The notes under the pieces: generated by a model | Seen by the model: only the letters and a program-made list of their open reading frames with translations | Told to the model about the DNA's origin: nothing | The model's database searches: none | From: Synergistota bacterium | GTDB lineage: Bacteria > Synergistota > GBS-1 | Reading direction: 5' to 3' | DNA: 64,000 bases | Assembly (NCBI GenBank): GCA_025060595.1 | Contig: JANXBX010000001.1 | Span: 186,001 to 250,000 of the forward strand | Shown: positions 1-64,000 of the stretch, one piece after another | Layout of the letters: each line of letters starts with the position of its first letter | Position numbering within the stretch: the first letter of the stretch is position 1 | Translations under genes and position numbers: made by a program

Positions 1-397
1 ATTCAGCAGTAACATCACAAAGGATATTCAAGAAATCCATAAGTTTATTATAGGCAGACTGAATATCCCCTTCAGTAGGAAGGCTCCTTGACCTACCATT
101 ACCAAACACATAATAGCGCGCACCAAGCTCCGCTGTTCTATAAGCTCCTATCTTTAGATATTCAGTCCAATACTTTAAATCAAAATCTGGAGAAGCTATA
201 CGAACATCAAGAGGAATAGGATTATCAAAAACTTCACAGGTTATGTCAAGGCTTTTAATTTTCTTAAGCGCTGCTTTAAACTCATCCTCACTAAGCTCTA
301 CAATTTCTCTTACCTGAAGCTCTGCACAATCATAGCCCGCTTTCTCTATAGCTTCAAGATCTTTTATTTTGCCAAAGCAAGAGAGCTTCATTTTCAT
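1..397 (-). CDS. Sugar phosphate isomerase/epimerase-like TIM-barrel protein, C-terminus cut by window edge
   Basis: This frame is open from an ATG at 397 to the left edge without a stop, so only about the first 132 residues are seen. The start (MKMKLSCFGKI) follows a strong GGGGGTGA Shine-Dalgarno and lies 14 bases after the stop of the upstream dehydrogenase, so the two are co-transcribed. The N-terminal pattern (short beta strand, DLEAIEKAGYDCAELQ, then a second strand around the CEVFDNP segment) resembles AP-endonuclease-2/xylose-isomerase-like TIM barrels. These act on ketoses, inosose or keto-sugar acids. Sitting last in an operon with a creatininase-family hydrolase and two dehydrogenases, it could be a keto-acid epimerase like IolO of Thermotoga, but the visible part does not decide the substrate. 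Confidence 0.6.
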   Translation of the reverse strand, partial: MKMKLSCFGKIKDLEAIEKAGYDCAELQVREIVELSEDEFKAALKKIKSLDITCEVFDNPIPLDVRIASPDFDLKYWTEYLKIGAYRTAELGARYYVFGNGRSRSLPTEGDIQSAYNKLMDFLNILCDVTAE

Positions 398-411
398 AAC
401 CTTTTCACCCC

Positions 412-1455
412 CTAATTTATCTTAACCAATACTTTAATTTCCTCACCATCAGCTGATAGCTTCCTAAAGGCTTCAGGTACTTCTTCCAAAGAACAAACTG
501 AGGTAATCATACTTTTAACATCAAGCTTCCTCTGAGCTATATAGTTCATTACCTCATACATTTCATTAGTGAACATATAGCTACCATAGATGGTCAGCTT
601 TCTTCCAACTATCTCAACAGGGTTTACCTCAACATTCTTCCTTATTATGCCAACTAATACGATATCACCACCATTTCTGACAAGCTTAAACGAGTCTTTA
701 AGAGCTGATGGTACACCAGCAGCAACTATAACCCTATCAAAACCAACTTTATCAACCAAACCTAATAAACTCTCTACTGGTTCATCTTTAACATTTAAAA
801 CATAATCCGCCCCAAGCTTTTTAGCAACTTCAAGCTTAAAATCAACCACATCAGTTACTACAATCTTACCTGATCCTAAAACTTTTAAAAATTCCAATAT
901 CATTAAACCTATAGGTCCGGCTCCGATAACTGCTACATTCTCGCCCTTTTCGAAATTTCCTTCCTTAGCTGCAGAAAGACATACAGATAATGGTTCTAAC
1001 AAGGCACCTTCCTCAAAACTAACTTCCTCGTGCAAAGGGACAAGAGCAAATTCAGGAACACAAACATACTCAGCAAAAGCACCGTCACACCGCTTCTTCT
1101 CAACACCTAACGTTCTTCCAACGCTTCTTCTATAAGGGCATAAGTTTATCCAACCTCTTTGACAGTAATAACACTTACCACAATAAAGCATAGGGTTAAC
1201 GCTAACTCTTTGACCAACCCTATCTTTTGAGACACCTGGGCCTACTTCAACAATCTCTCCTGAAAACTCATGCCCAAATATAATAGGTGGTATAGCTCTA
1301 TCAGAGCCTATCTTGTACTCTTCTACATCAGAACCACATATTCCAGCAAACTTAACCTTTATACAAACCTCACCCTCCTTAGGAATAGGCTTGGGAACCA
1401 TCTCATAACGCATATCGCCAGGTCCATGAAAGACAACCGCTCTCATGTAATCCAT
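412..1455 (-). CDS. Zinc-dependent MDR alcohol/polyol dehydrogenase (IolM-like candidate)
   Basis: Medium-chain dehydrogenase of about 347 residues that should oxidise a secondary alcohol of a polyol or sugar with NAD(P). Visible features are the catalytic zinc ligands Cys40 and the GHE motif (His62-Glu63), four structural-zinc cysteines at about 92, 95, 98 and 106, and a GAGPIG nucleotide-binding loop near 178-182. The ATG at 1455 (MDYMRAVVF) is preferred to a start 18 bases upstream because GGGGAGGGGAG lies just before it. It is a paralogue of the dehydrogenase at 2524-3555; both share a G(S/T)YM(F/Y)xxEM segment near the C-terminus. Lying directly downstream of a creatininase-family hydrolase, it could be the inosose dehydrogenase of an inositol-like route. 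L-threonine or sorbitol dehydrogenase-like activity is an alternative. Confidence 0.85.
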   Translation of the reverse strand: MDYMRAVVFHGPGDMRYEMVPKPIPKEGEVCIKVKFAGICGSDVEEYKIGSDRAIPPIIFGHEFSGEIVEVGPGVSKDRVGQRVSVNPMLYCGKCYYCQRGWINLCPYRRSVGRTLGVEKKRCDGAFAEYVCVPEFALVPLHEEVSFEEGALLEPLSVCLSAAKEGNFEKGENVAVIGAGPIGLMILEFLKVLGSGKIVVTDVVDFKLEVAKKLGADYVLNVKDEPVESLLGLVDKVGFDRVIVAAGVPSALKDSFKLVRNGGDIVLVGIIRKNVEVNPVEIVGRKLTIYGSYMFTNEMYEVMNYIAQRKLDVKSMITSVCSLEEVPEAFRKLSADGEEIKVLVKIN

Positions 1456-1484
1456 ACAAGCTCCCCTCCCCAAAGTTTATACTT

Positions 1485-1519
1485 AAGGGCGTGACGTTTA
1501 CTAAAATTGTCACGCCCTT
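1485..1519 (-). other. Intercistronic stem-loop between hydrolase and dehydrogenase genes
   Basis: An 11-bp perfect inverted repeat (AAGGGCGTGAC with its complement, loop of 13 bases) sits between two co-directional genes. The minus strand beyond it is not a run of T, so it does not look like a simple intrinsic terminator. An mRNA-stabilising or processing hairpin is more likely. Confidence 0.6.
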
Positions 1520-1530
1520 GAACAAGCACA

Positions 1531-2496
1531 TTATGGTGGCCATGCAATTACATAAATATGCTTACCACCTTTTGTAGGACCTTTAAGCACAGCTTCTATG
1601 AGCTCAGGATCTCTCTGAGTGATCAGTTTAGCATCCGGCAACTTCCCAGGTGGGAATATAGATAAGATATCATTGTGAAGCTTAAGTAGATAATCGCAAG
1701 CTCTTTCTATACAGGCTCTTGCCTTTTCTGCCTTCGCCTTAGTAGCTTTACCAAGTACTCCCTCAGGAGCGGTGATACATTCAATACCTACATTACCTAC
1801 TTGACAGTGTCCAGGTATCGGATAACCGTATATATCTCCACCCCTATCCACATGACCAGGAGGCAGATAACCCTTTATAGTTGTATCCTCCGCATGCTCC
1901 ATATCACAGAACTCCGGGAAAAGAGCTAAAGAAATAGATGTTTCAGCCTCATCCGCATGCTGAAATGGCGTCTCAAATGGACCACCGTGCTCCTTATCCA
2001 TAAGAGTCTGTCCCATAACGCGCGGCAGATCCACGAAGAGTATTAAAGCTGGAACTTGATACTTTTTAGCCCATTCCTGAATAGCTGAAGGAATAATATA
2101 TTCCTGCCCATGCATACTTATGAATATCTGTTTTCTAAATCCGGTATTCCAGTAACCCGTTATTATAGCTCTTATCATAGCAGCGAAAACATCATCAGGA
2201 AGAGGAACTGTACCCGGTTGACCAATGTGATGGAATGGATGCGAACCATACCATATCGGAGAAGCTATAGTACAGCCAGCCTTAGCCGCAACCATTTCAG
2301 CTATCCTCGTCACAATAAAGGTATCTTCACCCATTGGACCTGCGCTCCCATGATTCTCTGTTGAACCCACGGGAACTAAAAGAATATCATTAACCTTTAG
2401 CCTCTCTTCAACATCTCTCCTAGTCATCGTGTGATAGTACATCTTATTAGGTTTTTCAATACAACCTTCGTTTGGAAATTTCCACTCTCCCATCAT
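1531..2496 (-). CDS. Creatininase-family amidohydrolase, IolN-like (3-dehydro-scyllo-inosose hydrolase candidate)
   Basis: Protein of 321 residues of the creatininase superfamily. The metal-site pattern is visible: GSTENHG (Glu47, His49), Asp58, SMHGQE (His129) and HADEAETS (His180, Glu185). The family opens cyclic amides or, in Thermotoga IolN, a cyclic diketo-inositol ring. The long C-terminal extension after the ETS motif and the placement between two MDR dehydrogenases and an epimerase fit the IolN-type branch better than true creatininase, but the assignment comes from context and memory of the family. An AAGGAGGG ribosome-binding site precedes tandem ATG codons at 2496 and 2493; either can be the start. 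Confidence 0.75.
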   Translation of the reverse strand: MMGEWKFPNEGCIEKPNKMYYHTMTRRDVEERLKVNDILLVPVGSTENHGSAGPMGEDTFIVTRIAEMVAAKAGCTIASPIWYGSHPFHHIGQPGTVPLPDDVFAAMIRAIITGYWNTGFRKQIFISMHGQEYIIPSAIQEWAKKYQVPALILFVDLPRVMGQTLMDKEHGGPFETPFQHADEAETSISLALFPEFCDMEHAEDTTIKGYLPPGHVDRGGDIYGYPIPGHCQVGNVGIECITAPEGVLGKATKAKAEKARACIERACDYLLKLHNDILSIFPPGKLPDAKLITQRDPELIEAVLKGPTKGGKHIYVIAWPP

Positions 2497-2523
2497 CTAC
2501 CCTCCTTACTTTCAAGGATCTTT

Positions 2524-3555
2524 TTAAGGATATAGAATAACCTTTATATCCTTAGACTTTCCTGATGCTAACTCCTCAAAGATCCTCGGACCCTCACTTA
2601 ATGGATACACACCTGTAATAATCTTCTCTACATCCATCTTGCCGCTTTTAAGTATCTCAAGGCCTTCAATCATCTCTGTTATATACATATAGGTCCCTTT
2701 GAAACACAGTTCCCTTGCAACAGCCATCTTGTAATCGATATCTACTGTAGTTGCACCAAGACCTATCCATATGACAGTCCCTCCATTACGAACCATCTGA
2801 GCGCTATCCTTAACAGTTTCAGCAAAACCAACAGCATCAAAAACCACATCAGCTCCTGCATCATTAGTCATCTTTCTCACAACCTCAGATGCCTTCTCCC
2901 TATTTGGATTTATAATCACATCTGCCCCACACTCTTTAGCCATCTGGAGTCTATTATCTAATACCTCCATCGCAAATACCCTCTTAGCTCCATAGTACTT
3001 CGCAGACATGACTGTCAAAAGACCTATAGGTCCAGCACCATAAACCGCTACCTCCTTACCCTCTAAGCTACCTACATGCTTTACAGCACGAAGAACATTA
3101 GCTAAAGGCTCTATCAAAGCAGCTGCATTGAAGGAAACGTTATCGGGTAGCTTTATAACCTTATTAGCTGGAGCAACTACATATTCCGCCATAGCCCCAT
3201 TGTAAGAACCCGCCTTCATCGTAGTACCTATTATCCTACGGTTTTCACAAATGTTAATAAATCCAGCTTTACAGTTAGGACAATCACCACAATACAAATT
3301 GGTCTCAACTATTACACGATCCCCAACATTGATTCCCTTTACCCCTTCGCCTAACTTAGCTATCTCACCTGAGAACTCATGTCCCATAATAAGAGGGGGT
3401 ACTCTAAAGGGAGATTTCCCTCTATAACCGTTTAAGTCTGAACCACATATGGAAACAGCTTTTACCTTAATTAGAACCTCTCCTTGCTTAGGTTCAGGGG
3501 TTTCCACATCTACATACCTTATATCCCCTGCACCGTAAAAAACTAAAGCTTTCAT
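2524..3555 (-). CDS. Zinc-dependent MDR polyol/sugar dehydrogenase
   Basis: Dehydrogenase of 343 residues. Catalytic zinc ligands are Cys37 (ICGSD), His59 and Glu60 (GHEFSGE). The structural zinc lobe has cysteines at 89, 92, 95 and 103, and the Rossmann loop GAGPIG is at about 173-178. The family oxidises polyols such as galactitol phosphate, sorbitol, threonine or inosose. It is first of the two paralogous dehydrogenases in this operon and is separated from the upstream TRAP binding-protein gene by a strong hairpin. With the creatininase-like hydrolase next to it, the two dehydrogenases may carry out successive oxidations of one ring or chain. The exact substrate cannot be read from the sequence. 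Confidence 0.85.
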   Translation of the reverse strand: MKALVFYGAGDIRYVDVETPEPKQGEVLIKVKAVSICGSDLNGYRGKSPFRVPPLIMGHEFSGEIAKLGEGVKGINVGDRVIVETNLYCGDCPNCKAGFINICENRRIIGTTMKAGSYNGAMAEYVVAPANKVIKLPDNVSFNAAALIEPLANVLRAVKHVGSLEGKEVAVYGAGPIGLLTVMSAKYYGAKRVFAMEVLDNRLQMAKECGADVIINPNREKASEVVRKMTNDAGADVVFDAVGFAETVKDSAQMVRNGGTVIWIGLGATTVDIDYKMAVARELCFKGTYMYITEMIEGLEILKSGKMDVEKIITGVYPLSEGPRIFEELASGKSKDIKVILYP

Positions 3556-3580
3556 ATTTCTGCCCCCCTTTATTTATTTT

Positions 3581-3615
3581 GTTGGCTCCCCCACCAGGTG
3601 GTGGGGGGAGCCAAC
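3581..3615 (-). other. Strong stem-loop downstream of TRAP binding-protein gene
   Basis: A GC-rich inverted repeat of about 15 bp (GTTGGCTCCCCCACC and its near-perfect complement) with a short loop lies 13 bases after the dctP stop. The bases beyond it on the minus strand are A-rich, not T-rich, so complete termination is unlikely. It probably protects the upstream dctP message or partly limits read-through to the enzyme genes. Confidence 0.7.
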
Positions 3616-3627
3616 CTGATCGAACTC

Positions 3628-4644
3628 TTATTTCTTTACCTGAGTTATAGCAAGTAAGAGATCATCGACGATTTCACTACCTACAGCACTTCTTACCATA
3701 TCAGCAACGCCCTTTGCTGCTTCTTTCATTCTCTGCCTCATTTCCGGTGTAACCTCTATAATTTCCATACCTTTCTTCTGAAGCTCAACCAACATAGCGC
3801 TAGTTTGAGTTTTAGATTCCTTAAACAGATATTCGCTAACCTCGTTAGTTACATCAGTTACTGTCTTCTGATAGTCAGCAGGCATACCATCATATAGCTT
3901 CTTGTTCATTATGTAGGTAAACACAAAACATATATGATGTGTATTAACCACATATTTCTGAACCTCGTAGAACTTAGCAGACCAAATTATCTCGTATGGG
4001 TTCTCCTGAGCATCTACTATACCCTGCTGCAAGGCTACGTAAAGTTCAGCAAAGCTAAGAGGCGTAGGATTAGCTCCCAAAGCTCTCCAGAAAGCTAAAT
4101 GATATTTGTTTTCCATAGTCCTTATCTTCAAACCCTTAAGATCATCTATACTCTTTACCGGTTTCTTCGTAGTGAGCTCGCGGAAGTAAATAGGTGTAAA
4201 CATAAGAAGCTTAAAGCCAGCCTTTTCGTAATCTGGAATAAGCTTACCTTTAAACGGATCTAATGCCTTTTTTGCAACATCCAAATCATCAAAAAGCATA
4301 GCTATATCAAACACAGCAAGCTTAGGAACAAAACCAACCATGGGAGCGGTAGTTAAAGAAACCATAGCTATATTTCCAGCCTGACAACTTTCAACGGTTT
4401 CTCTATCTCCTCCAAGCTTAGAGTCAAGATATAGCTCAACCTTTATTTTTCCATTAGATTTCTTCTCAAGTAACTCCTTAAAAAGCTTAGCAGCTAATAC
4501 CCTTGGAGTATCTTGAGCGCTAGGATAGGCCCCTGCTAACTGCAAAGTGTACTGTTGGGCATACGCTGGAACATCGCCCACTACCAAGCCCATAAGCCCT
4601 ATCACTAAACTAACCACCACTACACCCGCTAGAAGCTTTTTCAT
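3628..4644 (-). CDS. TRAP transporter solute-binding protein, DctP family
   Basis: Periplasmic binding protein of 338 residues for a tripartite ATP-independent transporter. The signal peptide comprises a lysine pair, a long hydrophobic stretch and a likely cleavage site after AYA near residue 30. The DctP fold is recognised by the GQxGDRETVE-like segment (LGGDRETVESCQAGNIAM), the conserved arginine region GLKIRTMENK, and the FAELYVALQQGIVDAQENP stretch. The ATG at 4644 is preferred to a GTG one codon earlier because of its spacing to GGAGGGGAG. It lies immediately downstream of dctQ and dctM and should deliver an organic or sugar acid to them. The ligand is unknown; neighbouring genes suggest a sugar acid, polyol or keto acid. 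Confidence 0.93.
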   Translation of the reverse strand: MKKLLAGVVVVSLVIGLMGLVVGDVPAYAQQYTLQLAGAYPSAQDTPRVLAAKLFKELLEKKSNGKIKVELYLDSKLGGDRETVESCQAGNIAMVSLTTAPMVGFVPKLAVFDIAMLFDDLDVAKKALDPFKGKLIPDYEKAGFKLLMFTPIYFRELTTKKPVKSIDDLKGLKIRTMENKYHLAFWRALGANPTPLSFAELYVALQQGIVDAQENPYEIIWSAKFYEVQKYVVNTHHICFVFTYIMNKKLYDGMPADYQKTVTDVTNEVSEYLFKESKTQTSAMLVELQKKGMEIIEVTPEMRQRMKEAAKGVADMVRSAVGSEIVDDLLLAITQVKK

Positions 4645-4714
4645 CACTGCTCCCCTCCTCTAAGAGAGATTTTTAAATCTCAGAAAAAGACCGCTAAGTT
4701 AAAACCTTATCTCA

Positions 4715-6016
4715 TCACCCCCTTCTAACTAAAATCAAGCTAATATCTGGTATATAAGTCACTAGAAAGAGCGCAACTATAAAAGCCAAGATAAATGGTA
4801 TAGCCTGCTTTCCGACATCCATAACAGGTCTCTCTACAAGCGGACAGGCAACGAAGAGATTAACACCAAAAGGTGGTGTTGCCATACCTACAGCTAAATT
4901 TATAGACATTACTATTCCCAAATGCACGGGATCTATACCTAAAGCTACAGCTGCTGGCAAAAGCATCGGTGCTAATATGGCTATAACTGGTCCTATATCC
5001 ATAAACATACCTATGATAAGGAAAAGAACATTTAAACCCAATAAGAAAAGAGCTGCATTGCCACCGAAGTTAGTCACTATAAAATCCCTAACGACCTGTG
5101 GAACTTGAAGTAGCGCTAAAACACGTCCAAAAACTATAGCTAAGGATAGAAGCATAACTATTGGAGTGTAAGCCCTAACAGAGTTAATCAGTATTCTTGG
5201 AAGATCCTTAAGGCTTAAAGTCTTGTATATAAAAAGACAAGCTAAAAAGGAGTAAAAGACCGAAATAACAGCCGCTTCCGTAGGAGTAACAACACCTGTA
5301 TATATCCCTCCTAAGACAATCACTGGACTTAAGAGAGCCCAAAAACTCTCTCTAAAAACTCTAAAGAAACCTCTAGATCTTAACTCGTTATATTTAGTTT
5401 GGATTCTTACCCTATCCTCACCTTTAGTCACAGCATATATATAAGCATAGGCCATCAAGCATAAACCTATCGTTATCCCAGGGAAAATACCTGCTATAAA
5501 CAAATCCCCTATAGATGTTCCGGTTACAACACCATATGTCACAAAGGGAATGCTCGGAGGAATTATTACGCCTAAACCACCAGCAGTCGCTATCATTCCA
5601 GCAACAAAGGTCTTATCATACCCTAGGGAAATTAAAAAAGGTATAGCCATACTCCCCACGGCTGCAGTTGTAGCCACACCTGATCCCGAAATAGCCCCAT
5701 AAAACATAGCTGTAGCTATAGTAGCCATAAGCATCCCAGCTCTAACCTTCCCTAAGAAGAACACAAAGAAGTCGAAGAGCTTTTCAGATATCTTACCTCT
5801 CGTCATTATATCTCCAGCTAGTATGAAAAGCGGGATAGCAAGTATAGGGGTATTATCAAGAGCATTTACCATATTTCTAATCACAAAGTTTATATTCCCA
5901 GCAACGAAACGAGGATTTAATAAACCAGGAATTATCGTAGCCAAACCGAGCGAAACCAATAAAGGAACGCCCAATAGCAAACAAACAAGCATTACGATAA
6001 AAGCTATAGTTCCCAT
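4715..6016 (-). CDS. TRAP transporter large permease, DctM family
   Basis: Integral membrane protein of 433 residues with about 12-13 hydrophobic segments. It is the transport subunit that couples solute import to a sodium or proton gradient. DctM marks include the GSGVATTAAVGSMAIPFL-like glycine/serine-rich segment near 105-125, the IPPSIPFVTYGVVTG loop, and the C-terminal SINLAVGMATPPFGVN stretch. It is 13 bases downstream of dctQ and upstream of dctP, forming a complete QMP set within the operon. Confidence 0.94.
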   Translation of the reverse strand: MGTIAFIVMLVCLLLGVPLLVSLGLATIIPGLLNPRFVAGNINFVIRNMVNALDNTPILAIPLFILAGDIMTRGKISEKLFDFFVFFLGKVRAGMLMATIATAMFYGAISGSGVATTAAVGSMAIPFLISLGYDKTFVAGMIATAGGLGVIIPPSIPFVTYGVVTGTSIGDLFIAGIFPGITIGLCLMAYAYIYAVTKGEDRVRIQTKYNELRSRGFFRVFRESFWALLSPVIVLGGIYTGVVTPTEAAVISVFYSFLACLFIYKTLSLKDLPRILINSVRAYTPIVMLLSLAIVFGRVLALLQVPQVVRDFIVTNFGGNAALFLLGLNVLFLIIGMFMDIGPVIAILAPMLLPAAVALGIDPVHLGIVMSINLAVGMATPPFGVNLFVACPLVERPVMDVGKQAIPFILAFIVALFLVTYIPDISLILVRRG

Positions 6017-6029
6017 GTTATTTCCTCCT

Positions 6030-6527
6030 TCACTTTTCTGCCTTTAAGGTACTCAAACCTTGCTTCCTAAACATTTCTATTATGCTTTGAATAGACCTAA
6101 CAGTTGCAAGAAAGAATCCCACATTAGCTGAAAAATAAACCAAATACATAGGAATCTCCATAGCAGGGCTTGTTTGCCCACTATCCTTTATCATCTTAAC
6201 TACAGGGATGGAGTTCACAAATAGATAAACAAAGAAAATCAAAACGAAAAACTCCACACCTATCTTTAAAAATCTCTTAATATTTAAAGGTAATACTTCA
6301 ACCAAAGAATCAACCCTTAATATCGTTTTTTTCCTTATGCTATAACCTATACTTAAAAGAGAAGACCATACAAATAGATACCGGCAAACCTCTTCAGCCC
6401 AGGAGAGCGACGATCCAACCACATAACGCATAAAAACTTGAAGCATCATCACACAAGCAATCAAAACGAGAAAGATGCTTAAAATTAGCTCCTCTAAATG
6501 CTGATCTATCCATCTTACAACAGCCAC
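6030..6527 (-). CDS. TRAP transporter small permease, DctQ family
   Basis: Membrane protein of 165 residues with four hydrophobic segments and the DctQ signature region LSWAEEVCRYLFVW near residues 40-55. It forms the membrane complex with the DctM subunit encoded just downstream. It starts at a GTG preceded by AAAGGAGGGATAG; that site lies just beyond a terminator-like hairpin, so expression of the transporter may be partly uncoupled from the upstream enzymes. Confidence 0.9.
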   Translation of the reverse strand: MAVVRWIDQHLEELILSIFLVLIACVMMLQVFMRYVVGSSLSWAEEVCRYLFVWSSLLSIGYSIRKKTILRVDSLVEVLPLNIKRFLKIGVEFFVLIFFVYLFVNSIPVVKMIKDSGQTSPAMEIPMYLVYFSANVGFFLATVRSIQSIIEMFRKQGLSTLKAEK

Positions 6528-6543
6528 CCTCTATCCCTCCTTT

Positions 6544-6584
6544 AAAAATAAAAGGCGGTAGCGAAAACTCTAACTACCGCCTTT
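6544..6584 (-). terminator. Terminator-like hairpin inside the operon, between cupin gene and dctQ
   Basis: Perfect 11-bp stem (6551-6561 with 6574-6584, AAAGGCGGTAG and complement), followed on the minus strand by TATTTTTAAA. This has the shape of an intrinsic terminator. Since the dctQ ribosome-binding site follows at once and no obvious new promoter is seen, it may act as a partial terminator or attenuator. Confidence 0.6.
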
Positions 6585-6592
6585 AAATGTCT

Positions 6593-6967
6593 TTATGTTT
6601 TTCCCTCCTCTTTTCTGTGACTCTTAAGCTGAGGAGAATATATCCATATAAACTTGAGGGGCTCGTCTCCCGTGTTAACGATAGAGTGATACTCTCCTGG
6701 AGGATTATAAATACACACTCCCGGTTCTAAAGGTATCTCCTCATCCTTGGTTATAAACTTTCCTCTACCCTGTAAAAAAATCATAACCTCTTCCTCATTG
6801 TCATGCTTATGCTCTGGAACCCTACTTCCCACATAAGTCTCGTTTATACCTACAGCTAAATTTTTAGCCCCTACAGTTTTTTCTGAAACCAATATCCACG
6901 ACTTTCTTGGAGGCTCTCTATATTCTCCCTCTACCTCACTTATGCGAATAACTTTTACTCTCGACAT
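6593..6967 (-). CDS. Single-domain cupin protein
   Basis: Small 124-residue cupin. The first cupin motif is visible as EHKHDNEEEVMIFLQGRG (GxHxHxxxE-like, with H-K-H-D and E) and the second as PGVCIYNPPGEYHSIVNTGD, ending with a histidine. Such proteins bind a metal and act as sugar-acid isomerases, dioxygenases or ligand sensors. It lies 16 bases downstream of the aldehyde oxidoreductase and upstream of the TRAP genes, so a role with the same substrate is likely. A non-enzymatic binding role cannot be excluded. Confidence 0.85.
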   Translation of the reverse strand: MSRVKVIRISEVEGEYREPPRKSWILVSEKTVGAKNLAVGINETYVGSRVPEHKHDNEEEVMIFLQGRGKFITKDEEIPLEPGVCIYNPPGEYHSIVNTGDEPLKFIWIYSPQLKSHRKEEGKT

Positions 6968-6982
6968 ACCCCTACCCCCCTA

Positions 6983-8713
6983 TTAGAAGATATTTGGATC
7001 CATTTCAATATCCCATATACTCTCTAATTCCTCCTGAGGAATATCGAATACCGAGTTATGCGGAGGCAACGGTTCCTCCCTCATAAACTCTGGAATTCTC
7101 TTAAACCTCTCCGACACTCCAGCAAGCTCATTAAACTTTCTCTCAATATTTAAAACTTCAACCCCTATATGTTTTGCATCCTTAAAACTTAAATCCCAAC
7201 CATACCTCGCTCTAAATAGTCCACCTAATAAATCCGGATTTTTAATAAAAGCGGGTCTTATAAACAAACACACTCCCATCGAATCTATCAATGCTGCCCT
7301 TATCTGAAGCTGCCTCGATATGCGAACCTGCCCTTCTTTAGAAAGCGGATCATGATACCTCACGGTTTCAAAGGCATTACCAGCTGTATGATCTGCACCC
7401 ATTGTAGACGTAGCATACAATACTCCATTTCCTTTCAACCCTCTTGGATCATAAGCGGGCATAGCCTGCCCTTTGACTACCGGAACCCTTCTTACACCAA
7501 AAGCCTGGCCTGTGAAAGCCGCACCATTACCTATAACTCTACCTAAAACCGTTCCTTCTCCTATCTGTCTTATCAAATCTTTTGCTCCCTTCGCATCTCC
7601 AAACTTTATAACCCCAGCTTCCATAGCTACACCTATAGCCGCGCCAATCTCTATTGTGTCAACACCAACCTCATTGCATAGATGATTCAACTCAGCTACC
7701 GCATCCACATCTCCTATACCACAGTTAGGTCCCAATAAAACAACACTTTCATATTGAAGAGTCGCCACTATCTTTTTACCAGCTTTGTCTGGGAAAATAT
7801 GACTACACATTATAGTACAACTTGGTACACACTGAGTCCCGCTTTTACCACAACCTCCTCTACTTCTTATAAGCTCAGCCACCGCCGGACCTGTAAAGTT
7901 ATCAGCAAACTCAAACTGCCCCACGCTAAAGTTCCTCGTTGGGAGAAACCCTAATTTATTAACCATCTCTAAGATATCGAGGGTTCCATATTTCCTCCTA
8001 TTCTGGCTCTTAGGATCCTCCTTAAGAATCTTTGCAACCTCCTTGACAATATCGCTTAGCAATTTGGGGTCATGATAATCAGGTTCAACCGTTTCAGAAT
8101 CATCTACAACTATCGCTTTTATTCCCTTCGATCCCATCACAGCCCCCAAGCCGCCTCTTGCAGCATACCTTACTTGCTCTAACCTATCATCAGTGAGAGC
8201 TATACCAGCACCGTAAAGCTTCATCTCCCCAGCAGGACCTATACATATAAGTCCTTTTCTATCTCCAAACTCCTTCCTTAATAGGTCAAAAGTCTCACTA
8301 ACAACTTTTCCCTTAAGATAGGGGGCATCAATAAGCCTCGCTTCACGAGCGCTAACATATAAGACCCTAGTCTGCTCTCTATCTGGAATATCTTCTAATA
8401 TTATTGCCTTTACACCTATCCGTGCCAGCTTTTTACCAGCACTACCACCAGAATTGCATTCCTTTACGCCACCAGTAAGCGGACTTTTACCACCAATAGA
8501 AACTCTTCCACTTGTGCTTAAATTAGTATCAGCAAAATATCCAGAAGAAATTATTAGCTTGTTATATCTACCCAAAGGCTCACAGGTTGGTGGAACCTCA
8601 TCTAATAAAACCTTAGCTATATAATATCTACCAGCATATTTACGTTCCTCCGATGTTGCGATCGACTCCTTAATTTCACCAGTTTTTGTGTTAACTCTAA
8701 TTATCCTTCTCAT
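6983..8713 (-). CDS. Tungsten/molybdenum-dependent aldehyde:ferredoxin oxidoreductase family protein
   Basis: Enzyme of 576 residues that oxidises an aldehyde to the acid with ferredoxin as acceptor, using a bis-pterin tungsten or molybdenum centre and one 4Fe-4S cluster. Family marks are the N-terminal AOR segment (LIISSGYFADT, SGRVSIGGKSPLTGG), the ARGGLGAVMGSKGIKAI stretch near residue 185, a cysteine group C-x3-C-x3-C (CVPSCTIMC, near 295-303), and a distant fourth cysteine in SMGVCLF. The mid-protein ATSTMGADHTAGN motif is also typical. A MoaD/ThiS-like sulfur carrier at the head of the same operon fits pterin-cofactor assembly. The aldehyde substrate is unknown but may be produced by the neighbouring aldolase or dehydrogenases. 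Confidence 0.93.
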   Translation of the reverse strand: MRRIIRVNTKTGEIKESIATSEERKYAGRYYIAKVLLDEVPPTCEPLGRYNKLIISSGYFADTNLSTSGRVSIGGKSPLTGGVKECNSGGSAGKKLARIGVKAIILEDIPDREQTRVLYVSAREARLIDAPYLKGKVVSETFDLLRKEFGDRKGLICIGPAGEMKLYGAGIALTDDRLEQVRYAARGGLGAVMGSKGIKAIVVDDSETVEPDYHDPKLLSDIVKEVAKILKEDPKSQNRRKYGTLDILEMVNKLGFLPTRNFSVGQFEFADNFTGPAVAELIRSRGGCGKSGTQCVPSCTIMCSHIFPDKAGKKIVATLQYESVVLLGPNCGIGDVDAVAELNHLCNEVGVDTIEIGAAIGVAMEAGVIKFGDAKGAKDLIRQIGEGTVLGRVIGNGAAFTGQAFGVRRVPVVKGQAMPAYDPRGLKGNGVLYATSTMGADHTAGNAFETVRYHDPLSKEGQVRISRQLQIRAALIDSMGVCLFIRPAFIKNPDLLGGLFRARYGWDLSFKDAKHIGVEVLNIERKFNELAGVSERFKRIPEFMREEPLPPHNSVFDIPQEELESIWDIEMDPNIF

Positions 8714-8729
8714 TAACTTTATACCCCCC

Positions 8730-9767
8730 TTAGTTTAATCTTAAACTTGAACCAAGCTTAATTAGAAGGGAGTTTATAGAAGAAGCTAACTTCTCATCTA
8801 TCTCTACGCCTTCTTTCTTGCTTTTCCCCTCTTTCCTAAACTCTATTTCACCAGGTATAAGAATCTCTTCAACACCACATGCTTTTTTAAGATTTTTAAC
8901 CGTTTCAAAGTAATTTTTCATCTTTCTTCTAAACTCAGCTACGTCTATAAAACGAGAAACATCTATAACTATACATGAAGCTCCTACTCTTGTTGGCCCC
9001 TCAAGGATATGAAAAGATTTAAGCTGATTTCCATATCCGGATCCAGCCAATAATCCACAAACGATATCCACGGCCATAGCTAAAGCAGAACCCTTAGGTC
9101 CACCTATCGGCATTAATGTTCCCTCAAGGGCCTTTTCAGGATCAGTAGTCGGTTTGCCCTCACAATCTAAGGCCCATCCCTCCGGTATCTTCACGCCCTT
9201 TCTCTGAGCCTCTCTTATCTTACCTCGCGCTACAACGCTTGTTGCCATGTCCATAGTAAAATTCATACCATCGCCAGGTATGGAAAGAGCTATGGGATTC
9301 GTTCCCAAAAATTTTTCAGCAGCTCCCCACGGAGCCATCGAAGGCGCTGCATTAGAGACCATCAAAGCCATCATTCCCTGTTCAGCTGCCCTTTCAGTAT
9401 AACAACCAAGACAACCCACATTATTAGTATTACGTATTAAAGCCATACCTATACCATATTTTTTCGCCTTCTCAATAGCCTTTTCCAAAGCTAGATAACC
9501 AGCCACCATACCTATACCATCTTTACCATCTATAAGAAGAGTAGCTTCTTCATCATATAAAACTTCTACTTCGGTAGGCAACTTAAGTTGTCCTCCCTCA
9601 ACTCGCATAGCTATTACGTTTAAAAGATATATACCGTGCGTCGAAACTCCTCTCATGTCTGCTCTCACCAATATCTCAGCTATTCTCTTAGCATTTTCAT
9701 GACTCTCTCCTAATCTTCTTAAAATATCTTCCGTAACAAGCTTTAACTTTTCCACAGCAACCTTCAA
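8730..9767 (-). CDS. Ldh2-family NAD(P)-dependent malate/lactate/ureidoglycolate-type dehydrogenase
   Basis: Protein of 345 residues of the malate/L-lactate dehydrogenase (YlbC/AllD/ComC) family, which interconverts 2-hydroxy acids and 2-oxo acids. The signature RADMRGVSTHG lies near residues 34-44. The GTNPIALSIP segment and the GGPKGSALAMAVDIVCGLLAGSGYG region, both typical for this fold, are also present. It sits between an RraA-type aldolase gene and the aldehyde oxidoreductase, consistent with oxidation of a 2-hydroxy acid whose product is cleaved or further oxidised. The C-terminus is somewhat extended by a lysine-rich tail. Confidence 0.9.
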   Translation of the reverse strand: MKVAVEKLKLVTEDILRRLGESHENAKRIAEILVRADMRGVSTHGIYLLNVIAMRVEGGQLKLPTEVEVLYDEEATLLIDGKDGIGMVAGYLALEKAIEKAKKYGIGMALIRNTNNVGCLGCYTERAAEQGMMALMVSNAAPSMAPWGAAEKFLGTNPIALSIPGDGMNFTMDMATSVVARGKIREAQRKGVKIPEGWALDCEGKPTTDPEKALEGTLMPIGGPKGSALAMAVDIVCGLLAGSGYGNQLKSFHILEGPTRVGASCIVIDVSRFIDVAEFRRKMKNYFETVKNLKKACGVEEILIPGEIEFRKEGKSKKEGVEIDEKLASSINSLLIKLGSSLRLN

Positions 9768-9792
9768 AGCCCTCTGCCTCCCCTTGACCTAT

Positions 9793-10464
9793 TTACTCTT
9801 CCCTTAAACCAAGTCTTTCCAAAACCTCGCGAAGATTGTTATACTCTACGCTTGATACCCCTGTCTTAAGAACCTCTCTCTTTTTATTCTCATCAGCCAC
9901 TCTTTTTAATGCTTTCTCTAAAATAATCCCAGCCTCTTCTCTTTTTATCACTACAACCCCATCGTTATCTCCCAAAACTAAATCACCCGCATTAACTACT
10001 ACACCACCAATAGAAAGGGGATAATTTATCAACCCCAAGGCTTCCTTAGAAGTACCTCTAATAGAAAAACCTCTGCAAAAAATCGGAAAACCCATACTAA
10101 CTATCTCTTCAGAGTCCCTAATGCAACCATCTATTACTAAACCTGCAATACCTTTCGCCATAGCCGAAACAGTCATTAGCTCTCCCCAATAACCATATTC
10201 ATAAGCACCACTAGTTACAGCAACAATGACATCTCCTTCCTCTGCAACTTCTAAAGCCTTATGAAGCATAAGATTATCACCAGGAGCGCATTGAACAGTT
10301 ATAGCAGAACCGCATAACTTCATTCCCCAATATATAGGTCTTATAAAATTAGAAACCGCACCTTTACGTCCAGCAGCTTCATACACGGTCGCTGAGGACA
10401 GAGATTTAAATGCACTTATGATCTCCTTCTCTGGTCGCCTAAAGCTTTTAATAACATGAATCAA
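9793..10464 (-). CDS. RraA/HMG aldolase family protein (4-hydroxy-4-methyl-2-oxoglutarate aldolase-like)
   Basis: Protein of about 223 residues. Family marks are ATVYEAAGRKGAVSNFIRPI near the N-terminus, AKGIAGLVIDGCIRDSEEI (the G-x-x-x-D-x-x-x-R-D aldolase site), and VNAGDLVLGDNDGVVVIKRE. Members either cleave 4-hydroxy-2-oxo acids or decarboxylate oxaloacetate; true RraA inhibits RNase E. The GGGGGG stretch best supports a TTG start at 10464, though an in-frame GTG at 10470 and longer forms are possible. It lies between a MoaD-like gene and an Ldh2-type dehydrogenase in a catabolic operon, so aldolase or decarboxylase activity is more likely than RNA regulation. Confidence 0.87.
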   Translation of the reverse strand: MIHVIKSFRRPEKEIISAFKSLSSATVYEAAGRKGAVSNFIRPIYWGMKLCGSAITVQCAPGDNLMLHKALEVAEEGDVIVAVTSGAYEYGYWGELMTVSAMAKGIAGLVIDGCIRDSEEIVSMGFPIFCRGFSIRGTSKEALGLINYPLSIGGVVVNAGDLVLGDNDGVVVIKREEAGIILEKALKRVADENKKREVLKTGVSSVEYNNLREVLERLGLREE

Positions 10465-10490
10465 GCCCACTACCCCCCATCTATCTAAGG

Positions 10491-10709
10491 TTAACCTCCA
10501 CACATAGCAACAAACAAATGAATTTCATCCCCATCATAAACCAAATCATTACTACCTATCCTAAAAGACCCTCTAACGAAAACTATATCTGCCAACAGAT
10601 CTTCCTTAATCCCGATTTTCTCGGCTACTTCCCTTAAAGGTAATGAACCATTTACAGACAATTCACAAGTAAATCTACTTAAAATACCATGTCCTACTAT
10701 TTTTACCAT
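10491..10709 (-). CDS. MoaD/ThiS-like small sulfur-carrier protein
   Basis: About 72 residues with a beta-grasp pattern and a C-terminal double glycine (HLFVAMCGG). That end is adenylated and thiocarboxylated in MoaD and ThiS so it can donate sulfur. A longer reading frame runs to 10805, but the promoter with its -10 box at 10728-10733 lies inside that extension, so the start is ATG 10709 (MVKIVGHG) or 10715. It is the first gene of the operon containing the aldehyde ferredoxin oxidoreductase, so it most likely serves pterin-cofactor assembly, as MoaD-like proteins beside AOR genes do. Its stop overlaps the purine-rich region upstream of the RraA-like gene. Confidence 0.8.
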   Translation of the reverse strand: MVKIVGHGILSRFTCELSVNGSLPLREVAEKIGIKEDLLADIVFVRGSFRIGSNDLVYDGDEIHLFVAMCGG

Positions 10710-10727
10710 TCCCATCTTTCCATTTAT

Positions 10728-10757
10728 ATTGTAATTGCTTATTAGAAGAGATGTCAA
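10728..10757 (-). promoter_or_regulatory. Sigma-70-type promoter for the AOR/TRAP catabolic operon
   Basis: On the minus strand TTGACA (10752-10757) and TACAAT (10728-10733) are separated by 18 bases. The predicted start lies only about 6-12 bases before the first ATG of the MoaD-like gene, giving a very short leader. Confidence 0.7.
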
Positions 10758-10770
10758 TTGGGTTTCTATC

Positions 10771-10803
10771 AATAAATAAAATATGCTTCCATATAGTGGA
10801 AGC
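10771..10803 (-). terminator. Intrinsic terminator of the ispA-recN operon
   Basis: Perfect 7-bp stem GCTTCCA/TGGAAGC (10785-10791 with 10797-10803) with a 5-base loop, followed on the minus strand by ATATTTTATTTATT. It lies about 60 bases after the last gene of the run and just before the promoter of the next operon. Confidence 0.7.
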
Positions 10804-10863
10804 ACAAGAATAACCCTTATCCTACGAGGATTTTACTTAGAGGGATAATTTAGCAGTCCGATT

Positions 10864-11292
10864 TCATAAATTCGTGGAACTCTCAATAGGTTCTACTACT
10901 CCCAAAAATATATGCTCTCTATCAAAACTCCCGTAGTAAGCATGAAGCACTGCTTTGTGAACCATTAGCTCCATAAAGTTTCCTTTCAATATTGCTGGAT
11001 ATGGAACTAGATCTTTAAATATAGGTTTTGTTATTTCAAGAGAAAGGCTCTTGGCCTTATTCACAATTTCTATCTCACTAACTAAGGCTTCGTCACAATT
11101 TAATCCCATAGCCACTAACCTCTTAAGTAGCCCTTTAGAAAAAGCAATTATCAACTCCTTACCTCCCTTTAGTCCCATGAAAACAACCACTTCCGGTAAA
11201 TTACAACTATAATCTTCATGAGTGCTTTCCACCTTTTCCCACAAAATTCCACCGAACTTTCTATCAATCTCTCCCTTAATTATTTCTATCAT
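10864..11292 (-). CDS. Conserved-looking hypothetical protein downstream of recN
   Basis: 142 residues, no signal peptide or membrane segment, mixed alpha/beta composition. I do not recognise the family. The layout (hydrophobic strands VVVFMGLKGG and LIIAFSKG, a helix with SEIEIVNKAKSL, then YPAILKGN) is faintly like CheC/CheX-type phosphatase folds, but the diagnostic residues are not convincing. It overlaps the recN stop by 17 bases, has its own ATG, and ends the housekeeping operon before the terminator at 10771-10803. A regulatory or accessory role linked to this operon is only a guess. Confidence 0.6.
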   Translation of the reverse strand: MIEIIKGEIDRKFGGILWEKVESTHEDYSCNLPEVVVFMGLKGGKELIIAFSKGLLKRLVAMGLNCDEALVSEIEIVNKAKSLSLEITKPIFKDLVPYPAILKGNFMELMVHKAVLHAYYGSFDREHIFLGVVEPIESSTNL

Positions 11293-12913
11293 GGCTTACC
11301 TCCTCCAAAAGTTCTTTAGCATGCCTTAAGGCTACCTCAGATGTTCTTCCTGAAAGCATTCGCGCTATTTCCTTTAGCCTATCTTCCCCTCTAAGAAGCT
11401 TGACTTTACTTTTGACTCTACCTTCCTCCATAATCTTATCCACAAAATAGTGATAGTCTGCCTTTGAAGCTATGGAAGCAAGATGAGTAATACATATGAC
11501 TTGTTTTTCCTTAGAAAGCTTTTTTATCTCCTCTCCTAGCATATTAGCTACATCCCCTCCAATCCCCACATCTATTTCATCGAATATAAGAGTTGGAACC
11601 CCATAGTTTTTAGAGATAGCACACTTTAATGCAAAGCTCAATCGAGAAATCTCTCCACCAGAAGCAATTTCACTAATCTTTCTAAGCTCATCTTTAGGGG
11701 AAGGGGCCATTAAAAACCTCACCGTGTCTAACCCCTCAGGTCCAAACTCCCCCTTAACCAAGTGGATCCTAAATACTATGTTACCCATGGCAAGCTTTTC
11801 TAGGATTCTCCTAACTTCCCCCTCAAGCAAGCTAGCACATCTCTTTCTTTCCTCAGATATCCTGTCTCCAAGAGAGTAAAGGATCTTGTGAAGCTCTTCC
11901 CTCCTTTTTTTAAGCACCTCTATTTTATCCTCTACGTCCCCTAGATCTTTCAAATTTTCCCTCCATCGAGAAGCAAGCTCGAGCAACTCCTCAATCTCTC
12001 TAACACCATGCTTTTTCTTCAACCTTCTTATAAGAGAAAGTCTTTCCTCTATGGTCTCAATGTTTTCTTCCTCAAGATCTAAAAGTTCAAGTTTCCTAGA
12101 TAGTATAGAGGAAAATTCCTTAAGAGAGAAAATAAACGCGTTAAACTCTTCAATAAATCGCGAAAGCTCCCTTTCGTACCTTGTTATTTTTTCGAGAAGC
12201 CTCTTAAGTTCACTAATCTTATCTAAAATCCCCTCGCTCCAACTTCCGCCTTCCAATAGATTTAAAGCCTCTTTAATTGAAACTTTAAGCTCTTCGATAT
12301 TAAGCAGTCTATCCCTTTTTTCTAAAAGCTCCCTCTCCTCATCCACCTTAAGCGATGCCCTTTCTATCTCTTGGAGATAGAAAAATAATTCTTCCTTCCT
12401 TCTCTTAAGTTCATCCTTACTCTTTTCAAGCTCCCTTAAATCATCAACTAACGCAGTATACTCTTTATATAGTCTTTCATACTCCTCCAACAACCCCTTT
12501 ATAGATTCCCCTCCATATCTATCAAGAGCTTTAAGCTGATTACTCTCCTTTAAAATCCAGCCATGTTCAAGTTGACTGTGAATTTCGAATAAGGATGATC
12601 CTATCTCTTTCAAAAACCCAATAGGTACGCCTCTGCCTTGATAGAAGGCTTTACTCCTCCCTTCAGGGTATACTTCCCTTCTTAAAATTATCTCCTCTCC
12701 TTCTTCATCGAAAACAGCTTCAACCTCAGCCTTATCCGCTCCACTTCTTATCACTTCCTCCCCTACTCTTTTACCTAAAAGAAGAGATAAAGCTTCTACT
12801 ATTATGGATTTACCAGCCCCTGTTTCTCCCGTTAAAACATTTAGACCAGGATGAAACTCCATCTCGAGTTCTTCAATTATAGCAAAGTTCCTTATTCGAA
12901 TTTCCTTAATCAC
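11276..12913 (-). CDS. recN: DNA repair protein RecN
   Basis: SMC-like ATPase of about 545 residues for double-strand break repair. The N-terminal IRIRNFAIIEEL and Walker A GETGAGKS (near residue 33) are followed by a long central coiled coil rich in Glu, Lys and Leu (about 150-370). The C-terminal half holds the ASGGEISRLSFALK signature and the Walker B LIFDEIDVGIGG. A GTG at 12913 with GGAG nine bases upstream is preferred to a TTG five codons earlier; this start overlaps the nadK stop by eight bases and suggests translational coupling. The order ispA-dxs-tlyA-nadK-recN matches the usual cluster, but argR, often between tlyA and recN, is absent. Confidence 0.95.
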   Translation of the reverse strand: MIKEIRIRNFAIIEELEMEFHPGLNVLTGETGAGKSIIVEALSLLLGKRVGEEVIRSGADKAEVEAVFDEEGEEIILRREVYPEGRSKAFYQGRGVPIGFLKEIGSSLFEIHSQLEHGWILKESNQLKALDRYGGESIKGLLEEYERLYKEYTALVDDLRELEKSKDELKRRKEELFFYLQEIERASLKVDEERELLEKRDRLLNIEELKVSIKEALNLLEGGSWSEGILDKISELKRLLEKITRYERELSRFIEEFNAFIFSLKEFSSILSRKLELLDLEEENIETIEERLSLIRRLKKKHGVREIEELLELASRWRENLKDLGDVEDKIEVLKKRREELHKILYSLGDRISEERKRCASLLEGEVRRILEKLAMGNIVFRIHLVKGEFGPEGLDTVRFLMAPSPKDELRKISEIASGGEISRLSFALKCAISKNYGVPTLIFDEIDVGIGGDVANMLGEEIKKLSKEKQVICITHLASIASKADYHYFVDKIMEEGRVKSKVKLLRGEDRLKEIARMLSGRTSEVALRHAKELLEEVSHDRNN

Positions 12914-13691
12914 CTGGTACCACTCCAAGCTTAAGTTTCTTTCTTAAAAGCTCAAAAAAGCTCCTTCCTTTAAAGGTTATCATTCTAGCAAAAAATGGCG
13001 CCTTTTTTATAAATACCTCATCCCCTGGAAGAACCCTGAATCCTATTTGTCCATCTTGCGTAAGCATTATATCTTCGTGATCCGCTTCTACAATTATTCT
13101 AACAGAAGATTGCAAAGGTATTATAATCGGCCTTGCATAAAAAGTATGAGCACATATAGGAGTTAAAACCATACCGGGAAGAGCAGGGTGAAGAATTGGA
13201 CCACCTGCTGAAAGAGAATAGGCTGTAGAACCCGTAGGAGTGGATATGATTAAACCATCAGCAGGATAAGAGGCAAAATACTCTTCATCTATGAAAACCC
13301 TAAGATTAATCAACCTAGCGAATGCCCCCTTCATAATCACAAACTCATTCAAAGCATAGAAAACCTCTCCCTTAAAGCTAGCCTCAAGCATCATTCTTTC
13401 ATCTATTTCAAACTTGCCCTCTAAAACTTTAGACAAAGCTATCTCTAGGGTCGAAACGCTTTCTGAAACCAGAAAGCCAAGCCTACCCACATTTATACCT
13501 AACATTAAAACACCATAAGGAGCAAGAAGCCTTGCAGCCTTAAGAAAGGTTCCATCCCCCCCCACGATAAGCGCCACCTTAACCGCTTTAGCAAACTCAT
13601 AATCATCTAAGGCAAGCTCTTCCCTTTTAAGGAAAACCCCTCCTTCTCTGGTTAAAAAGACCCTAATTCCTTTATCATTAAGCCAAGACAA
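12906..13691 (-). CDS. nadK: NAD kinase (N-terminal extent uncertain)
   Basis: Phosphorylates NAD to NADP. Motifs seen are GGDGTFLKAARLL (GGDG, metal/ATP site), INVGRLGFL, the NE pair in YALNEFVIMKG, and GSTAYSLSAGGPI. The first ordinary start codon in this frame is the TTG at 13691, but clear family sequence continues upstream (GLVVNPQKGEPAREIAYGIL, to about 13748). No ATG, GTG or TTG occurs between 13691 and the in-frame stop at 13797-13799. An ATC at 13779-13781 lies eight bases after AAAGGAG and could be a rare start, giving about 291 residues. The gene overlaps the tlyA end and the recN start. Confidence 0.9.
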   Translation of the reverse strand: MSWLNDKGIRVFLTREGGVFLKREELALDDYEFAKAVKVALIVGGDGTFLKAARLLAPYGVLMLGINVGRLGFLVSESVSTLEIALSKVLEGKFEIDERMMLEASFKGEVFYALNEFVIMKGAFARLINLRVFIDEEYFASYPADGLIISTPTGSTAYSLSAGGPILHPALPGMVLTPICAHTFYARPIIIPLQSSVRIIVEADHEDIMLTQDGQIGFRVLPGDEVFIKKAPFFARMITFKGRSFFELLRKKLKLGVVPGD

Positions 13692-13741
13692 TATTCCATA
13701 AGCTATCTCTCTTGCAGGCTCTCCCTTTTGAGGATTTACTA

Positions 13742-14569
13742 CTAATCCCCAAGAACAGCGTGAGCAGACTCCACTACTGATAGTACCATCTCCTTTCTAA
13801 AACAATTCTCTTTTTCCTTAAAACCTATATATAAAAGAAATTCTATATTGCCTTCAGGACCTTTTATAGGAGAATAGGTCAAACCCAAAGGGTAAAAACC
13901 TAACTTTTCTTTGACAAAGCTGATTATATCCTCAATGACATTTAAGTGAATCTTTTTATCTTTTACCACGCCACCCTTAACATTCTCACGCCCTGCCTCA
14001 AACTGAGGCTTTACAAGTACAATACCCTCACCACAGCTTTCTTTAAGCACACCCTTAACAGCTGGTAAAACCTTCTTAACAGATATAAAGGAAAGATCCA
14101 TAGCAAAAAAGTCTACATCCTCAGGAACCACTTCCTTATTTAGATACCTCGCATTAAAACGCTCTATTAAAACAACCCTAGGATCATTCCTCAAGCTCCA
14201 GTGAAATTGCCCGTAACCAACATCCACAGCATAGACTTTAAAGGCACCCTCTCTAAGCATACAATCGGTAAAGCCCCCTGTTGAGGCTCCTACGTCCAAG
14301 CAAACTTTTCCTAAAAGAGATATTTTAAATTCGTCTATAGCTTTTTTAAGCTTTAACCCTCCCCTGCTAACATAAGGACAGGCATTTCCTCTTATTTCTA
14401 TGTCTGCATTCTCTGGAACTTTCTCACTTGCCTTGTTCACCCTTTTACCATTAACGAAGACCAAACCCGCCATAATAGCTCTCTGCGCTTTCTCTCTACT
14501 TTCAAAAAATCCTCTTAAGACTAGAAGGTTATCTATTCTTTCCTTTTTGAACCCAGAAAAGTTCTCCAA
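13742..14569 (-). CDS. tlyA: TlyA family rRNA 2'-O-methyltransferase / putative hemolysin
   Basis: About 275 residues. An S4-type RNA-binding domain is at the N-terminus (RIDNLLVLRGFFESREKAQ, FVNGKRV), followed by a Rossmann methyltransferase domain with LDVGASTGGFTDCML (SAM loop) and the family segments AVDVGYGQFHWSLR and VLVKPQFEAGRE. The family methylates 16S and 23S rRNA riboses. The TTG at 14569, preceded by GAGAGGGGAG, is preferred to the ATG at 14590, which lacks a ribosome-binding site. The start lies within the dxs 3' end (overlap about 41 bases). Confidence 0.92.
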   Translation of the reverse strand: MENFSGFKKERIDNLLVLRGFFESREKAQRAIMAGLVFVNGKRVNKASEKVPENADIEIRGNACPYVSRGGLKLKKAIDEFKISLLGKVCLDVGASTGGFTDCMLREGAFKVYAVDVGYGQFHWSLRNDPRVVLIERFNARYLNKEVVPEDVDFFAMDLSFISVKKVLPAVKGVLKESCGEGIVLVKPQFEAGRENVKGGVVKDKKIHLNVIEDIISFVKEKLGFYPLGLTYSPIKGPEGNIEFLLYIGFKEKENCFRKEMVLSVVESAHAVLGD

Positions 14570-16319
14570 GGAGCTCCCCTCTCTCCCCATGTTCTATAAA
14601 CCTATCTGGAATAGCAAATATATTAAACTCCTTAGGGAAAATACCTTGAGAAATAAGGAGAGAACCGATTTCCTCTCCAACCCCACCGATTCTGGCTCCC
14701 TCTTCAAAAACGCAAATCTTATCGAACTTAAGAGCGTTTTCAACTATCGCTTTTGTATCTAGAGGCTTTGCAAAGGCTAAATCTATAACCTTAAAACCAG
14801 TAAGCCCCAAAGCAAACTCATGTGTAGGTCCTAATGAAAAGGCAACCCCTTCGCTACCATCTCTTATAACTTGGGATTTACCTATTTCCACAGAACCAGG
14901 GGGTTTTTCCCATTCAGGCAAAACCTTGGTATAGCCCCTTGGATATCTAATTACAACAGGACAATCTAAATTTAAGGCCATGTGAAACATGTCTCTCAAG
15001 GAAACTCCATCCCTAGGACAACCTATGATAAGATTGGGAATGCAACGCAAAAACACTAAATCAAAGACACCATGATGGGTTGGGCCATCATCTCCAACAA
15101 TCCCTCCTCTATCTACAGCTATAATTACAGGAAGCTTCTGAAGAGCTATATCATGTATTAACTGGTCGTAAGCTCTTTGCAGAAAAGTAGAATATATAGC
15201 CACAATAGGCTTTAATCCCCCACGGGCAAGTCCAGCTGCAAGGCCAAGCATATGCTGTTCAGCTATACCCACATCTATAAAACGAGAGGGATATCTTTTC
15301 GCAAACTCATCAAGACCGGTTCCCTTTTTCATAGCAGCAGTTAGACAAACCACCCTTTCATCCTTAGAAGCAAGCTCTAAAACAACTTTACCGAATATAG
15401 AACTGTAAGATTCTCCTTCTTCCTTTTTAACTATCTTAAATGCTGGAGCTCCATGAAAAGTCTCCGGATCCTTTTCAGCAGGAGAGTAGCCTTTACCCTT
15501 TTTAGTCAGAACATGGATAACAACTGGCTTATCAACCTCCTTAGCATTTCTAAAGACACGCTCCATAAGTTCTATATCATGTCCATCAATAGGCCCCCAG
15601 TGGATCAAACCAAGCTCCTCGAAAATCGAACCTTTTATCAAAAACTTTCTAAATCTTCCTTTTAAATCTTCAAGAAACTCCTCGAGCCCCCTACCTAAAG
15701 GTAAATTTCTAACAAAAGAACGAACCCTCTTTTTGAATCCGAGCCAGCCGCGTCTTAATCTTAATCGAGCAAGGTGAGAGGCAATGGCACCAACTCTTGG
15801 ACCTATAGCCATTTCATTATCATTTAGGATTATAATTAGCTTTCTTTTAAGCACACCTATGTGATTTAAAGCCTCAAGAGCCATGCCAGACATTAGAGAA
15901 CCATCTCCTATAATTGCAACTACATCGCTTTTCCCTGAAAGTACCAACCCTAAAGCCCAAGACAAGGAAGTACCACTATGACCGACTATAAACCTATCAG
16001 CAAGGCTTTCATTAGGATTAGGAAAACCACTCAGTCCCCCACGTTTTCTTATAGTATTAAAAAGGGCTTTCCTTCCAGTTAAAATCTTAAAAGGATAACA
16101 CTGATGCCCCACATCCCAAATTATGTAATCCTTAAAAGGGTCCCAAACCCTTAAAAGAGCTATAGTTAGCTCTACTACACCCAAATTTGAAGCCAGGTGC
16201 CCCCCGTTATTGCCTACCACATCAACTATCTTTTCCCTAATTTCTGAAGCAAGAAGCTTAAGCTCATTAAGGGAAAGCTTTCTAAGGTCTTCTATATTCT
16301 CTATCTTCTCAAGAATCAA
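14529..16319 (-). CDS. dxs: 1-deoxy-D-xylulose-5-phosphate synthase
   Basis: Thiamine-diphosphate enzyme that condenses pyruvate with glyceraldehyde 3-phosphate, the first step of the MEP isoprenoid pathway. At 596 residues it is slightly shorter than the usual 620. Key segments are GGHLASNLGVVELTIAL, WDVGHQCYPFKILTGR, the TPP motif GDGSLMSGMALEALNHIG with the following LNDN, and the central IDVGIAEQHMLGLAAGLARGG. It starts at a TTG whose last bases overlap the ispA stop (TTGA), a sign of translational coupling with the prenyltransferase gene upstream. Confidence 0.97.
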   Translation of the reverse strand: MILEKIENIEDLRKLSLNELKLLASEIREKIVDVVGNNGGHLASNLGVVELTIALLRVWDPFKDYIIWDVGHQCYPFKILTGRKALFNTIRKRGGLSGFPNPNESLADRFIVGHSGTSLSWALGLVLSGKSDVVAIIGDGSLMSGMALEALNHIGVLKRKLIIILNDNEMAIGPRVGAIASHLARLRLRRGWLGFKKRVRSFVRNLPLGRGLEEFLEDLKGRFRKFLIKGSIFEELGLIHWGPIDGHDIELMERVFRNAKEVDKPVVIHVLTKKGKGYSPAEKDPETFHGAPAFKIVKKEEGESYSSIFGKVVLELASKDERVVCLTAAMKKGTGLDEFAKRYPSRFIDVGIAEQHMLGLAAGLARGGLKPIVAIYSTFLQRAYDQLIHDIALQKLPVIIAVDRGGIVGDDGPTHHGVFDLVFLRCIPNLIIGCPRDGVSLRDMFHMALNLDCPVVIRYPRGYTKVLPEWEKPPGSVEIGKSQVIRDGSEGVAFSLGPTHEFALGLTGFKVIDLAFAKPLDTKAIVENALKFDKICVFEEGARIGGVGEEIGSLLISQGIFPKEFNIFAIPDRFIEHGERGELLGELFWVQKGKNR

Positions 16320-17119
16320 GCTTCTTCAAGCCTCCTCAAAACCATTAAAGCCAACTCCTTTAAATCCTCTCCCTTCTCACCAAACATGGAAGCTAAAAGC
16401 AGAGCTTCTTCAATAAGACGCTTAGCCTCTTCCCTTGACTTCTCCAAGCCATAAACACCAGGGTAGGTTAGTCTCTCCTCTTTACCAAAATCCAAAATAT
16501 CATCTACTATTTGAAAGGCAATTCCCAATCTCTCCCCGTATTCGGTTAGGACATGAAGCTCATTATAAGAAGCCCCGCCTACTATTCCACCACATCTAAC
16601 GGAAGCTCTTATAAGGGCCATGGTCTTCTTGGAATGAATCTCCTCTATTTTGCCATCAGTTATATCAAGGAGCTGCCCCCCAACCATTCCTGATGGACCA
16701 GCCGCATAGGCTATCTCAAAAAGCACTCTTTTGAGAACTTCCCCATTTAGCTCCTTCCCAAGCACCTCAAAAGCATAAGTTAAGAGGGCATCTCCCGCAA
16801 GTAAAGCTACAGCACATCCAAACTTTTTGTGTGAAGACAGTTTGCCTCGACGAAAGTCATCATTATCCATACAGGGAAGATCATCATGAATCAAAGAATA
16901 ATTGTGAATAAGCTCTATAGCACAAGCTATAGGGAGAGCTTGAGTTAGATTCCCGCCTACAGCCTCACAAGAGGATAAAACCAAAAGCGGTCTAAATCTT
17001 TTACCCCCAGGGAAAAGAGAATACTCTATTGCCTCTTTAAGAAGAAGCGGAGCCTCCCTAAGTTCCATACACTTTTTTAAAGCGTCTTCTATAAGCTTGA
17101 CTTTGTTATTCAGGGACAA
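16316..17119 (-). CDS. ispA: Polyprenyl (geranyl/farnesyl) diphosphate synthase
   Basis: Trans-prenyltransferase of about 267 residues that elongates dimethylallyl diphosphate with isopentenyl diphosphate. The first aspartate-rich motif is in HDDLPCMDNDDFRRG and the second in FQIVDDILDFG; GGKRFRPLL near the N-terminus binds the diphosphate. A TTG at 17119, seven bases after AGAGAGGAG, is preferred to a GTG at 17128 that touches the same site. It heads the operon ispA-dxs-tlyA-nadK-recN. The exonuclease VII genes often found upstream are absent; a divergent exported-protein gene is there instead. Confidence 0.95.
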   Translation of the reverse strand: MSLNNKVKLIEDALKKCMELREAPLLLKEAIEYSLFPGGKRFRPLLVLSSCEAVGGNLTQALPIACAIELIHNYSLIHDDLPCMDNDDFRRGKLSSHKKFGCAVALLAGDALLTYAFEVLGKELNGEVLKRVLFEIAYAAGPSGMVGGQLLDITDGKIEEIHSKKTMALIRASVRCGGIVGGASYNELHVLTEYGERLGIAFQIVDDILDFGKEERLTYPGVYGLEKSREEAKRLIEEALLLASMFGEKGEDLKELALMVLRRLEEA

Positions 17120-17150
17120 ATTCTTCACTCCTCTCTTTTCATCTATTATG

Positions 17151-17179
17151 ATTATATCAGCTTATGCTATACTTCTAAA
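17151..17179 (-). promoter_or_regulatory. Promoter for the ispA-dxs-tlyA-nadK-recN operon
   Basis: Minus-strand TATAAT (17151-17156) with TTTAGA (17174-17179) at a 17-base spacing. It overlaps a plus-strand TGCTATACT extended -10 (17165-17173) for the divergent gene at 17205, so the two promoters are back to back. Confidence 0.55.
17165..17173 (+). promoter_or_regulatory. Extended -10 promoter element for the exported protein gene at 17205
   Basis: TG-C-TATACT on the plus strand, about 30 bases before the ATG. No good -35 hexamer is evident, which is typical of extended -10 promoters. Confidence 0.45.
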
Positions 17180-17204
17180 AGAAGAAGGAAAGGAGGAAGA
17201 AACC

Positions 17205-17993
17205 ATGAGAGTTAAAAGTATAGTATTTATAATTATTTTACTACTAATAGCAGGCCTAGTAAAAGCAGAGGAAAACCCATTTCTTAGAGATGCAAAAATT
17301 AAGCTTGCTAACGCTAAGAGGATAGTTATCATACCCTTTTCCACCACTTCCCAAGACCCTATGGGAATAGAAAATAGAAGGCTCCTCTTTGCCATCAGAC
17401 AAGGATTTGAATGTATGGGAAAACTTGTAATACCTGAAGAAGACGTTTGGGCTCTCCTTAAGGAAAAAAAGCTAATAGAAAGGGAAAACGAACAAGCCAA
17501 AAAACTTAAAGAGCAATTAAGAATCTATGGGTTTAGTAAGGAAATCCAGGATTACCTGAAAGAAATTGACCCTCAATTTTTAAGCGAGCCCTTTATGCTT
17601 TCTCTAACAGAAGAACAGGTCAAAGAGATAGCTAAAAGGTTCAACGCCGACATAATAGTAAGAGGTTGCATCGTTGATTACGGGGTCATGGATGTTTCTA
17701 GCGGTAGTCCTCTAAGCAATCTTATAGGAGGAGTAGCCCCATTCATAACAGCTCAAAGAATAGGTATAGCTATAGCTGCCGGTAGCTACATTCCTTCCGT
17801 AGACAAACAGGGAGTAATACAGATGACTATATACCTTCACGATGGAATAAATGGAAGACTCCTTTATGGAAAATCCCTCTTTTCAACATACAAACCTCTC
17901 TTCTCTAACCTTGAGACAAAATTTGTTCTTCTTAGAGGAGCATTAAAGAGGGCCTTGGATACCTTTTTTAACGAGCTTTCTATAAATAACTAA
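17205..17993 (+). CDS. Exported protein of unknown function, TolB/CsgG-like N-terminal pattern
   Basis: About 262 residues. The ATG at 17205 follows AGGAGG, and the first 20 residues form a signal peptide (MRVKSIVFI, hydrophobic core, cleavage probably after VKA). The mature part starts with a strand-rich segment (RIVIIPFSTTSQDP) and has the phrase FNADIIVRGCIVDYGV and a late YGKSLFSTYKP segment. This is like the nucleotide-independent Rossmann-like fold of CsgG, GNA1162 and FlgT middle domains, where the protein computes a value per lipoprotein complex. It shares this style with the cluster at 38323-42940. It is monocistronic and convergent with the SDR gene. Function unknown; periplasmic or outer-membrane associated. 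Confidence 0.7.
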   Translation: MRVKSIVFIIILLLIAGLVKAEENPFLRDAKIKLANAKRIVIIPFSTTSQDPMGIENRRLLFAIRQGFECMGKLVIPEEDVWALLKEKKLIERENEQAKKLKEQLRIYGFSKEIQDYLKEIDPQFLSEPFMLSLTEEQVKEIAKRFNADIIVRGCIVDYGVMDVSSGSPLSNLIGGVAPFITAQRIGIAIAAGSYIPSVDKQGVIQMTIYLHDGINGRLLYGKSLFSTYKPLFSNLETKFVLLRGALKRALDTFFNELSINN

Positions 17994-18766
17994 GGCTTAT
18001 TAACCTCCTTCCAAGCTTTATAAAGTTTTTTATCATAAAAATTAGGAAAAAGCGCTCTTAAGAACAAAAAAATCCTGTAGCGTCGAGGCCAAATAAGTAC
18101 TCTTTTTCTCTTTAAATAAGCCTTATAAACAGCTTCAGCAAAAAGAGAGGGATCCTCTCTTTTACCTATAGGTGGATGCTTTAGACTCCCTAAAGTTTTT
18201 TCAGTAAAGTCGGTTTTAATCCTTCCTGCTTCCACATTAAGAACATTTATATCCCTTTCTACTAGCTCAGCTCTCAAACTCTCCATGATAGAGCTTAAGG
18301 CAGCTTTACTTGCACCATAACCTCCCATAAAAGGAACAGGAAGACGAGCTGTTATAGAGGAGATATTTATTATAGTACCTCCCCTTACCATGTACTTTAA
18401 GGCTTCCTTAGTTAATCTAAAAGGAGAAAAGAAGTTAACTTCAAAAACTTGTCGCAAATCTTTCTCCTCCATAGAGCTAAAACTCTCGTAAATTCCAAGA
18501 CCTGCTGCATTTATAAGTAAATCTATCTTACCAAAAATATCCAAGGCTCTTTCAACTATTTCCTTTTCATTACCTATTAAAGCATCATAAAAACAACACT
18601 CTACCTTAACTTCAGAAAGCTCCTCTTTAAGGGAAAGAAGCTTCTCTTCAGATCTTCCACATAGAAGAAGAGAAAATCCTCCTTTTCCAAATTTTAAACT
18701 TAATGCTTTTCCTATTCCACCAGTAGCACCCGTTATGATACAAACCCTTAGATCTCTTGTACTCAT
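17990..18766 (-). CDS. Short-chain dehydrogenase/reductase (SDR)
   Basis: About 258 residues of the classical SDR type. The cofactor loop is TGATGGIG (near residue 15), then NAAGLG, the catalytic serine in INISSITARLP and the YGASK catalytic pair. The C-terminus carries a basic, hydrophobic tail (KRKRVLIWPRRYRIFLFLRALFP) that could associate with the membrane, as seen in SDRs acting on lipids. The ATG at 18766 has no Shine-Dalgarno; the -10 element TATACT is eight bases upstream, so the message may be leaderless. Substrate unknown. The gene shares four bases with the end of the convergent gene at 17205-17993. Confidence 0.9.
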   Translation of the reverse strand: MSTRDLRVCIITGATGGIGKALSLKFGKGGFSLLLCGRSEEKLLSLKEELSEVKVECCFYDALIGNEKEIVERALDIFGKIDLLINAAGLGIYESFSSMEEKDLRQVFEVNFFSPFRLTKEALKYMVRGGTIINISSITARLPVPFMGGYGASKAALSSIMESLRAELVERDINVLNVEAGRIKTDFTEKTLGSLKHPPIGKREDPSLFAEAVYKAYLKRKRVLIWPRRYRIFLFLRALFPNFYDKKLYKAWKEVNKP

Positions 18767-18774
18767 CAATATAA

Positions 18775-18783
18775 AGTATACCA
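18775..18783 (-). promoter_or_regulatory. Extended -10 element for the SDR gene (probable leaderless transcript)
   Basis: TG-G-TATACT on the minus strand ends eight bases before the ATG at 18766, so transcription should start at or next to the start codon. No ribosome-binding site is present. Confidence 0.5.
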
Positions 18784-18825
18784 CTTAATCAAGAACCTAA
18801 ACATAGTTTAAAAACGATAAATAAG

Positions 18826-18834
18826 TGTTATAAT
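18826..18834 (+). promoter_or_regulatory. Extended -10 element for the DUF362/ferredoxin operon (probable leaderless transcript)
   Basis: TG-T-TATAAT on the plus strand ends six bases before the ATG at 18841. The predicted first transcribed base is the A of the start codon, and there is no Shine-Dalgarno. Confidence 0.6.
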
Positions 18835-18840
18835 AACCTT

Positions 18841-19965
18841 ATGAGGATTGCGATAAAAAGGTTATCTACCATAACTTACGATGAGATTAGGGACAAAGTA
18901 AGAGAAATATTTGATCTTCTTGGAGGAATTGAAAAATTTTTATCTCCCAAAGATAAGGTCTTAATAAAGCCTAACTTGCTTTCACCGTCAAAAGTAGAAG
19001 AAGCTAGAATAACTGATCCCAGAGTTATAGAAGCAGTGGTTGAAATAATTCATCCTATAGTATCAGAAGTCTGGATAGGAGATAGTTCTGGAGTGTCTAC
19101 GAAGAGCGGAACCCAAAAAACTATGGAAAGTATAAATTTACATAAAATACCTGAAAAGTTTCCAAAAGTTAAATTAAGAAACTTCGATGAAGAAAGCAGA
19201 AAACCTTATGAGATAAGCTTAGGGAAAAAGGGTAAAATGCAGATTACAATAGCAGAAGCAGTTTTTCAAGCTGATAAGATAATAAATCTACCTAAACTTA
19301 AGACACATAATCTCACTGTAATAACATGTGCCGTTAAAAATACCTTTGGATGCCTTCCAGGAAGCCAGAAAGCGAGAGTTCATGCTGAAGCTAAAGATCC
19401 GGAAAGCTTTGCTCATGCCTTAATAGATATTCATCTTGCGGTTAAACCAATCCTTACAATTGTAGATGCAACTATTTCTATGGAAGGAGAAGGCCCGGCC
19501 TGGGGAAAACCTAAAGAAACAAAACTTCTCTTTGGAGGAGAAAACCCTTTTGCAGTAGATATAGTGGCATCAAGAATAATAGGCTTTATACCTACTAAAA
19601 TACCTACAATAAAAGTAGCAGAAGAAAGAGGATTAAACCCAGAAAGGATAGATATACTAGGAGAAAGATTAGAAGAAATAAGCTATAGCTTTGAAGCCCC
19701 TAAAAGCACCTTATTTGCCAGAGCTCTACCTTCCTTCATATGGAGAGGATTGACACCGAAAGTAAAGATGGATGAAAATAAATGTGTTAAGTGCGGAATA
19801 TGCATTAAGCACTGTCCAGTAGGAGCGATAACATTTAACCCATTTCCAAAAGTTGACCATGGAAGATGTATTTTGTGCTTTTGCTGCCATGAACTTTGCC
19901 CAGTGGGAGCAGTACAAATCCAAGAAAGGATATTGTCTAGGATATTCTTACGTGGGGTGGTATAA
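18841..19965 (+). CDS. DUF362 domain protein with C-terminal two-cluster ferredoxin domain
   Basis: 374 residues. The DUF362 part (about 1-300) has KVLIKPNLLSP, VWIGDSSGVSTKSGTQ and INLPKLKTHNLTVITCAVKNTFG. The C-terminal part has two 4Fe-4S motifs, CVKCGICIKHCP and CILCFCCHELCP. The family is iron-sulfur binding and its catalytic role is unsettled; it is widespread in anaerobes. The gene begins a plus-strand run with pgsA (3-base gap), plsY and a radical SAM protein, so it may share expression with phospholipid synthesis. Start at the ATG directly downstream of TATAAT; no leader is expected. Confidence 0.9.
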   Translation: MRIAIKRLSTITYDEIRDKVREIFDLLGGIEKFLSPKDKVLIKPNLLSPSKVEEARITDPRVIEAVVEIIHPIVSEVWIGDSSGVSTKSGTQKTMESINLHKIPEKFPKVKLRNFDEESRKPYEISLGKKGKMQITIAEAVFQADKIINLPKLKTHNLTVITCAVKNTFGCLPGSQKARVHAEAKDPESFAHALIDIHLAVKPILTIVDATISMEGEGPAWGKPKETKLLFGGENPFAVDIVASRIIGFIPTKIPTIKVAEERGLNPERIDILGERLEEISYSFEAPKSTLFARALPSFIWRGLTPKVKMDENKCVKCGICIKHCPVGAITFNPFPKVDHGRCILCFCCHELCPVGAVQIQERILSRIFLRGVV

Positions 19966-19968
19966 GTC

Positions 19969-20496
19969 GTGAACGTAGCAATTAAGCTGACTCTTCTAAG
20001 AATGATTTTAACTATACCGTTTATAGTATCTTGCCTATTAGAGGAAGGAAGCTTAAAGTTTATATCCCTTATCCTGTTTTCAATCGCTTCCTTAACCGAT
20101 TATCTTGATGGTAGAATCGCTAGAGCAAAAAATATAATTACAGATGCCGGTAAAATACTTGATCCAATAGCAGATAAAATCCTGATAACAGGAGCCTTCG
20201 TTAGCTTCGTCCAACTAGGCAAGGTTCCCGCTTGGATAGCAATTGTCATAATATCAAGAGAGTTTTTGGTAACAGGATTAAGAACCTTAGCGGCCAACAA
20301 AAACGTTATAATAGCAGCAAGCTCTTTTGGAAAAGCTAAGATGTTTCTTCAAACTATAGCAGTGTTTCTCATACTACTGGGATTTAATGAAATTATAAAT
20401 CTTTTAGTGCTATGGGCAACAGCCATAATAACTATATTATCAGGCTTAGACTACTTTATTAAAAACAGAAATATAATAAAGGAGGCCCTAAAGTAA
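19969..20496 (+). CDS. pgsA: CDP-diacylglycerol-glycerol-3-phosphate 3-phosphatidyltransferase
   Basis: Membrane enzyme of 175 residues that forms phosphatidylglycerol phosphate. The complete CDP-alcohol phosphotransferase motif D-x2-D-G-x2-A-R-x8-G-x3-D-x3-D is present with Asp44, Asp47, Gly48, Ala51, Arg52, Gly61, Asp65 and Asp69. Four to five hydrophobic segments are seen. It starts with GTG three bases after the preceding stop and overlaps plsY by one base, so both phospholipid genes are translationally coupled. Confidence 0.95.
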   Translation: MNVAIKLTLLRMILTIPFIVSCLLEEGSLKFISLILFSIASLTDYLDGRIARAKNIITDAGKILDPIADKILITGAFVSFVQLGKVPAWIAIVIISREFLVTGLRTLAANKNVIIAASSFGKAKMFLQTIAVFLILLGFNEIINLLVLWATAIITILSGLDYFIKNRNIIKEALK

Positions 20497-21104
20497 TGGA
20501 TTTCCTTCCCTTTATCATAATAGGGTTCCTGTTTGGTTCCTTTCCAACAGGATATGTTTACGGAAAGCTAGCCTCCGGAATAGACATAAGAAAATACGGA
20601 AGCGGAAACATAGGTATGGCAAATGTTAGAAGAACCTTAGGGAAAAAAGCCGGGGTTATCACCCTTATTGGAGACCTTATTAAAGGAGCTATTCCCTATT
20701 TTATAGCACTTAAATTCACTGGTTCCCATGAAATAGCCTTATTCTCTGGCTTCGCCTCTATATGCGGACATATATGGACTCCTTTCCTAAAATTTAAGGG
20801 GGGAAAGGGAATAGCTACAACTTATGGAGTACTTGCGGCAGCCTCCCTACCAGTAGCAATCCTCTCAGCCCTAGTCTGGTACACAATGGTTAAAATAACA
20901 AGATACTCATCTTTGGGTTCACTATGTGGAGTTGGTTCAAGCATAGCTTGGGCTTATATTTTGCCCTTCTCTCCAAAATCACTCCCTCTCTTCTCAATAA
21001 TAACTTTTATCCTGGTTCTTTACACTCATAGAGAGAATATAAAAAGGCTAATCAGGGGGGAAGAGCTAACGATAGATGGAAAACCCAAGGATAGAAGAGC
21101 TTGA
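20496..21104 (+). CDS. plsY: Glycerol-3-phosphate acyltransferase PlsY
   Basis: Membrane acyltransferase of 202 residues that transfers acyl from acyl phosphate to glycerol 3-phosphate. Conserved loops are seen: GSFPTGYVYGKLASGIDIRKYGSGNIGMANVRRTLGKK, here as GSFPTGY, DIRKYGSGNIG and TLGKKAG, then FLKFKGGKGIATTYGV and the late TLYTHREN-like YTHRENIKRLIRGEE. About five hydrophobic segments are present. Its 3' end overlaps the next gene by 29 bases. Confidence 0.95.
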   Translation: MDFLPFIIIGFLFGSFPTGYVYGKLASGIDIRKYGSGNIGMANVRRTLGKKAGVITLIGDLIKGAIPYFIALKFTGSHEIALFSGFASICGHIWTPFLKFKGGKGIATTYGVLAAASLPVAILSALVWYTMVKITRYSSLGSLCGVGSSIAWAYILPFSPKSLPLFSIITFILVLYTHRENIKRLIRGEELTIDGKPKDRRA

Positions 21105-21939
21105 AGCTATTGCTTCACCATGTAGGCTTTGCCCTCACAAATGTGAAGCAAATAGAAAAGAAGGAAAAGCGGGCTTTTGTAGAGTCCCTACGCTAGATCC
21201 GATAGTTAGTAGCTATGGTCCTCATTTCGGAGAAGAAAGCTTTCTTGTCGGGAGAGGAGGCTCTGGAACTATATTCTTCACATACTGCAATATGAAATGC
21301 GTTTTCTGTCAAAACTATGATATAAGTCAGCTAGGATCTGGTAGAGTTATTAAAGTAGAGGATTTAGCTAAGATAATGCTCATCCTTCAAAGAGCAGGAT
21401 GCCATAACATAAATCTCGTAACACCAACCCCTCATATATACTCAATCGCTAAAGCTATAGAACTTGCCAAGTCTAAAGGCTTAGAGCTTCCCATAGTCTA
21501 TAACTGTGGAGGATATGAATCTGTTGAAACACTTAAACTTTTAAGAGGATTAATCGATATTTATATGCCAGATTTCAAATATGGAGATTCTGAAGTAGGA
21601 GAGGAGTTATCCAAAGTTAAAAATTACACAGAAATTGCTCTTCAAGCCATAGAAGAAATGCTCTCTCAGGTAGGCCACTTAGAGATAGGCCCTGATGGAA
21701 TAGCGAAAAAAGGGGTTTTCATAAGACATCTTATAATGCCCAATGATGCAGCCTCATCATTTAAGGCTCTTGAGCTTCTTGCTAAGAACTTTCCAGGCAT
21801 AGCTATTAACATCATGGACCAATATTATCCAACACACCTTGCAAACAACTATCCTAAAATCTCAAGAAGAATAAATACAAGGGAATGGGGCGAAACTCTA
21901 AAGTTTGCACGGGCTCTTAATATAAGAGTAGTAAGCTAG
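21076..21939 (+). CDS. Radical SAM protein of the PflA-like (COG1313) group
   Basis: 287 residues. The SAM-cluster motif C-x3-C-x2-C lies at Cys71, Cys75 and Cys78 (TYCNMKCVFCQN). An additional N-terminal cysteine group (Cys16, 19, 23, 35) could hold zinc or another cluster. Later segments NLVTPTPHIYSI, YNCGGYESVETL and DFKYGDSE are typical for this group, which is related to pyruvate formate-lyase activases, but the target is unknown. It overlaps the plsY end and is the last gene of this run. The following feoB is convergent and overlaps its 3' end by 23 bases. Confidence 0.88.
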   Translation: MENPRIEELEAIASPCRLCPHKCEANRKEGKAGFCRVPTLDPIVSSYGPHFGEESFLVGRGGSGTIFFTYCNMKCVFCQNYDISQLGSGRVIKVEDLAKIMLILQRAGCHNINLVTPTPHIYSIAKAIELAKSKGLELPIVYNCGGYESVETLKLLRGLIDIYMPDFKYGDSEVGEELSKVKNYTEIALQAIEEMLSQVGHLEIGPDGIAKKGVFIRHLIMPNDAASSFKALELLAKNFPGIAINIMDQYYPTHLANNYPKISRRINTREWGETLKFARALNIRVVS

Positions 21940-23845
21940 CTCCTCTTACGATGATTGCTAAAGAGAAAGCAACTACAAAAGTTAAAAGAAGAACAAAAAA
22001 CGATCTTTTAAGACCTATTTCCCTTATTAACGCCCCCAAGGTAGAAACGCAAGGAAAGTAAAAGACAACAAAGACAGTAAAAATAAACATTTGAGAGGGA
22101 AGAAGAGAAAGCTCTCCACCTAAAGCCTGCCTAAGCATCAGCAGAGAAAGCTCCTTCCTTAATATACCAAAAATAAGCGTAATACCCACCTCTGTCGGAA
22201 GGCCAAGAGGGTAAGTTACGAAGCTTAAGTAAGAGTTTATCCTATTCTCAAAGCCATAGTAAGTAATCAAGGATAAGAAAATACTTCCTCCTATAAGAAG
22301 CGGCCAGGCTATAATAATAAACTCCCTTAACCTTAACCATGTTTTAGCTAAAAGACCCCTTAAAGTGGGTAAGCGATACGGAGGTACCTCCATTATCAAT
22401 CCTTCACAATACCCAGGCAAAAGCTTTGAAATTCCCCAACCTAAAAATCCTATCACTATAAGATTTAGAACATAAAGGAGAAAAACTAATTCCCCACCAA
22501 GATAAAAACCAACAAGACCCATTATTATGGTCATTCGGGCAGCACAGGGAACCAGAACCGTTAAAATGGATGCTATAAATCGATCACGGGAACTCTCAAG
22601 TATTCTCACAGCCATAACAGCTGGAACGTTACACCCATAACCAAGAATTAAAGGGAGTATGGCTTTGCCATGAAGCCCTACCTTATGCATCAGAGCATCC
22701 ATTAAAAAGGCAATCCTAGGGAGATAACCTAAATCCTCAAGAAAAGATAAGCCAAATAGAAAGGGAACAAGATATGGTAAAACGATAGCAAGTCCACCTG
22801 TAAAGCCATCATATAGTCCCTTTAAAACATATGAAAATAGACTTTGAGAGCTAAATAAGAAAGATAGCCTCTCGTGAAGCTCTTCAAAGAACCTTAGCAA
22901 GGGGGCTTCAATCAGTGAGCCAAACTTAAAAACAAAAGTAAAAAAGAGGTAAAGAGTAAAAAACAGCAAGAAATAACCCACATACGGATTAAGAACGAGG
23001 GAATCCAGTCTATCTTTTAAGGTTTCCTTGCCTCGTTTAACCTTTGCAACTTGCTCAAATATACTAAAAGCAAGTGAATGCCTTTGCGAAGCTATCACTT
23101 CTTCCGGTTCCCTATTATACTCCCTTATAATACTCTCCCTAATTTTTTCGACCAAAACCTTAATATCAGGAGCATATCTATAGACTATGGAAGATATCTC
23201 CTCATCTCCCTCTATAAGCTTTAAAGCGATAAACCTTACCGGAAACTTTCCTATTATATCTACTCCTTTTAGCCTGCCCTCTAACTCCAGTACTTCCCTT
23301 TCTATAGCCCCACAGAACCTAGGGGGAAAAGCCCTGACTCTCTCCTCAGTTGCCCTGAGAGCAGCTTCAAAAAGCTCCTTTATCCCTCTACCTCTATTAG
23401 CAACAGTAGTAACAACGGGAACACCTAAAACTTTTGAAAGTTTATCCACATCAATGATCATTCCTTTCTCTACAGCCTCATCCATCATGTTAAGACAAAG
23501 AATCATGGGAAGCTCAAGCTCCATCAGCTCAATGGTAAATTCGAGACTCCTTGAAAGAAGAGAAGCATCCACAACGTTTATATAAAGATCAGCACCCGTC
23601 TTAAGTATGAACTTGCGAGCTTCTTTTTCAGCCTCATCAACAGGAGAGAGGGAATATATACCAGGGAGATCTATAAGCTCAAAAATTCTATTACCGAAGC
23701 GAATATCGCTCATCGTATAAGAAACAGTTGTTCCTGGAAAGTTAGAAGCTATAGATTTATACCCTGCTACTTGATTGAATATAGTGCTTTTACCACAATT
23801 AGGCTGTCCTACCAATGCGATTCTTACTCTATCTTTTCCACCCAA
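21917..23845 (-). CDS. feoB: Ferrous iron transporter FeoB
   Basis: About 642 residues. The N-terminal G domain has GQPNCGKSTIFN (G1), the GTTVSYT switch, DLPGIYSLSP (G3) and LNMMDEA (G4). A helical bundle and about ten membrane segments with two gate regions follow, including the ILGYGCNVPAVMA and VPCAARMTIIMGL cysteine motifs that line the iron path. Imports Fe(II), the form expected in an anaerobe. The TTG at 23845 is the nearest usable start to the G1 motif; longer forms overlap all of feoA. The start overlaps the end of feoA by 22 bases, suggesting coupled translation. Confidence 0.95.
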   Translation of the reverse strand: MGGKDRVRIALVGQPNCGKSTIFNQVAGYKSIASNFPGTTVSYTMSDIRFGNRIFELIDLPGIYSLSPVDEAEKEARKFILKTGADLYINVVDASLLSRSLEFTIELMELELPMILCLNMMDEAVEKGMIIDVDKLSKVLGVPVVTTVANRGRGIKELFEAALRATEERVRAFPPRFCGAIEREVLELEGRLKGVDIIGKFPVRFIALKLIEGDEEISSIVYRYAPDIKVLVEKIRESIIREYNREPEEVIASQRHSLAFSIFEQVAKVKRGKETLKDRLDSLVLNPYVGYFLLFFTLYLFFTFVFKFGSLIEAPLLRFFEELHERLSFLFSSQSLFSYVLKGLYDGFTGGLAIVLPYLVPFLFGLSFLEDLGYLPRIAFLMDALMHKVGLHGKAILPLILGYGCNVPAVMAVRILESSRDRFIASILTVLVPCAARMTIIMGLVGFYLGGELVFLLYVLNLIVIGFLGWGISKLLPGYCEGLIMEVPPYRLPTLRGLLAKTWLRLREFIIIAWPLLIGGSIFLSLITYYGFENRINSYLSFVTYPLGLPTEVGITLIFGILRKELSLLMLRQALGGELSLLPSQMFIFTVFVVFYFPCVSTLGALIREIGLKRSFFVLLLTFVVAFSLAIIVRGASLLLLY

Positions 23846-24063
23846 ATTCTCGAAGCAACCCCTTTCCCAAGAGCAATCCTCGTATTGTTGACCTCTACCA
23901 TTAAGGGGCAACCTAAGACAGCGCTCTTTGCAACTTTAACTTCAACACCAGGAAATATCCCCAACTGAATTAATCTTACTCTAAAAACCCTTCCCCCTAC
24001 TATGTCTACAACTTTACCTCTTTCCCCTTCACTTAATCTATCTAAAGGGAGGGTTTCCCTCAT
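23824..24063 (-). CDS. feoA: FeoA-like SH3-domain protein
   Basis: 79 residues with the small FeoA/SH3 fold: LSEGERGKVVDIVGG at the start, RVRLIQLGIFPGVEVKVAKSAVLGCPLMVEV, and RIALGKGVASRIWV at the end. The family modulates FeoB at the inner membrane. The gene starts with ATG after AAAGGTGGG and overlaps feoB by its last 22 bases. Upstream lies a TATAAT-rich stretch that probably holds the promoter. Confidence 0.92.
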   Translation of the reverse strand: MRETLPLDRLSEGERGKVVDIVGGRVFRVRLIQLGIFPGVEVKVAKSAVLGCPLMVEVNNTRIALGKGVASRIWVEKIE

Positions 24064-24133
24064 TTACATCCCACCTTTAACTATTATAAGGGGGGTCATT
24101 TCAGCTTAAAGTATTATACTCTATTTTAAACCA

Positions 24134-24170
24134 TAAAAAAAGCGCCTCCTTAGTCAAGGAGGCGCTTTTT
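24134..24170 (-). terminator. Intrinsic terminator of the TRAP-kdgK-uxuB-uxuA operon
   Basis: Perfect 11-bp GC-rich stem (AGCGCCTCCTT with its complement, loop of four) flanked by A and T runs on both sides. It lies 20 bases after the uxuA stop and, because of both runs, could also block transcription from the other direction. Confidence 0.92.
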
Positions 24171-24189
24171 AATAAAAAATATATTAAGA

Positions 24190-25272
24190 TTAACAATACC
24201 TTTCCTTCATCTTACAAACGGCTTCCCAAAGCCCTAAAAGATAAGTTATACCCAAAGCCCTATCATAAAGACCATATCCAGGACGACCTTTCTCACCCCA
24301 TATCATCCTACCATGATCTGGTCTCACATAGCCTTTGTAATCCACATCACAAAGGGCTTTTACAATCTCAAACATATCATGAGAACCACAGAAAGAAGGA
24401 TGAGCCGTCTCATAAAACTTTCCACGCTCTACTATTTTGAGGTTTCTAAGATGAGCAAAATGTATTCTTCCCATTTTCCCGAAGTAGCGAATCATCTCCG
24501 GTATGTTGTTATCAGGGTTAGCTCCAAGCGATCCCATACAAAAAGTCAAACCATTATAAGGACTATCAACAGCCTTTAAGAAACGCTCTATGTTCTCCTT
24601 ATTAGTAACTATCCTAGGAAGACCAAATATACTCCATGGTGGATCGTCGGGGTGAATGGCAAGCTTAACATCACACTCCTCACATGTAGGAATAACAGCT
24701 TTAAGGAAGTAAACAAGATTTTCGAGAAGTTTATTTTCATCTATACTCTTATAAAGTTTGAAGGTCTCCTCAAGCTTAGCAAGTCTATCCCACTCCCATC
24801 CAGGGAGAATAACCCCATGAGAACCCTCTTTAACTCTCCTTATTAACTCCTGCGGCGTTATATTCTCTATCAAGCTATGATCATATTCCATAACCTCCGA
24901 GCCATCGGGCAACTTTTTGTGAAGATCCGTTCTCATCCAATCAAATACAGGCATGAAGTTATAGCATATAACCTTTACCCCAACCTTAGATAAATTCTTT
25001 ATCGTTTCTATATAGTTCTCTATATATCTATCTCTCGTAGGAAGACCAAGCTTGATATCCTCATGTACGTTTACACTCTCTATAACCTCCAGAGTAAGAC
25101 CCGCCCTTTCAACCACTTCCTTTAGCCGCTTAATCTTCTCAAGAGGCCAAACCTCACCCACAGGAACATCAAACAAAGCTCCCACAACTCCAACAACACC
25201 AGGAATCTGTCTTATCTGCTCTAAGGTTATATGATCATTTCCTTCCCCATACCACCTAAAGACCATCTTCAT
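24190..25272 (-). CDS. uxuA: Mannonate dehydratase
   Basis: Converts D-mannonate to 2-keto-3-deoxygluconate by loss of water, in the cytoplasm. At 360 residues the length is normal. UxuA features are the N-terminal MVFRWYGEGNDHI, VKVICYNFMPVFDWMRTD, HPDDPP, FCMGSLGA, FAHLRN and GYVRPDHGRM. These carry the metal-binding histidines, aspartates and cysteine. It is the last gene of the uronate operon, five bases after uxuB, and is followed by a strong terminator. Confidence 0.97.
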   Translation of the reverse strand: MKMVFRWYGEGNDHITLEQIRQIPGVVGVVGALFDVPVGEVWPLEKIKRLKEVVERAGLTLEVIESVNVHEDIKLGLPTRDRYIENYIETIKNLSKVGVKVICYNFMPVFDWMRTDLHKKLPDGSEVMEYDHSLIENITPQELIRRVKEGSHGVILPGWEWDRLAKLEETFKLYKSIDENKLLENLVYFLKAVIPTCEECDVKLAIHPDDPPWSIFGLPRIVTNKENIERFLKAVDSPYNGLTFCMGSLGANPDNNIPEMIRYFGKMGRIHFAHLRNLKIVERGKFYETAHPSFCGSHDMFEIVKALCDVDYKGYVRPDHGRMIWGEKGRPGYGLYDRALGITYLLGLWEAVCKMKERYC

Positions 25273-25276
25273 CCCC

Positions 25277-26893
25277 TTATCCCTCCCTTAAAACCTCTTC
25301 TAGGGTCTTCTTAACAGCACCTGGACCAGATATCATCTTCTTGAAATAACCTTCTATCTTTTTGCCTAAACCAACCTCATACAGATTAACCCTAAATAGC
25401 TGAGGACTAGAAAGTATAGGCTTTAGAGCATCTTTAACAGAATCAGGATCACCGAACTTAACTGAAGAAACATATCCCCTTAAAGCTTCTAACAATGGAT
25501 CAGGGCTTAACTCCATTCTCTTACCTTCGTCGTCTATACCCATCAGATACCTACACCAGCCAGCTATAACCAAGGGTATATATTTTAACTCTTTAACATC
25601 CAAGTCTGGCCTCTCATGATAAGATCTTATGGTCTCTCCAAACCTTATAGGAACCTTTTGAGAAGTATCAGTTGCAATTCTCTGTGGAGTATCAGGCATA
25701 TAAGGATTAGGAAGTCTCTCCTTTATAACTTCCTCTAAAAAGCTCTTAGGGCTTATTATCTTTGGATCAACAACAACTTTCATACCTTCCTCCCCAACGC
25801 CTTCTACAAGCTTCGCCAAAAGAGGATCTTTCATTTCATCAGCTATAGTTTTATAGCCTAAAAGGCAACCAAAAACAGCTAAAGAAGTATGAAGTGGGTT
25901 AAGACAAGCGGTAACTTTCATCCTCTCAGATTTCTCCACTGTTTCCCTATCAGTTAAAAATACATTTCTATCGCTTCCCTCCAGGGCTGGTCTTCCATTG
26001 GGGAAACTATCTTCTATAACCAGATATTGCGCTCTTTCCATATTCACAAAAGGAGCTATAAAGGTCTTCTTATCAGTTACACATATGTCCATATCAACCA
26101 ACCCAAGCCCTTCAAGATGTTTTTTGATAACTTCTGATGGCCTCGGGACTATCTTATCTATCATGCTCCAGGGGAATGCAACTTCCTTATTTATATAATT
26201 CAAAAATGCTTCCTCAACCATCTTCCCTTTAACCCATTCTTCCGCTATCTTATACACAGAGGAGTAAAGCTTTTCCCCGTTCTTAGAGAAATTATCTAGG
26301 CTAAGCATTGCTACCGGCAACCTACCTGCTTTAAACCTTTCATAAAGCAGGGATGTAACCTTACCCATAGAGCTTTTAGGCATAACAGGACCATTCTTCA
26401 TATCCTCTAATACTATAGGATAGAGCTTTCCTTCCTGATCCTCAAGATTGTACCCCTTTTCAGTGATAGTCAATGATACTATTTGAAGAGAAGGGGATCT
26501 GAACATCTCTTTCAAGCTATTCCAATCTTCATATAAAGGATCACCTTTAAAACCACAAACTATGCTACCTACAACTTTCTTTTCCAATGTACCGTCACTA
26601 TTTATAGTTATAGCTATACAGAGGTTGTCATAAGGGTAATATATTTTGTCTATTATCTCATAATCGAAAAGCTCCACTCCTATTACACCGGTATCTTCCT
26701 TTCCACTTTCAATCATATTCTGTACTATACCAGCTATAAATCCTCTGAATATGTTACCTGCTCCAAAGTGAATCAATTTCGGAGCTTTAAGAGTTCTCTC
26801 TCTCACCCTCTCTATGTCGAACTTAGGAAGACTAAAACCTTTATCAAGCCATGATTTTTTATCTTTTATGCCATCCAAACTAAGCCTAAGCAA
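25277..26893 (-). CDS. uxuB: Fructuronate reductase / mannonate oxidoreductase (mannitol dehydrogenase family)
   Basis: About 539 residues of the polyol-specific long-chain dehydrogenase family, reducing fructuronate to mannonate with NADH. Seen are the N-terminal HFGAGNIFRGFIAG nucleotide-binding motif, the SLDNFSKNG segment, and the catalytic-domain pieces VACLNPLHTSLAVFGCLLG (here CLNPLHTSLAVFG) and YIPLVIAGWCRYL. A TTG at 26893 following AGAGGTGAT just overlapping the kdgK stop is preferred to a TTG 45 bases upstream. The length matches the Thermotoga-type enzyme rather than the shorter E. coli one (about 490). Confidence 0.95.
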   Translation of the reverse strand: MLRLSLDGIKDKKSWLDKGFSLPKFDIERVRERTLKAPKLIHFGAGNIFRGFIAGIVQNMIESGKEDTGVIGVELFDYEIIDKIYYPYDNLCIAITINSDGTLEKKVVGSIVCGFKGDPLYEDWNSLKEMFRSPSLQIVSLTITEKGYNLEDQEGKLYPIVLEDMKNGPVMPKSSMGKVTSLLYERFKAGRLPVAMLSLDNFSKNGEKLYSSVYKIAEEWVKGKMVEEAFLNYINKEVAFPWSMIDKIVPRPSEVIKKHLEGLGLVDMDICVTDKKTFIAPFVNMERAQYLVIEDSFPNGRPALEGSDRNVFLTDRETVEKSERMKVTACLNPLHTSLAVFGCLLGYKTIADEMKDPLLAKLVEGVGEEGMKVVVDPKIISPKSFLEEVIKERLPNPYMPDTPQRIATDTSQKVPIRFGETIRSYHERPDLDVKELKYIPLVIAGWCRYLMGIDDEGKRMELSPDPLLEALRGYVSSVKFGDPDSVKDALKPILSSPQLFRVNLYEVGLGKKIEGYFKKMISGPGAVKKTLEEVLREG

Positions 26894-26900
26894 GATCCTA

Positions 26901-27923
26901 TCACCTCTCAACCCTTCCCGAAGTAGCTCCACCAGCAAGTTTTTCCACTTCGTCCTCGCTTAAACAAGAGAAATCACCAGGAATAGTATGCTTAAGACAG
27001 GAAGCTGCTCCGGCAAACTCTGCTTTCTTCTGAGAATCATATCCCTTAAGAGTAGCATATATTAATCCGCCAGCGAAACAATCTCCAGCTCCAACTCTGT
27101 CCACTATATAGTGAATTTCATACCTATTCGAGAAGTAAGGCTTACCATTTTCAAATATCATAACAGACCAGAAGTTGACCGTAGCAGAAAGGCTCTCTCT
27201 TAAAGTTATTCCCACCGTTTCAAGCTTATACTTACTAGCAATCTCTTCCGCAACCTTAACATAAGCCTCTCTTATAATCTTTCCTGTCTTAAGGTCCAAA
27301 CCTTCTATATGCATGCCCAAAACCTTTTCCATGTCTTCCTCGTTAGCTATAAGAACGTCCACGTATTCCATAAAAGGTATCATAACCCTTTGAGCTTCCT
27401 CTTTACTCCAGAGCTTAGCCCTATAGTTTAAGTCGCAGCTCACCTTTACTCCTTTCCCTTTTGCAACCTCAAGAGCATCCTTAACTATCAGAGGAAGCTC
27501 CTTACCCAAAGGTGGAGTTATACCAGAAAAGTGAAACCATTTAGCTCCATCAAGTATCCTCTCCCAGTTGAAATCCTCTCTCTTTGCTGCTGATATTGCA
27601 GAACCAGCTCTATCATACACAACCTTACTTGCCCTCTGAGAAGCACCTATCTCCAAGAAGTATATTCCTATTCTCTCCCCCCCTCTTGCAATATAGTCAG
27701 TTCTAACTCCATACTTTCTCAAATGCCCAATGGCAGCATCTCCCAAGGGATTTTTAGGTAGCTTAGAAACGAAATAAGCCTCAAATCCCATTTGAGCTAA
27801 GAAAGCAGCCACATTAGCCTCGGCTCCGCCATAGGTAACATCGAAACTCTCTGCCTGAAATAACCTCTTATAGTTGGGAGGACTTAACCTAAGCATAATC
27901 TCACCAAAAGTTACCACCTTCAT
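26901..27923 (-). CDS. kdgK: 2-keto-3-deoxygluconate kinase (PfkB family)
   Basis: Phosphorylates 2-keto-3-deoxygluconate from ATP, the step after UxuA. 340 residues with GEIMLRLSPPNY at the N-terminus, the YGGAEANVAAFLAQMG PfkB signature 1 region, DLNYRAKLWS, and the C-terminal DRVGAGDCFAGG with the catalytic aspartate. It lies in the uronate operon between the TRAP permease and uxuB. The KDPG aldolase gene that would complete the route is not in this window. Confidence 0.95.
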   Translation of the reverse strand: MKVVTFGEIMLRLSPPNYKRLFQAESFDVTYGGAEANVAAFLAQMGFEAYFVSKLPKNPLGDAAIGHLRKYGVRTDYIARGGERIGIYFLEIGASQRASKVVYDRAGSAISAAKREDFNWERILDGAKWFHFSGITPPLGKELPLIVKDALEVAKGKGVKVSCDLNYRAKLWSKEEAQRVMIPFMEYVDVLIANEEDMEKVLGMHIEGLDLKTGKIIREAYVKVAEEIASKYKLETVGITLRESLSATVNFWSVMIFENGKPYFSNRYEIHYIVDRVGAGDCFAGGLIYATLKGYDSQKKAEFAGAASCLKHTIPGDFSCLSEDEVEKLAGGATSGRVER

Positions 27924-27941
27924 TTTAGTACACCTCCTATA

Positions 27942-29822
27942 CTATCCAGAAATTTTCATAAAAGCTCCCCCGAGAAACATGGTAAACCAGGGGATATAGG
28001 TTACTAAGAGAAGAACAGCTATCATAGCTATATAGAAAGGCCATAAGGCCCCTAAAACCTCCTCTATTTTCGCCTTACCTATGGCGCACCCTAAAAACAA
28101 GGTATTACCGACAGGAGGCGTACAAAGACCGATTGAAAGGTTTATAAGAAGTATTATTCCAAACTGGATCGGGGACCAACCTATTTTAGTTACTATTGGA
28201 AGCAATATAGGAGTCATTATAAGAATTAAGGGGGCCATATCCATTACCATTCCCAAAAGAAGCAATAACCCATTTATAAGAAGCATTAATAAATACTTAT
28301 TATCTGTAATACTAACTAAGCTCTCAGCAACTACCTTAGGAATATTTAAGTAAGCCATAAGATAACCAAAAGCAGAAGCATTAGCTATTAAGAAAAGAAC
28401 CATTGCTGATGTAGCAACAGAAACCTTCGAAATCTTTAGTACATCTATTAATTTCATGCCTCTATAAATGAATATAGCGACAAACAACGCATATGTAGCA
28501 GCTATAACCGAAGCCTCTGTAGCAGTGAAAATTCCAAGTGCTATACCAAAGATTATAACTAAAGCCACAAGAAGCCCTAAAAAGGAATCCCTAAAGCTTA
28601 TTAAAGCATCTCTCAGAGAGAATCTCTCGGTTATTATCGGATAGTTTCTCTTGCGAGAGATTATATAAGCAGCTATCATCTGCGCCACACCCACCATAAT
28701 GCCAGGAATATAGCCAGCCATAAAAAGAGCCCCTATGGAAACACCGCCTGCAGCAAGAGAATAAATTATCATATTATGGCTCGGAGGTATTATAATTCCC
28801 AAGGTGGCAGATGTAACCGTAACCCCTATGGAGAAATCCTTATCATAGCCCTCTTTAACCATAGCAGGTATCAATATAGAACCAATTGAAGAAACATCCG
28901 CCGCTGACGACCCAGAAACACCTCCAAAGAACATACTAGCTAGGATATTTACTATAGCTAATCCGCCCCTAATTCTCCCAACCAATATTTTGGAAAAAGC
29001 TATTATCTTTTCCGTAATCCCTCCCTCCGTCATTATCTGACCAGCAAGTATAAAGAAAGGTATGGCAAGAAGCATGACAGAGCTCGCCCCCGATGAGAAC
29101 CTTTGAAGTATCACGGTCAAAGGAATATTTAAGTAAATAGCTGTTAGAATAGCAGAAAAACCAAGACCCAAGGATATAGGCATACCAATTACCATGGTTA
29201 AAAAGAAAGTCGAAAAGAGTATAAGAGCACCTTTTACATTTCTCGCAATGTTTGCAAATAAAGGAAATTCAAAAAGTACCCCTAAACCTAAAAATAGCAA
29301 CAGCAGAAAAAGAGATAAAACAAAAACACGCCAACTTGCGCTAGGCAACTTTATGGCTAAGCTTTCTTTAGGCCTTTCCTCCAAAAGTCCACGTAAAATA
29401 CCTAAAGTAGTTAAAACCCCGCATAGGGCTACCGGTATATAAATCCAAGCTATGGAAATCCCCAAAACAGGAAGAATGTTAGGAAGCTTACGTGCAAGCT
29501 CAAAGCCATACTTCATAAGAATGACCCCATAGATTAAATTCAAAATCAAAACCATTCTGCTAAGGAGTTTCTGCTCCCATTCTTTAAAGGCACTAAGAAA
29601 GATCTCTATCCTCATATGCAGTCCCTGTTGAACGCCTAAGCCAGATCTCAAGAAGGCAAGCCAAACCAAAAGAAGGCTACCAAGTTCCTCAGCAAAGGTT
29701 ACAGGCGCAGCAAAAAGATAACGTCCAAGAACGTGAATAAAAAATATTACCCATATGGATAGCAAGGTCACTATTTCAAAAAGCTCAACACTTAGCTCTG
29801 TAAGAGAAAGTATCTTCTTCAT
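27942..29822 (-). CDS. TRAP transporter fused permease, DctQ-DctM
   Basis: 626-residue membrane protein. Residues 1-about 160 correspond to the small DctQ subunit (FAEELGSLLLVWLAFLRSGLG, four hydrophobic segments). Residues about 190-626 correspond to DctM (FFGGVSGSSAADVSSIGSILIPAM, IIPPSHNMIIYSLAAGG, LSIGLCTPPVGNTLF). Fusion of Q and M is common in sugar-acid TRAP systems. It follows its binding-protein gene and precedes kdgK, so the substrate is probably glucuronate, galacturonate or a related hexuronate. Confidence 0.94.
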   Translation of the reverse strand: MKKILSLTELSVELFEIVTLLSIWVIFFIHVLGRYLFAAPVTFAEELGSLLLVWLAFLRSGLGVQQGLHMRIEIFLSAFKEWEQKLLSRMVLILNLIYGVILMKYGFELARKLPNILPVLGISIAWIYIPVALCGVLTTLGILRGLLEERPKESLAIKLPSASWRVFVLSLFLLLLFLGLGVLFEFPLFANIARNVKGALILFSTFFLTMVIGMPISLGLGFSAILTAIYLNIPLTVILQRFSSGASSVMLLAIPFFILAGQIMTEGGITEKIIAFSKILVGRIRGGLAIVNILASMFFGGVSGSSAADVSSIGSILIPAMVKEGYDKDFSIGVTVTSATLGIIIPPSHNMIIYSLAAGGVSIGALFMAGYIPGIMVGVAQMIAAYIISRKRNYPIITERFSLRDALISFRDSFLGLLVALVIIFGIALGIFTATEASVIAATYALFVAIFIYRGMKLIDVLKISKVSVATSAMVLFLIANASAFGYLMAYLNIPKVVAESLVSITDNKYLLMLLINGLLLLLGMVMDMAPLILIMTPILLPIVTKIGWSPIQFGIILLINLSIGLCTPPVGNTLFLGCAIGKAKIEEVLGALWPFYIAMIAVLLLVTYIPWFTMFLGGAFMKISG

Positions 29823-29849
29823 TTCGCTTTACCCCCTGAGTCAAGGTCA

Positions 29850-29882
29850 GGGTGAGCTCCCTCTTTAAAAGGGAACTCACCC
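29850..29882 (-). other. Stem-loop between TRAP binding protein and fused permease genes
   Basis: Imperfect 12-bp stem (GGGTGAGCTCCC pairing with GGGAACTCACCC, one mismatch) with a 9-base loop, 27 bases after the dctP stop. No T run follows on the minus strand, so an mRNA-stabilising or attenuating role that favours the binding-protein message is likely. Confidence 0.6.
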
Positions 29883-29908
29883 TCCAAACCACTTGAGCTT
29901 CCTAAAAA

Positions 29909-30874
29909 CTATTTAACTGCCAATATCTTGTCTATTAACTCCTTATACTTAGAATACTGATCATAGAAGGGCTTTATAGCCTGCTGGAAAGGCCCCTTAT
30001 CAGGATTGTATATCTTTGCTCCTCCCTCTTGAACCGCTTTCAAGCTTCTCTCCTCAAACTGTTTCCATAAGATCCTCTGGTAAACTGAAGCAGCCTGTCC
30101 AGCCATCTTAAATATCATTTTCTCCTCAGGAGATAACTTCTCCCATACGCTCTTAGACATTATGACTAACTCCGGAATTCTCGTATGCTCATCCAAACTA
30201 TAGTGCTTAGCCACCTCAAAGTGCTTCATAGCATAATAGCTTGGAGGATTATTCTCAGCACCATCTACGACTCCAGTCTGAAGAGCACTGTAAACTTCAC
30301 CAAAGGGAAGATGCACTGGTGCTCCTCCAAGGAACTTAACCATGTTAGTCAGGACAGGAGATTCAGGAACCCTTATTTTCAACCCCTTTACATCCTCAGG
30401 TTTCATTATAGGCGCTTTAATGGTATAAAAACTCCTTGCTCCTGCCTCAAACCAAGCTAAAGCTACAAGATTCAAATTCTTTGACATACTATCAATAAGC
30501 TCTTGACCAGGGGCACCAAGAACAGCTTGCCACTGATGATCATAATTTCTAAAAAGGTAAGGTAATGATAAAATTCCCATGGGCTCATAAAAGCCAGATA
30601 AGGTCAATGTTGAACATCTGACCATCTCTATAGCTCCAAGAAGGGCTTGCTCTATAGTTTCTTTCTCTGAACCCAATTGAGCACCTGGATAAACTTGAAT
30701 CTTATACTTCCCCTTAGTCGCTTCCTCAACAACCTTACCTAGGAACTTAACCGCTTCAACTGTCGGATATCCATCAGGCTGATTATCAGCAGATTTGAAA
30801 ACAACCGGCGCCTGCGCCCACGATACCGAGACCAGCAAAACCACAACTAGCATAGCTAAACACCACTTCCTCAT
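29909..30874 (-). CDS. TRAP transporter solute-binding protein, DctP family (uronate type)
   Basis: 321 residues. The signal peptide (MRKWCLAMLVVVLLVSVSWA) is followed by a mature DctP domain with GAQLGSEKETIEQALLG, the conserved arginine in GLKIRVPESP, and FGEVYSALQTGVVDGAENNPPSYY. First gene of the operon dctP-dctQM-kdgK-uxuB-uxuA; the ligand is probably a hexuronate. Upstream are a promoter (30916-30943) and an inverted repeat over the start site, so the operon is likely repressed in the absence of substrate. Confidence 0.94.
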   Translation of the reverse strand: MRKWCLAMLVVVLLVSVSWAQAPVVFKSADNQPDGYPTVEAVKFLGKVVEEATKGKYKIQVYPGAQLGSEKETIEQALLGAIEMVRCSTLTLSGFYEPMGILSLPYLFRNYDHQWQAVLGAPGQELIDSMSKNLNLVALAWFEAGARSFYTIKAPIMKPEDVKGLKIRVPESPVLTNMVKFLGGAPVHLPFGEVYSALQTGVVDGAENNPPSYYAMKHFEVAKHYSLDEHTRIPELVIMSKSVWEKLSPEEKMIFKMAGQAASVYQRILWKQFEERSLKAVQEGGAKIYNPDKGPFQQAIKPFYDQYSKYKELIDKILAVK

Positions 30875-30891
30875 ACTTATCCCCCCTCCTT

Positions 30892-30915
30892 CTGTATACT
30901 AGTATTCATATACAG
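30892..30915. promoter_or_regulatory. Inverted-repeat operator candidate for the uronate operon
   Basis: CTGTATA and TATACAG form a perfect 7-bp inverted repeat separated by 10 bases. It directly abuts the -10 box (30916-30921) on its downstream side and covers the expected start site. Binding there would block transcription. The adjacent IclR-family gene is the natural candidate for the binding protein; this is inference. Confidence 0.55.
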
Positions 30916-30943
30916 ATTATCTTATAAAGAGCTCTTTAATCAA
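30916..30943 (-). promoter_or_regulatory. Promoter for the dctP-dctQM-kdgK-uxuBA operon
   Basis: Minus-strand TTGATT (30938-30943) and GATAAT (30916-30921) separated by 16 bases, about 40 bases before the dctP start. Confidence 0.5.
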
Positions 30944-31025
30944 TCTTAAAAAATCAATAATATGCTGCACGAGGTTTTGAATTCTTCCATTTTTTTTCAA
31001 ATATCTTTAAATCTCTTTAAAAGAG

Positions 31026-31766
31026 TCAATAACCAAGTTTTTTTGAGATTTCTTCCGCTGCTTTTTTCAAGGCTGAAGCACAAATCTCTATGACTTCACC
31101 GGTTAGCTTCTGAGAAGCTCCCGATATGCTCATACCAGCTATTGGATAACCATTATGATCAAAAATTGGTACCCCCACACACTTTATACCTATTTCATTC
31201 TCTTCATTATCAATAGAAAAACCTCTTTCTCTAATCCTCTTAAGCTCTTCCTTAAGCCTAAGAGGATCAGTAATAGTGTTGGGAGTTTTACGCTCCAGGT
31301 TAACTTTTGAAAGATACTCTTCAAGTTCTTTTTCGGGTAAATAAGCCAAAATCGCCTTACCAGAAGCTGAGGAGTAAAGCTGGATTTTCATCCCCACCCT
31401 AGAAACCATAGGAATACTATTCACACCTTCAACCTTATCAATGTAAACCCCGTCAAAACCATCTTTAAGAACGAGATGAACAGTTTGAGCCGTTTTTGAC
31501 ATCACATCTACAAGGTAAGGATGAGCTATTTCCCTTAAGTCTATCTTTCTTAAGACCATCGAACCATATTCAGCTAACTTATATCCTGGAACATATCTCT
31601 TATCCCTTTTTCTCGTTACAAAACCATATTCCTCAAAAACCTTCAAATACTTATATGCATTAGAAACGCTCATCTTGAATTTCCTGGCTACATCACTTAC
31701 ACTAACATCACCAGGAGATGAAATCAAATAATCTAAAATCTCAATAGCCCTTCTTAGAGTGTTCAC
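31026..31766 (-). CDS. IclR family transcriptional regulator (KdgR-like)
   Basis: 246 residues. N-terminal winged helix (RRAIEILDYLISSPGDVSVSDVARKF, NAYKYLKVFEEYGFV) and C-terminal ligand domain (GFDGVYIDKVEG, GKAILAYLPEKELEEYL, GIKCVGVPIFDHNGYPIAGMSISG). GTG start after AAGGAGG. It lies between the uxaC gene (divergent) and the uronate TRAP/kdgK/uxuBA operon and so probably senses a uronate catabolite such as 2-keto-3-deoxygluconate. Members usually repress in the absence of the ligand; a positive role is possible. Confidence 0.9.
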   Translation of the reverse strand: MNTLRRAIEILDYLISSPGDVSVSDVARKFKMSVSNAYKYLKVFEEYGFVTRKRDKRYVPGYKLAEYGSMVLRKIDLREIAHPYLVDVMSKTAQTVHLVLKDGFDGVYIDKVEGVNSIPMVSRVGMKIQLYSSASGKAILAYLPEKELEEYLSKVNLERKTPNTITDPLRLKEELKRIRERGFSIDNEENEIGIKCVGVPIFDHNGYPIAGMSISGASQKLTGEVIEICASALKKAAEEISKKLGY

Positions 31767-31804
31767 CTCTCTTCCCCTCCTTACCCATTTTAAACATTTA
31801 TGAT

Positions 31805-31812
31805 ATTATAAT
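31805..31812. promoter_or_regulatory. Overlapping divergent -10 boxes between the IclR and uxaC genes
   Basis: A TATTATAATA palindrome gives a TATAAT on the plus strand (31807-31812, toward uxaC) and one on the minus strand (31805-31810, toward the regulator). Binding of RNA polymerase in the two directions would be mutually exclusive. Confidence 0.45.
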
Positions 31813-31858
31813 ACCATTAGGAAAATAACTTTCACAATCTTAAATAGGGGGTGGAAAA

Positions 31859-33223
31859 ATGTTTTTAGGAGAAAAATACCTCCTTACGAACGAAACTGCC
31901 AAAAAAATTTACGAAAACATTCAAAATCTCCCAATTTTAGATCCTCACAACCACCTTGAGGCAAAAGAGATACTTGAAAACAAAAATTGGAACGACATAT
32001 GGGAAGCAGAAGGAGCAACAGATCATTATGTATGGAGCTTAATGAGAAGATGCGGAATAAAAGAGGAATACATAACTGGGAAAAGGACAAATAAGGAAAA
32101 ATGGCTTGCCTTGGCTAAGGTCTTTCCAAACTTTGCAGGGAACCCAACTTATGAATGGATTCACCTTGACCTATGGAGGACCCTAAGAATAGAAAAGATC
32201 GTCTCTGAGGAAACAGCAGAGGAAATATGGGAAGAAAGCAAAAAAATCCTGGAAAGCGAAAATTTCAAACCTCAAGAAATTTTAAAGAATATAAAGGCTG
32301 AAATCTTGTGTACCACAGATGATCCATCTTCAGACTTAAGCTACCACTATAAGGCATCCCAAGAGATAAAGGAATTCAAAATACTTCCTACATGGAGACC
32401 TGACAATGCAATAAACATAGAAAAGGAGGAGTGGAAGAGCTATGTAGTAACTCTTGGAGAAATTTACAATGAGGATATTTCTAATCTAGATGGCTTCCTA
32501 AGGACCTTGTGGAAATCACATGAGAAGTTTAAAAAACACGGATGTGTAGGAAGCGACCATGCTATTCTTTACCCATACATAAAATTCGTTGAAAAAAAGA
32601 GTGCAGAAAAAATATATAGCAGAGCAATTTCAGGACAAAAACTTGAAGAAAATGAGATAAAAGACTTTAAATCCTTTATGATGATAGAGTTCGGCAAAAT
32701 GAACCAAGAAACAGATTGGGTTACACAGCTTCACATTGGTGCCTTAAGAGACTATAGGGATAGCCTTTTTAAAACTTTAGGACCAAATTCGGGAGGGGAC
32801 ATCTCTACAAACTTCATAGAAATAGCCGAAGGATTAAGGTTCTTTTTAAATGAATTTGATAGCAAGTTAAAGATAGTCCTATATGTATTAGATCCCACCC
32901 ATCTCCCCACAATAGCAACTATAGCAAGAGCCTTTCCTAACATATTCCTAGGAGCTCCATGGTGGTTTAATGATAGCCCATACGGTATGGAAACATATCT
33001 TAAGTATACAGCAACTGTTGACATTCTCTATAACCTTGCAGGAATGGTCACCGACTCTAGAAAGCTCTTATCCTTTGGTTCCAGAATAGAAGTTTTCAGA
33101 AGGGTATTATCAAACGTTCTTGGAGAAATGGTAGAAAAAGGGCAAATACCTTATAAAGAGGCTTTAAGGCTTGCTGAACGCATATCCTACAGCGGACCTA
33201 AAGAGATCTTCTTCAAACTTTGA
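31859..33223 (+). CDS. uxaC: Uronate (glucuronate/galacturonate) isomerase
   Basis: 454 residues of the UxaC amidohydrolase-related family that isomerises D-glucuronate to fructuronate and galacturonate to tagaturonate. Metal ligands His30 and His32 appear in ILDPHNHL, then WRPDNA, the GALRDYRD region, LDPTHLPTIATIARAFPNIFLGAPWWFNDSPYGM and a late TDSRKLLSFGSR. ATG after GGGGGTGG. It feeds UxuB and UxuA encoded in the neighbouring minus-strand operon. The gene is transcribed away from the IclR regulator. Confidence 0.96.
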   Translation: MFLGEKYLLTNETAKKIYENIQNLPILDPHNHLEAKEILENKNWNDIWEAEGATDHYVWSLMRRCGIKEEYITGKRTNKEKWLALAKVFPNFAGNPTYEWIHLDLWRTLRIEKIVSEETAEEIWEESKKILESENFKPQEILKNIKAEILCTTDDPSSDLSYHYKASQEIKEFKILPTWRPDNAINIEKEEWKSYVVTLGEIYNEDISNLDGFLRTLWKSHEKFKKHGCVGSDHAILYPYIKFVEKKSAEKIYSRAISGQKLEENEIKDFKSFMMIEFGKMNQETDWVTQLHIGALRDYRDSLFKTLGPNSGGDISTNFIEIAEGLRFFLNEFDSKLKIVLYVLDPTHLPTIATIARAFPNIFLGAPWWFNDSPYGMETYLKYTATVDILYNLAGMVTDSRKLLSFGSRIEVFRRVLSNVLGEMVEKGQIPYKEALRLAERISYSGPKEIFFKL

Positions 33224-33229
33224 TATAAT
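33221..33229 (+). promoter_or_regulatory. Extended -10 element overlapping the uxaC stop, for the leaderless gene at 33237
   Basis: TG-A-TATAAT overlaps the TGA stop of uxaC and ends seven bases before the ATG at 33237. There is no Shine-Dalgarno, so the next operon probably begins as a leaderless message. Confidence 0.55.
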
Positions 33230-33236
33230 ATGATAC

Positions 33237-33854
33237 ATGAGCTTTGAGCTTCTCTTAAGAAATATACCCTTAGAAATAAAGATAGAAGAGGTCAGAAGAT
33301 ACCTAGGAGAATATAAGGGGATAACAGAGATACCTAAGGAAATAAACTCTTTAATAGAAAGGTTAACTTTGTTTTCCAGAACCCTGATTACACCATCAGC
33401 AACCTCGAAAAGCTTCAATATACTATCCTTTTCAGATAATATTATTGAAACTGAGGTAGTGAAACTTCCTGGTAGAGACATAGCTAAACTGCTTAGAAAC
33501 TCTAAACAAGTTATATTCTGCGCAACTACTATAGGAAACACACTAGAAGAGGAGATAAATAGGCTCATAGATGAGAAAAGAATCCTTGAAGCAACAATAT
33601 TAGACGCTATAGGATCGACAGCTGCAGATACTGCAATGGACTATTTAAATAATTTGCTTAAAGCTGAGGCGATCCGTAAAGGCCTAAGCTTAACAAGAAG
33701 ATATAGCCCAGGATATGGAGATTTTCCTCTTTCAATCCAGGAAAGCCTAGTTAAGTTTTCTGGGGGAGACTCTATAGGAATAAGAGTCTCCCCCTCATAT
33801 ATGCTTATACCAAGAAAATCAGTCACAGCTATAATAGGGGTGATGAAAAATTGA
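33237..33854 (+). CDS. Methionine synthase activation-domain protein
   Basis: 205 residues equivalent to the C-terminal reactivation domain of cobalamin-dependent MetH, as a separate polypeptide. Key segments are FCATTIGNTLEEEI, DAIGSTAADTAMDY, the SAM-binding RRYSPGYGDFPLSIQ, and SPSYMLIPRKSVTAIIGV. It should reductively methylate oxidised cob(II)alamin on MetH. The start is an ATG just after TATAAT. Its stop overlaps the metH start (TTGA), so the two are made together. Confidence 0.92.
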   Translation: MSFELLLRNIPLEIKIEEVRRYLGEYKGITEIPKEINSLIERLTLFSRTLITPSATSKSFNILSFSDNIIETEVVKLPGRDIAKLLRNSKQVIFCATTIGNTLEEEINRLIDEKRILEATILDAIGSTAADTAMDYLNNLLKAEAIRKGLSLTRRYSPGYGDFPLSIQESLVKFSGGDSIGIRVSPSYMLIPRKSVTAIIGVMKN

Positions 33855-36190
33855 AGCTTGACTTTGAAAAGATAATGATACTAGATGGAGCAATGGGCAC
33901 AGAGCTATACAAGAGAGGACTTCCCTCCACAGCCATACCTGAGGAGCTCAACCTCTCAAACCCAGAAATAGTAAAAGAGGTTCACAAGGCCTACGTAGAA
34001 GCAGGAGCTGACATAATAACTACAAACTCCTTTGGAGGAAACAGAATAAAGCTCCAAAGCAAAGGGCTTTCTCACAAACTCTACGAGATAAATAAAAAGG
34101 CTGCTGAGATAGCTAAAGAGGCCTCAGCAGGGAAATCTTTAGTAGCAGGTTCCTTAGGTCCTTTAGGTAGAATGATTGAACCCTTGGGGGATCTATCCTT
34201 TGAGGAAGCAGTAAGCATCTTTAAGGAACAAGGATTAGCGCTTGCCGATGGAGGGGTTGACCTTTTTCTTATTGAAACAGCCATAGACATAATGGAGGTA
34301 AAAGCAGCAATACTAGGGTTAAGGGAACTTCCCATTAAGAAGCCTATAATATGCTCTTTAACCTTTACAGAGGGAACCCTTACAGTAACTGGAACATCGC
34401 CTTCCGTAGGAGCGGTAAGCTTAACCTCCTGGAGGGTTAACGGATTAGGAGCAAACTGTGGAACTAATCCCTTTATATTTCCAGAGATAATAAAAGAAAT
34501 GGCAAGCTATACGGAAATCCCAATAATAGCATATCCCAATGCTGGTCCTCCTGAAAAGTGGGATGAGGTTCCTCCAGAAAAGTTCTTGGAACTTGGACTC
34601 GAAATTTATAATTCTGGAGCCAACATCATAGGAGGTTGTTGCGGAACCACACCCTTCCACATAAGTTTGCTTGCAAAGGAAATTAAAGGTAAAAGAGTAG
34701 TAAAAAGATCCTTAAGAAAAGGGATTTTCCTTACAAGTAGATCCAAAATAGTTGTTTGTGATGACAGTAAAACTATAGTGATAGGGGAAAGAATAAATCC
34801 CTCTGGAAGAAAAGCTCTTGCAGAAGAGCTAAAACAAGGTAAGTTTGAAACTTTAAAAAGAGACGCTATAGAACAAGAGCTTGCAGGAGCTGACCTTATA
34901 GATTTAAATGTAGGCGTTCCTGAAACAGATAGAAAGGCTTTGATGAGAAAAGCAACCATTGAGCTTCTTAAGATAATAAGCTCGCCTCTATCCTTTGATA
35001 GCGATGATCCGGAAGTCATAGAAGCTGGTTTAAAGATATATCCAGGAAAGCCTATTTTAAACTCAACAACAGCGAAAAAAGAGGCATTAGAGAAAACACT
35101 ACCTTTGGCCCAAAAGTATGGAGCCGTAATAATAGGACTTACCATAACTGAAAAGGGCATACCTGAAAGCGTAGAAGAGAGAGTTAAAGCAGCCTACAAA
35201 ATAATCGAAGCAGCCCAGTTTTATGGAATTCCCCCACAAGAGGTTATTATCGACCCATTAACTTTACCAGCTGGAGCTCAGGATCCAACTATAACCTTAG
35301 AAACCATAAGAAGGCTTAACAAAGATGGAATTAAAACTATCTTAGGAATATCAAACGTCTCTCATGGCTTACCAGGGAGAGAAATCCTAAACTCAGCATT
35401 CCTAGCTATGGCCATTTCGGCTGGACTATCTTTCGCTATAATAAATCCCCTTAAAAAAGAGCTTATGGAAACTGTACTCGCTTCAGACGCATTAACCGGC
35501 AAAGATAAAAAGGGAGAGAGATTTATAAGACTGATAGGTCCTAAAAGAGAAGAAAAAGAGTTAAGGGTTTCCGACCTAACCTTAAAGGAACTAATAATAA
35601 GGGGTGAATCTGAAAGTGCTTCTAAAGAAGCGGAAAGGCTTATAAAATCTGGAGAGGAGCCTTTTTCAATAATAGAAAAATACGTCATACCAGGTCTCGA
35701 AGATGTTGGAGAAAAGTATGAAAAAAAGATCTACTTTTTACCACAACTTATAGCCTCTGCAGAAGCTGCAAGTTCGGTATTCGAGACAGTTAAGGCATTT
35801 TCTCTAAGGACTAACTCTCGAAAAGGAAGGATAGTTATGGCAACCGTTGAAGGAGACCTTCACGACCTCGGGAAAAAGATAGTAGGACTTGTTCTTGAAA
35901 GCTTCGGATACGAGATAATAGATCTCGGAAAGGATGTTCCAGCAACAGAGGTTTTAAGGAAGTCACAAGAATTAAAACCCGACGTCGTTGGATTAAGCTG
36001 TCTAATGACAACAACGCTTGATAATATGAAAAAAACTGTAAGGCTAATTAAAGAAAACCTACCAGAGATAAAGATCATGGTAGGAGGAGCGGCGGTAAAT
36101 GAAGGCTTTGCAAAAGCCTGTGGTGCCGATGGATATGGTAAAGATCCTTTTCAAGCTGTTGAGCTAGTCAGAAGGTGGATTAAAAGATGA
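33851..36190 (+). CDS. metH: Cobalamin-dependent methionine synthase without activation domain
   Basis: 779 residues. Domain order: homocysteine-binding barrel (about 1-290, with LDGAMGTELY and the zinc ligands GGCCGTTP), pterin-binding domain (about 300-570, GERINPSGRK, DLNVGVPE), cap (about 580-650) and B12-binding domain (about 660-779, GDLHDLGKKIV with the cobalt-ligating histidine). The fourth, activation domain is missing and is supplied by the preceding gene. It starts at TTG following GGGGTGATG. The next gene starts in the metH stop (ATGA overlap). Confidence 0.96.
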   Translation: MKLDFEKIMILDGAMGTELYKRGLPSTAIPEELNLSNPEIVKEVHKAYVEAGADIITTNSFGGNRIKLQSKGLSHKLYEINKKAAEIAKEASAGKSLVAGSLGPLGRMIEPLGDLSFEEAVSIFKEQGLALADGGVDLFLIETAIDIMEVKAAILGLRELPIKKPIICSLTFTEGTLTVTGTSPSVGAVSLTSWRVNGLGANCGTNPFIFPEIIKEMASYTEIPIIAYPNAGPPEKWDEVPPEKFLELGLEIYNSGANIIGGCCGTTPFHISLLAKEIKGKRVVKRSLRKGIFLTSRSKIVVCDDSKTIVIGERINPSGRKALAEELKQGKFETLKRDAIEQELAGADLIDLNVGVPETDRKALMRKATIELLKIISSPLSFDSDDPEVIEAGLKIYPGKPILNSTTAKKEALEKTLPLAQKYGAVIIGLTITEKGIPESVEERVKAAYKIIEAAQFYGIPPQEVIIDPLTLPAGAQDPTITLETIRRLNKDGIKTILGISNVSHGLPGREILNSAFLAMAISAGLSFAIINPLKKELMETVLASDALTGKDKKGERFIRLIGPKREEKELRVSDLTLKELIIRGESESASKEAERLIKSGEEPFSIIEKYVIPGLEDVGEKYEKKIYFLPQLIASAEAASSVFETVKAFSLRTNSRKGRIVMATVEGDLHDLGKKIVGLVLESFGYEIIDLGKDVPATEVLRKSQELKPDVVGLSCLMTTTLDNMKKTVRLIKENLPEIKIMVGGAAVNEGFAKACGADGYGKDPFQAVELVRRWIKR

Positions 36191-37353
36191 CAGTTGAAGA
36201 AGAGTTTACTATATATGAGGGCACCCCTTATCACGTTGGTTTTCCAGATGTGGAAAAAGCTCCCAATGGAGACATAATAGTTGTATTTAGATTGGGAAGT
36301 GCACACGTTTGGGGAAGAGACGGAAAGATATACTTATCAAGAAGCAAGGACAAGGGCAAAACCTGGGAAACAAAAGAAGCTCTCCATATACCAGGAAGAT
36401 TTATCAAATATGAAGGAGAATACAGGCTTCTTTCCGATGATAGGGATCCCTCTATTAAAGCCCTCTCAAATGGGAAAATGATATTAAGCTGGTTTCACTG
36501 GGGAGAAGGAGACAGAGATAATCCAACCAGCTCGATTTATATATCTATAAGCAATGATAATGGAGAAACATGGGAAGATCCACGCTTAGTCTTTTTTAAC
36601 GGAGCAACATCAGACAAGATACTGGAAGCAGAAAAGGGTCTTCTTTTTCTTCCAGCTTATGGAACATTAAGTGAAAGTTACTCATCAGCATTTCTTATAA
36701 TAAGCGAAAACTATGGGGAAACTTGGGAGGAAAAACCGATAGTTATAGTTAATGGAAACAAATTTAGAATAAACTTCTACGAACCAGCAATAGCTAAGGT
36801 AAATGAAAAAGAGCTTATTTGTGTCTTAAGAACAGACATAGGACCCTTATACTTGTCTCGATCCAAAGATAACGGAGAGACATGGAGCGAACCTGAGCCA
36901 TTACCTTTCTACGGGCATGCACCTCATTTACTTAAGCTAATTAACGGAGACTTAATCTTGAGTTTCAGAGATGTGGAACTATATTTCACAGAAAAATGGT
37001 TCTGGGAAAAGCTCCTTTACAACTTAGGACTAAGAGAAGAAAATCCCTCCTCTCCATTTCCTAAGGGTGAGCTTCTTCCTGAAACTACAGTAATAGTCAA
37101 AGCTTCTCCCCCAGAATACAACTTTAAAAATAGCGAAAAGAAAATAATATATAAACCAAAGGGATATATAATGGAAAATGGGGATATCCTCTTTGGAGAT
37201 TCGGGATATCCTTCAGCGATTGAGCTTGAGGATAATAAGATTCTCTTTGTTTTATACGAAGCCCCTTACGGATATAGAGGGAAATACAGCCCTTGGAGCA
37301 GAATAATAGGAATAAAGATAGAAATAGGAGAACCCGGGAGAGGTGATAAATAA
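36187..37353 (+). CDS. Cytoplasmic sialidase-like beta-propeller protein with Asp-box repeats
   Basis: 388 residues without signal peptide. Four Asp boxes of the S-x-D-x-G-x-T-W type are visible: [28 protein letters not shown] (variant) and [10 protein letters not shown]. An early VVFRLGSAH segment stands where sialidases have the FRIP arginine, and YEPAI is similar to the glutamate region. It could be an exo-sialidase or an unrelated glycoside-binding BNR protein; the lack of a signal peptide argues for intracellular use on imported material. It is translationally coupled to metH and followed by a chemoreceptor. Function uncertain. Confidence 0.8.
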
Positions 37354-37354
37354 A

Positions 37355-38221
37355 ATGTATAAAGGTGTAATTTTTGTCGGAGGAGGAAAGGGCGCCTTAA
37401 GTTTGCTCAAGCAATTTAAAAAACTAAACCTAAATATATCTGGAGTAATGGATGTAAGACCAGATGCTCCAGCGGTACTCGAAGCTAAAAAATATGGCAT
37501 ATTCACAACTACTAAGCTAGATGAGCTTTTGTCCCGTCCTCATGACCTAATAATAGAAGTAACTGGAAAAGAAGAGGTAGTAGAAGAAGTGGAAAGAAAA
37601 AGAGCGCCTCACGTAAGCTTGATTAAATCAAAAGATGCAAGATTCATATGGGATATAATAGAGCGCGAAGAGAAAGAAAAGGAGCTATTAATAGAGCAAA
37701 TAAAACTTCTAAGCGAAACAAAAGGAAGTATAGAATACTCTCTACCAGCTGTTTTAAAACTTTCGGAAACGTTACCTAAAGAAACAGAGGAAGTTAAAAA
37801 CGTATCTACATTTCTAACAAGCAGAATAGAAAATCTTATAAACGAAGCTGAAAAGCTCAACGGTATAATTAAATCTATACAAGGAATAGCAAAACAGACT
37901 AAAATGATAGGTCTTAATGCATCCATTGAGGCAGCAAGAGCAGGAGAATTGGGTAGAGGCTTCGCCGTTGTCGCAAGCGAAGTAAGCAAACTTGCAGACC
38001 AAAGCTCAAGTTCAGCCGGTGAGATATCAAACACCTTAAACTATTTGAAACAAAATATATTATCTCTCAAAGATCCTGTAGAAAACATAAAAGAAACCAT
38101 TGAAAGATGCAATATCCTAGCAGAGGAACTTAAATCTACCGCAACTACACTAAAGAATGCCATAACAGCGCTTCTTCAAATAGAGGAAAAGCTTTTAACC
38201 TTGACCAGAAACGGAGCTTAA
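37355..38221 (+). CDS. Soluble methyl-accepting chemotaxis protein with N-terminal Rossmann-like domain
   Basis: 288 residues, no membrane segment. Residues 1-about 105 look like a nucleotide-binding domain: [29 protein letters not shown] and [16 protein letters not shown], resembling the N-terminal domains seen in some signalling proteins and dehydrogenase folds. The remainder is a short helical receptor with the highly conserved hairpin tip [22 protein letters not shown] and [13 protein letters not shown] 37355 follows AGGTGA. It lies in the metH-BNR run and ends 19 bases before tRNA-Pro. It may report NAD(P) or another ligand to CheA; this is inference. Confidence 0.88.
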
Positions 38222-38239
38222 GGTAAAATAAGCGCAGGT

Positions 38240-38317
38240 CGGGGTGTAGCGCAGACTGGTTAGCGCGCCTGCTTCGGGAGCAGGAGGTCACCGGTTCGAG
38301 TCCGGTCACCCCGACCA
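38240..38317 (+). tRNA. tRNA-Pro (anticodon CGG)
   Basis: Cloverleaf with acceptor stem CGGGGTG/CACCCCG, D arm GCGCAGACTGGTTAGCGC, anticodon stem CCTGC/GCAGG with loop TTCGGGA, T arm ACCGG TTCGAGT CCGGT, discriminator A and encoded CCA. The anticodon CGG reads CCG proline codons. It sits 19 bases after the chemoreceptor gene and six bases before the 3' end of a convergent gene, with no terminator between. Confidence 0.97.
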
Positions 38318-38322
38318 TGCTT

Positions 38323-39078
38323 TTAATAACAATCTACATAAATAGTGCTACCTTGAACAGAAACTACATTAATTGGTAGACCAGCTACCTTCAAGCTCTG
38401 GGCAACACTATTTACATCCCCAGAGTAGAGGAACTCTATGACCGCCTGTCCTCCACCATATGAGGTTATTCTGACGTTTCGAGCACCAGGAAATCCTCTA
38501 ATCTTCTCATAAACGCTATTAACCAAGCCATAGTCAGAAGCACCCCTTAAAACAACACGAGCTATTCCAGAAAAATCCCCTGGTTGTTGAGCTCCTATTA
38601 AAAAGGAAGCAGCTTTTGACGCCGCATCTATAAGAGCCTTACGTTGTGCTTCTTCACCAGTATAACCAACCGCTTTAGCAGAAAAGGCTTGACTCAACAA
38701 AAAACGAGCATCCTTTGCCCTATAAGCTTGGATGGAAAGAGAAGCTGTAGCTGTGTATAAGTTAAACTCGTTTAAACGCGGCTCCTCAAGCTGAGCTCTA
38801 CCTCTAACAAAATATGCGATATTATAGGTACTTCCTAACTTCATTATTGCTTCAGCATTACCTTGAAGAGCAAGTATAGCCGCTTGACTTTTCTTTATAC
38901 TCTCAAGCTGATCCCTTTCAACCACATTATAACCCGCATTTATAAGGGCTTCCATAACTTTCGACTCAGCAAGAGAGTTATTAAATATAACCGCAACTCT
39001 TCCATCCCTAGGAAGAGAAGCAAAGGCCTCCCCTACAAAAGCAAAAAGAAAAACTAAGAGGATTATTAGTCTTCTCAT
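38323..39078 (-). CDS. Exported protein with FlgT-like repeat domains, unknown function
   Basis: 251 residues with a signal peptide (MRRLIILLVFLFAFVGEAFA). The mature protein has a GRVAVIFNNS strand, VVERDQLESIKKSQAA, an AYFVRGRAQLEE segment, and a C-terminal GxxxV-type strand-helix-strand repeat (NVRITSYGGGQAVIEFLYSGDVNSVAQSL). Similar pairs are seen in FlgT- and TolB-N-like domains. Last gene of a five-gene exported cluster; its ATG overlaps the stop of the preceding gene. No enzyme motif. Periplasmic or outer-membrane associated. Confidence 0.75.
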   Translation of the reverse strand: MRRLIILLVFLFAFVGEAFASLPRDGRVAVIFNNSLAESKVMEALINAGYNVVERDQLESIKKSQAAILALQGNAEAIMKLGSTYNIAYFVRGRAQLEEPRLNEFNLYTATASLSIQAYRAKDARFLLSQAFSAKAVGYTGEEAQRKALIDAASKAASFLIGAQQPGDFSGIARVVLRGASDYGLVNSVYEKIRGFPGARNVRITSYGGGQAVIEFLYSGDVNSVAQSLKVAGLPINVVSVQGSTIYVDCY

Positions 39079-40481
39079 TACATAGCACCTACTTCCTTAA
39101 GCTTACTCTTTACAGGCTCATAGTTAGGATTAATAGTAAGCGCCTTTTTCCACCACTTTATTCCCTCGTCTTTCCTTCCCATTTCGTAATATACTCTGCC
39201 TAACCAATAGCAAGCTACATAGTTACCATTATAAGCATCAAAAGCAAGCTTATAGTTCTGAATTGCAAGAGAATAATTTCCCTTAGAATAATTGTAGTAA
39301 CCAGCTTTGTGCAACCTTATAAGATTAGTTTTTAAACCTTGATCTATAGGCCATAGCTCTATTACCTCTATAGTTGTCCCCGTATTAAGTATGGAGCTAC
39401 TCTGAGATGGTGGTGGAGGCGGTGGCGGCGGTGGTGGCTGAGTACCTCCTCCTTGCTGTGATGGCGGTTGTGAAGATGGCGGAGGTGGCGGAAGTACACT
39501 TCCAGCAGAGCTTGGAGTAGTTTCAGGGCCAACTGTTAACCTTGGCCTTAGCTTTATATTCTCTATAGCAGAAGCATCAAATATTGGCTCGACTTTATCT
39601 CCTCTCATGACTCCCTTACCCTTGATTACACTTGCTATGGAATATTGGGGGAAAACCTCCTCAACTTGAAGAATAGCTATATAATACTTTTCAACACCAA
39701 GAAGCTCTCCTCTAATGCCACGTATAGGCTCACCCTCGATATAAACTGCAAAATAACTTCCAACCGTTACACCCGCATTAGCTTCTCCTGCATCTATATA
39801 AACTCTGTTCCCCTCATCCCTTATCACATGATATATCATTTTCCCACCACGTGCTCTCATGGCCCCGATTTTTTTAACTATCTTTTCTATACATTGACGT
39901 GTAGCAGCAGCAAGTATTCCTTCCTCCTCGCTTTGGCCATACAGTAATCCCCCAAAGGCTATCCCACCAGCACTACGAGTAGCCTGACCTGTTTCTTTAG
40001 CCACAAGTAATATTTCACCAGTCTCCACACTTATCATTCTGATGTCTAAAGTAACATTAGCTTCTGACTCCCCTACAGCTATCCCGCCAAGCTGAGGAAT
40101 AGGAATAATTCCTCCCTTTTTCTTCAAAGTAAATTGAGTTATGCTACCAGTTATAATAGCTTCGACTCCCAAAAGCTTCCCCAATTGAGCAGCAGTAGAA
40201 GCATCAACTAATCCCGCTTGAGCAAGCTTATGTTCCCTCGCGATCGCCTCTAAACGGCTTCTTTCTACTATAGAGAACATCTGCGTTTTCCAAAGCTCGG
40301 TTATAAACATATCAGTTATCGCTCTTCTCACAGCTTCAACCTGGGAACTTTCAGGTCCTGTTACATTATTACTAAAATCTACAACAGCGATTCTCATTTT
40401 ATCAGAAGCTCCAAAAGCAACGGAAACCAAACAACACAGTACGCTAAAAATAATAATCACCCATAAACCAAATTTCTTCAT
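39078..40481 (-). CDS. Exported CsgG-family protein with FlgT C-terminal-like domain, proline-rich linker and TPR
   Basis: 467 residues. The signal peptide (to about 25) is followed by a CsgG-type domain (about 27-215: RIAVVDFSNN, FSIVERSRLEAI, EAIITGSITQF, ETGEILLV), which in CsgG forms an outer-membrane secretion channel. A FlgT-C-like SH3-type domain follows (about 225-310: VYIDAGEANAGVTVGSYFAVY, KYYIAILQVEEV). Then comes a linker with ten consecutive prolines (about 325-375) and two TPR-like units (about 395-460: GYYNYSKGNYSLAIQNYKLA and YWLGRVYYEMGRKDEGIKWW). No lipoprotein cysteine is evident. Scaffold or channel in an envelope complex; no flagellar genes are nearby. Confidence 0.8.
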   Translation of the reverse strand: MKKFGLWVIIIFSVLCCLVSVAFGASDKMRIAVVDFSNNVTGPESSQVEAVRRAITDMFITELWKTQMFSIVERSRLEAIAREHKLAQAGLVDASTAAQLGKLLGVEAIITGSITQFTLKKKGGIIPIPQLGGIAVGESEANVTLDIRMISVETGEILLVAKETGQATRSAGGIAFGGLLYGQSEEEGILAAATRQCIEKIVKKIGAMRARGGKMIYHVIRDEGNRVYIDAGEANAGVTVGSYFAVYIEGEPIRGIRGELLGVEKYYIAILQVEEVFPQYSIASVIKGKGVMRGDKVEPIFDASAIENIKLRPRLTVGPETTPSSAGSVLPPPPPSSQPPSQQGGGTQPPPPPPPPPPSQSSSILNTGTTIEVIELWPIDQGLKTNLIRLHKAGYYNYSKGNYSLAIQNYKLAFDAYNGNYVACYWLGRVYYEMGRKDEGIKWWKKALTINPNYEPVKSKLKEVGAM

Positions 40482-40499
40482 AACCGTTACCCTCCCCTC

Positions 40500-40946
40500 C
40501 TACTGAACCTCTACACTATACTCTAACAGTTCCTTTAAAGGTATCTTCAAAACTATTCTATAAAACTTTCCATCAAAAATTTCCTCAGTCACATAACCTC
40601 CTCCAACTACACCCTTTATCTTCACACTTTTATACCCCTTAGGAAGAGGATAATTAAGCTGATATAAAAGAAAGAGAGCATTTCTTTGGGCTATTAACAC
40701 TGCCGCTCTTCGGGCAAGAAGCTTAGCTTGTGCCTCCGTTTCATACTTTTCTGGAACCATTCCTATACCTTTTACAATAACCATCTTCTCTTCCCAGTCT
40801 ATGCTACCCCATGGAAAACCTTCCAAGGCAAGATTACCCTCATTAAATCTTCTTAAAAGCTCAATGTCTACATTGTAAGGAACAGCATAGACTGGGAAAG
40901 AAAAAAATAAAAATAAAGGGAGAAGGGTAATAACTACCTTCTTCAA
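40500..40946 (-). CDS. Exported LPP20-like protein, short
   Basis: 148 residues with signal peptide (MKKVVITLLPLFLFFSFPVYA). The mature part has DWEEKMVIVKGIGMVPEK and TEAQAKLLARRAAVLIAQRNAL, the alanine/arginine-rich helix typical of LPP20/FlgP-like proteins, then a strand pair at the C-terminus. The same helix pattern occurs in the 280-residue protein at 42098-42940. It lies between two other exported genes, overlapping the upstream one by four bases. Probably part of one envelope complex; function unknown. Confidence 0.75.
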   Translation of the reverse strand: MKKVVITLLPLFLFFSFPVYAVPYNVDIELLRRFNEGNLALEGFPWGSIDWEEKMVIVKGIGMVPEKYETEAQAKLLARRAAVLIAQRNALFLLYQLNYPLPKGYKSVKIKGVVGGGYVTEEIFDGKFYRIVLKIPLKELLEYSVEVQ

Positions 40947-42091
40947 ATACCTCCCCCTCCTGGTTTTAACTTACAAATTATATTATTTGCTGTAAAGTTT
41001 ACAATCTCCAAACCTAGCTCCTCAAGACGAACCGCTAAGTCTTCAGAATTACCTTCAAAATTAACATCCATTACAAGGTTACCATCGGTAAAGCTTCTCT
41101 GATATACCCCAACAACCCCCTTAAACTTCTCTATCTCACCTTTGATCTTACGAGCCTGAGTAAAGTTTATTCCTTCTACCCTAACCTGTATTGTCCTTCC
41201 AGCGATTCCCTTACCCGTCTGGCCAAGCATAGCATAGGCAACTTCATAAATGAGCTTCTTCGCTGCCTCAGTAGCAGCCTCCCTTAAGGCCTTCATGGCA
41301 GCATCATCAACGCTTAAACCAATACTTCTAACAGAAGGTATAGCAACCCCTAATATCTTCCCGGTCTGGGTTATTATGGCCTCTATGCTAAGTTGAGCCT
41401 GAACTCCATAAAGTTTTTGACCTGAAACTACTTGAGATGTATAAGGAACCGCCATAGCCTTACCGGATATAACCACATCGGCATCATGTCTTTTAGCAAG
41501 CTCTATCAATCTAGATTTGTCTCCGGTCAAGGCTGCTTCTGTTGCTTCTCTACGCCTGTTAACGTCCACCTGACCAGGATCAACTATATGATATCCAGCA
41601 TTTTGAAAGATACTTAATATAGTAGACTCACTAACTGAGAGAAAAGGGGTTTTCCCATCTATGTTTTCAGCTATACAAACCATTAAAACTGGATTACCCA
41701 AGGTATCAATGACCACAGGTCCTAAAACATCGTTTAACTTAGTTAAGGCAACTGTCGCTTTCATTTTAACTTTTATCATCCCGTCTTCTTCCCATCTACT
41801 AAGGACCTTATAGTCAGTGACGAGCCCCTTAGACTGAGCCATAACTTTATCTCTTATAACCTGAAAGTTTTCCATTTCCGTTATTCCTTGAATTAAAACC
41901 CCCAACCCTTGCTCTATAGCATTTCTAAAAGCATCCCTTTTCGCCTCTTCAAAGGCCCTGTTTTTATCTCCCCCTATAATAGCCCCTACTCCCTCTACAT
42001 CAAGCGTAACACTACCTTTTTCTTGCCCAACTACCACAAACGGACAAGCTAACAGAAGTGATAATAAAAGAAAAGGTAGTAAGAGCCTCAT
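40943..42091 (-). CDS. Exported FlgT-like protein
   Basis: 382 residues with signal peptide (to about residue 22). The N-terminal DVEGVGAIIGGDKNRAFEEAKRDAFRNAIEQGLGV matches the FlgT N-domain/LPP20 style. A middle domain (FQNAGYHIVDPGQVDV, AKRHDADVVISGKAMAVPYTS, AQLSIEAIITQTGKILG) resembles the FlgT middle domain. The C-terminus has repeated strand-helix-strand units. In Vibrio FlgT stabilises the flagellar H ring; here no flagellar genes accompany it, so it more likely serves another envelope structure. It overlaps the start of the next gene by four bases. Confidence 0.8.
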   Translation of the reverse strand: MRLLLPFLLLSLLLACPFVVVGQEKGSVTLDVEGVGAIIGGDKNRAFEEAKRDAFRNAIEQGLGVLIQGITEMENFQVIRDKVMAQSKGLVTDYKVLSRWEEDGMIKVKMKATVALTKLNDVLGPVVIDTLGNPVLMVCIAENIDGKTPFLSVSESTILSIFQNAGYHIVDPGQVDVNRRREATEAALTGDKSRLIELAKRHDADVVISGKAMAVPYTSQVVSGQKLYGVQAQLSIEAIITQTGKILGVAIPSVRSIGLSVDDAAMKALREAATEAAKKLIYEVAYAMLGQTGKGIAGRTIQVRVEGINFTQARKIKGEIEKFKGVVGVYQRSFTDGNLVMDVNFEGNSEDLAVRLEELGLEIVNFTANNIICKLKPGGGGI

Positions 42092-42097
42092 TCAGGC

Positions 42098-42940
42098 TCA
42101 CCTTTTCACCACTATAACATTGCAAGCGGCTCTAAAGTCATAGTTATTATTTCTTATAGCATCTGCATCCTTCTGAGAAATAACCACATCTACATTATTA
42201 GGAGAAACGGTTTGAACAGCCTTAGCCACAAGAGGCCTAGGACCCACCCTTGGATCGCCCGTTGCCCAGTTTATGTTAGTTTGATAGGCGGCCATACCGC
42301 TTGCCATGAACCTTTCCCTATCAACATGCTGAAGAGAGTAAACTTCCTTTCCATTGGGATCCAAAATTCTAAAGGTAGTAGCAGGAATCAAAGGCACTTC
42401 ACGCGCATCAAGAACAAGCCCAGTGTAGTTCGCCTTAGGTGGGGGTGGTGATACCGGTTTGGATTGGATACCCATGGTATCAGCAACAATCTTCCTCACT
42501 TTCTTAAGATATATTCTTCCCCAAACGGTGTAAATCTCCCCATCCCACTTTTCCCTAACTATCTCAACACCTTTAATCCATCCTTCCACTTCGCTTCTCA
42601 CAACATCGCTTTTAACCATAAAGTTTTCCATAAGAGTCTGACTATCTATTCTAACTCCTTTTATAGTCTCGAGTAAGTTTCTCTGAAGGTCTAAAATAGC
42701 TCCCCTCTTAGCTAGGAGTTTCCCTTGAGCTTTATTAACAGCAGTAGTCGGGGGAACAGCAGAACCCGAAGCCTCAACATAGTCCTCCGTCCAGTTAATG
42801 GTTCCGTGAGCCGTCTCTTCTATAACCTTTTCCATTTCAGCTCCCGCTTGAGCCTGAATTCCGGAAGATTGAGCGAAAGCCCCAAGTGCCATAATCCCTA
42901 ATCCTAAACATACCATTAGCCATCCTATGGGCTTCCTCAT
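42098..42940 (-). CDS. Exported LPP20/FlgP-like protein with C-terminal domain
   Basis: 280 residues with signal peptide (cleavage probably after AFA near 23). The mature protein has INWTEDYVEASGSAVPP and KAQGKLLAKRGAILDLQRNLLETIKGVRIDS, an LPP20-family signature. After a proline-rich linker (SPPPPK, about 175-182) comes TGLVLDAREVPLIPATTFRILDPNGKEVY, a domain often fused to LPP20-like proteins. First gene of the five-gene exported cluster, with a GGAGAGGAGGAG ribosome-binding site. Function unknown, probably an envelope scaffold. Confidence 0.78.
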   Translation of the reverse strand: MRKPIGWLMVCLGLGIMALGAFAQSSGIQAQAGAEMEKVIEETAHGTINWTEDYVEASGSAVPPTTAVNKAQGKLLAKRGAILDLQRNLLETIKGVRIDSQTLMENFMVKSDVVRSEVEGWIKGVEIVREKWDGEIYTVWGRIYLKKVRKIVADTMGIQSKPVSPPPPKANYTGLVLDAREVPLIPATTFRILDPNGKEVYSLQHVDRERFMASGMAAYQTNINWATGDPRVGPRPLVAKAVQTVSPNNVDVVISQKDADAIRNNNYDFRAACNVIVVKR

Positions 42941-42962
42941 ACTAGTCTCCTCCTCTCCAAAT

Positions 42963-42992
42963 TTTTATAAATTTATTTTACCACATTTACTT
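42963..42992 (-). promoter_or_regulatory. Possible promoter for the exported-protein cluster
   Basis: Minus-strand TTTTCA and TAAAAT at about 17-base spacing lie in the short gap and the 3' end of tatD, about 25 bases before the first start. Similarity to consensus is moderate. Confidence 0.35.
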
Positions 42993-43757
42993 AATTCTGA
43001 AAAACTTGTTAGCGTTTTCATAAGTCAGAAAAGCAAGCCTCTCCTTATTTTCACCCCTTGCTCTAGCTACCTCTTCAAGCACATACAAAAGATAGGAGGG
43101 CTCATTCCTTTCCCCTCTGTGAGGCCTAGGAGCTAAATAAGGGGAATCCGTTTCTATAAGAACTCTTTCAAGTGGAACTAACGATGCAGCTTTCCTTAAG
43201 TCATCTGCATTAGGAAAAGTTATTATGCCAGAGAAGGAAACGTAAAGTCCGAGAGATAACCCCTTTTCAAGATACTTCGTACCACCCGTATAACAGTGCA
43301 ACACTCCTCCACCTTCAGGTAGACCTACATTTTCAATTATCGAAAAGGCATCCTCATGGGCATCCCTTACATGAATTATCACAGGCTTATTAACTTCCTT
43401 AGCTAAAGAAAGCTGGGCTTCGAAAACTTTCCTCTGAATCTCCCGAGGAGAGTTATCATAGTAATAATCAAGGCCCGTTTCCCCTAAGGCCACAACCTTT
43501 GGATGAGAAAGAAGCCTCTTAAGGTTTAATATATCTTCCTCACGGAAAAGTTTCGCATCATGAGGATGAAAACCACAAGCAGCATAAGCACCATCCATAC
43601 CTTCCACCATCTTCACTGCTCTCTCACTTGATGACAAGTCCCATCCTACTACAACCATTCTGTAGATTCCAGCCTTTTTAGCCTTTTCGTAAACTTCTCT
43701 CCAATCATCTTTAAAATGCTTCATATTAAGATGGCAATGGCTATCAAAGAGCCTCAT
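42987..43757 (-). CDS. tatD: TatD family metal-dependent deoxyribonuclease
   Basis: 256 residues of the TatD hydrolase fold. Metal ligands are in DSHCHLN near the N-terminus, GETGLDYYYDNSP, VIIHVRDAH, VLHCYTGG and the late LIETDSPYLAPRPHRGERNEP. It acts as a 3'-5' exonuclease or DNA repair nuclease in the cytoplasm. Five bases downstream of metG, the usual neighbour. Confidence 0.95.
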   Translation of the reverse strand: MRLFDSHCHLNMKHFKDDWREVYEKAKKAGIYRMVVVGWDLSSSERAVKMVEGMDGAYAACGFHPHDAKLFREEDILNLKRLLSHPKVVALGETGLDYYYDNSPREIQRKVFEAQLSLAKEVNKPVIIHVRDAHEDAFSIIENVGLPEGGGVLHCYTGGTKYLEKGLSLGLYVSFSGIITFPNADDLRKAASLVPLERVLIETDSPYLAPRPHRGERNEPSYLLYVLEEVARARGENKERLAFLTYENANKFFRIK

Positions 43758-43762
43758 TTTCT

Positions 43763-45649
43763 TTAAGTCACCTTACTTCCAGGCCCTACCTCTTTCTCTG
43801 GCCTAAGTATTACTGGCCTACCCTCCTTATCTATAGCAGCAAGAAGCATCCCATGAGAGATTATCCCTTTTATCTTCGCAGGCTCAAGATTAGCTATAAC
43901 AACTACTTCCTTGCCAACAAGATCCTCAGGGGAGTAAACTTCCGCTATCCCAGCAACTATAGTTCTTACCTCATCACCCACATCTATTTCAAGTTTAAGA
44001 AGCTTATCGGTTCTCGGCACTCTTTCCGCAGATATAACCCTAGCTATCCTCAAATCCATCCTCCTAAATTCCTCGATGCTTATAAACTCGGTCATTTTTC
44101 TCTCCTCCTTTTTAGGTTCAACCACTGCCTCTTTTCTGGGGAAAAGTATCTCCCCAGGTTTAACTTTGATACCAACTGGAAACCTACCCCAAACTAAGGA
44201 GGAAAAACCGTGATCCTCTGGTTTTCCCTCCAAACCAAGCATTTTCCAAGCTTTAACACCGCTTTCGGGCATAAAGGGGGTCAGCATAACAACCAGAAAC
44301 CTCAGTCCTTCAAGAACAGTATAGAGAATCCTTGATAGCCTCTTTTTATTACCCTCTTTAGCTAAAGACCAGGGAGATGTTTCGTCTATATACTTATTAA
44401 GGCGAGATGAAAACGCGAAAATATCCCTTAAAGTTTTGTCGAAACCAAACTCATCCATATATTCCTTAGCCCTTCTTAAGGTTTCCTCAGCCAAGGAAGC
44501 CACTTCCCTATCAACTGGCTCTTCTTCCCCAGGTTCAGGAACGATGCCATCAAAAAATCTTTCAACCATGACTAAAGTTCTATTAAGAAGGTTACCAAAG
44601 TTGTCAGCAAGGTCACCGTTAATCCTGTTTATGAAAGCATCATGTGAAAAATCCCCATCAAGGCCAAAGGGGACTTCCCTAAGTAAGAAGTACCTGAAGG
44701 AATCAACCCCATACTTATCCACTACCTCATTAGGATCTACTACATTACCCTTGGACTTCGACATCTTCTCCCCTTCAACCGTCCACCAACCATGCGCAAA
44801 TACCATCTTTGGAGGATTAAGTCCAAGAGCCATGAGCATAGCAGGCCATATAACCGCATGGAATCTCAAGATATCTTTTCCAACAAGATGGTGAACTACA
44901 GGCCAATATTTTTTAAGCTTCTCATCATCCTGAGTAAACCCCGCAACCGTAAGATAGTTTATAAGAGCATCGAACCAAACATATATCACATGAGAGGGAT
45001 CTCCTGGGAAAGGTATACCCCACTTCACAGTTGTTCTTGTAACACTTATATCCTTTAACCCCATTTTTATAAAGCTATAAACCTCATTATATCGAGACTC
45101 CGGTTTGACACAATCAGGATTTTTCTCCATATGCTCAAGAAGCTTATTCTGATATTTAGAAAGCCTAAAAAAGTATGTTTCCTCGCTTACCCTTTCAACT
45201 TCTCTACCACAATCAGGGCATCTCCTTTCAGCCAGAAGCTGCGATTCACTCCAAAACGTTTCACAAAAAACACAGTACCACCCTTCATATACTCCCTTAT
45301 ATATATCTCCCGACTCTATCATACGTCTAAAAGCCTCTTGAACCACATTTTTATGTCTTTCTTCCGTGGTTCTTATAAAATCATCATAGCTTATGTTAAG
45401 CTTGACCCATAAGCTCTTAAAGTTTTCAACAACCTTATCGGCAAGCTCCTTTGGATGAAGAGCCTGCTTCTCAGCAGCCCTATGTATCTTCTGACCATGT
45501 TCATCAGTCCCCGTACAAAATAAAACATCATAGCCATCCATCCTTTTCCAACGAGCCATGACATCCGCTGCTATAGTCGTATAGGCATGCCCTATATGAG
45601 GAACATCATTAACATAATAAATCGGAGTAGTTATATAAAATCTCTTCAA
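43763..45649 (-). CDS. metG: Methionyl-tRNA synthetase with C-terminal tRNA-binding domain
   Basis: 628 residues. The class I HIGH signature appears as HIGHAYTTI near 19, a zinc-binding knuckle with paired cysteines at CVFCETFW and CPDCG near 125-150, and KMSKSKG near 295. The C-terminal part (about 520-628, FRRMDLRIARVISAERVPRTDKLLKLEIDVG) is the Arc1p/Trbp111-like tRNA-binding domain. Starts with TTG, its last bases overlapping the stop of rsmI (TTGA). Confidence 0.97.
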   Translation of the reverse strand: MKRFYITTPIYYVNDVPHIGHAYTTIAADVMARWKRMDGYDVLFCTGTDEHGQKIHRAAEKQALHPKELADKVVENFKSLWVKLNISYDDFIRTTEERHKNVVQEAFRRMIESGDIYKGVYEGWYCVFCETFWSESQLLAERRCPDCGREVERVSEETYFFRLSKYQNKLLEHMEKNPDCVKPESRYNEVYSFIKMGLKDISVTRTTVKWGIPFPGDPSHVIYVWFDALINYLTVAGFTQDDEKLKKYWPVVHHLVGKDILRFHAVIWPAMLMALGLNPPKMVFAHGWWTVEGEKMSKSKGNVVDPNEVVDKYGVDSFRYFLLREVPFGLDGDFSHDAFINRINGDLADNFGNLLNRTLVMVERFFDGIVPEPGEEEPVDREVASLAEETLRRAKEYMDEFGFDKTLRDIFAFSSRLNKYIDETSPWSLAKEGNKKRLSRILYTVLEGLRFLVVMLTPFMPESGVKAWKMLGLEGKPEDHGFSSLVWGRFPVGIKVKPGEILFPRKEAVVEPKKEERKMTEFISIEEFRRMDLRIARVISAERVPRTDKLLKLEIDVGDEVRTIVAGIAEVYSPEDLVGKEVVVIANLEPAKIKGIISHGMLLAAIDKEGRPVILRPEKEVGPGSKVT

Positions 45650-46479
45650 TCCTTATCCCCCCTTTTCAACTTCAAAACCATCTTATATATTTCCCTTTTA
45701 GGGAGCTTGATCTCCTCAGAAAGCTTCTTTACCACTTCCTTAGAAGTAAGTCCCTTTTTCAGGAGAGAAGTTATCCTTTCCTCAATGTTCTCCTTAACAT
45801 CTCCCTTGCTAAGATTCTCATTACCTTCTACCACTAAAACGATCTCTCCCTTCAGATCCTTCGCCTTAGCTAAAAGCTCCGAAAGGTAGCCTCTTAAAGC
45901 TTCCTCATGAAGCTTGGTTATCTCTCTAACTAAACAAGCCTTTCTATCTCCTAACATTTCAAGTATATCACACAAGCTTTCATATATTCTATGAGGCGAT
46001 TCATAAAACACCAAAGTAAAGGGAAGATCCCTAAGACCCTTTAGAGTCTTCAACCTCTTCCCCTTCTGAGAGGGAAGGAAACCATAGAATATAAATGGAT
46101 GAGGAGTTATCCCTGAAAGAAGGAGAGCAGGAACAAAAGCAGTTGGTCCAGGGAGAACTTCTATCTTAAAACCCTCCTCTATACAAAACTTTATCGCTTC
46201 AGCTCCTACATCAGATATTCCAGGAGTACCTGCATCGCTCACCAACGAAATACTTTTCCCTTCTGAAAGAAGCTCTTTAAGAAGAGGAATCCTTTTCTTC
46301 CAGTTATTCTTGTTATAACTATAAAGCTTTTTCCTTTCTATTCCATATTTATTAAGAAGTATTCGAGTTCTTCTTGTATCCTCAGCAAATATAACGTCAC
46401 ATTCTTTTAAAATCCTTAAAACCCTTAAAGTTACGTCTTCAAGGTTACCTATTGGTGTCGGACATATAAATAGGGGCAT
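45646..46479 (-). CDS. rsmI: 16S rRNA (cytidine-1402 2'-O)-methyltransferase RsmI
   Basis: 277 residues of the YraL/RsmI family. TPIGNLEDVTLRVLRIL lies at the N-terminus, then FAEDTRRTRILLNKYGI, SLVSDAGTPGISDVG, LPGPTAFVPALLLSGI and YESPHRI. It methylates C1402 of 16S rRNA. The C-terminal 60 residues are helical and contain a helix-turn-helix-like LTSKEVVKKLSEEIKLPKREIYK. One base from the upstream methyltransferase stop and overlapping metG by four bases. Confidence 0.95.
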   Translation of the reverse strand: MPLFICPTPIGNLEDVTLRVLRILKECDVIFAEDTRRTRILLNKYGIERKKLYSYNKNNWKKRIPLLKELLSEGKSISLVSDAGTPGISDVGAEAIKFCIEEGFKIEVLPGPTAFVPALLLSGITPHPFIFYGFLPSQKGKRLKTLKGLRDLPFTLVFYESPHRIYESLCDILEMLGDRKACLVREITKLHEEALRGYLSELLAKAKDLKGEIVLVVEGNENLSKGDVKENIEERITSLLKKGLTSKEVVKKLSEEIKLPKREIYKMVLKLKRGDKD

Positions 46480-47208
46480 TTATATCTCACCCATATATAT
46501 CTTCTTTAGCTCCTCCGTATAACTTCCGTCCTCGTTATAAAGAATAAGAGGGCAAGAAACCTTTATCGATGGGGAACCATCTCTAACTCCCTTAACCAAG
46601 ATGAACTCAGCATCCTCATTAATTTTGGAATGGACAAATCTCATCTCCTTAGGCTCTATCTTAAGTCTTCTCATATGAAATAAAAGCTCAGCTAACCTAA
46701 AGGGCCTATAGATGAGGTATAGTCTTCCACCCGTAGAAAGAAGATACCTTGAAGCTTTCAAGAACTCTTCAAGAGTACAACCTTCCTCGGTATAAGCTAT
46801 GGATCTCATCTTATCGGAAGGTAACCTTCCGCTCTCCAACGATATGTAGGGAGGATTACCCAAAACCACGCTAAACGCCCCTTGCGGGAAATATTCTTCT
46901 ATTTTTCTTAAGTCTCCCTGAATTATTTCTATTCTTTCAGAAAACCCGTTGATCTCAACGTTCTTTCTAGCTAGCTCTACAAGCTCAGGTTGTAATTCTA
47001 TCCCCGAAAGCCTTATCCCAGGAACCTTCAAGGCTAAAAGAAGAAGTACTATTCCCGTTCCTACCCCAAGCTCTATAACTTTATCTTTCGGCCTTAAAGT
47101 CAAAAAATCAGAAAGCAAAAGAGCCTCAATCCCAAAACGCGGTCCTTCCGAAGGTTGATAAAGCTTAAGCTTCCCCCTTAATATAGAATCAAACGTATAT
47201 GTGCTCAT
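46480..47208 (-). CDS. tRNA1(Val) (adenine-37-N6)-methyltransferase-like protein
   Basis: 242 residues with an N6-adenine methyltransferase fold: FGIEALLLSDFLTLRPKDKVIELGVGTGIV (SAM loop), GIELQPELVELARKN, and LGNPPYIS, the NPPY catalytic motif. This is the TrmN6/YfiC group, often placed next to rsmI as here. Partly overlapping the preceding gene (four bases) and one base from rsmI. Substrate assignment is by family. Confidence 0.88.
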   Translation of the reverse strand: MSTYTFDSILRGKLKLYQPSEGPRFGIEALLLSDFLTLRPKDKVIELGVGTGIVLLLLALKVPGIRLSGIELQPELVELARKNVEINGFSERIEIIQGDLRKIEEYFPQGAFSVVLGNPPYISLESGRLPSDKMRSIAYTEEGCTLEEFLKASRYLLSTGGRLYLIYRPFRLAELLFHMRRLKIEPKEMRFVHSKINEDAEFILVKGVRDGSPSIKVSCPLILYNEDGSYTEELKKIYMGEI

Positions 47209-47777
47209 TTCCTTTTAGCCTTAGATTTCGCCTCCTCTACCTCTCCTCTAAGTAGCTCTAAAACCTCCCTAATAAGCTCTCCCTTGCTTTTGTTTAAAAG
47301 CATAGAGAGCTTTTCTCTTAAACGACTCTCTATCCTCGAAGGATCAGAACCATATTTATTAATAGCTACATCCAAAAGCTTAAGCATTCTATCAAGTACA
47401 GAAGCCCCTATCTCCCTAACTATAAGCCTTTTAGTCACCTCAGCAGCCCCTTCAACAGAAAAACCAAAAAGAAGGAGATCACCAAAACCATCAATAAAAG
47501 CCTTTACCTCCCCCTCAGAAAGCCTCCATAATAGAGAAGATTTAACCAAATCCTTTAAAGAAATTATTAAAAGAGATTCTTCAAGGCTTTTATCCCCAAC
47601 CTTGTTAAGCAGGCTTTTTATCCCTCTTTCCACACCACCATAAAAGTCCTTTTTAGCTTTTTCTGAAAAAGTCGAGGCTTCAAGAATTTCCTTGGTATAG
47701 GTTAAGATCTCATCATGAACTTTGCCCTTGTCAAGAGAATAGGCGTTTGAAGAAAGAAGCAAAAGCCAAAGGATCAA
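47205..47777 (-). CDS. Exported helical protein of unknown function
   Basis: 190 residues; a short hydrophobic N-terminus (ILWLLLLSSNAYS) gives a signal peptide or anchor, followed by an almost wholly helical, lysine- and glutamate-rich protein. No catalytic motif is visible and I do not recognise the family. It starts at TTG inside the 3' end of the PAP2 gene (overlap about 47 bases) because the upstream frame has a stop. It lies between a membrane phosphatase and a tRNA methyltransferase. Confidence 0.6.
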   Translation of the reverse strand: MILWLLLLSSNAYSLDKGKVHDEILTYTKEILEASTFSEKAKKDFYGGVERGIKSLLNKVGDKSLEESLLIISLKDLVKSSLLWRLSEGEVKAFIDGFGDLLLFGFSVEGAAEVTKRLIVREIGASVLDRMLKLLDVAINKYGSDPSRIESRLREKLSMLLNKSKGELIREVLELLRGEVEEAKSKAKRK

Positions 47778-48450
47778 AAGGCAACCAACTCTCCTCAGAT
47801 CCCTTCACCTCCCTTAAATAACCTAAGGTCAAAGCATAACCCAGAGCAAAGGAAAAGGCTACATCAGAGAAAAAGTGATTATTGGTCTCCAATCTATTAT
47901 AAGCCACAATAACTATAAGAAACAAAAAGGCTAATCTTATCCATCCCTTAAACCTCATTCCTATCCAGCTAAAAGTTGAAGTGGCAACAAGTACATGTCC
48001 TGACGGGAAACTTTGAAAATCGTTTTTAAACAGAGATTCAGGAAAATTAAAGAATGATAATTCTCCTAGACCCATATAAGGACGAGCTCTACCTAATAAT
48101 ACCTTTAATAGATTCCCCAACAATGCAGTTAAAACTATAAGGCATAGGAGCTCGAGGATAGGATTTTCCCATTTTTCCAACCTTAGGATATAAAAAAGAC
48201 ATAAAAAAGAAAGCAAGAGAGGCAAAATGAAATCTGCATCTCCTATAATATTACCAAACTTAGAAAGACAGGACACTCTTCCTAAATCTGATGGAAAGAC
48301 AAAATCCATAGGGATGAGGAAAATGAAAAGTAAAAGGATAACTTCTACTTCTAATTTCCTCAGGGAATTCAAAAAAGACAGGATTATCCCTTTTTTCCAG
48401 CTTCTATAAAGAAAACATAAGAGAAGAACAGCAAAGAGTAATTTATACAT
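47731..48450 (-). CDS. PAP2-family membrane phosphatase
   Basis: 239 residues with about six membrane segments. The phosphatase signature is complete: KVLLGRARP (lysine and arginine), PSGHV (the catalytic histidine region) and NRLETNNHFFSDV (second histidine and aspartate). The family hydrolyses lipid phosphates such as phosphatidic acid or undecaprenyl diphosphate. No Shine-Dalgarno is evident, and AT-rich sequence with TAGTAT lies six bases before ATG, so the message may have little or no leader. Alternatively, transcription may read through from hup. Confidence 0.88.
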   Translation of the reverse strand: MYKLLFAVLLLCFLYRSWKKGIILSFLNSLRKLEVEVILLLFIFLIPMDFVFPSDLGRVSCLSKFGNIIGDADFILPLLLSFLCLFYILRLEKWENPILELLCLIVLTALLGNLLKVLLGRARPYMGLGELSFFNFPESLFKNDFQSFPSGHVLVATSTFSWIGMRFKGWIRLAFLFLIVIVAYNRLETNNHFFSDVAFSFALGYALTLGYLREVKGSEESWLPFDPLAFASFFKRLFS

Positions 48451-48465
48451 ATAATAATACTAAAT

Positions 48466-48489
48466 AAGGGGAGCTGGATTGCTCCCCTT
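48466..48489 (-). terminator. Terminator-like hairpin after the HU gene
   Basis: Perfect 9-bp stem AAGGGGAGC/GCTCCCCTT with a six-base loop (TGGATT as written on the plus strand), followed on the minus strand by TATTTAGTATTATTATA. Lies 19 bases after the HU stop and 16 before the PAP2 start. Confidence 0.7.
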
Positions 48490-48507
48490 AAATGTTATAA
48501 AAGCCAC

Positions 48508-48786
48508 TTACTTACCCGTAACTTTCGTTTTAAGCTCTTTACCTACTCTGAAAACAGGAACCTTCCGAGGCGGTATCTTAATTTCCTCACCAGTACGAGG
48601 GTTCCTGCCAACTCTTTCAGCCCTTTCCTTAACCTCAAATATACCAAAACCAGCTATCTGAACTTTCTCTCCTTTAGATAGGGCATCCATTACCGCTTCA
48701 AATAGAGCATTAACAACCAAAGCAGTGTCTTTCTTAGTCATGCCCGTTTTCTCCGCAACTTCCCGAACCAACTCTGCCTTCGTCAA
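48508..48786 (-). CDS. hup: HU family DNA-binding protein
   Basis: 92 residues, the normal HU size. MTKAELVREVAEKTGM at the N-terminus, the dimer body, and the DNA-binding arm FEVKERAERVGRNPRTGEEIKIPPRKVPVF (here RVGRNPRTGEEI with the R-N-P tip). The TTG at 48786 is chosen because GGGAGGTGA lies four to eight bases before it; a GTG at 48795 would sit inside that site. It has a near-consensus promoter, fitting high expression. Confidence 0.96.
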   Translation of the reverse strand: MTKAELVREVAEKTGMTKKDTALVVNALFEAVMDALSKGEKVQIAGFGIFEVKERAERVGRNPRTGEEIKIPPRKVPVFRVGKELKTKVTGK

Positions 48787-48813
48787 ATTTCTCACCTCCC
48801 AAGTTTTTTACCT

Positions 48814-48842
48814 ATTATAAGCAAAATTCCTCTTCATATCAA
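48814..48842 (-). promoter_or_regulatory. Near-consensus promoter for the HU gene
   Basis: Minus-strand TTGATA (48837-48842) and TATAAT (48814-48819) with a 17-base spacer, about 30 bases before the start. Confidence 0.8.
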
Positions 48843-48970
48843 TAGGTTTTTCAAAAAGCCATTAAAAATTTTGATAGAAGCGTTTTTTTCATATCGAAGA
48901 TAATAAGGTAGTGTGGTAAAATTGGTAAAGAAACGGCTCAGAATTAACTTTACAAAAGGGAGGTGCGATT

Positions 48971-49324
48971 ATGGCAGAGCAATATCATGAACCAACAAAT
49001 GAACTAACAGCAAAAGACAGGGATTTCACAAGAGCGCTCGTAAGCTTAAAGGAAGAGATCGAAGCAATAATGTGGTACCAGCAGAGAGCTTCCGCCACCA
49101 AAGATGAAACCATTAGGGAAGTGTTAGAACACAACAGGGACGAAGAGATGGAGCATGCGGCTATGCTCCTTGAGTGGCTCAGAAGAAACATGCCTGGCTG
49201 GGATAAAGCTTTAAAAACTTATCTCTTTACAACTGAACCATTAACACAGATAGAAGCGGAAGTAAGTAATGAAGAGGAATCTCCAGGTGGAGATCTTAAA
49301 CTAAGAAAGATTAAAAGGGGGTGA
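48971..49324 (+). CDS. Encapsulated ferritin-like protein (EncFtn) cargo
   Basis: 117 residues. Two helices carry the iron site known for Rhodospirillum EncFtn; by alignment from memory Glu29, Tyr36, Glu59 and His62 match its Glu32, Tyr39, Glu62 and His65 (EEIEAIMWYQQR and HNRDEEMEHAAM). The protein would form a ring of dimers with ferroxidase activity inside the encapsulin. The C-terminal tail after residue 100 is flexible, ending in GGDLKLRKIKRG, likely the shell-targeting peptide. ATG after AAAAGGGAGGTG. The shell gene follows after six bases. Confidence 0.92.
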   Translation: MAEQYHEPTNELTAKDRDFTRALVSLKEEIEAIMWYQQRASATKDETIREVLEHNRDEEMEHAAMLLEWLRRNMPGWDKALKTYLFTTEPLTQIEAEVSNEEESPGGDLKLRKIKRG

Positions 49325-49330
49325 ATTCTA

Positions 49331-50128
49331 GTGGACTTCTTAAGGAGAAAGCTATCTCCACTTACACCTAAAGAATGGGAAGAGGTAGATAAGAGAGCTA
49401 AAGAAGTGTTCTCAACCCAACTTTATGGAAGAGCAATAGTAGACGTTCTTGGTCCTTTTGGATGGGAATACGCTGCACATCCTATGGGTGAAGTAGAAAA
49501 GCTCTCTAAAGAAGGAGATACTATAGAGTTTGGTTTAAGAAAAGCGCTTCCTTTAATAGAGCTAAAGAGGTACTTCTACCTCGATCTTAATGAACTTGAT
49601 AAATTAGAAAGGGGACATCCTGCGGTAGACCTATCCTCCCTAGAAGAAGCGGTTAGAGACGTTGCATCTTTCGAAGACGGAGCTATCTTCGAAGGATGTG
49701 AAAAGTCTGGAATAAAAGGAATTTTAGCTTATAAAAATGAAAGAAACATACAATCTTCCTTGAAAGAGGAGGAGTTTATAGAAAGCTTATACAAGGCCTT
49801 ATCTAAATTCAAGTCTGATGGAATTGAAGGACCCTACGCCTTAGTTATAAACATAGATAAGTGGGTAGAACTCGTTAAGGGAAGCAAGTATTATCCTATA
49901 GAGGAAAAGATTGAAGATATATTAAAAGATGGTAAGATTCTCACCACACCACGTATAAGCGATGCTCTTGTGGTTTCTGAAAGAGGCGGTGATTTTGAGC
50001 TTATTTTAGGACAAGACCTATCAATAGGTTATGAAAAAACAGAAAACTCGAAGGTAAAACTATTTATCCTTGAAAGCTTCACCTTTAGAGTGGTCAACCC
50101 TGAAGCTTTAGTATATCTTAAGTTTTAA
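49331..50128 (+). CDS. enc: Encapsulin shell protein
   Basis: 265 residues of the HK97-fold family 1 encapsulins, which form a 60- or 180-subunit protein cage. It reads closely like the Thermotoga maritima encapsulin over its full length ([85 protein letters not shown]). The T. maritima flavin-contacting Trp87 is Asn87 here (LDLNELD). GTG start after GGGGGTGA. The ferritin-like cargo is upstream in the same transcript, forming an iron-storage nanocompartment. Confidence 0.96.
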
Positions 50129-50144
50129 GGCTTTAAAAATATAC

Positions 50145-50186
50145 TTTAAGGGGTAGGCTTCTTGAAGCTTACCCCTTAAAATTTTA
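50145..50186 (+). terminator. Terminator of the ferritin-encapsulin operon
   Basis: Inverted repeat TTTAAGGGGTAGGCTT/AAGCTTACCCCTTAAA with a four-base loop and one weak pair, followed by ATTTTAAAG. 17 bases after the encapsulin stop. Confidence 0.75.
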
Positions 50187-50196
50187 AAGATAAAAG

Positions 50197-51678
50197 ATGG
50201 GTATCAATGAGCTTAAAAAAGAGCTATTAAAAATAGCCAAAATTAAAAGTGCCATATCATTACTTCAATGGGATTTATCAACCTATATACCGCCTAAAGG
50301 GATCGAATGGAGAGCAGAAGTATTAGGAGAGCTATCAGAATACGTATTTTCCTTACTCACAAGCGAAAAGCTAGGAGAGCTTATAAACAAAGCCTTAGAA
50401 GAGGCAGAAACTGAAGAAGATACAGCTCTAGTAAAACTGACCCAAAAGGAGTATTCTAGATATAGAAAGATTCCTAAAGAGCTATTTATAGAGTTTCAAA
50501 AGGAGCGTGCAAGATCAGAAAAACTCTGGGAAGAGGCAAGAAAGGAAAACAACTTCCTTATATTACAGGAAAGCCTAAGCAAAATAGTTAAAATGTTGAT
50601 AGATATAACAGAATGTATAGGTTATAAAGAAAATAGATATGATGCTTTATTGGATGAGCATGAACCTGGCTTTGAAACAAACAAGTTAAAGCAGATATTC
50701 TCTAACGCAAAAAAAGAGCTTCTAAGCTTACTAGAAAAAATCGAACCTAAACATACCAATATCAAACGAGTAAACGAAATATGTGAAGGACCGTTTCCCT
50801 TAGACAAACAAAAAGAGCTATGCCTCAATATAATAACAAACATCGGATTTGACCTATCCTCCGGCAGGCTTGACACTTCGGCCCATCCCTTTACAGAAAT
50901 TGTTGGACTAAAGGATGTGAGAATAACTACAAGATATGATGAAAGGGATTTTTCTCAAGCCCTGTTTGCAACGCTGCACGAGTGCGGACATGCCCTTTAC
51001 GACCTAAACATTCCGGAAAGGTTTTTCGGACTACCCATAGGAGATGGAGCTTCTTCAGGATTCCATGAAAGCCAGGCGAGGTTTTGGGAAAACTTCATAG
51101 GAAGAAGCTTTTACTTCATGGTTTTCATAAAGCCAGTTTTAGATGAATATTTCCAACCCTTAAAATCGATTAAATTAGAAGATCTGTGGAGAGCATTTAA
51201 TATCGTTAAAAGATCTTTAATAAGGGTCAGTTCCGATGAAATAACCTATAATCTTCATATAATACTAAGATTTGAACTTGAAGAAGCATTAATAAATGAA
51301 AAATTGTTGGTTTCTGATCTTCCTTACATCTGGAATGAGAAAATGGAAGAATATTTCGGTATAAGGCCAGATAGCCTAAAAAGCGGAGTTTTACAAGATA
51401 TCCACTGGGCAGCCGGATTGTTTGGCTATTTTCCATCCTATATGCTAGGAAACATATATGCAGGACAGATCTACTTTAAGCTTAAGAAAGATATTCAAAA
51501 CTTAGAAGAAGCTGTATCAAAAGGTAACTTTAAAATAATTCTTGAATGGCTTAAAGAAAACATATTTTCTTATGGAAAACTTTATGAGCCCTTAGAACTT
51601 ATAAGGAAAATCTCTGGAGAGGAGCTCTCGTCTAGATACTTAGTAGAATACCTAAAAGACAAATTTTTAGAGAGGTGA
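50197..51678 (+). CDS. M32 family metallocarboxypeptidase (Taq-type)
   Basis: 493 residues. The zinc motif HECGH is at about residue 260 (ATLHECGHALYD), followed at a distance by the ESQARFWEN glutamate ligand and a typical WAAGLFGYFPSYMLGNIYAGQ segment near the C-terminus. Cleaves single residues from peptide C-termini in the cytoplasm; common in thermophiles. The ATG at 50197 has no strong Shine-Dalgarno. The rhodanese gene follows after eight bases. Confidence 0.95.
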   Translation: MGINELKKELLKIAKIKSAISLLQWDLSTYIPPKGIEWRAEVLGELSEYVFSLLTSEKLGELINKALEEAETEEDTALVKLTQKEYSRYRKIPKELFIEFQKERARSEKLWEEARKENNFLILQESLSKIVKMLIDITECIGYKENRYDALLDEHEPGFETNKLKQIFSNAKKELLSLLEKIEPKHTNIKRVNEICEGPFPLDKQKELCLNIITNIGFDLSSGRLDTSAHPFTEIVGLKDVRITTRYDERDFSQALFATLHECGHALYDLNIPERFFGLPIGDGASSGFHESQARFWENFIGRSFYFMVFIKPVLDEYFQPLKSIKLEDLWRAFNIVKRSLIRVSSDEITYNLHIILRFELEEALINEKLLVSDLPYIWNEKMEEYFGIRPDSLKSGVLQDIHWAAGLFGYFPSYMLGNIYAGQIYFKLKKDIQNLEEAVSKGNFKIILEWLKENIFSYGKLYEPLELIRKISGEELSSRYLVEYLKDKFLER

Positions 51679-51686
51679 ACTAGATA

Positions 51687-52079
51687 TTGAAATTTGTCTT
51701 TCTCACTTTAATAATTTTTCTAATAATATTAAAGATGTTTGAGGGGACCGCTTCAGCTTTAGAGATTCCAGAAATTACACCTGAAGAAGCTTGGAACTAC
51801 CTAGGAAAAGAAGGATATGTATTTCTCGATGTTAGAGAGCCTCATGAGTACAATGAGGAGCGTATTAAAGGGGCAATAAACCTACCTAAGGGAATGGTTG
51901 GCTCAAAAATAGGAGAACTCTTCCCTAAAAAAGAAGCCCAAGTATTCATAGTTTACTGTCGATCAGGAAGAAGATCTCTTGATGCTACTAAGACACTAAT
52001 AGAAATGGGCTATAAAGCCTTTAACATGAAGGGTGGAATATTAGCCTGGAAAAAAGCAAATCTTCCAACGGAAAAATAA
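51687..52079 (+). CDS. Exported rhodanese-like domain protein
   Basis: 130 residues with a signal peptide (first 24 residues) and a single rhodanese domain: EEAWNYLGKEGYVFLDVREPHEYNEE, ending with the active-site loop YCRSGRRS (Cys91) and MKGGILAW. Sulfurtransferase or redox role in the periplasm. TTG start eight bases after AGAGGTGA. Downstream is only a weak AT-rich hairpin before the convergent pstA. Confidence 0.9.
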   Translation: MKFVFLTLIIFLIILKMFEGTASALEIPEITPEEAWNYLGKEGYVFLDVREPHEYNEERIKGAINLPKGMVGSKIGELFPKKEAQVFIVYCRSGRRSLDATKTLIEMGYKAFNMKGGILAWKKANLPTEK

Positions 52080-52106
52080 GCTCAAAAACCGTATATCAAA
52101 CTAATC

Positions 52107-52123
52107 CTAATTTACAAAATTAG
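52107..52123. terminator. Weak AT-rich hairpin between convergent rhodanese and pstA genes
   Basis: CTAATTT/AAATTAG stem with a three-base loop in the 59-base convergent gap, followed by AT-rich sequence. Weak pairing. Confidence 0.3.
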
Positions 52124-52138
52124 CTATATATTATTTGG

Positions 52139-52993
52139 CTAAATTATGCCTTTCCTCCTCCACCTATATCTTAGATATATACCTAAACCGCTTATAGATA
52201 AAGTTAAGATTAGTAATACAAGAGCCGATCCGAATGCCATTGGAATTTGCTTCTCTGGTTTAGTTCCTTCAGTCATTAGGCCATAAATAAGATACGGAAG
52301 AGCCATAACTTCATCAAATATAGAGCTAGGAAGCTTACGAGTATAAAAGGTCACTGCAGTAAACATTATAGGAGCAGTCTCGCCCGCCGCCCTACCCAAA
52401 CTTAATATAGCACCAGTGAGAATACTTGGAAAGGCGATAGGCAAAAGAACAATCCTAATCATTTTCCACTTACCTGCTCCTAAAGCGTAAGCCGCCTCTC
52501 TCAAATCCATAGGTATCGCCTTAATAGCCTCTTCAGTAACCTTTATCATGATAGGTAAAACAAGAACGCCAAGAGTTAACACTCCTGAAAGAATTGAAAC
52601 TCCAAAACCAAAAGCATTAACAAAAAGAGATAAACCAAACAAACCGAATACTACCGATGGTATGCCAGCTAAGGCATTTACACAACTTCTCACAAGAGAA
52701 GTAAACCAATTATCCTTAGCAAACTCACTTAGATATATACCTGAAAAAACTCCAAGAGGCAGGGCGACGATTATAGAACCTACTGAAAGATAAAGGCTAC
52801 CTAAAAGAGCAGGATATATACCTCCTTCAGTCATACTTTTTCTTGGTTCTTCAAGAAGGAAAGACAGGGTTAGCTTTTCACCGCCCTTGATTACTAAAAC
52901 TAAAAGTAACGAAAATAAGAAAAGAAGCACAAATAAAACCAACAATCTAAGAACCATTACGGCTATTTTTTCCTCAAAGATCAACCACTTCAT
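52139..52993 (-). CDS. pstA: Phosphate ABC transporter permease PstA
   Basis: 284 residues with six membrane segments. The ABC permease loop is present as EEAIKAIPMDLREAAYALGAGKWKMI (the EAA motif), with SLGRAAGETAPIMFT following. Overlaps pstC by four bases (ATGA). In most bacteria pstB and phoU follow, but here the next gene is on the opposite strand, so the ATPase must be encoded elsewhere or be missing. Confidence 0.95.
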   Translation of the reverse strand: MKWLIFEEKIAVMVLRLLVLFVLLFLFSLLLVLVIKGGEKLTLSFLLEEPRKSMTEGGIYPALLGSLYLSVGSIIVALPLGVFSGIYLSEFAKDNWFTSLVRSCVNALAGIPSVVFGLFGLSLFVNAFGFGVSILSGVLTLGVLVLPIMIKVTEEAIKAIPMDLREAAYALGAGKWKMIRIVLLPIAFPSILTGAILSLGRAAGETAPIMFTAVTFYTRKLPSSIFDEVMALPYLIYGLMTEGTKPEKQIPMAFGSALVLLILTLSISGLGIYLRYRWRRKGII

Positions 52994-53850
52994 AGATAAA
53001 TCCTCCTCTTACCGAACTTATCAGCAATAAAATTTAAAAGGACCGTTATAATAAAAAGTATCATTCCTATAGCAAACAGAGCATGGTAATGAAGGCTACC
53101 AAAAGGAGCCTCGCCCATTTCAGCCGCTATCGTCGCAGTCATAGTTCTAACAGGATCGAATATAGACTTGGGTATTTTAGCGGCTCCACCAGCTACCATT
53201 AAAACAGTCATGGTTTCTCCTATAGCTCTTCCCATTCCCAAAAATATACTCGAAAGAATTCCAGACCACGCCGTCGGTATAACCACATGGGTAACCGTTC
53301 TCCATTTTGTCGCTCCAAGAGCATAAGAAGCTTCCAAAAGCTCATGAGGAACCATAGACATAGAATCCTCAGCAACGCTTGCTACTAAAGGTATTATCAT
53401 TATTCCGAGAACTATAGAAGCGGTAAAAGCGTTAAGCCCTAAAGGCAAATCAAACAGGTTCTTAATAAATGGGCCTAACACCACCATGCCAAAGAAGCCG
53501 TATATAACAGATGGTATGCATGCCAAAACCTCAAGAATAGGCTTTAAGGTTTCTCTCACCTTAGGGCGAGCGAAAAAGGCCATATATATAGCTGCCCCAA
53601 GTCCTAAAGGTATCCCAACAATCAGCGCTCCCAATGTAATAACGATGGTCCCAACAATTATAGGAAGGATCCCAAAGGCGGGCGGGATATATGTTGGATA
53701 CCATTGCTTACCAAGGAAAAATTTCAAAGGGGATACCTCTCTAAACAGAGGCATCCCCTCCTCAAAGAGCATTACAACTATTCCTAAGGTAGCGATAATC
53801 GTCAACAAAGCTGAAACGAAAACTATCCCCTTAGCTACCTTCTCCTCCAT
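52990..53850 (-). CDS. pstC: Phosphate ABC transporter permease PstC
   Basis: 286 residues, six membrane segments, with the EAA-type loop EDSMSMVPHELLEASYALGATKWRT and GRAIGETMTVLMVAGG. Forms the membrane channel with PstA. Starts three bases after the pstS stop without a clear Shine-Dalgarno, suggesting coupled translation. Confidence 0.95.
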   Translation of the reverse strand: MEEKVAKGIVFVSALLTIIATLGIVVMLFEEGMPLFREVSPLKFFLGKQWYPTYIPPAFGILPIIVGTIVITLGALIVGIPLGLGAAIYMAFFARPKVRETLKPILEVLACIPSVIYGFFGMVVLGPFIKNLFDLPLGLNAFTASIVLGIMIIPLVASVAEDSMSMVPHELLEASYALGATKWRTVTHVVIPTAWSGILSSIFLGMGRAIGETMTVLMVAGGAAKIPKSIFDPVRTMTATIAAEMGEAPFGSLHYHALFAIGMILFIITVLLNFIADKFGKRRIYL

Positions 53851-53853
53851 GGC

Positions 53854-54669
53854 CTACTTAACTGGAACAAAACCCTCATCCTTAACTATCTTCTGCCCTT
53901 GCGGAGACAAGATGAAATCTATGAAGTCCTTAACTGCACCTTTAGGTTCTCCATTAGTGTACAGGAAAAGCGGCCTCGAGAGCTTATAAGTACCATTTAC
54001 TACCGTCTCCATCGTGGGCTTAACTCCCTCAATCTCCAAAGCCTTAACCTTATCGGTAACGTATCCTAATCCTATATAACCAATAGCACCCTCTGTCTGA
54101 GCAACAGCCTCTGCAACAGCTTTGTTAGAGGCTAAAAGAAGAGCGTCTCCCCTAAGCTTCTCATCCTTTAAGACAAGCTCATGGAAAGATCCGTAAGTTC
54201 CAGAAGCGGTATCTCTTGAAACGACCACGATCTTAACGTCCTTCCCACCAACTTCCTTCCAATTATTTATCTTTCCACTGTATATATCTCTAACTTGAGC
54301 AACTGTCAAAGCCTTCACAGGATTAGATGGATGAACAACTATAGCCAAACCATCCCTCGCAATCATATGCTCAACAGGATTAACGCCTCTGGCCTTAGCC
54401 TTCTCTATCTCCTCTTTCTTCATAGCTCTTGAAGACATCGCTATATCACAAGTCCCATCGATAAGAGCCGCTATTCCTACGCCAGAACCCCCTCCCTTGA
54501 CAGAAACATTAACATCCTTTTTAACATCCATAAACTTTTCAGCACAAGCTTGAGCGATTGGAAATACAGTGGTTGAACCAACTACGTTAACGCTCTTAGA
54601 CTGTGCCCATACCCCAAAAGCAAAAGCTAAAACTAAAGTAGCTACTACAACTATCCTCCTAAGCCTCAT
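53854..54669 (-). CDS. pstS: Phosphate-binding protein PstS
   Basis: About 271 residues. The signal peptide (RLRRIVVVATLVLAFAFGVWA) is followed by VVGSTTVFPIAQACAEKF, the phosphate-site GGGSGVGIAALIDGTCDIAMSSR and SRDTASGTYGSFHELV. ATG 54669 is chosen over a GTG that touches the GGAGG site. No lipobox cysteine is seen. Candidate Pho-box repeats lie 52-94 bases upstream. Confidence 0.95.
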   Translation of the reverse strand: MRLRRIVVVATLVLAFAFGVWAQSKSVNVVGSTTVFPIAQACAEKFMDVKKDVNVSVKGGGSGVGIAALIDGTCDIAMSSRAMKKEEIEKAKARGVNPVEHMIARDGLAIVVHPSNPVKALTVAQVRDIYSGKINNWKEVGGKDVKIVVVSRDTASGTYGSFHELVLKDEKLRGDALLLASNKAVAEAVAQTEGAIGYIGLGYVTDKVKALEIEGVKPTMETVVNGTYKLSRPLFLYTNGEPKGAVKDFIDFILSPQGQKIVKDEGFVPVK

Positions 54670-54720
54670 AAAACAAACCACCTCCTAAGAATTTTTCTAT
54701 AAGGAATTTTAGTAGGATAT

Positions 54721-54763
54721 ATTAAAGCAAGTACAAAGGAATCTTAAAGAAATCTTTACAAAG
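54721..54763 (-). promoter_or_regulatory. Pho-box-like direct repeats upstream of pstS
   Basis: On the minus strand CTTTAAT, CTTTGTA and CTTTAAG (at 54721, 54732 and 54743) are spaced exactly 11 bases, with a further CTTTGTA at 54757 (14 bases away). Eleven-base spaced heptamer repeats are characteristic of PhoB-type response regulators. A PhoR/PhoB pair is encoded in the same window. Confidence 0.55.
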
Positions 54764-54794
54764 ACGCTTATCAAAAAAAAGGAACTTAAAGAAT

Positions 54795-54835
54795 AAAATA
54801 AAAAGGGGAACCCCAATAGGAATATGGGGTTCCCC
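54795..54835 (-). terminator. Terminator of the TRAP binding-protein gene
   Basis: Perfect 11-bp stem GGGGAACCCCA/TGGGGTTCCCC (54805-54815 with 54825-54835), followed on the minus strand by TTTTTATTTTATT. 30 bases after the gene's stop. Confidence 0.9.
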
Positions 54836-54864
54836 CTTCCCTTAAAAACTAGGTGCTTTTTCAC

Positions 54865-55902
54865 CTATTGACGAGGTATACCTGACTCCTTATAGATGAG
54901 ATCCATAAGGTTCTTCCCACAGAGCTCTTCCATCTTGGGCCATACAACCTTTCTCACATGCTTGGCTATCTTATCAAGCTGTTCAGCAGTTAACATAACG
55001 ATCGTCCACCCATATTCCTTCTGGAGTTTCTGACGATACTCCTCATCAACCTGCTTTGCCCTATCCCACTGAATCTTAGATTCTTCGTTTGCGGCCTCCA
55101 TTAACACCTTCTGATCCTCAGGAGACAGCTTATCCCAAATTCCCTTGTTTATAACAAACCACCAAGTCTCGCAGAAGTCGTTGTACTGTATCCAAACCTT
55201 CTGAACATCACGGAACTGCCAACCTTGGTAAGGCGGACCGCCCATCTGCCCATCAGCTACACCCATCTGAAGGGCAGTGTAAACCTCAGCATAAGGTATA
55301 GGGGTAGCGATGTAACCTAAAGCCTCATAAGTCCACTCACAGGGCTTTATAGGCATAACGCGAACCTTCATACCCTTCTTAACTGTAGGATCTTCAGGAT
55401 TTGGAGGCATAGCCTTCAATGATACACCGCTCATACCAATCGGTACAACATCCAAAGCCTTTATGTTATGCTTTTCCCAGAGCTTCTGAACGACCTTGTA
55501 AGCCCAACCTCCGGGACTGTAGACTTTAACCGCATCTTCGAAGGTCGTGAATATGTATGGGAAGTAATAAGCCAAATTGAGTTCAGGGTCAAAGTTAGCA
55601 TTGGCTTGTTGTAAAGCTACTTCGATAGTCCCACGCATTACCATTTCAAAGATCTGCGTCCAGTCCCCCAATACTCCACCAGAATAAACATCAATCTTGA
55701 TCTTACCCTTGGTTCTCTCAAAAACCTTCTTAGCAAATTCCTTAGCACGGATGTCATAATCGCTATCTACAGGGTGAATCTGAGACATCCTCCACTGATA
55801 CTGGGGTTGCTGTTGCTGAGCTAAGCCTGATCCAACCATTAGACCTAAACTTAAAACCGCTAAGAAAACCACAACCAACACACTTAAAAGTTTCTTACCC
55901 AA
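54865..55902 (-). CDS. TRAP transporter solute-binding protein, DctP family (monocistronic)
   Basis: 345 residues. Signal peptide to about residue 28 (cleavage near GLAQQ), then a DctP domain with SGGVLGDWTQIFEMVMRGTIEVALQ, the arginine-containing KGMKVRVMPIKPCE, and PYAEVYTALQMGVADGQMGGPP. It has its own promoter (55941-55970) and terminator. No permease genes adjoin; the nearest unpaired dctQ-dctM are at 59322-61186, so these may form one system with the binding protein expressed separately. TTG start after GGAGGTGAGG. Ligand unknown; an amino or keto acid is possible from the flanking genes. Confidence 0.93.
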   Translation of the reverse strand: MGKKLLSVLVVVFLAVLSLGLMVGSGLAQQQQPQYQWRMSQIHPVDSDYDIRAKEFAKKVFERTKGKIKIDVYSGGVLGDWTQIFEMVMRGTIEVALQQANANFDPELNLAYYFPYIFTTFEDAVKVYSPGGWAYKVVQKLWEKHNIKALDVVPIGMSGVSLKAMPPNPEDPTVKKGMKVRVMPIKPCEWTYEALGYIATPIPYAEVYTALQMGVADGQMGGPPYQGWQFRDVQKVWIQYNDFCETWWFVINKGIWDKLSPEDQKVLMEAANEESKIQWDRAKQVDEEYRQKLQKEYGWTIVMLTAEQLDKIAKHVRKVVWPKMEELCGKNLMDLIYKESGIPRQ

Positions 55903-55940
55903 TATACCTCACCTCCATAGAGTGCTTTACTTTCAAGCTA

Positions 55941-55970
55941 ATTTTAACACATAAAACTGAAAACATGCAA
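55941..55970 (-). promoter_or_regulatory. Promoter for the solitary TRAP binding-protein gene
   Basis: Minus-strand TTGCAT (55965-55970) and TAAAAT (55941-55946) with an 18-base spacer. Confidence 0.5.
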
Positions 55971-56064
55971 GTAAACGAAGCTAATCTTAGTAAACCCACC
56001 TTTATATTTTTCGTTCTTGAAAAATAAAAAAATATCCTTTAGAGTTTTAGAAGGGGGTGATCTG

Positions 56065-56364
56065 ATGATAGCTAAAAGAGGTGATTTTGTCCAAATCCAA
56101 GTTAAAATACTTGAACCTGGGGAAAGGGCTCCAAACCTACCAGAAGACACTAAAAGGGTTCCTTTCGAAATGAGGGTTAAGGGGTTTCTAATCGAAGAGG
56201 AAGCAAAATTAGGATCCAGCGTTAAAATAAGGACCTTTTCTGGCAGAGAGATAAGTGGAACCTTAGTAGCCATAAATCCAGTATACGAACATAACTTTGG
56301 CGAGCCGGTTCCTGAGCTCTTAAACATCGGTGAAGAGCTAAGAAAGATATTAGGAGGTGAATAG
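56065..56364 (+). CDS. ortA: 2-amino-4-oxopentanoate thiolase, small (alpha) subunit OrtA
   Basis: 99 residues from ATG 56065 (MIAKRGDFVQIQV), chosen for AAGGGGGTGA. It has the OrtA pattern: EPGERAPNLPEDTKRVPFEMRVKGFL near the start and INPVYEHNFGEPVPELL near the end. Together with OrtB it cleaves 2-amino-4-oxopentanoate with CoA to acetyl-CoA and alanine, the last step of the oxidative ornithine pathway of Clostridium sticklandii. The other pathway genes (ornithine racemase, aminomutase, dehydrogenase) are not in the window. Confidence 0.88.
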   Translation: MIAKRGDFVQIQVKILEPGERAPNLPEDTKRVPFEMRVKGFLIEEEAKLGSSVKIRTFSGREISGTLVAINPVYEHNFGEPVPELLNIGEELRKILGGE

Positions 56365-56365
56365 C

Positions 56366-57799
56366 TTGAAGGAAAGATACTCTTACCAAGCAGTTATGGA
56401 AAGAAGAGCTGAGATAATGAGAAAGGCAGTCGGTATAGATTACGATAGGTTCGTAATTAAAGGAATAGCTTTCGACTATGAGAGAATGATGAAAGAGGTA
56501 GGATATCCCATAGAAGAGATAAGAAAGATCCAAAGCGAAACATCTGTCGGGAATACTCCTCTTGTAGAGCTTAAAAACATAAATAAGCTGATTAAGAAAC
56601 TAGCTCCAAAAGGTAAGGGAGCCAGGATATTCCTGAAGGATGAAGCAACGAACCCCTCTGGAAGCTTTAAGGATCGAAGAGCGTCAATAAGCATATATCG
56701 AGCATCACAACTGGGATATAAGGGCGTCATCGCCGCCACAAGCGGCAATTACGGAGCAGCGGTTGCATCTCAAGCAGCAAAGAGAAACCTAAGATGCATA
56801 ATAGTTCAGGAGTGCTTCGATAATAATTGGATAGGACAGCCAGAAATATTGGAAAAGGGAAGGGCTTGTGAAGCATATGGTGCAGAAGTAGTTCAGCTTA
56901 CTGTTGGACCGGAGCTATTTTATTACACGCTTGTCCTTCTAGAAGAGACCGGTTATTTTAATGCCTCACTTTATACCCCTTATGCTATAGCTGGAATAGA
57001 AACTCTAGGATATGAGATAGCTGAACAAACCCAAAAACTTACAGGAAGATTCCCTGATGCAGTCGTAGTTACACATGCTGGAGGAGGACTCATAACTGGA
57101 ACCGCACGTGGACTTAAGAAAGCGGGAGCACAAGAGACTAAAGTAATAGGTGCAAGTGTAGATCTAAGAGGTCTACATATGGCCAGCACAAATGACTTTA
57201 ACAAGAAATACTTTACTACAGGACATACGGGATTTGGTATACCTTTTGCAGCCTATCCTGACAGGGCAGATGTCCCTAAAAACGCAGCAAGACCCCTAAG
57301 ATACATGGATAGATATGTTCTTGTAACTCAGGGAGATGTTTTCTATATAACTGAGATGCTTGCGCAGCTCGAAGGCCTACAGAGAGGACCCGCTGGAAAC
57401 ACATCCTTAGCTGCAGCCTTTTCTCTTGCAATGGAAATGGAAGAGGATAAAATAATAGTCGTCAATGAAACGGAATATACCGGAGCTGGAAAGCTACCTT
57501 CTGCTCAGCTAACCTTCGCTAAAAAAATGGGAATGATAGTTAAACGAGGAGATCCCTTGAAGGAAGATAAACCAGGACAGGTTATAGTTATACCAGAACA
57601 TCCATCTCAGATAAGGCACATAGAATATCCCTTAGAAGAACTTAAAAAGAGCTATATTAAGGAACTAATACGTCGAGAAAATAAGAAAGACTTCGATGAA
57701 AAGGAGTTAAGCTTCTTAGAGGAAGATTTAAGAATCTCAAGAAAAGAATTGATCAAGCTTATAGATGAGGTAAAAATAGCCCTTCAGGGGTTACCTTAA
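56366..57799 (+). CDS. ortB: 2-amino-4-oxopentanoate thiolase, large (beta) subunit OrtB
   Basis: About 477 residues of the fold-type II PLP family (threonine synthase-like). SVGNTPLVELKNI and the PLP-lysine site ATNPSGSFKDRRAS (near 100) are visible, with the phosphate-binding AATSGNYGAAVASQAAKR and the later VVTHAGGGLITGTARG. It pairs with OrtA for thiolytic cleavage of 2-amino-4-oxopentanoate. The start is a TTG after AGGAGGTGA at the very end of ortA (gap of one base). An alternative reading as a threonine synthase is unlikely given the OrtA partner. Confidence 0.9.
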   Translation: MKERYSYQAVMERRAEIMRKAVGIDYDRFVIKGIAFDYERMMKEVGYPIEEIRKIQSETSVGNTPLVELKNINKLIKKLAPKGKGARIFLKDEATNPSGSFKDRRASISIYRASQLGYKGVIAATSGNYGAAVASQAAKRNLRCIIVQECFDNNWIGQPEILEKGRACEAYGAEVVQLTVGPELFYYTLVLLEETGYFNASLYTPYAIAGIETLGYEIAEQTQKLTGRFPDAVVVTHAGGGLITGTARGLKKAGAQETKVIGASVDLRGLHMASTNDFNKKYFTTGHTGFGIPFAAYPDRADVPKNAARPLRYMDRYVLVTQGDVFYITEMLAQLEGLQRGPAGNTSLAAAFSLAMEMEEDKIIVVNETEYTGAGKLPSAQLTFAKKMGMIVKRGDPLKEDKPGQVIVIPEHPSQIRHIEYPLEELKKSYIKELIRRENKKDFDEKELSFLEEDLRISRKELIKLIDEVKIALQGLP

Positions 57800-57882
57800 A
57801 AAGCCATTTTAATTTAGACTAGAAAGATCCTATTTATTGTCTTTTACTATAAAAAATACCACTTCTGATAAAAAATCGAGGG

Positions 57883-57911
57883 TTGAATAAAACTAGAATG
57901 TAGGCTATGAT
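57883..57911 (+). promoter_or_regulatory. Promoter for gdhA
   Basis: TTGAAT (57883-57888) and TATGAT (57906-57911) with a 17-base spacer, about 80 bases before the gdhA start. The 190-base gap between ortB and gdhA shows nothing else I can identify. Confidence 0.65.
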
Positions 57912-57990
57912 AGAAATGAGATTAAATAGCATGAAGTAAAAAGAACCAAAAAGGAAACTTGCTATTTTTGAGGGGGGGGAGGATACCAAA

Positions 57991-59274
57991 ATGAGATTAA
58001 GCACGATGGGGAATCTTAAGCCCTTTGGGCCACTTTATGAGAATGCTCAGAAACAGTTCTTAAAGGCAGCTGACCTCATAGACTTAGACCCAAACCTTGG
58101 AAACTTTCTCTTATGGCCGCAGAGAACCTTGGAAGTTCACTTTCCAGTAGTAATGGATGATGGAAGAGTAGAAATATTTAAGGGGTATAGGGTACAACAT
58201 AACACAGCAAGAGGGCCTGCCAAGGGAGGCATAAGATATCATCCAGACACCCACCTTGATGAGGTTGCAGCCTTAGCATTTTGGATGACCTGGAAATGCG
58301 CAGTTATGAACCTTCCTTTTGGCGGGGGTAAGGGCGGAGTTAGAGTTGATCCATCGAAGCTATCAGAAAAGGAGCTCGAGAGACTAAGCAGAAGATACTT
58401 CTCAGAAATTCAAGTCATAATAGGGCCTCACAAGGATATACCGGCACCTGACATAAATACAAACCCAAAGATAATGGCCTGGTACATGGACACCTATAGC
58501 ATGAATGTAGGTTATACAAGCCTTGGCGTGGTTACAGGAAAGCCTCTTGACCTTGGCGGATCCGAAGGCAGACCGGAAGCAACAGGTAGAGGGGTTTCAA
58601 TACTAGCAAACGAAGCCTGTAAGATCTTAGGAAAGGATATTTCGAAGGCAAGAGTTGCAATTCAAGGATTTGGAAACGTTGGCTCTTACTCAGCGAAGAT
58701 ATTAAGTGAGGAATATGGAGCAAAGATAGTAGCAGTAAGCGATATAAGCGGTGGCATATACGATGAAAGGGGATTAAACATTAGCGACCTAATACACTAT
58801 AGGGACATGAATAAAGGTATAATTAAAGGCTATCCTAAAGGAGAAGCGATATCAAACAAGGAACTTTTGGAGCTTGATGTAGACATCTTAGTTCCAGCAG
58901 CTCTTGAAAATGCGATTACAGAAAAAAACGCAAATGATGTTAAGGCAAAGATTATAATCGAGGGGGCAAACGGTCCTATTACTCCAGAAGCAGAAGAGAT
59001 TCTTTTAAAGAAAGGCATTTTTATTGTACCTGACATTGTGGCAAACGCAGGAGGAGTCGTAGTATCTTACTTTGAGTGGGTCCAAGATCTCCAAACCTTC
59101 TTCTGGGATATTGATGAAATAAGAAAGAGGTTAATGAAAATGATGATTCATGCCTTCATAGAGGTCGGTAAAACCAAAGAAAAGTATAATACCGATATGA
59201 GAACAGCCGCATATATAGTTGCAATTAACAGGGTCGCAAGCGCTCTAAAACAAAGAGGCTACTATCCAATGTAA
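57991..59274 (+). CDS. gdhA: Glutamate dehydrogenase
   Basis: 427 residues, hexameric-type NAD(P) glutamate dehydrogenase. Seen are RVQHNTARGPAKGGIRYHP, the catalytic lysine region MNLPFGGGKGGVRVDP, the PAPDINTNPKIMAWYMD aspartate, AIQGFGNVG for the coenzyme and IIEGANGPITPEAEEIL. ATG after GAGGGGGGGGAGG. In amino-acid fermenters it deaminates glutamate to 2-oxoglutarate; the adjacent ornithine-cleavage genes fit this. Closed by a strong bidirectional terminator. Confidence 0.97.
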   Translation: MRLSTMGNLKPFGPLYENAQKQFLKAADLIDLDPNLGNFLLWPQRTLEVHFPVVMDDGRVEIFKGYRVQHNTARGPAKGGIRYHPDTHLDEVAALAFWMTWKCAVMNLPFGGGKGGVRVDPSKLSEKELERLSRRYFSEIQVIIGPHKDIPAPDINTNPKIMAWYMDTYSMNVGYTSLGVVTGKPLDLGGSEGRPEATGRGVSILANEACKILGKDISKARVAIQGFGNVGSYSAKILSEEYGAKIVAVSDISGGIYDERGLNISDLIHYRDMNKGIIKGYPKGEAISNKELLELDVDILVPAALENAITEKNANDVKAKIIIEGANGPITPEAEEILLKKGIFIVPDIVANAGGVVVSYFEWVQDLQTFFWDIDEIRKRLMKMMIHAFIEVGKTKEKYNTDMRTAAYIVAINRVASALKQRGYYPM

Positions 59275-59283
59275 TTAGAGAGA

Positions 59284-59315
59284 CAAGGCCCGTGAGGTTT
59301 TAACCTCACGGGCCT
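59284..59315. terminator. Bidirectional terminator between gdhA and dctM
   Basis: Perfect 15-bp inverted repeat AAGGCCCGTGAGGTT/AACCTCACGGGCCTT with a two-base loop, then CATTTTTAT on the plus strand. It serves the convergent genes on both sides. Confidence 0.88.
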
Positions 59316-59321
59316 TCATTT

Positions 59322-60626
59322 TTATCTAATACCGAGAACCAATTTAGGAAGCCACATGGAAAGCCAAGGGATATAGGTAGTAAGAGCTATAACGGGAAGA
59401 TTTCCAAATATCATAAATATAAGAGCAGGCTTTATATATTGATCAAAGGAAACCCTACCCACTCGCCCTCCGAGATAAAGAATGGGAGCTGTAGGAGGGG
59501 TCACATTTCCAAGACCAAGATTTGTTCCTAAAATAGCGGCAAAATGCACCGGGTGAACCCCTATACGAACAGCCAGAGGTAAAAGAAGAGGAGCTACAAG
59601 CAGGGTCCCGCTTAAATCATCCATAAGCATACCTATTATTATCAAGAAAACATTTATCATAAATAGAATCACATATTTGTTATCAGAGATAGAAATAAGG
59701 AAATCAGCGATCTTCATAGGGACTTTCTCCATGGTATATATCCTGCCCAATATGGTTACGAAAAAGAGCATTAGAACAACAACACTGCTTGTAGTAGCGG
59801 CAGTATAGAGAGACTTAAAGAAGGTCTTAAAAGTAAGCTCTTTGTGAACAAAAAAACCAACTATTATCGCATAGGTAACCGCAACAGCAGCAGCTTCAGT
59901 AGGAGTTGTAACACCACCATATATTCCACCAAGAATTATCACGGGCATAAGAAGGCTCCAGATGCTCTGTCTTGTAGCTCGAGCCACTATTTTGAATTTC
60001 TCGAAACCAGGAGCAGGTGGCTCAACCTTAACGAACGGGAAGTTCTTCTTAACCATTATGTAGTTAATTATAGAATATAAGGTCGCAGTTAAGATGCCTG
60101 GAATAACTGTAGAAAGAAAGCAGGCGGTTATCGAAGTCTGCGTAACCCAACCATATAGAATCATAGGAACACTTGGGGGTATAAGCTGTCCTAAAATTGC
60201 AGCACAACTGACCATTGCAGTAGTATAATACCTTGGATATCCTCTTTCTTCCAGCTTTGGAATCATTATGGTTCCTATAGCAGCCACAGCAGAGGAAGCG
60301 GTTCCAGAAATGGCACCAAATATAGCACAAGCCCAAATTGTAGCAGCACCTAATCCGCCTCTCATCCTTCCAAGAAGCGCCTCAGCAAATATAACAAGCC
60401 TCTCAGCTATACCACTTGAGCCCATAAGCATTCCCGCCATAATAAAGAACGGTATTGACAACAGGGTTATAGAATTAAGAGCCTTAAATCCAACACTAGC
60501 CAAAAAAGAAATATCAGGGAAAGCTATCAAAGCCATGTACAGAGCCGCCGCCATAAAAGCAAATGGGACTGGAACCCCTATAGACAAGCCAACTATAAGT
60601 ATAAGAATATCAATTACTATATGCAT
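59322..60626 (-). CDS. TRAP transporter large permease, DctM family
   Basis: 434 residues with about 12 membrane segments. DctM marks are AAIGTIMIPKLEERGYPRYY, LIPPSVPMILYGWVTQTS, MLMDDLSGTLLVAPLLLPLA and NLGLGNVTPPTAPILYLGGRVG. Follows dctQ after 20 bases and ends next to the bidirectional terminator. No binding-protein gene in this operon. Confidence 0.93.
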   Translation of the reverse strand: MHIVIDILILIVGLSIGVPVPFAFMAAALYMALIAFPDISFLASVGFKALNSITLLSIPFFIMAGMLMGSSGIAERLVIFAEALLGRMRGGLGAATIWACAIFGAISGTASSAVAAIGTIMIPKLEERGYPRYYTTAMVSCAAILGQLIPPSVPMILYGWVTQTSITACFLSTVIPGILTATLYSIINYIMVKKNFPFVKVEPPAPGFEKFKIVARATRQSIWSLLMPVIILGGIYGGVTTPTEAAAVAVTYAIIVGFFVHKELTFKTFFKSLYTAATTSSVVVLMLFFVTILGRIYTMEKVPMKIADFLISISDNKYVILFMINVFLIIIGMLMDDLSGTLLVAPLLLPLAVRIGVHPVHFAAILGTNLGLGNVTPPTAPILYLGGRVGRVSFDQYIKPALIFMIFGNLPVIALTTYIPWLSMWLPKLVLGIR

Positions 60627-60646
60627 AAAATTACCTCCTCCCCAGT

Positions 60647-61186
60647 CTAACTTTTTTCAATTTCTGGTGACAGCTCTTCTTCCTTCTTAAACCTTATCTC
60701 CCTCTTGCCCAAAAGCTGCAAGGTATAGTCCACAATCTCTACAAATGTGTAAAAAACCATGAGAATCGCAGATATAAGCATAGCAACTTGAGCATATACG
60801 AGAGGAATCCTAAGAGAAGGAGTATATTCAGGGACTTTCAAAGCCCATTTTATATAATTCCAAGACCATTGGAGAAAGATGATAGTCATAATAAAAGTAA
60901 ATATAGTTATCACAAATTTAATCTTCAAGAAATTCCTTGGGGTTTTTACGATAACATTTAAAACATCTGCCATAATATGGCTTCTTTCTCTAGAAGCATG
61001 TGCAGAACCTATAAAGTAAAGCCAACAACCAACCAAGGTGGCGAGCTCCTCAATCCCCATTAGAGGGCGAGCAAAAACATACCTTAGAATTACCTCCGCC
61101 ATTACTAAAAAGGTAACTACTAACGAAACTATAACTAAAATCGTCTGTTCTGCCTTCTCAAGAAACTTCCAAATAAAAAGACCCAT
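60647..61186 (-). CDS. TRAP transporter small permease, DctQ family
   Basis: 179 residues with four membrane segments; MGIEELATLVGCWLYFIGSAHASRERSHI is the DctQ-type segment. It is the first gene after the promoter at 61250-61279 and pairs with the following DctM. The charged C-terminal tail (FKKEEELSPEIEKS) is cytoplasmic. A binding protein must come from elsewhere, most likely the gene at 54865-55902. Confidence 0.88.
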   Translation of the reverse strand: MGLFIWKFLEKAEQTILVIVSLVVTFLVMAEVILRYVFARPLMGIEELATLVGCWLYFIGSAHASRERSHIMADVLNVIVKTPRNFLKIKFVITIFTFIMTIIFLQWSWNYIKWALKVPEYTPSLRIPLVYAQVAMLISAILMVFYTFVEIVDYTLQLLGKREIRFKKEEELSPEIEKS

Positions 61187-61246
61187 CCCTCCTACCTCCC
61201 ATCATTTTGTGTCATCTTTAAAATAAAGATACACATAAGTCTAGTT

Positions 61247-61279
61247 GACATTATACCAAAACCTTCCTAAAGGTAACAA
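61247..61279 (-). promoter_or_regulatory. Extended -10 promoter for dctQ-dctM
   Basis: Minus-strand TG-G-TATAAT (-10 at 61250-61255) with TTGTTA (61274-61279) at an 18-base spacing. A palindrome AAGGATCAGATCCTT (61278-61292) begins in the -35 box. Confidence 0.6.
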
Positions 61280-61291
61280 GGATCAGATCCT

Positions 61292-62575
61292 TTAAGCTGG
61301 AAATGTTAATGTAAATCTACTTCCTTTGCCAAACTCGCTTTCAACCTCTACTCTTCCACCATGAAGAGATACTACTTCCTTAACTATACTTAATCCTAGA
61401 CCCGCCCCACCTAATCTCTTTGATCTAGATCTATCAACTACATAAAACTTTTCAAAAATATAGGGTATGTGCTCTTTAGGTATGCCTATACCGGTATCCT
61501 CAACAACTACTTTAATAGCTCCTTTAGAGCCTTCGACAATAACTTTTACACTTCCTCCCTCGACATTATACTTTATGGCATTTTCAATCAAATTTAAAAA
61601 GGCGCTTTCAAAGAGAATTCTGTCCCCCTCAATAAAAACTTTTTCTTCAGGCGATTCCAAAATCAAGGAAATCCCTTTTCTTTTTGCTTCTCCCTCTAAA
61701 AGAGATAACACATCCTTAATAAGCTCTATTAAATTCAAGGATTCCTTTCTCACTATTTCCCTTTCTACCTCCTGAAGAGTAAGAAGATCTGAAACTATCT
61801 TGGTAAGCCTTTCAACGTTCCTCTTCACAATAGATAATAATCTGTTTTCCCCTATTTCCTCCTCCAGAGTCTCAGCTGCTCCCTTTATTGCCGCAAGGGG
61901 AGTTTTTATTTCATGAGCGATACTTGATATAAGGTTTGACTCTCTCTCCCGCAAGCGTACCTCCTCTGTAATCTCCTTAAGACAAATTAAAAGGCCGCTC
62001 TTTAAGAGCGACCCATTGCTAAGAAAAACCCTATCCTTCAAACTAAGCCTAAAGTTTCTAACGCTTCCCTTCTCCTTAATTAAGCTAAAAAGCTCAAAGA
62101 AATTCCCATCCCTAAAAAGCTCCCAATACCATCTACCTTTGAATTCTTTACCACTATCCTTTTCAAGAAGAAAATAAAAAGATCTATTAGCTTCAACTAT
62201 CCTACCAACCTCATCTATCAAAACCACTGGATCATCTAAAAGATCAAAAAGAGCTTTAAGTTTTTCCTCCTTTTTGAGGCCTTCTTTAAACGAAAGCTCC
62301 ATATAACGAGCAAGCTCATTAATCTCGCTGAAAACCTTACTTATTTCATCATCGCTATCTACGAATATTCTAACCCTATAGTCTCCAAGCTTAAGATAAC
62401 TAAGAAGATGCCTTAAATGTTTAAGCTTCTTTTCAATCCTATAAAATAAAAAATTAAAAACAAGCAAAGCTATACTTACCACTAAAAGTCTAAGCTTCAA
62501 GGAAGCTAAACTAACCACAAGAATAATGGACAAAAGAAACGTGAGAAAAAGGAAAAACTTATCTCTCCATCTCAA
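61292..62575 (-). CDS. phoR: Sensor histidine kinase, PhoR-like
   Basis: 427 residues. Two adjacent membrane segments are at about 6-45 with almost no periplasmic domain between them, then a linker, a PAS domain (about 105-200) and the kinase core: H box SSIAHEIKTPLAAIKG with His221, N box NLIENAIKYN, G1 VVEDTGIGIP, F box YIFEKFY and G2 GGAGLGLSIVKEV. The architecture (short N-terminus, PAS, kinase) is that of PhoR. Overlaps the response-regulator gene by 17 bases. The Pho-box-like repeats before pstS suggest its target. The specific stimulus remains inferred. Confidence 0.9.
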   Translation of the reverse strand: MRWRDKFFLFLTFLLSIILVVSLASLKLRLLVVSIALLVFNFLFYRIEKKLKHLRHLLSYLKLGDYRVRIFVDSDDEISKVFSEINELARYMELSFKEGLKKEEKLKALFDLLDDPVVLIDEVGRIVEANRSFYFLLEKDSGKEFKGRWYWELFRDGNFFELFSLIKEKGSVRNFRLSLKDRVFLSNGSLLKSGLLICLKEITEEVRLRERESNLISSIAHEIKTPLAAIKGAAETLEEEIGENRLLSIVKRNVERLTKIVSDLLTLQEVEREIVRKESLNLIELIKDVLSLLEGEAKRKGISLILESPEEKVFIEGDRILFESAFLNLIENAIKYNVEGGSVKVIVEGSKGAIKVVVEDTGIGIPKEHIPYIFEKFYVVDRSRSKRLGGAGLGLSIVKEVVSLHGGRVEVESEFGKGSRFTLTFPA

Positions 62576-63245
62576 ACTTGTATCCTACTCCTCTAACAGA
62601 CCTAATGGAGCTCCCAAAACCTTTAAGCTTTTTCCTCAAACTGCTTACATGAACATCTATAGTTCTATCAACCACAAATTTCCCTCCCCAGAACTTCTCA
62701 AGAAGCTCATCCCTCGAAAAAACCCTCCCAGGATTCTGAAGAAATATAGAAAGAAGCCTGAACTCAACAGGAGTTAAGTCGAGTTTCTCCTCTTCTAAAT
62801 AGGCTTCCATTTTCTCAAAGTCTAAAAGAATTGGACCCGCCTTAAGCAGGCCTCTCCTTTCTGATTTTGCACTTGCTCTTCTTAAAAGAGCTTTAACTCT
62901 TGCAACTAGCTCTCGAGGACTGAAGGGTTTTGTAAGATAATCATCAGCGCCAAGCTCAAGACCCACTACCTTATCAACTTCCGAATCCTTAACACTTAAG
63001 ATAATTATAGGAATACTAGAAAACCTATAGTTACTTTTAAGATATCTACATATTTCGAAACCATCAACACCAGGAAGAAGAATATCCAAAATAATTATAT
63101 CTGGATAGAACTTATCCAAAGCAGATAGAAAGCTCTCTCCATCACTAAAGGCCTTCACCTCAAAGCCCTCTTTCACCAAATTATAAGATATTAGTTCTGC
63201 TATATCTTCCTCATCATCTACTACAGCAACTACCCTTTTCGTCAT
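62559..63245 (-). CDS. phoB: OmpR/PhoB-family response regulator
   Basis: 228 residues. Receiver domain with acidic pair Asp10-Asp11, phosphoacceptor Asp54 (IIILDILLPG) and Lys106 (LTKPF), then a winged-helix domain (about 130-228) with LDLTPVEFRLLSIFLQNPGRVFSRDELLEKFWG and VDVHVSSLRKKL-like DVHVSSLRKKLKG. It lies one base after der and overlaps the kinase gene. It is the likely binder of the repeats at 54721-54763. Confidence 0.93.
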   Translation of the reverse strand: MTKRVVAVVDDEEDIAELISYNLVKEGFEVKAFSDGESFLSALDKFYPDIIILDILLPGVDGFEICRYLKSNYRFSSIPIIILSVKDSEVDKVVGLELGADDYLTKPFSPRELVARVKALLRRASAKSERRGLLKAGPILLDFEKMEAYLEEEKLDLTPVEFRLLSIFLQNPGRVFSRDELLEKFWGGKFVVDRTIDVHVSSLRKKLKGFGSSIRSVRGVGYKFEMER

Positions 63246-63246
63246 C

Positions 63247-64000
63247 TTAATGCTCCTTCACCTTAAACCTTATAGGAGTTCCTACAAAATCAAAAGCCTC
63301 TCTTAACCTATTTTCAAGATAGGCAAGATAACTCTTCTTAACTAGCTCAGTAGAGTTAACCGAAAGTTCAAATAAAGGTGGAGCTTCCCCTTTCTGAGAG
63401 GCGAAATAAATTTTCAATCTTCTACCCCTTTTATCCGAGGGAGGAGGAGAAAAGTATAAAGCTTCCATAACAACCTTATTAAGTTGAGAGGTAGGTATTC
63501 TCGTTCTCCAGTTAGCATAGACCTTATCTATGACTGGGAAAATACTCTCAACATTATATCCTGTCTTAGCAGAGATAAATAAAACAGGAGCATAACTTAC
63601 AAAATAAAATTCCTTCAATAAAAAATCCTTGAAAGCGTTAGCATCATACTTAGGTAAAAGATCTATTTTGTTAACAATGATAATTATACCTTTGCCTCTT
63701 TCCTCTATCATTCCCGCTATTCTCTTATCTTGCATAGTAGCCGGCTCAAGAGCATCAAGCATAAGAATAGCAATGTCGCTCTTTTCCAAAGACATAAGAC
63801 ACCTTAACGTACTATAATATTCTATACTATCCTTAACCTTCGATCTTCTGCGAAGCCCAGCCGTATCAACAAAAAGATAATCCTTTCCCTTATAATTAAC
63901 TAAACTATCCACTGAATCCCTAGTAGTACCGGGTTTCTCATGTACTATTGCTCTTTCCTCCCCAACAATCCTATTAAGCAAGGAGGACTTTCCCACATTA
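63247..64000 (-). CDS. der: GTPase Der (EngA), N-terminal part cut by window edge
   Basis: The frame is open to the right edge. Seen are the second G domain, from its G1 loop (NVGKSSLLNR, at the edge), GTTRDS, DTAGLRRRS (G3) and NKIDLL (G4), and the C-terminal KH-like domain (about the last 80 residues, GTPIRFKVKEH at the end). Der has two GTPase domains in tandem; the first lies beyond the window. It acts in 50S ribosome assembly. Its 3' end is one base from the response-regulator gene. Confidence 0.95.
   Translation of the reverse strand, partial: NVGKSSLLNRIVGEERAIVHEKPGTTRDSVDSLVNYKGKDYLFVDTAGLRRRSKVKDSIEYYSTLRCLMSLEKSDIAILMLDALEPATMQDKRIAGMIEERGKGIIIIVNKIDLLPKYDANAFKDFLLKEFYFVSYAPVLFISAKTGYNVESIFPVIDKVYANWRTRIPTSQLNKVVMEALYFSPPPSDKRGRRLKIYFASQKGEAPPLFELSVNSTELVKKSYLAYLENRLREAFDFVGTPIRFKVKEH

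Follow-up and report, generated by a model that had tools for sequence, protein, structure and literature searches.

The window, the whole 64,000-nucleotide stretch that was analysed (G000:C1:186001-250000), belongs to a genome of 1.86 Mb, apparently that of an anaerobic bacterium with a small genome. Twelve minus-strand genes occurred there in a single run that continued into the left flank (L002). In the order of transcription, the run encoded a MoaD-like protein, an RraA-family protein, an Ldh2-family dehydrogenase, an aldehyde:ferredoxin oxidoreductase (AOR), a cupin, DctQ, DctM, DctP, the zinc dehydrogenase MDRb, an IolN-family hydrolase, the zinc dehydrogenase MDRa and a TIM-barrel epimerase. 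The intergenic gaps from the MoaD-like gene to the epimerase gene ranged from -13 to 72 bp, and from -13 to 80 bp when they were counted on to the next gene beyond the epimerase. A putative sigma-70-like promoter (TTGACA-N18-TACAAT, 11/12 match) was located at positions 10728–10757 of the minus strand, and promoter-like sites overall were no more frequent than in shuffled sequence. A terminator-like hairpin of 10 pairs followed by TTTTATTTAT preceded the operon (10782–10806, minus strand), and another of 16 pairs lay 3' of the epimerase gene (L002:13581-13544), approximately 420 bp beyond the left end of the window. The hairpins and the promoter site are matches to consensus, which do not prove a transcript. 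The open reading frames and family matches confirmed that all genes named in the initial annotation were on the minus strand where it had placed them, and its claim of one operon agreed with the short gaps, the promoter-like site in front and a terminator-like hairpin at either end.

The hydrolase (1531–2496, minus strand; 321 residues) scored 537 bits with the IolN model NF041098, for which the cut-off is 245, compared with 82 bits for creatininase. It was thus IolN-like, as had been suggested, rather than an amide-cleaving creatininase. Its predicted structure was a creatininase fold, and it was 98% identical to the IolN of "bacterium GBS-1" and 92% identical to that of "bacterium 42_11". 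The gene is the candidate for a ring-opening C–C hydrolase. On its two sides were MDRa (412–1473, minus strand) and MDRb (2524–3555, minus strand), both with ADH_N and ADH_zinc_N domains and both proposed to oxidise ring hydroxyls. The TIM-barrel gene (PF01261) was cut by the window edge, with its 5' part at positions 1–397 of the minus strand, and was complete in L002 (whole gene G000:C1:185594-186397). No solved relative of its product was found by sequence, and the model fold was nearest to ketose 3-epimerases, a ketoglucoside epimerase and xylose isomerase. A dehydroshikimate dehydratase function was considered for this protein and was unsupported by the nearest folds, absence from the fold list excluding nothing. 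The TRAP transporter (3628–6527, minus strand) was assigned by profile matches to DctQ (6030–6527), DctM (4715–6016) and DctP (3628–4647).

The RraA-family gene (9793–10503, minus strand), of which the true start is probably downstream of 10503, reached 225.8 bits with PRK09262, above the cut-off of 179, and did not reach the narrower TIGR02798 (207.5 against a cut-off of 304.5). Its best solved relative was 3NOJ. Residues N71, H75, R123, D124, T145, K147, R195 and E199 were invariant in 24/24 sequences; these eight are mutagenised or metal-binding residues in CHA aldolase (PMC5065237), and the next solved relative differed at N71, H75, T145 and K147. In its sequence, the RraA-family gene therefore fits a CHA aldolase, the enzyme that converts CHA to pyruvate and oxaloacetate (PMC5065237). 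The Ldh2-family 2-hydroxyacid dehydrogenase (8730–9767, minus strand; PF02615, 385 bits) had L-sulfolactate dehydrogenase 2X06 as its nearest solved structure. AOR (6983–8713, minus strand), which contained AFOR_N and AFOR_C domains, was nearest to 1AOR, and its cluster cysteines Cys295, 299, 303 and 482 were invariant in 32/32 sequences. The cupin (6593–6967, minus strand; Cupin_2) had metal-binding residues H53, H55, E59, E60 and H94, which were invariant across 32 relatives, and its remote relatives included cupin sugar-phosphate isomerases. The co-conservation of the gene, the invariant metal-binding residues and this remote similarity are consistent with a ketose–aldose isomerase. The small MoaD/ThiS-like protein (10491–10715, minus strand), recognised in sequence by its Gly-Gly C-terminal end, matched nothing in Pfam or NCBIfam. 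Its reading frame was listed from 10805, and the ATG at 10715, which is 3' of the promoter site, is the likelier start. Relatives with 36–38% identity occupied the equivalent place in loci L004 and L005, and the protein possibly supplies tungsto- or molybdopterin to AOR.

Farther left, the same strand carried two Gfo/Idh/MocA dehydrogenase genes (Gfo1 and Gfo2), an Asp/Glu-racemase-family gene and ORF215, which had no family match. Beyond ORF215 were a second cupin (Cup2), KduI, a second TRAP system (TRAP2), AroE, and AroD with TctCBA. Terminator-like hairpins occurred 3' of ORF215, TRAP2 and TctC; hence, the left-flank genes are probably separate units. The initial annotation had also placed uxaC, uxuB, uxuA and kdgK in the window. 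Genes of hexuronate type, namely UxuA, a mannitol-dehydrogenase-family gene and a PfkB kinase gene, were found at 24.2–30.9 kb together with a DctP of their own, whereas uxaC was not confirmed.

The distribution of the operon was explored with 24 named loci and, for three phyla, samples of approximately 400 genomes per phylum, followed by their neighbourhoods. Seventy IolN-family genes were mapped with their neighbours, and 69 of the proteins were placed in a mixture-model IQ-TREE tree. The clade that contained the window protein, termed clade Q, had an SH-aLRT support of 100; in an earlier FastTree analysis, superseded by this tree, the support for the clade fork was 0.2 after rerooting. The other clades were inositol-type (I), AOR-linked without a lyase (R) and distant (D). 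Clade Q comprised 33 tree rows and 34 loci, since the fragment L022 was excluded from the tree and counted under clade Q in the neighbour tables; the comparison set I+R+D comprised 36 loci, 20 of which were in I. Members of clade Q came from Bacillota, Thermodesulfobacteriota, Spirochaetota, Chloroflexota, Planctomycetota and the GBS-1 lineage, and the operon core was found in at least five bacterial phyla besides that of the window. Among the matches listed for an IolN search of a plasmid collection, only distant creatininases with at most 35% identity appeared. Residues T23, Q93, D101, S127, E141 and D156 were specific to clade Q and suggest that its pocket may differ from that of the inositol type.

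The neighbourhoods of the clades differed, and these comparisons are to be read with clades that were named with gene contexts in view and with Fisher tests that ignore relatedness. RraA was beside IolN in 24/34 clade Q loci and 0/36 of the comparison set, and a lyase of any kind that would suit a tertiary alcohol resembling citrate (RraA, an HMG-CoA-lyase-family enzyme or citrate lyase) was found in 29/34 versus 0/36. Organic-acid transporters (TRAP or Tct) were present in 31 of the 34 clade Q loci versus none of the 20 inositol-type loci. RraA, Ldh2, AOR and cupin were all present in 22/34 clade Q loci across several phyla, and their order was the same in nearly all of the 22, with L026, in which AOR came first, as the exception. 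A run that is kept in this way is not due to chance. The upper-pathway dehydrogenases were variable across clade Q, the MDR pair being swapped for SDR, Gfo/Idh or weaker MDR genes at other loci, whereas the lower module was constant. The TIM barrel was present in 16/34 loci, always alongside MDR genes. Gut Lachnospiraceae had a different cluster, composed of GntR, an HMG-CoA-lyase-family gene, IolN, two MDR genes, TIM, an old-yellow-enzyme-family flavoprotein, a type I dehydroquinase, MFS and TRAP genes. An HMG-CoA-lyase-type gene also occurred at the planctomycete locus, and CitE and CitF with a DASS transporter were found in Oscillibacter (L016), the single citrate-lyase locus. In clade R, AOR, cupin and Ldh2 accompanied IolN with no lyase. 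The trio is thus not specific to the clade Q route, and clade R shows that it also serves a different IolN substrate.

A dehydroquinase was found no more than 12.5 kb from IolN in 10/34 clade Q loci and 0/36 others, and both unrelated types of the enzyme were represented. By chance, approximately 0.3 loci would be expected to have a dehydroquinase within 12 kb, compared with the 10 seen in approximately five lineages. The cluster dehydroquinases of gut clostridia, a Syntrophaceae genome and spirochaetes were extra to another genomic copy. Five gut genomes each encoded one type I dehydroquinase within the cluster and a second outside it. In the Syntrophaceae genome G006, a type I dehydroquinase adjoined IolN and a type II enzyme lay approximately 29 kb off. 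Three genomes of Spirochaetota (G013, G1195 and G1165) had a tandem pair of type II dehydroquinases at the locus and a distant long-frame type I enzyme of approximately 505–580 residues, which was an AroD–AroE fusion in G013. In G806, one tandem pair occupied the locus and another lay approximately 400 kb away. Neither type was found in several clade Q genomes. In the window genome, the dehydroquinase was 12.3 kb from IolN, AroD and AroE were single, type II dehydroquinase was absent and chorismate synthase was present; hence, AroD and AroE may serve biosynthesis. The idea that AroE and AroD establish the substrate for this genome was rejected, since both are single-copy. Neither the dehydroquinase link nor the RraA-like gene as a CHA aldolase had been part of the initial annotation.

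The operon probably encodes an O2-independent route for a hydroaromatic acid, most likely quinate. As we infer the substrate, the order of the steps and the roles of the MDR enzymes and the cupin, the acid would be imported by the TRAP transporter, and the two MDR dehydrogenases would oxidise the C3 and C5 hydroxyls to a 1,3-diketone around the C4-OH. IolN cleaves the ring of 3-dehydro-scyllo-inosose at a 1,3-diketone, and the opened chain carries a carboxylate and a hydroxymethyl ketone. The same cut applied to 3,5-diketo-quinate, a retro-Claisen cleavage of the ring with water, would give HOOC-CH2-C(OH)(COOH)-CH2-CO-CH2OH. The hydroxymethyl ketone would be converted to a 2-hydroxyaldehyde by the cupin, or less likely by the TIM barrel or KduI, and the aldehyde would be oxidised by AOR with reduction of ferredoxin. 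Oxidation of the 2-hydroxy group by the Ldh2 enzyme would yield CHA, which the RraA-family aldolase would split into pyruvate and oxaloacetate. Shikimate dehydrogenase and dehydroquinase could bring shikimate into the same route, which it would join at 3-dehydroquinate. In other lineages, an HMG-CoA-lyase-type enzyme could cleave the ring-opened product into hydroxyacetone and oxaloacetate. The balance, C7H12O6 (quinate) + 2 H2O = C7H8O8 (CHA) + 8 [H], matches the operon, with four two-electron oxidoreductases (two MDRs, AOR and Ldh2) and water used by IolN and AOR. The earlier guess of a cyclic polyol or a branched sugar acid was close to this reading. Several observations count against quinate: the route gives the TIM barrel no step, AroE and AroD in the window genome are sole copies behind terminator-like hairpins, several clade Q genomes showed neither type of dehydroquinase, the MDR pair is replaced at other loci, the AOR–cupin–Ldh2 trio also occurs in clade R, and the citrate-lyase variant was seen at one locus.

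The same ring-opening may instead act on another carboxylated cyclic polyol, such as a quinate stereoisomer, another hydroxycyclohexane carboxylate or imported dehydroquinate, with quinate or shikimate not being the main substrate. The variable upper dehydrogenases above a constant lower module and the clade genomes without a dehydroquinase favour this explanation, whereas dehydroquinases of both kinds were recruited repeatedly, which indicates the dehydroquinate/dehydroshikimate pair, and we consider another polyol unlikely. It is more doubtful still that the locus is composite, with AOR for aldehyde detoxification, Ldh2 for 2-hydroxyacid oxidation and RraA for oxaloacetate decarboxylation acting separately and merely sharing the IolN operon. 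RraA-family aldolases do decarboxylate oxaloacetate (PMC5065237), and in clade R the AOR trio occurs with no RraA; however, the conserved gene order in several phyla and the association with IolN (p ~5e-8, not corrected for relatedness) argue against separate functions.

The operon is real, and inositol catabolism is a reading taken from the closest family names. In the Thermotoga-type route, to which the locus was initially compared, IolG and IolM form 3-dehydro-scyllo-inosose, IolN converts it to 5-keto-L-gluconate and IolO produces tagaturonate for the hexuronate route. The IolN equivalog score well over the cut-off, the Gfo/Idh genes adjoining the operon, and UxuA and the uronate-type genes within the window agree with that route. 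However, the IolM model (cut-off 450) gave 214.6 and 219.8 bits for MDRa and MDRb, and the IolO model (cut-off 300) gave 48.5 bits for the TIM-barrel epimerase. The IolM comparison is a weak test, because the clear inositol-type locus L024 scored only 165 for IolM (285 for IolO). IolO adjoined IolN in 0/34 clade Q loci versus 18/20 inositol-type loci, the window IolN clade was separate from the IolN proteins associated with IolO and sugar ABC transporters, and TRAP genes were found at the locus instead of the sugar ABC transporter of the Thermotoga-type pathway. Since it also leaves RraA, AOR, Ldh2 and the lyases with no job, inositol catabolism is very improbable as the function of this operon.

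The inositol pathway of Thermotoga maritima is said to have been described by Rodionova in 2013. It shares with the window operon an IolN-family C–C hydrolase for a ring 1,3-diketone and an adjoining zinc dehydrogenase and TIM-barrel gene. The window operon differs in its organic-acid rather than sugar transporter, its IolN clade, the added cupin, AOR, Ldh2 and CHA aldolase, and scores below the IolM and IolO cut-offs. Aerobic catabolism of quinate and shikimate proceeds via 3-dehydroshikimate to protocatechuate. The substrates and the dehydroquinase chemistry are common to it and the proposed route, which would open a non-aromatic ring instead; no gene was identified in the window operon for the aromatising step of the aerobic route or for ring-cleaving dioxygenases. 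The intermediates of the Thermotoga IolG–IolM–IolN–IolO pathway are named in PMC5931981, which cites the 2013 work. Aerobic degradation of gallate, and of protocatechuate by 4,5-cleavage, also ends with CHA aldolase, for example that of P. putida F1, and its products, pyruvate and oxaloacetate (PMC5065237), whereas the window operon would form CHA without oxygen, a dioxygenase or an aromatic intermediate. In the phloroglucinol pathway of Clostridium scatologenes, a metal hydrolase opens a cyclic 1,3-diketone by an anaerobic retro-Claisen reaction, and a C–C lyase acts next (PMC10470551). The proposed route resembles this oxygen-free sequence; the phloroglucinol hydrolase is of the unrelated "cyclase" family, the substrate has no carboxylate, and AOR, Ldh2 and CHA aldolase are absent.

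No described pathway or gene set was found in the papers searched on quinate, shikimate, hydroaromatics and CHA aldolase in anaerobes, and every step proposed here has a candidate enzyme. On balance, the clade Q gene sets may well represent a non-aromatic route by which quinate and shikimate are degraded anaerobically, in which an IolN retro-Claisen trunk would feed CHA aldolase in most lineages and an HMG-CoA-lyase-type enzyme (gut clostridia and the planctomycete) or a citrate-lyase-type enzyme (Oscillibacter) in others. These gene sets occur in cultured thermophiles (Fervidicola and Thermovorax) and in gut bacteria (Faecalicatena and Hespellia). The curated IolN "equivalog" model spans enzymes that probably differ in substrate; hence, inositol degradation may have been wrongly annotated in gut and environmental genomes.

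The stretch reaching left of the window (L002) carried another catabolic set at L002:5481-13514, which comprised a Gfo/Idh pair, a racemase-family gene, ORF215, a cupin, KduI and a second TRAP system. One member of the Gfo/Idh pair was levoglucosan-dehydrogenase-like, and no family was assigned to ORF215. AroD, followed by the tripartite tricarboxylate transporter genes TctCBA, was located at L002:189-4223 and had a perfect sigma-70-like promoter (TTGACA-17-TATAAT). Inside the window, a hexuronate-type cluster of UxuA, a mannitol-dehydrogenase-family gene, a PfkB kinase and DctP stood separate on the minus strand (24190-30874). The plus strand encoded a family 1 encapsulin shell protein (49331-50128; NF041155, 271 bits) and, at 56357-59274, OrtB, a 2-amino-4-oxopentanoate thiolase subunit, whose position adjoining a glutamate dehydrogenase suggests ornithine fermentation.

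Divergent type II dehydroquinases occurred as tandem pairs adjoining a TIM-barrel gene at L030:6038-7012 and in loci L026, L123 and L124. Both copies carried H-Y-S at the position of H-T-S, the usual motif. In the Syntrophaceae locus L019/L032 (G006:C71), two EPSP-synthase-like paralogues, 71% identical to each other, were situated 3' of the IolN cluster, accompanied by one acyl-CoA-dehydrogenase-like, one MDR and one SDR gene.

A second AOR-linked IolN group, R, was formed by loci L094, L102, L108, L112, L115, L120 and L121, where AOR, cupin and Ldh2 accompanied IolN without a lyase. Several of these loci also contained Tct genes and genes termed nitroreductase-like and CoA-transferase-like from their sequence starts. 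The substrate of group R is possibly another cyclic compound.
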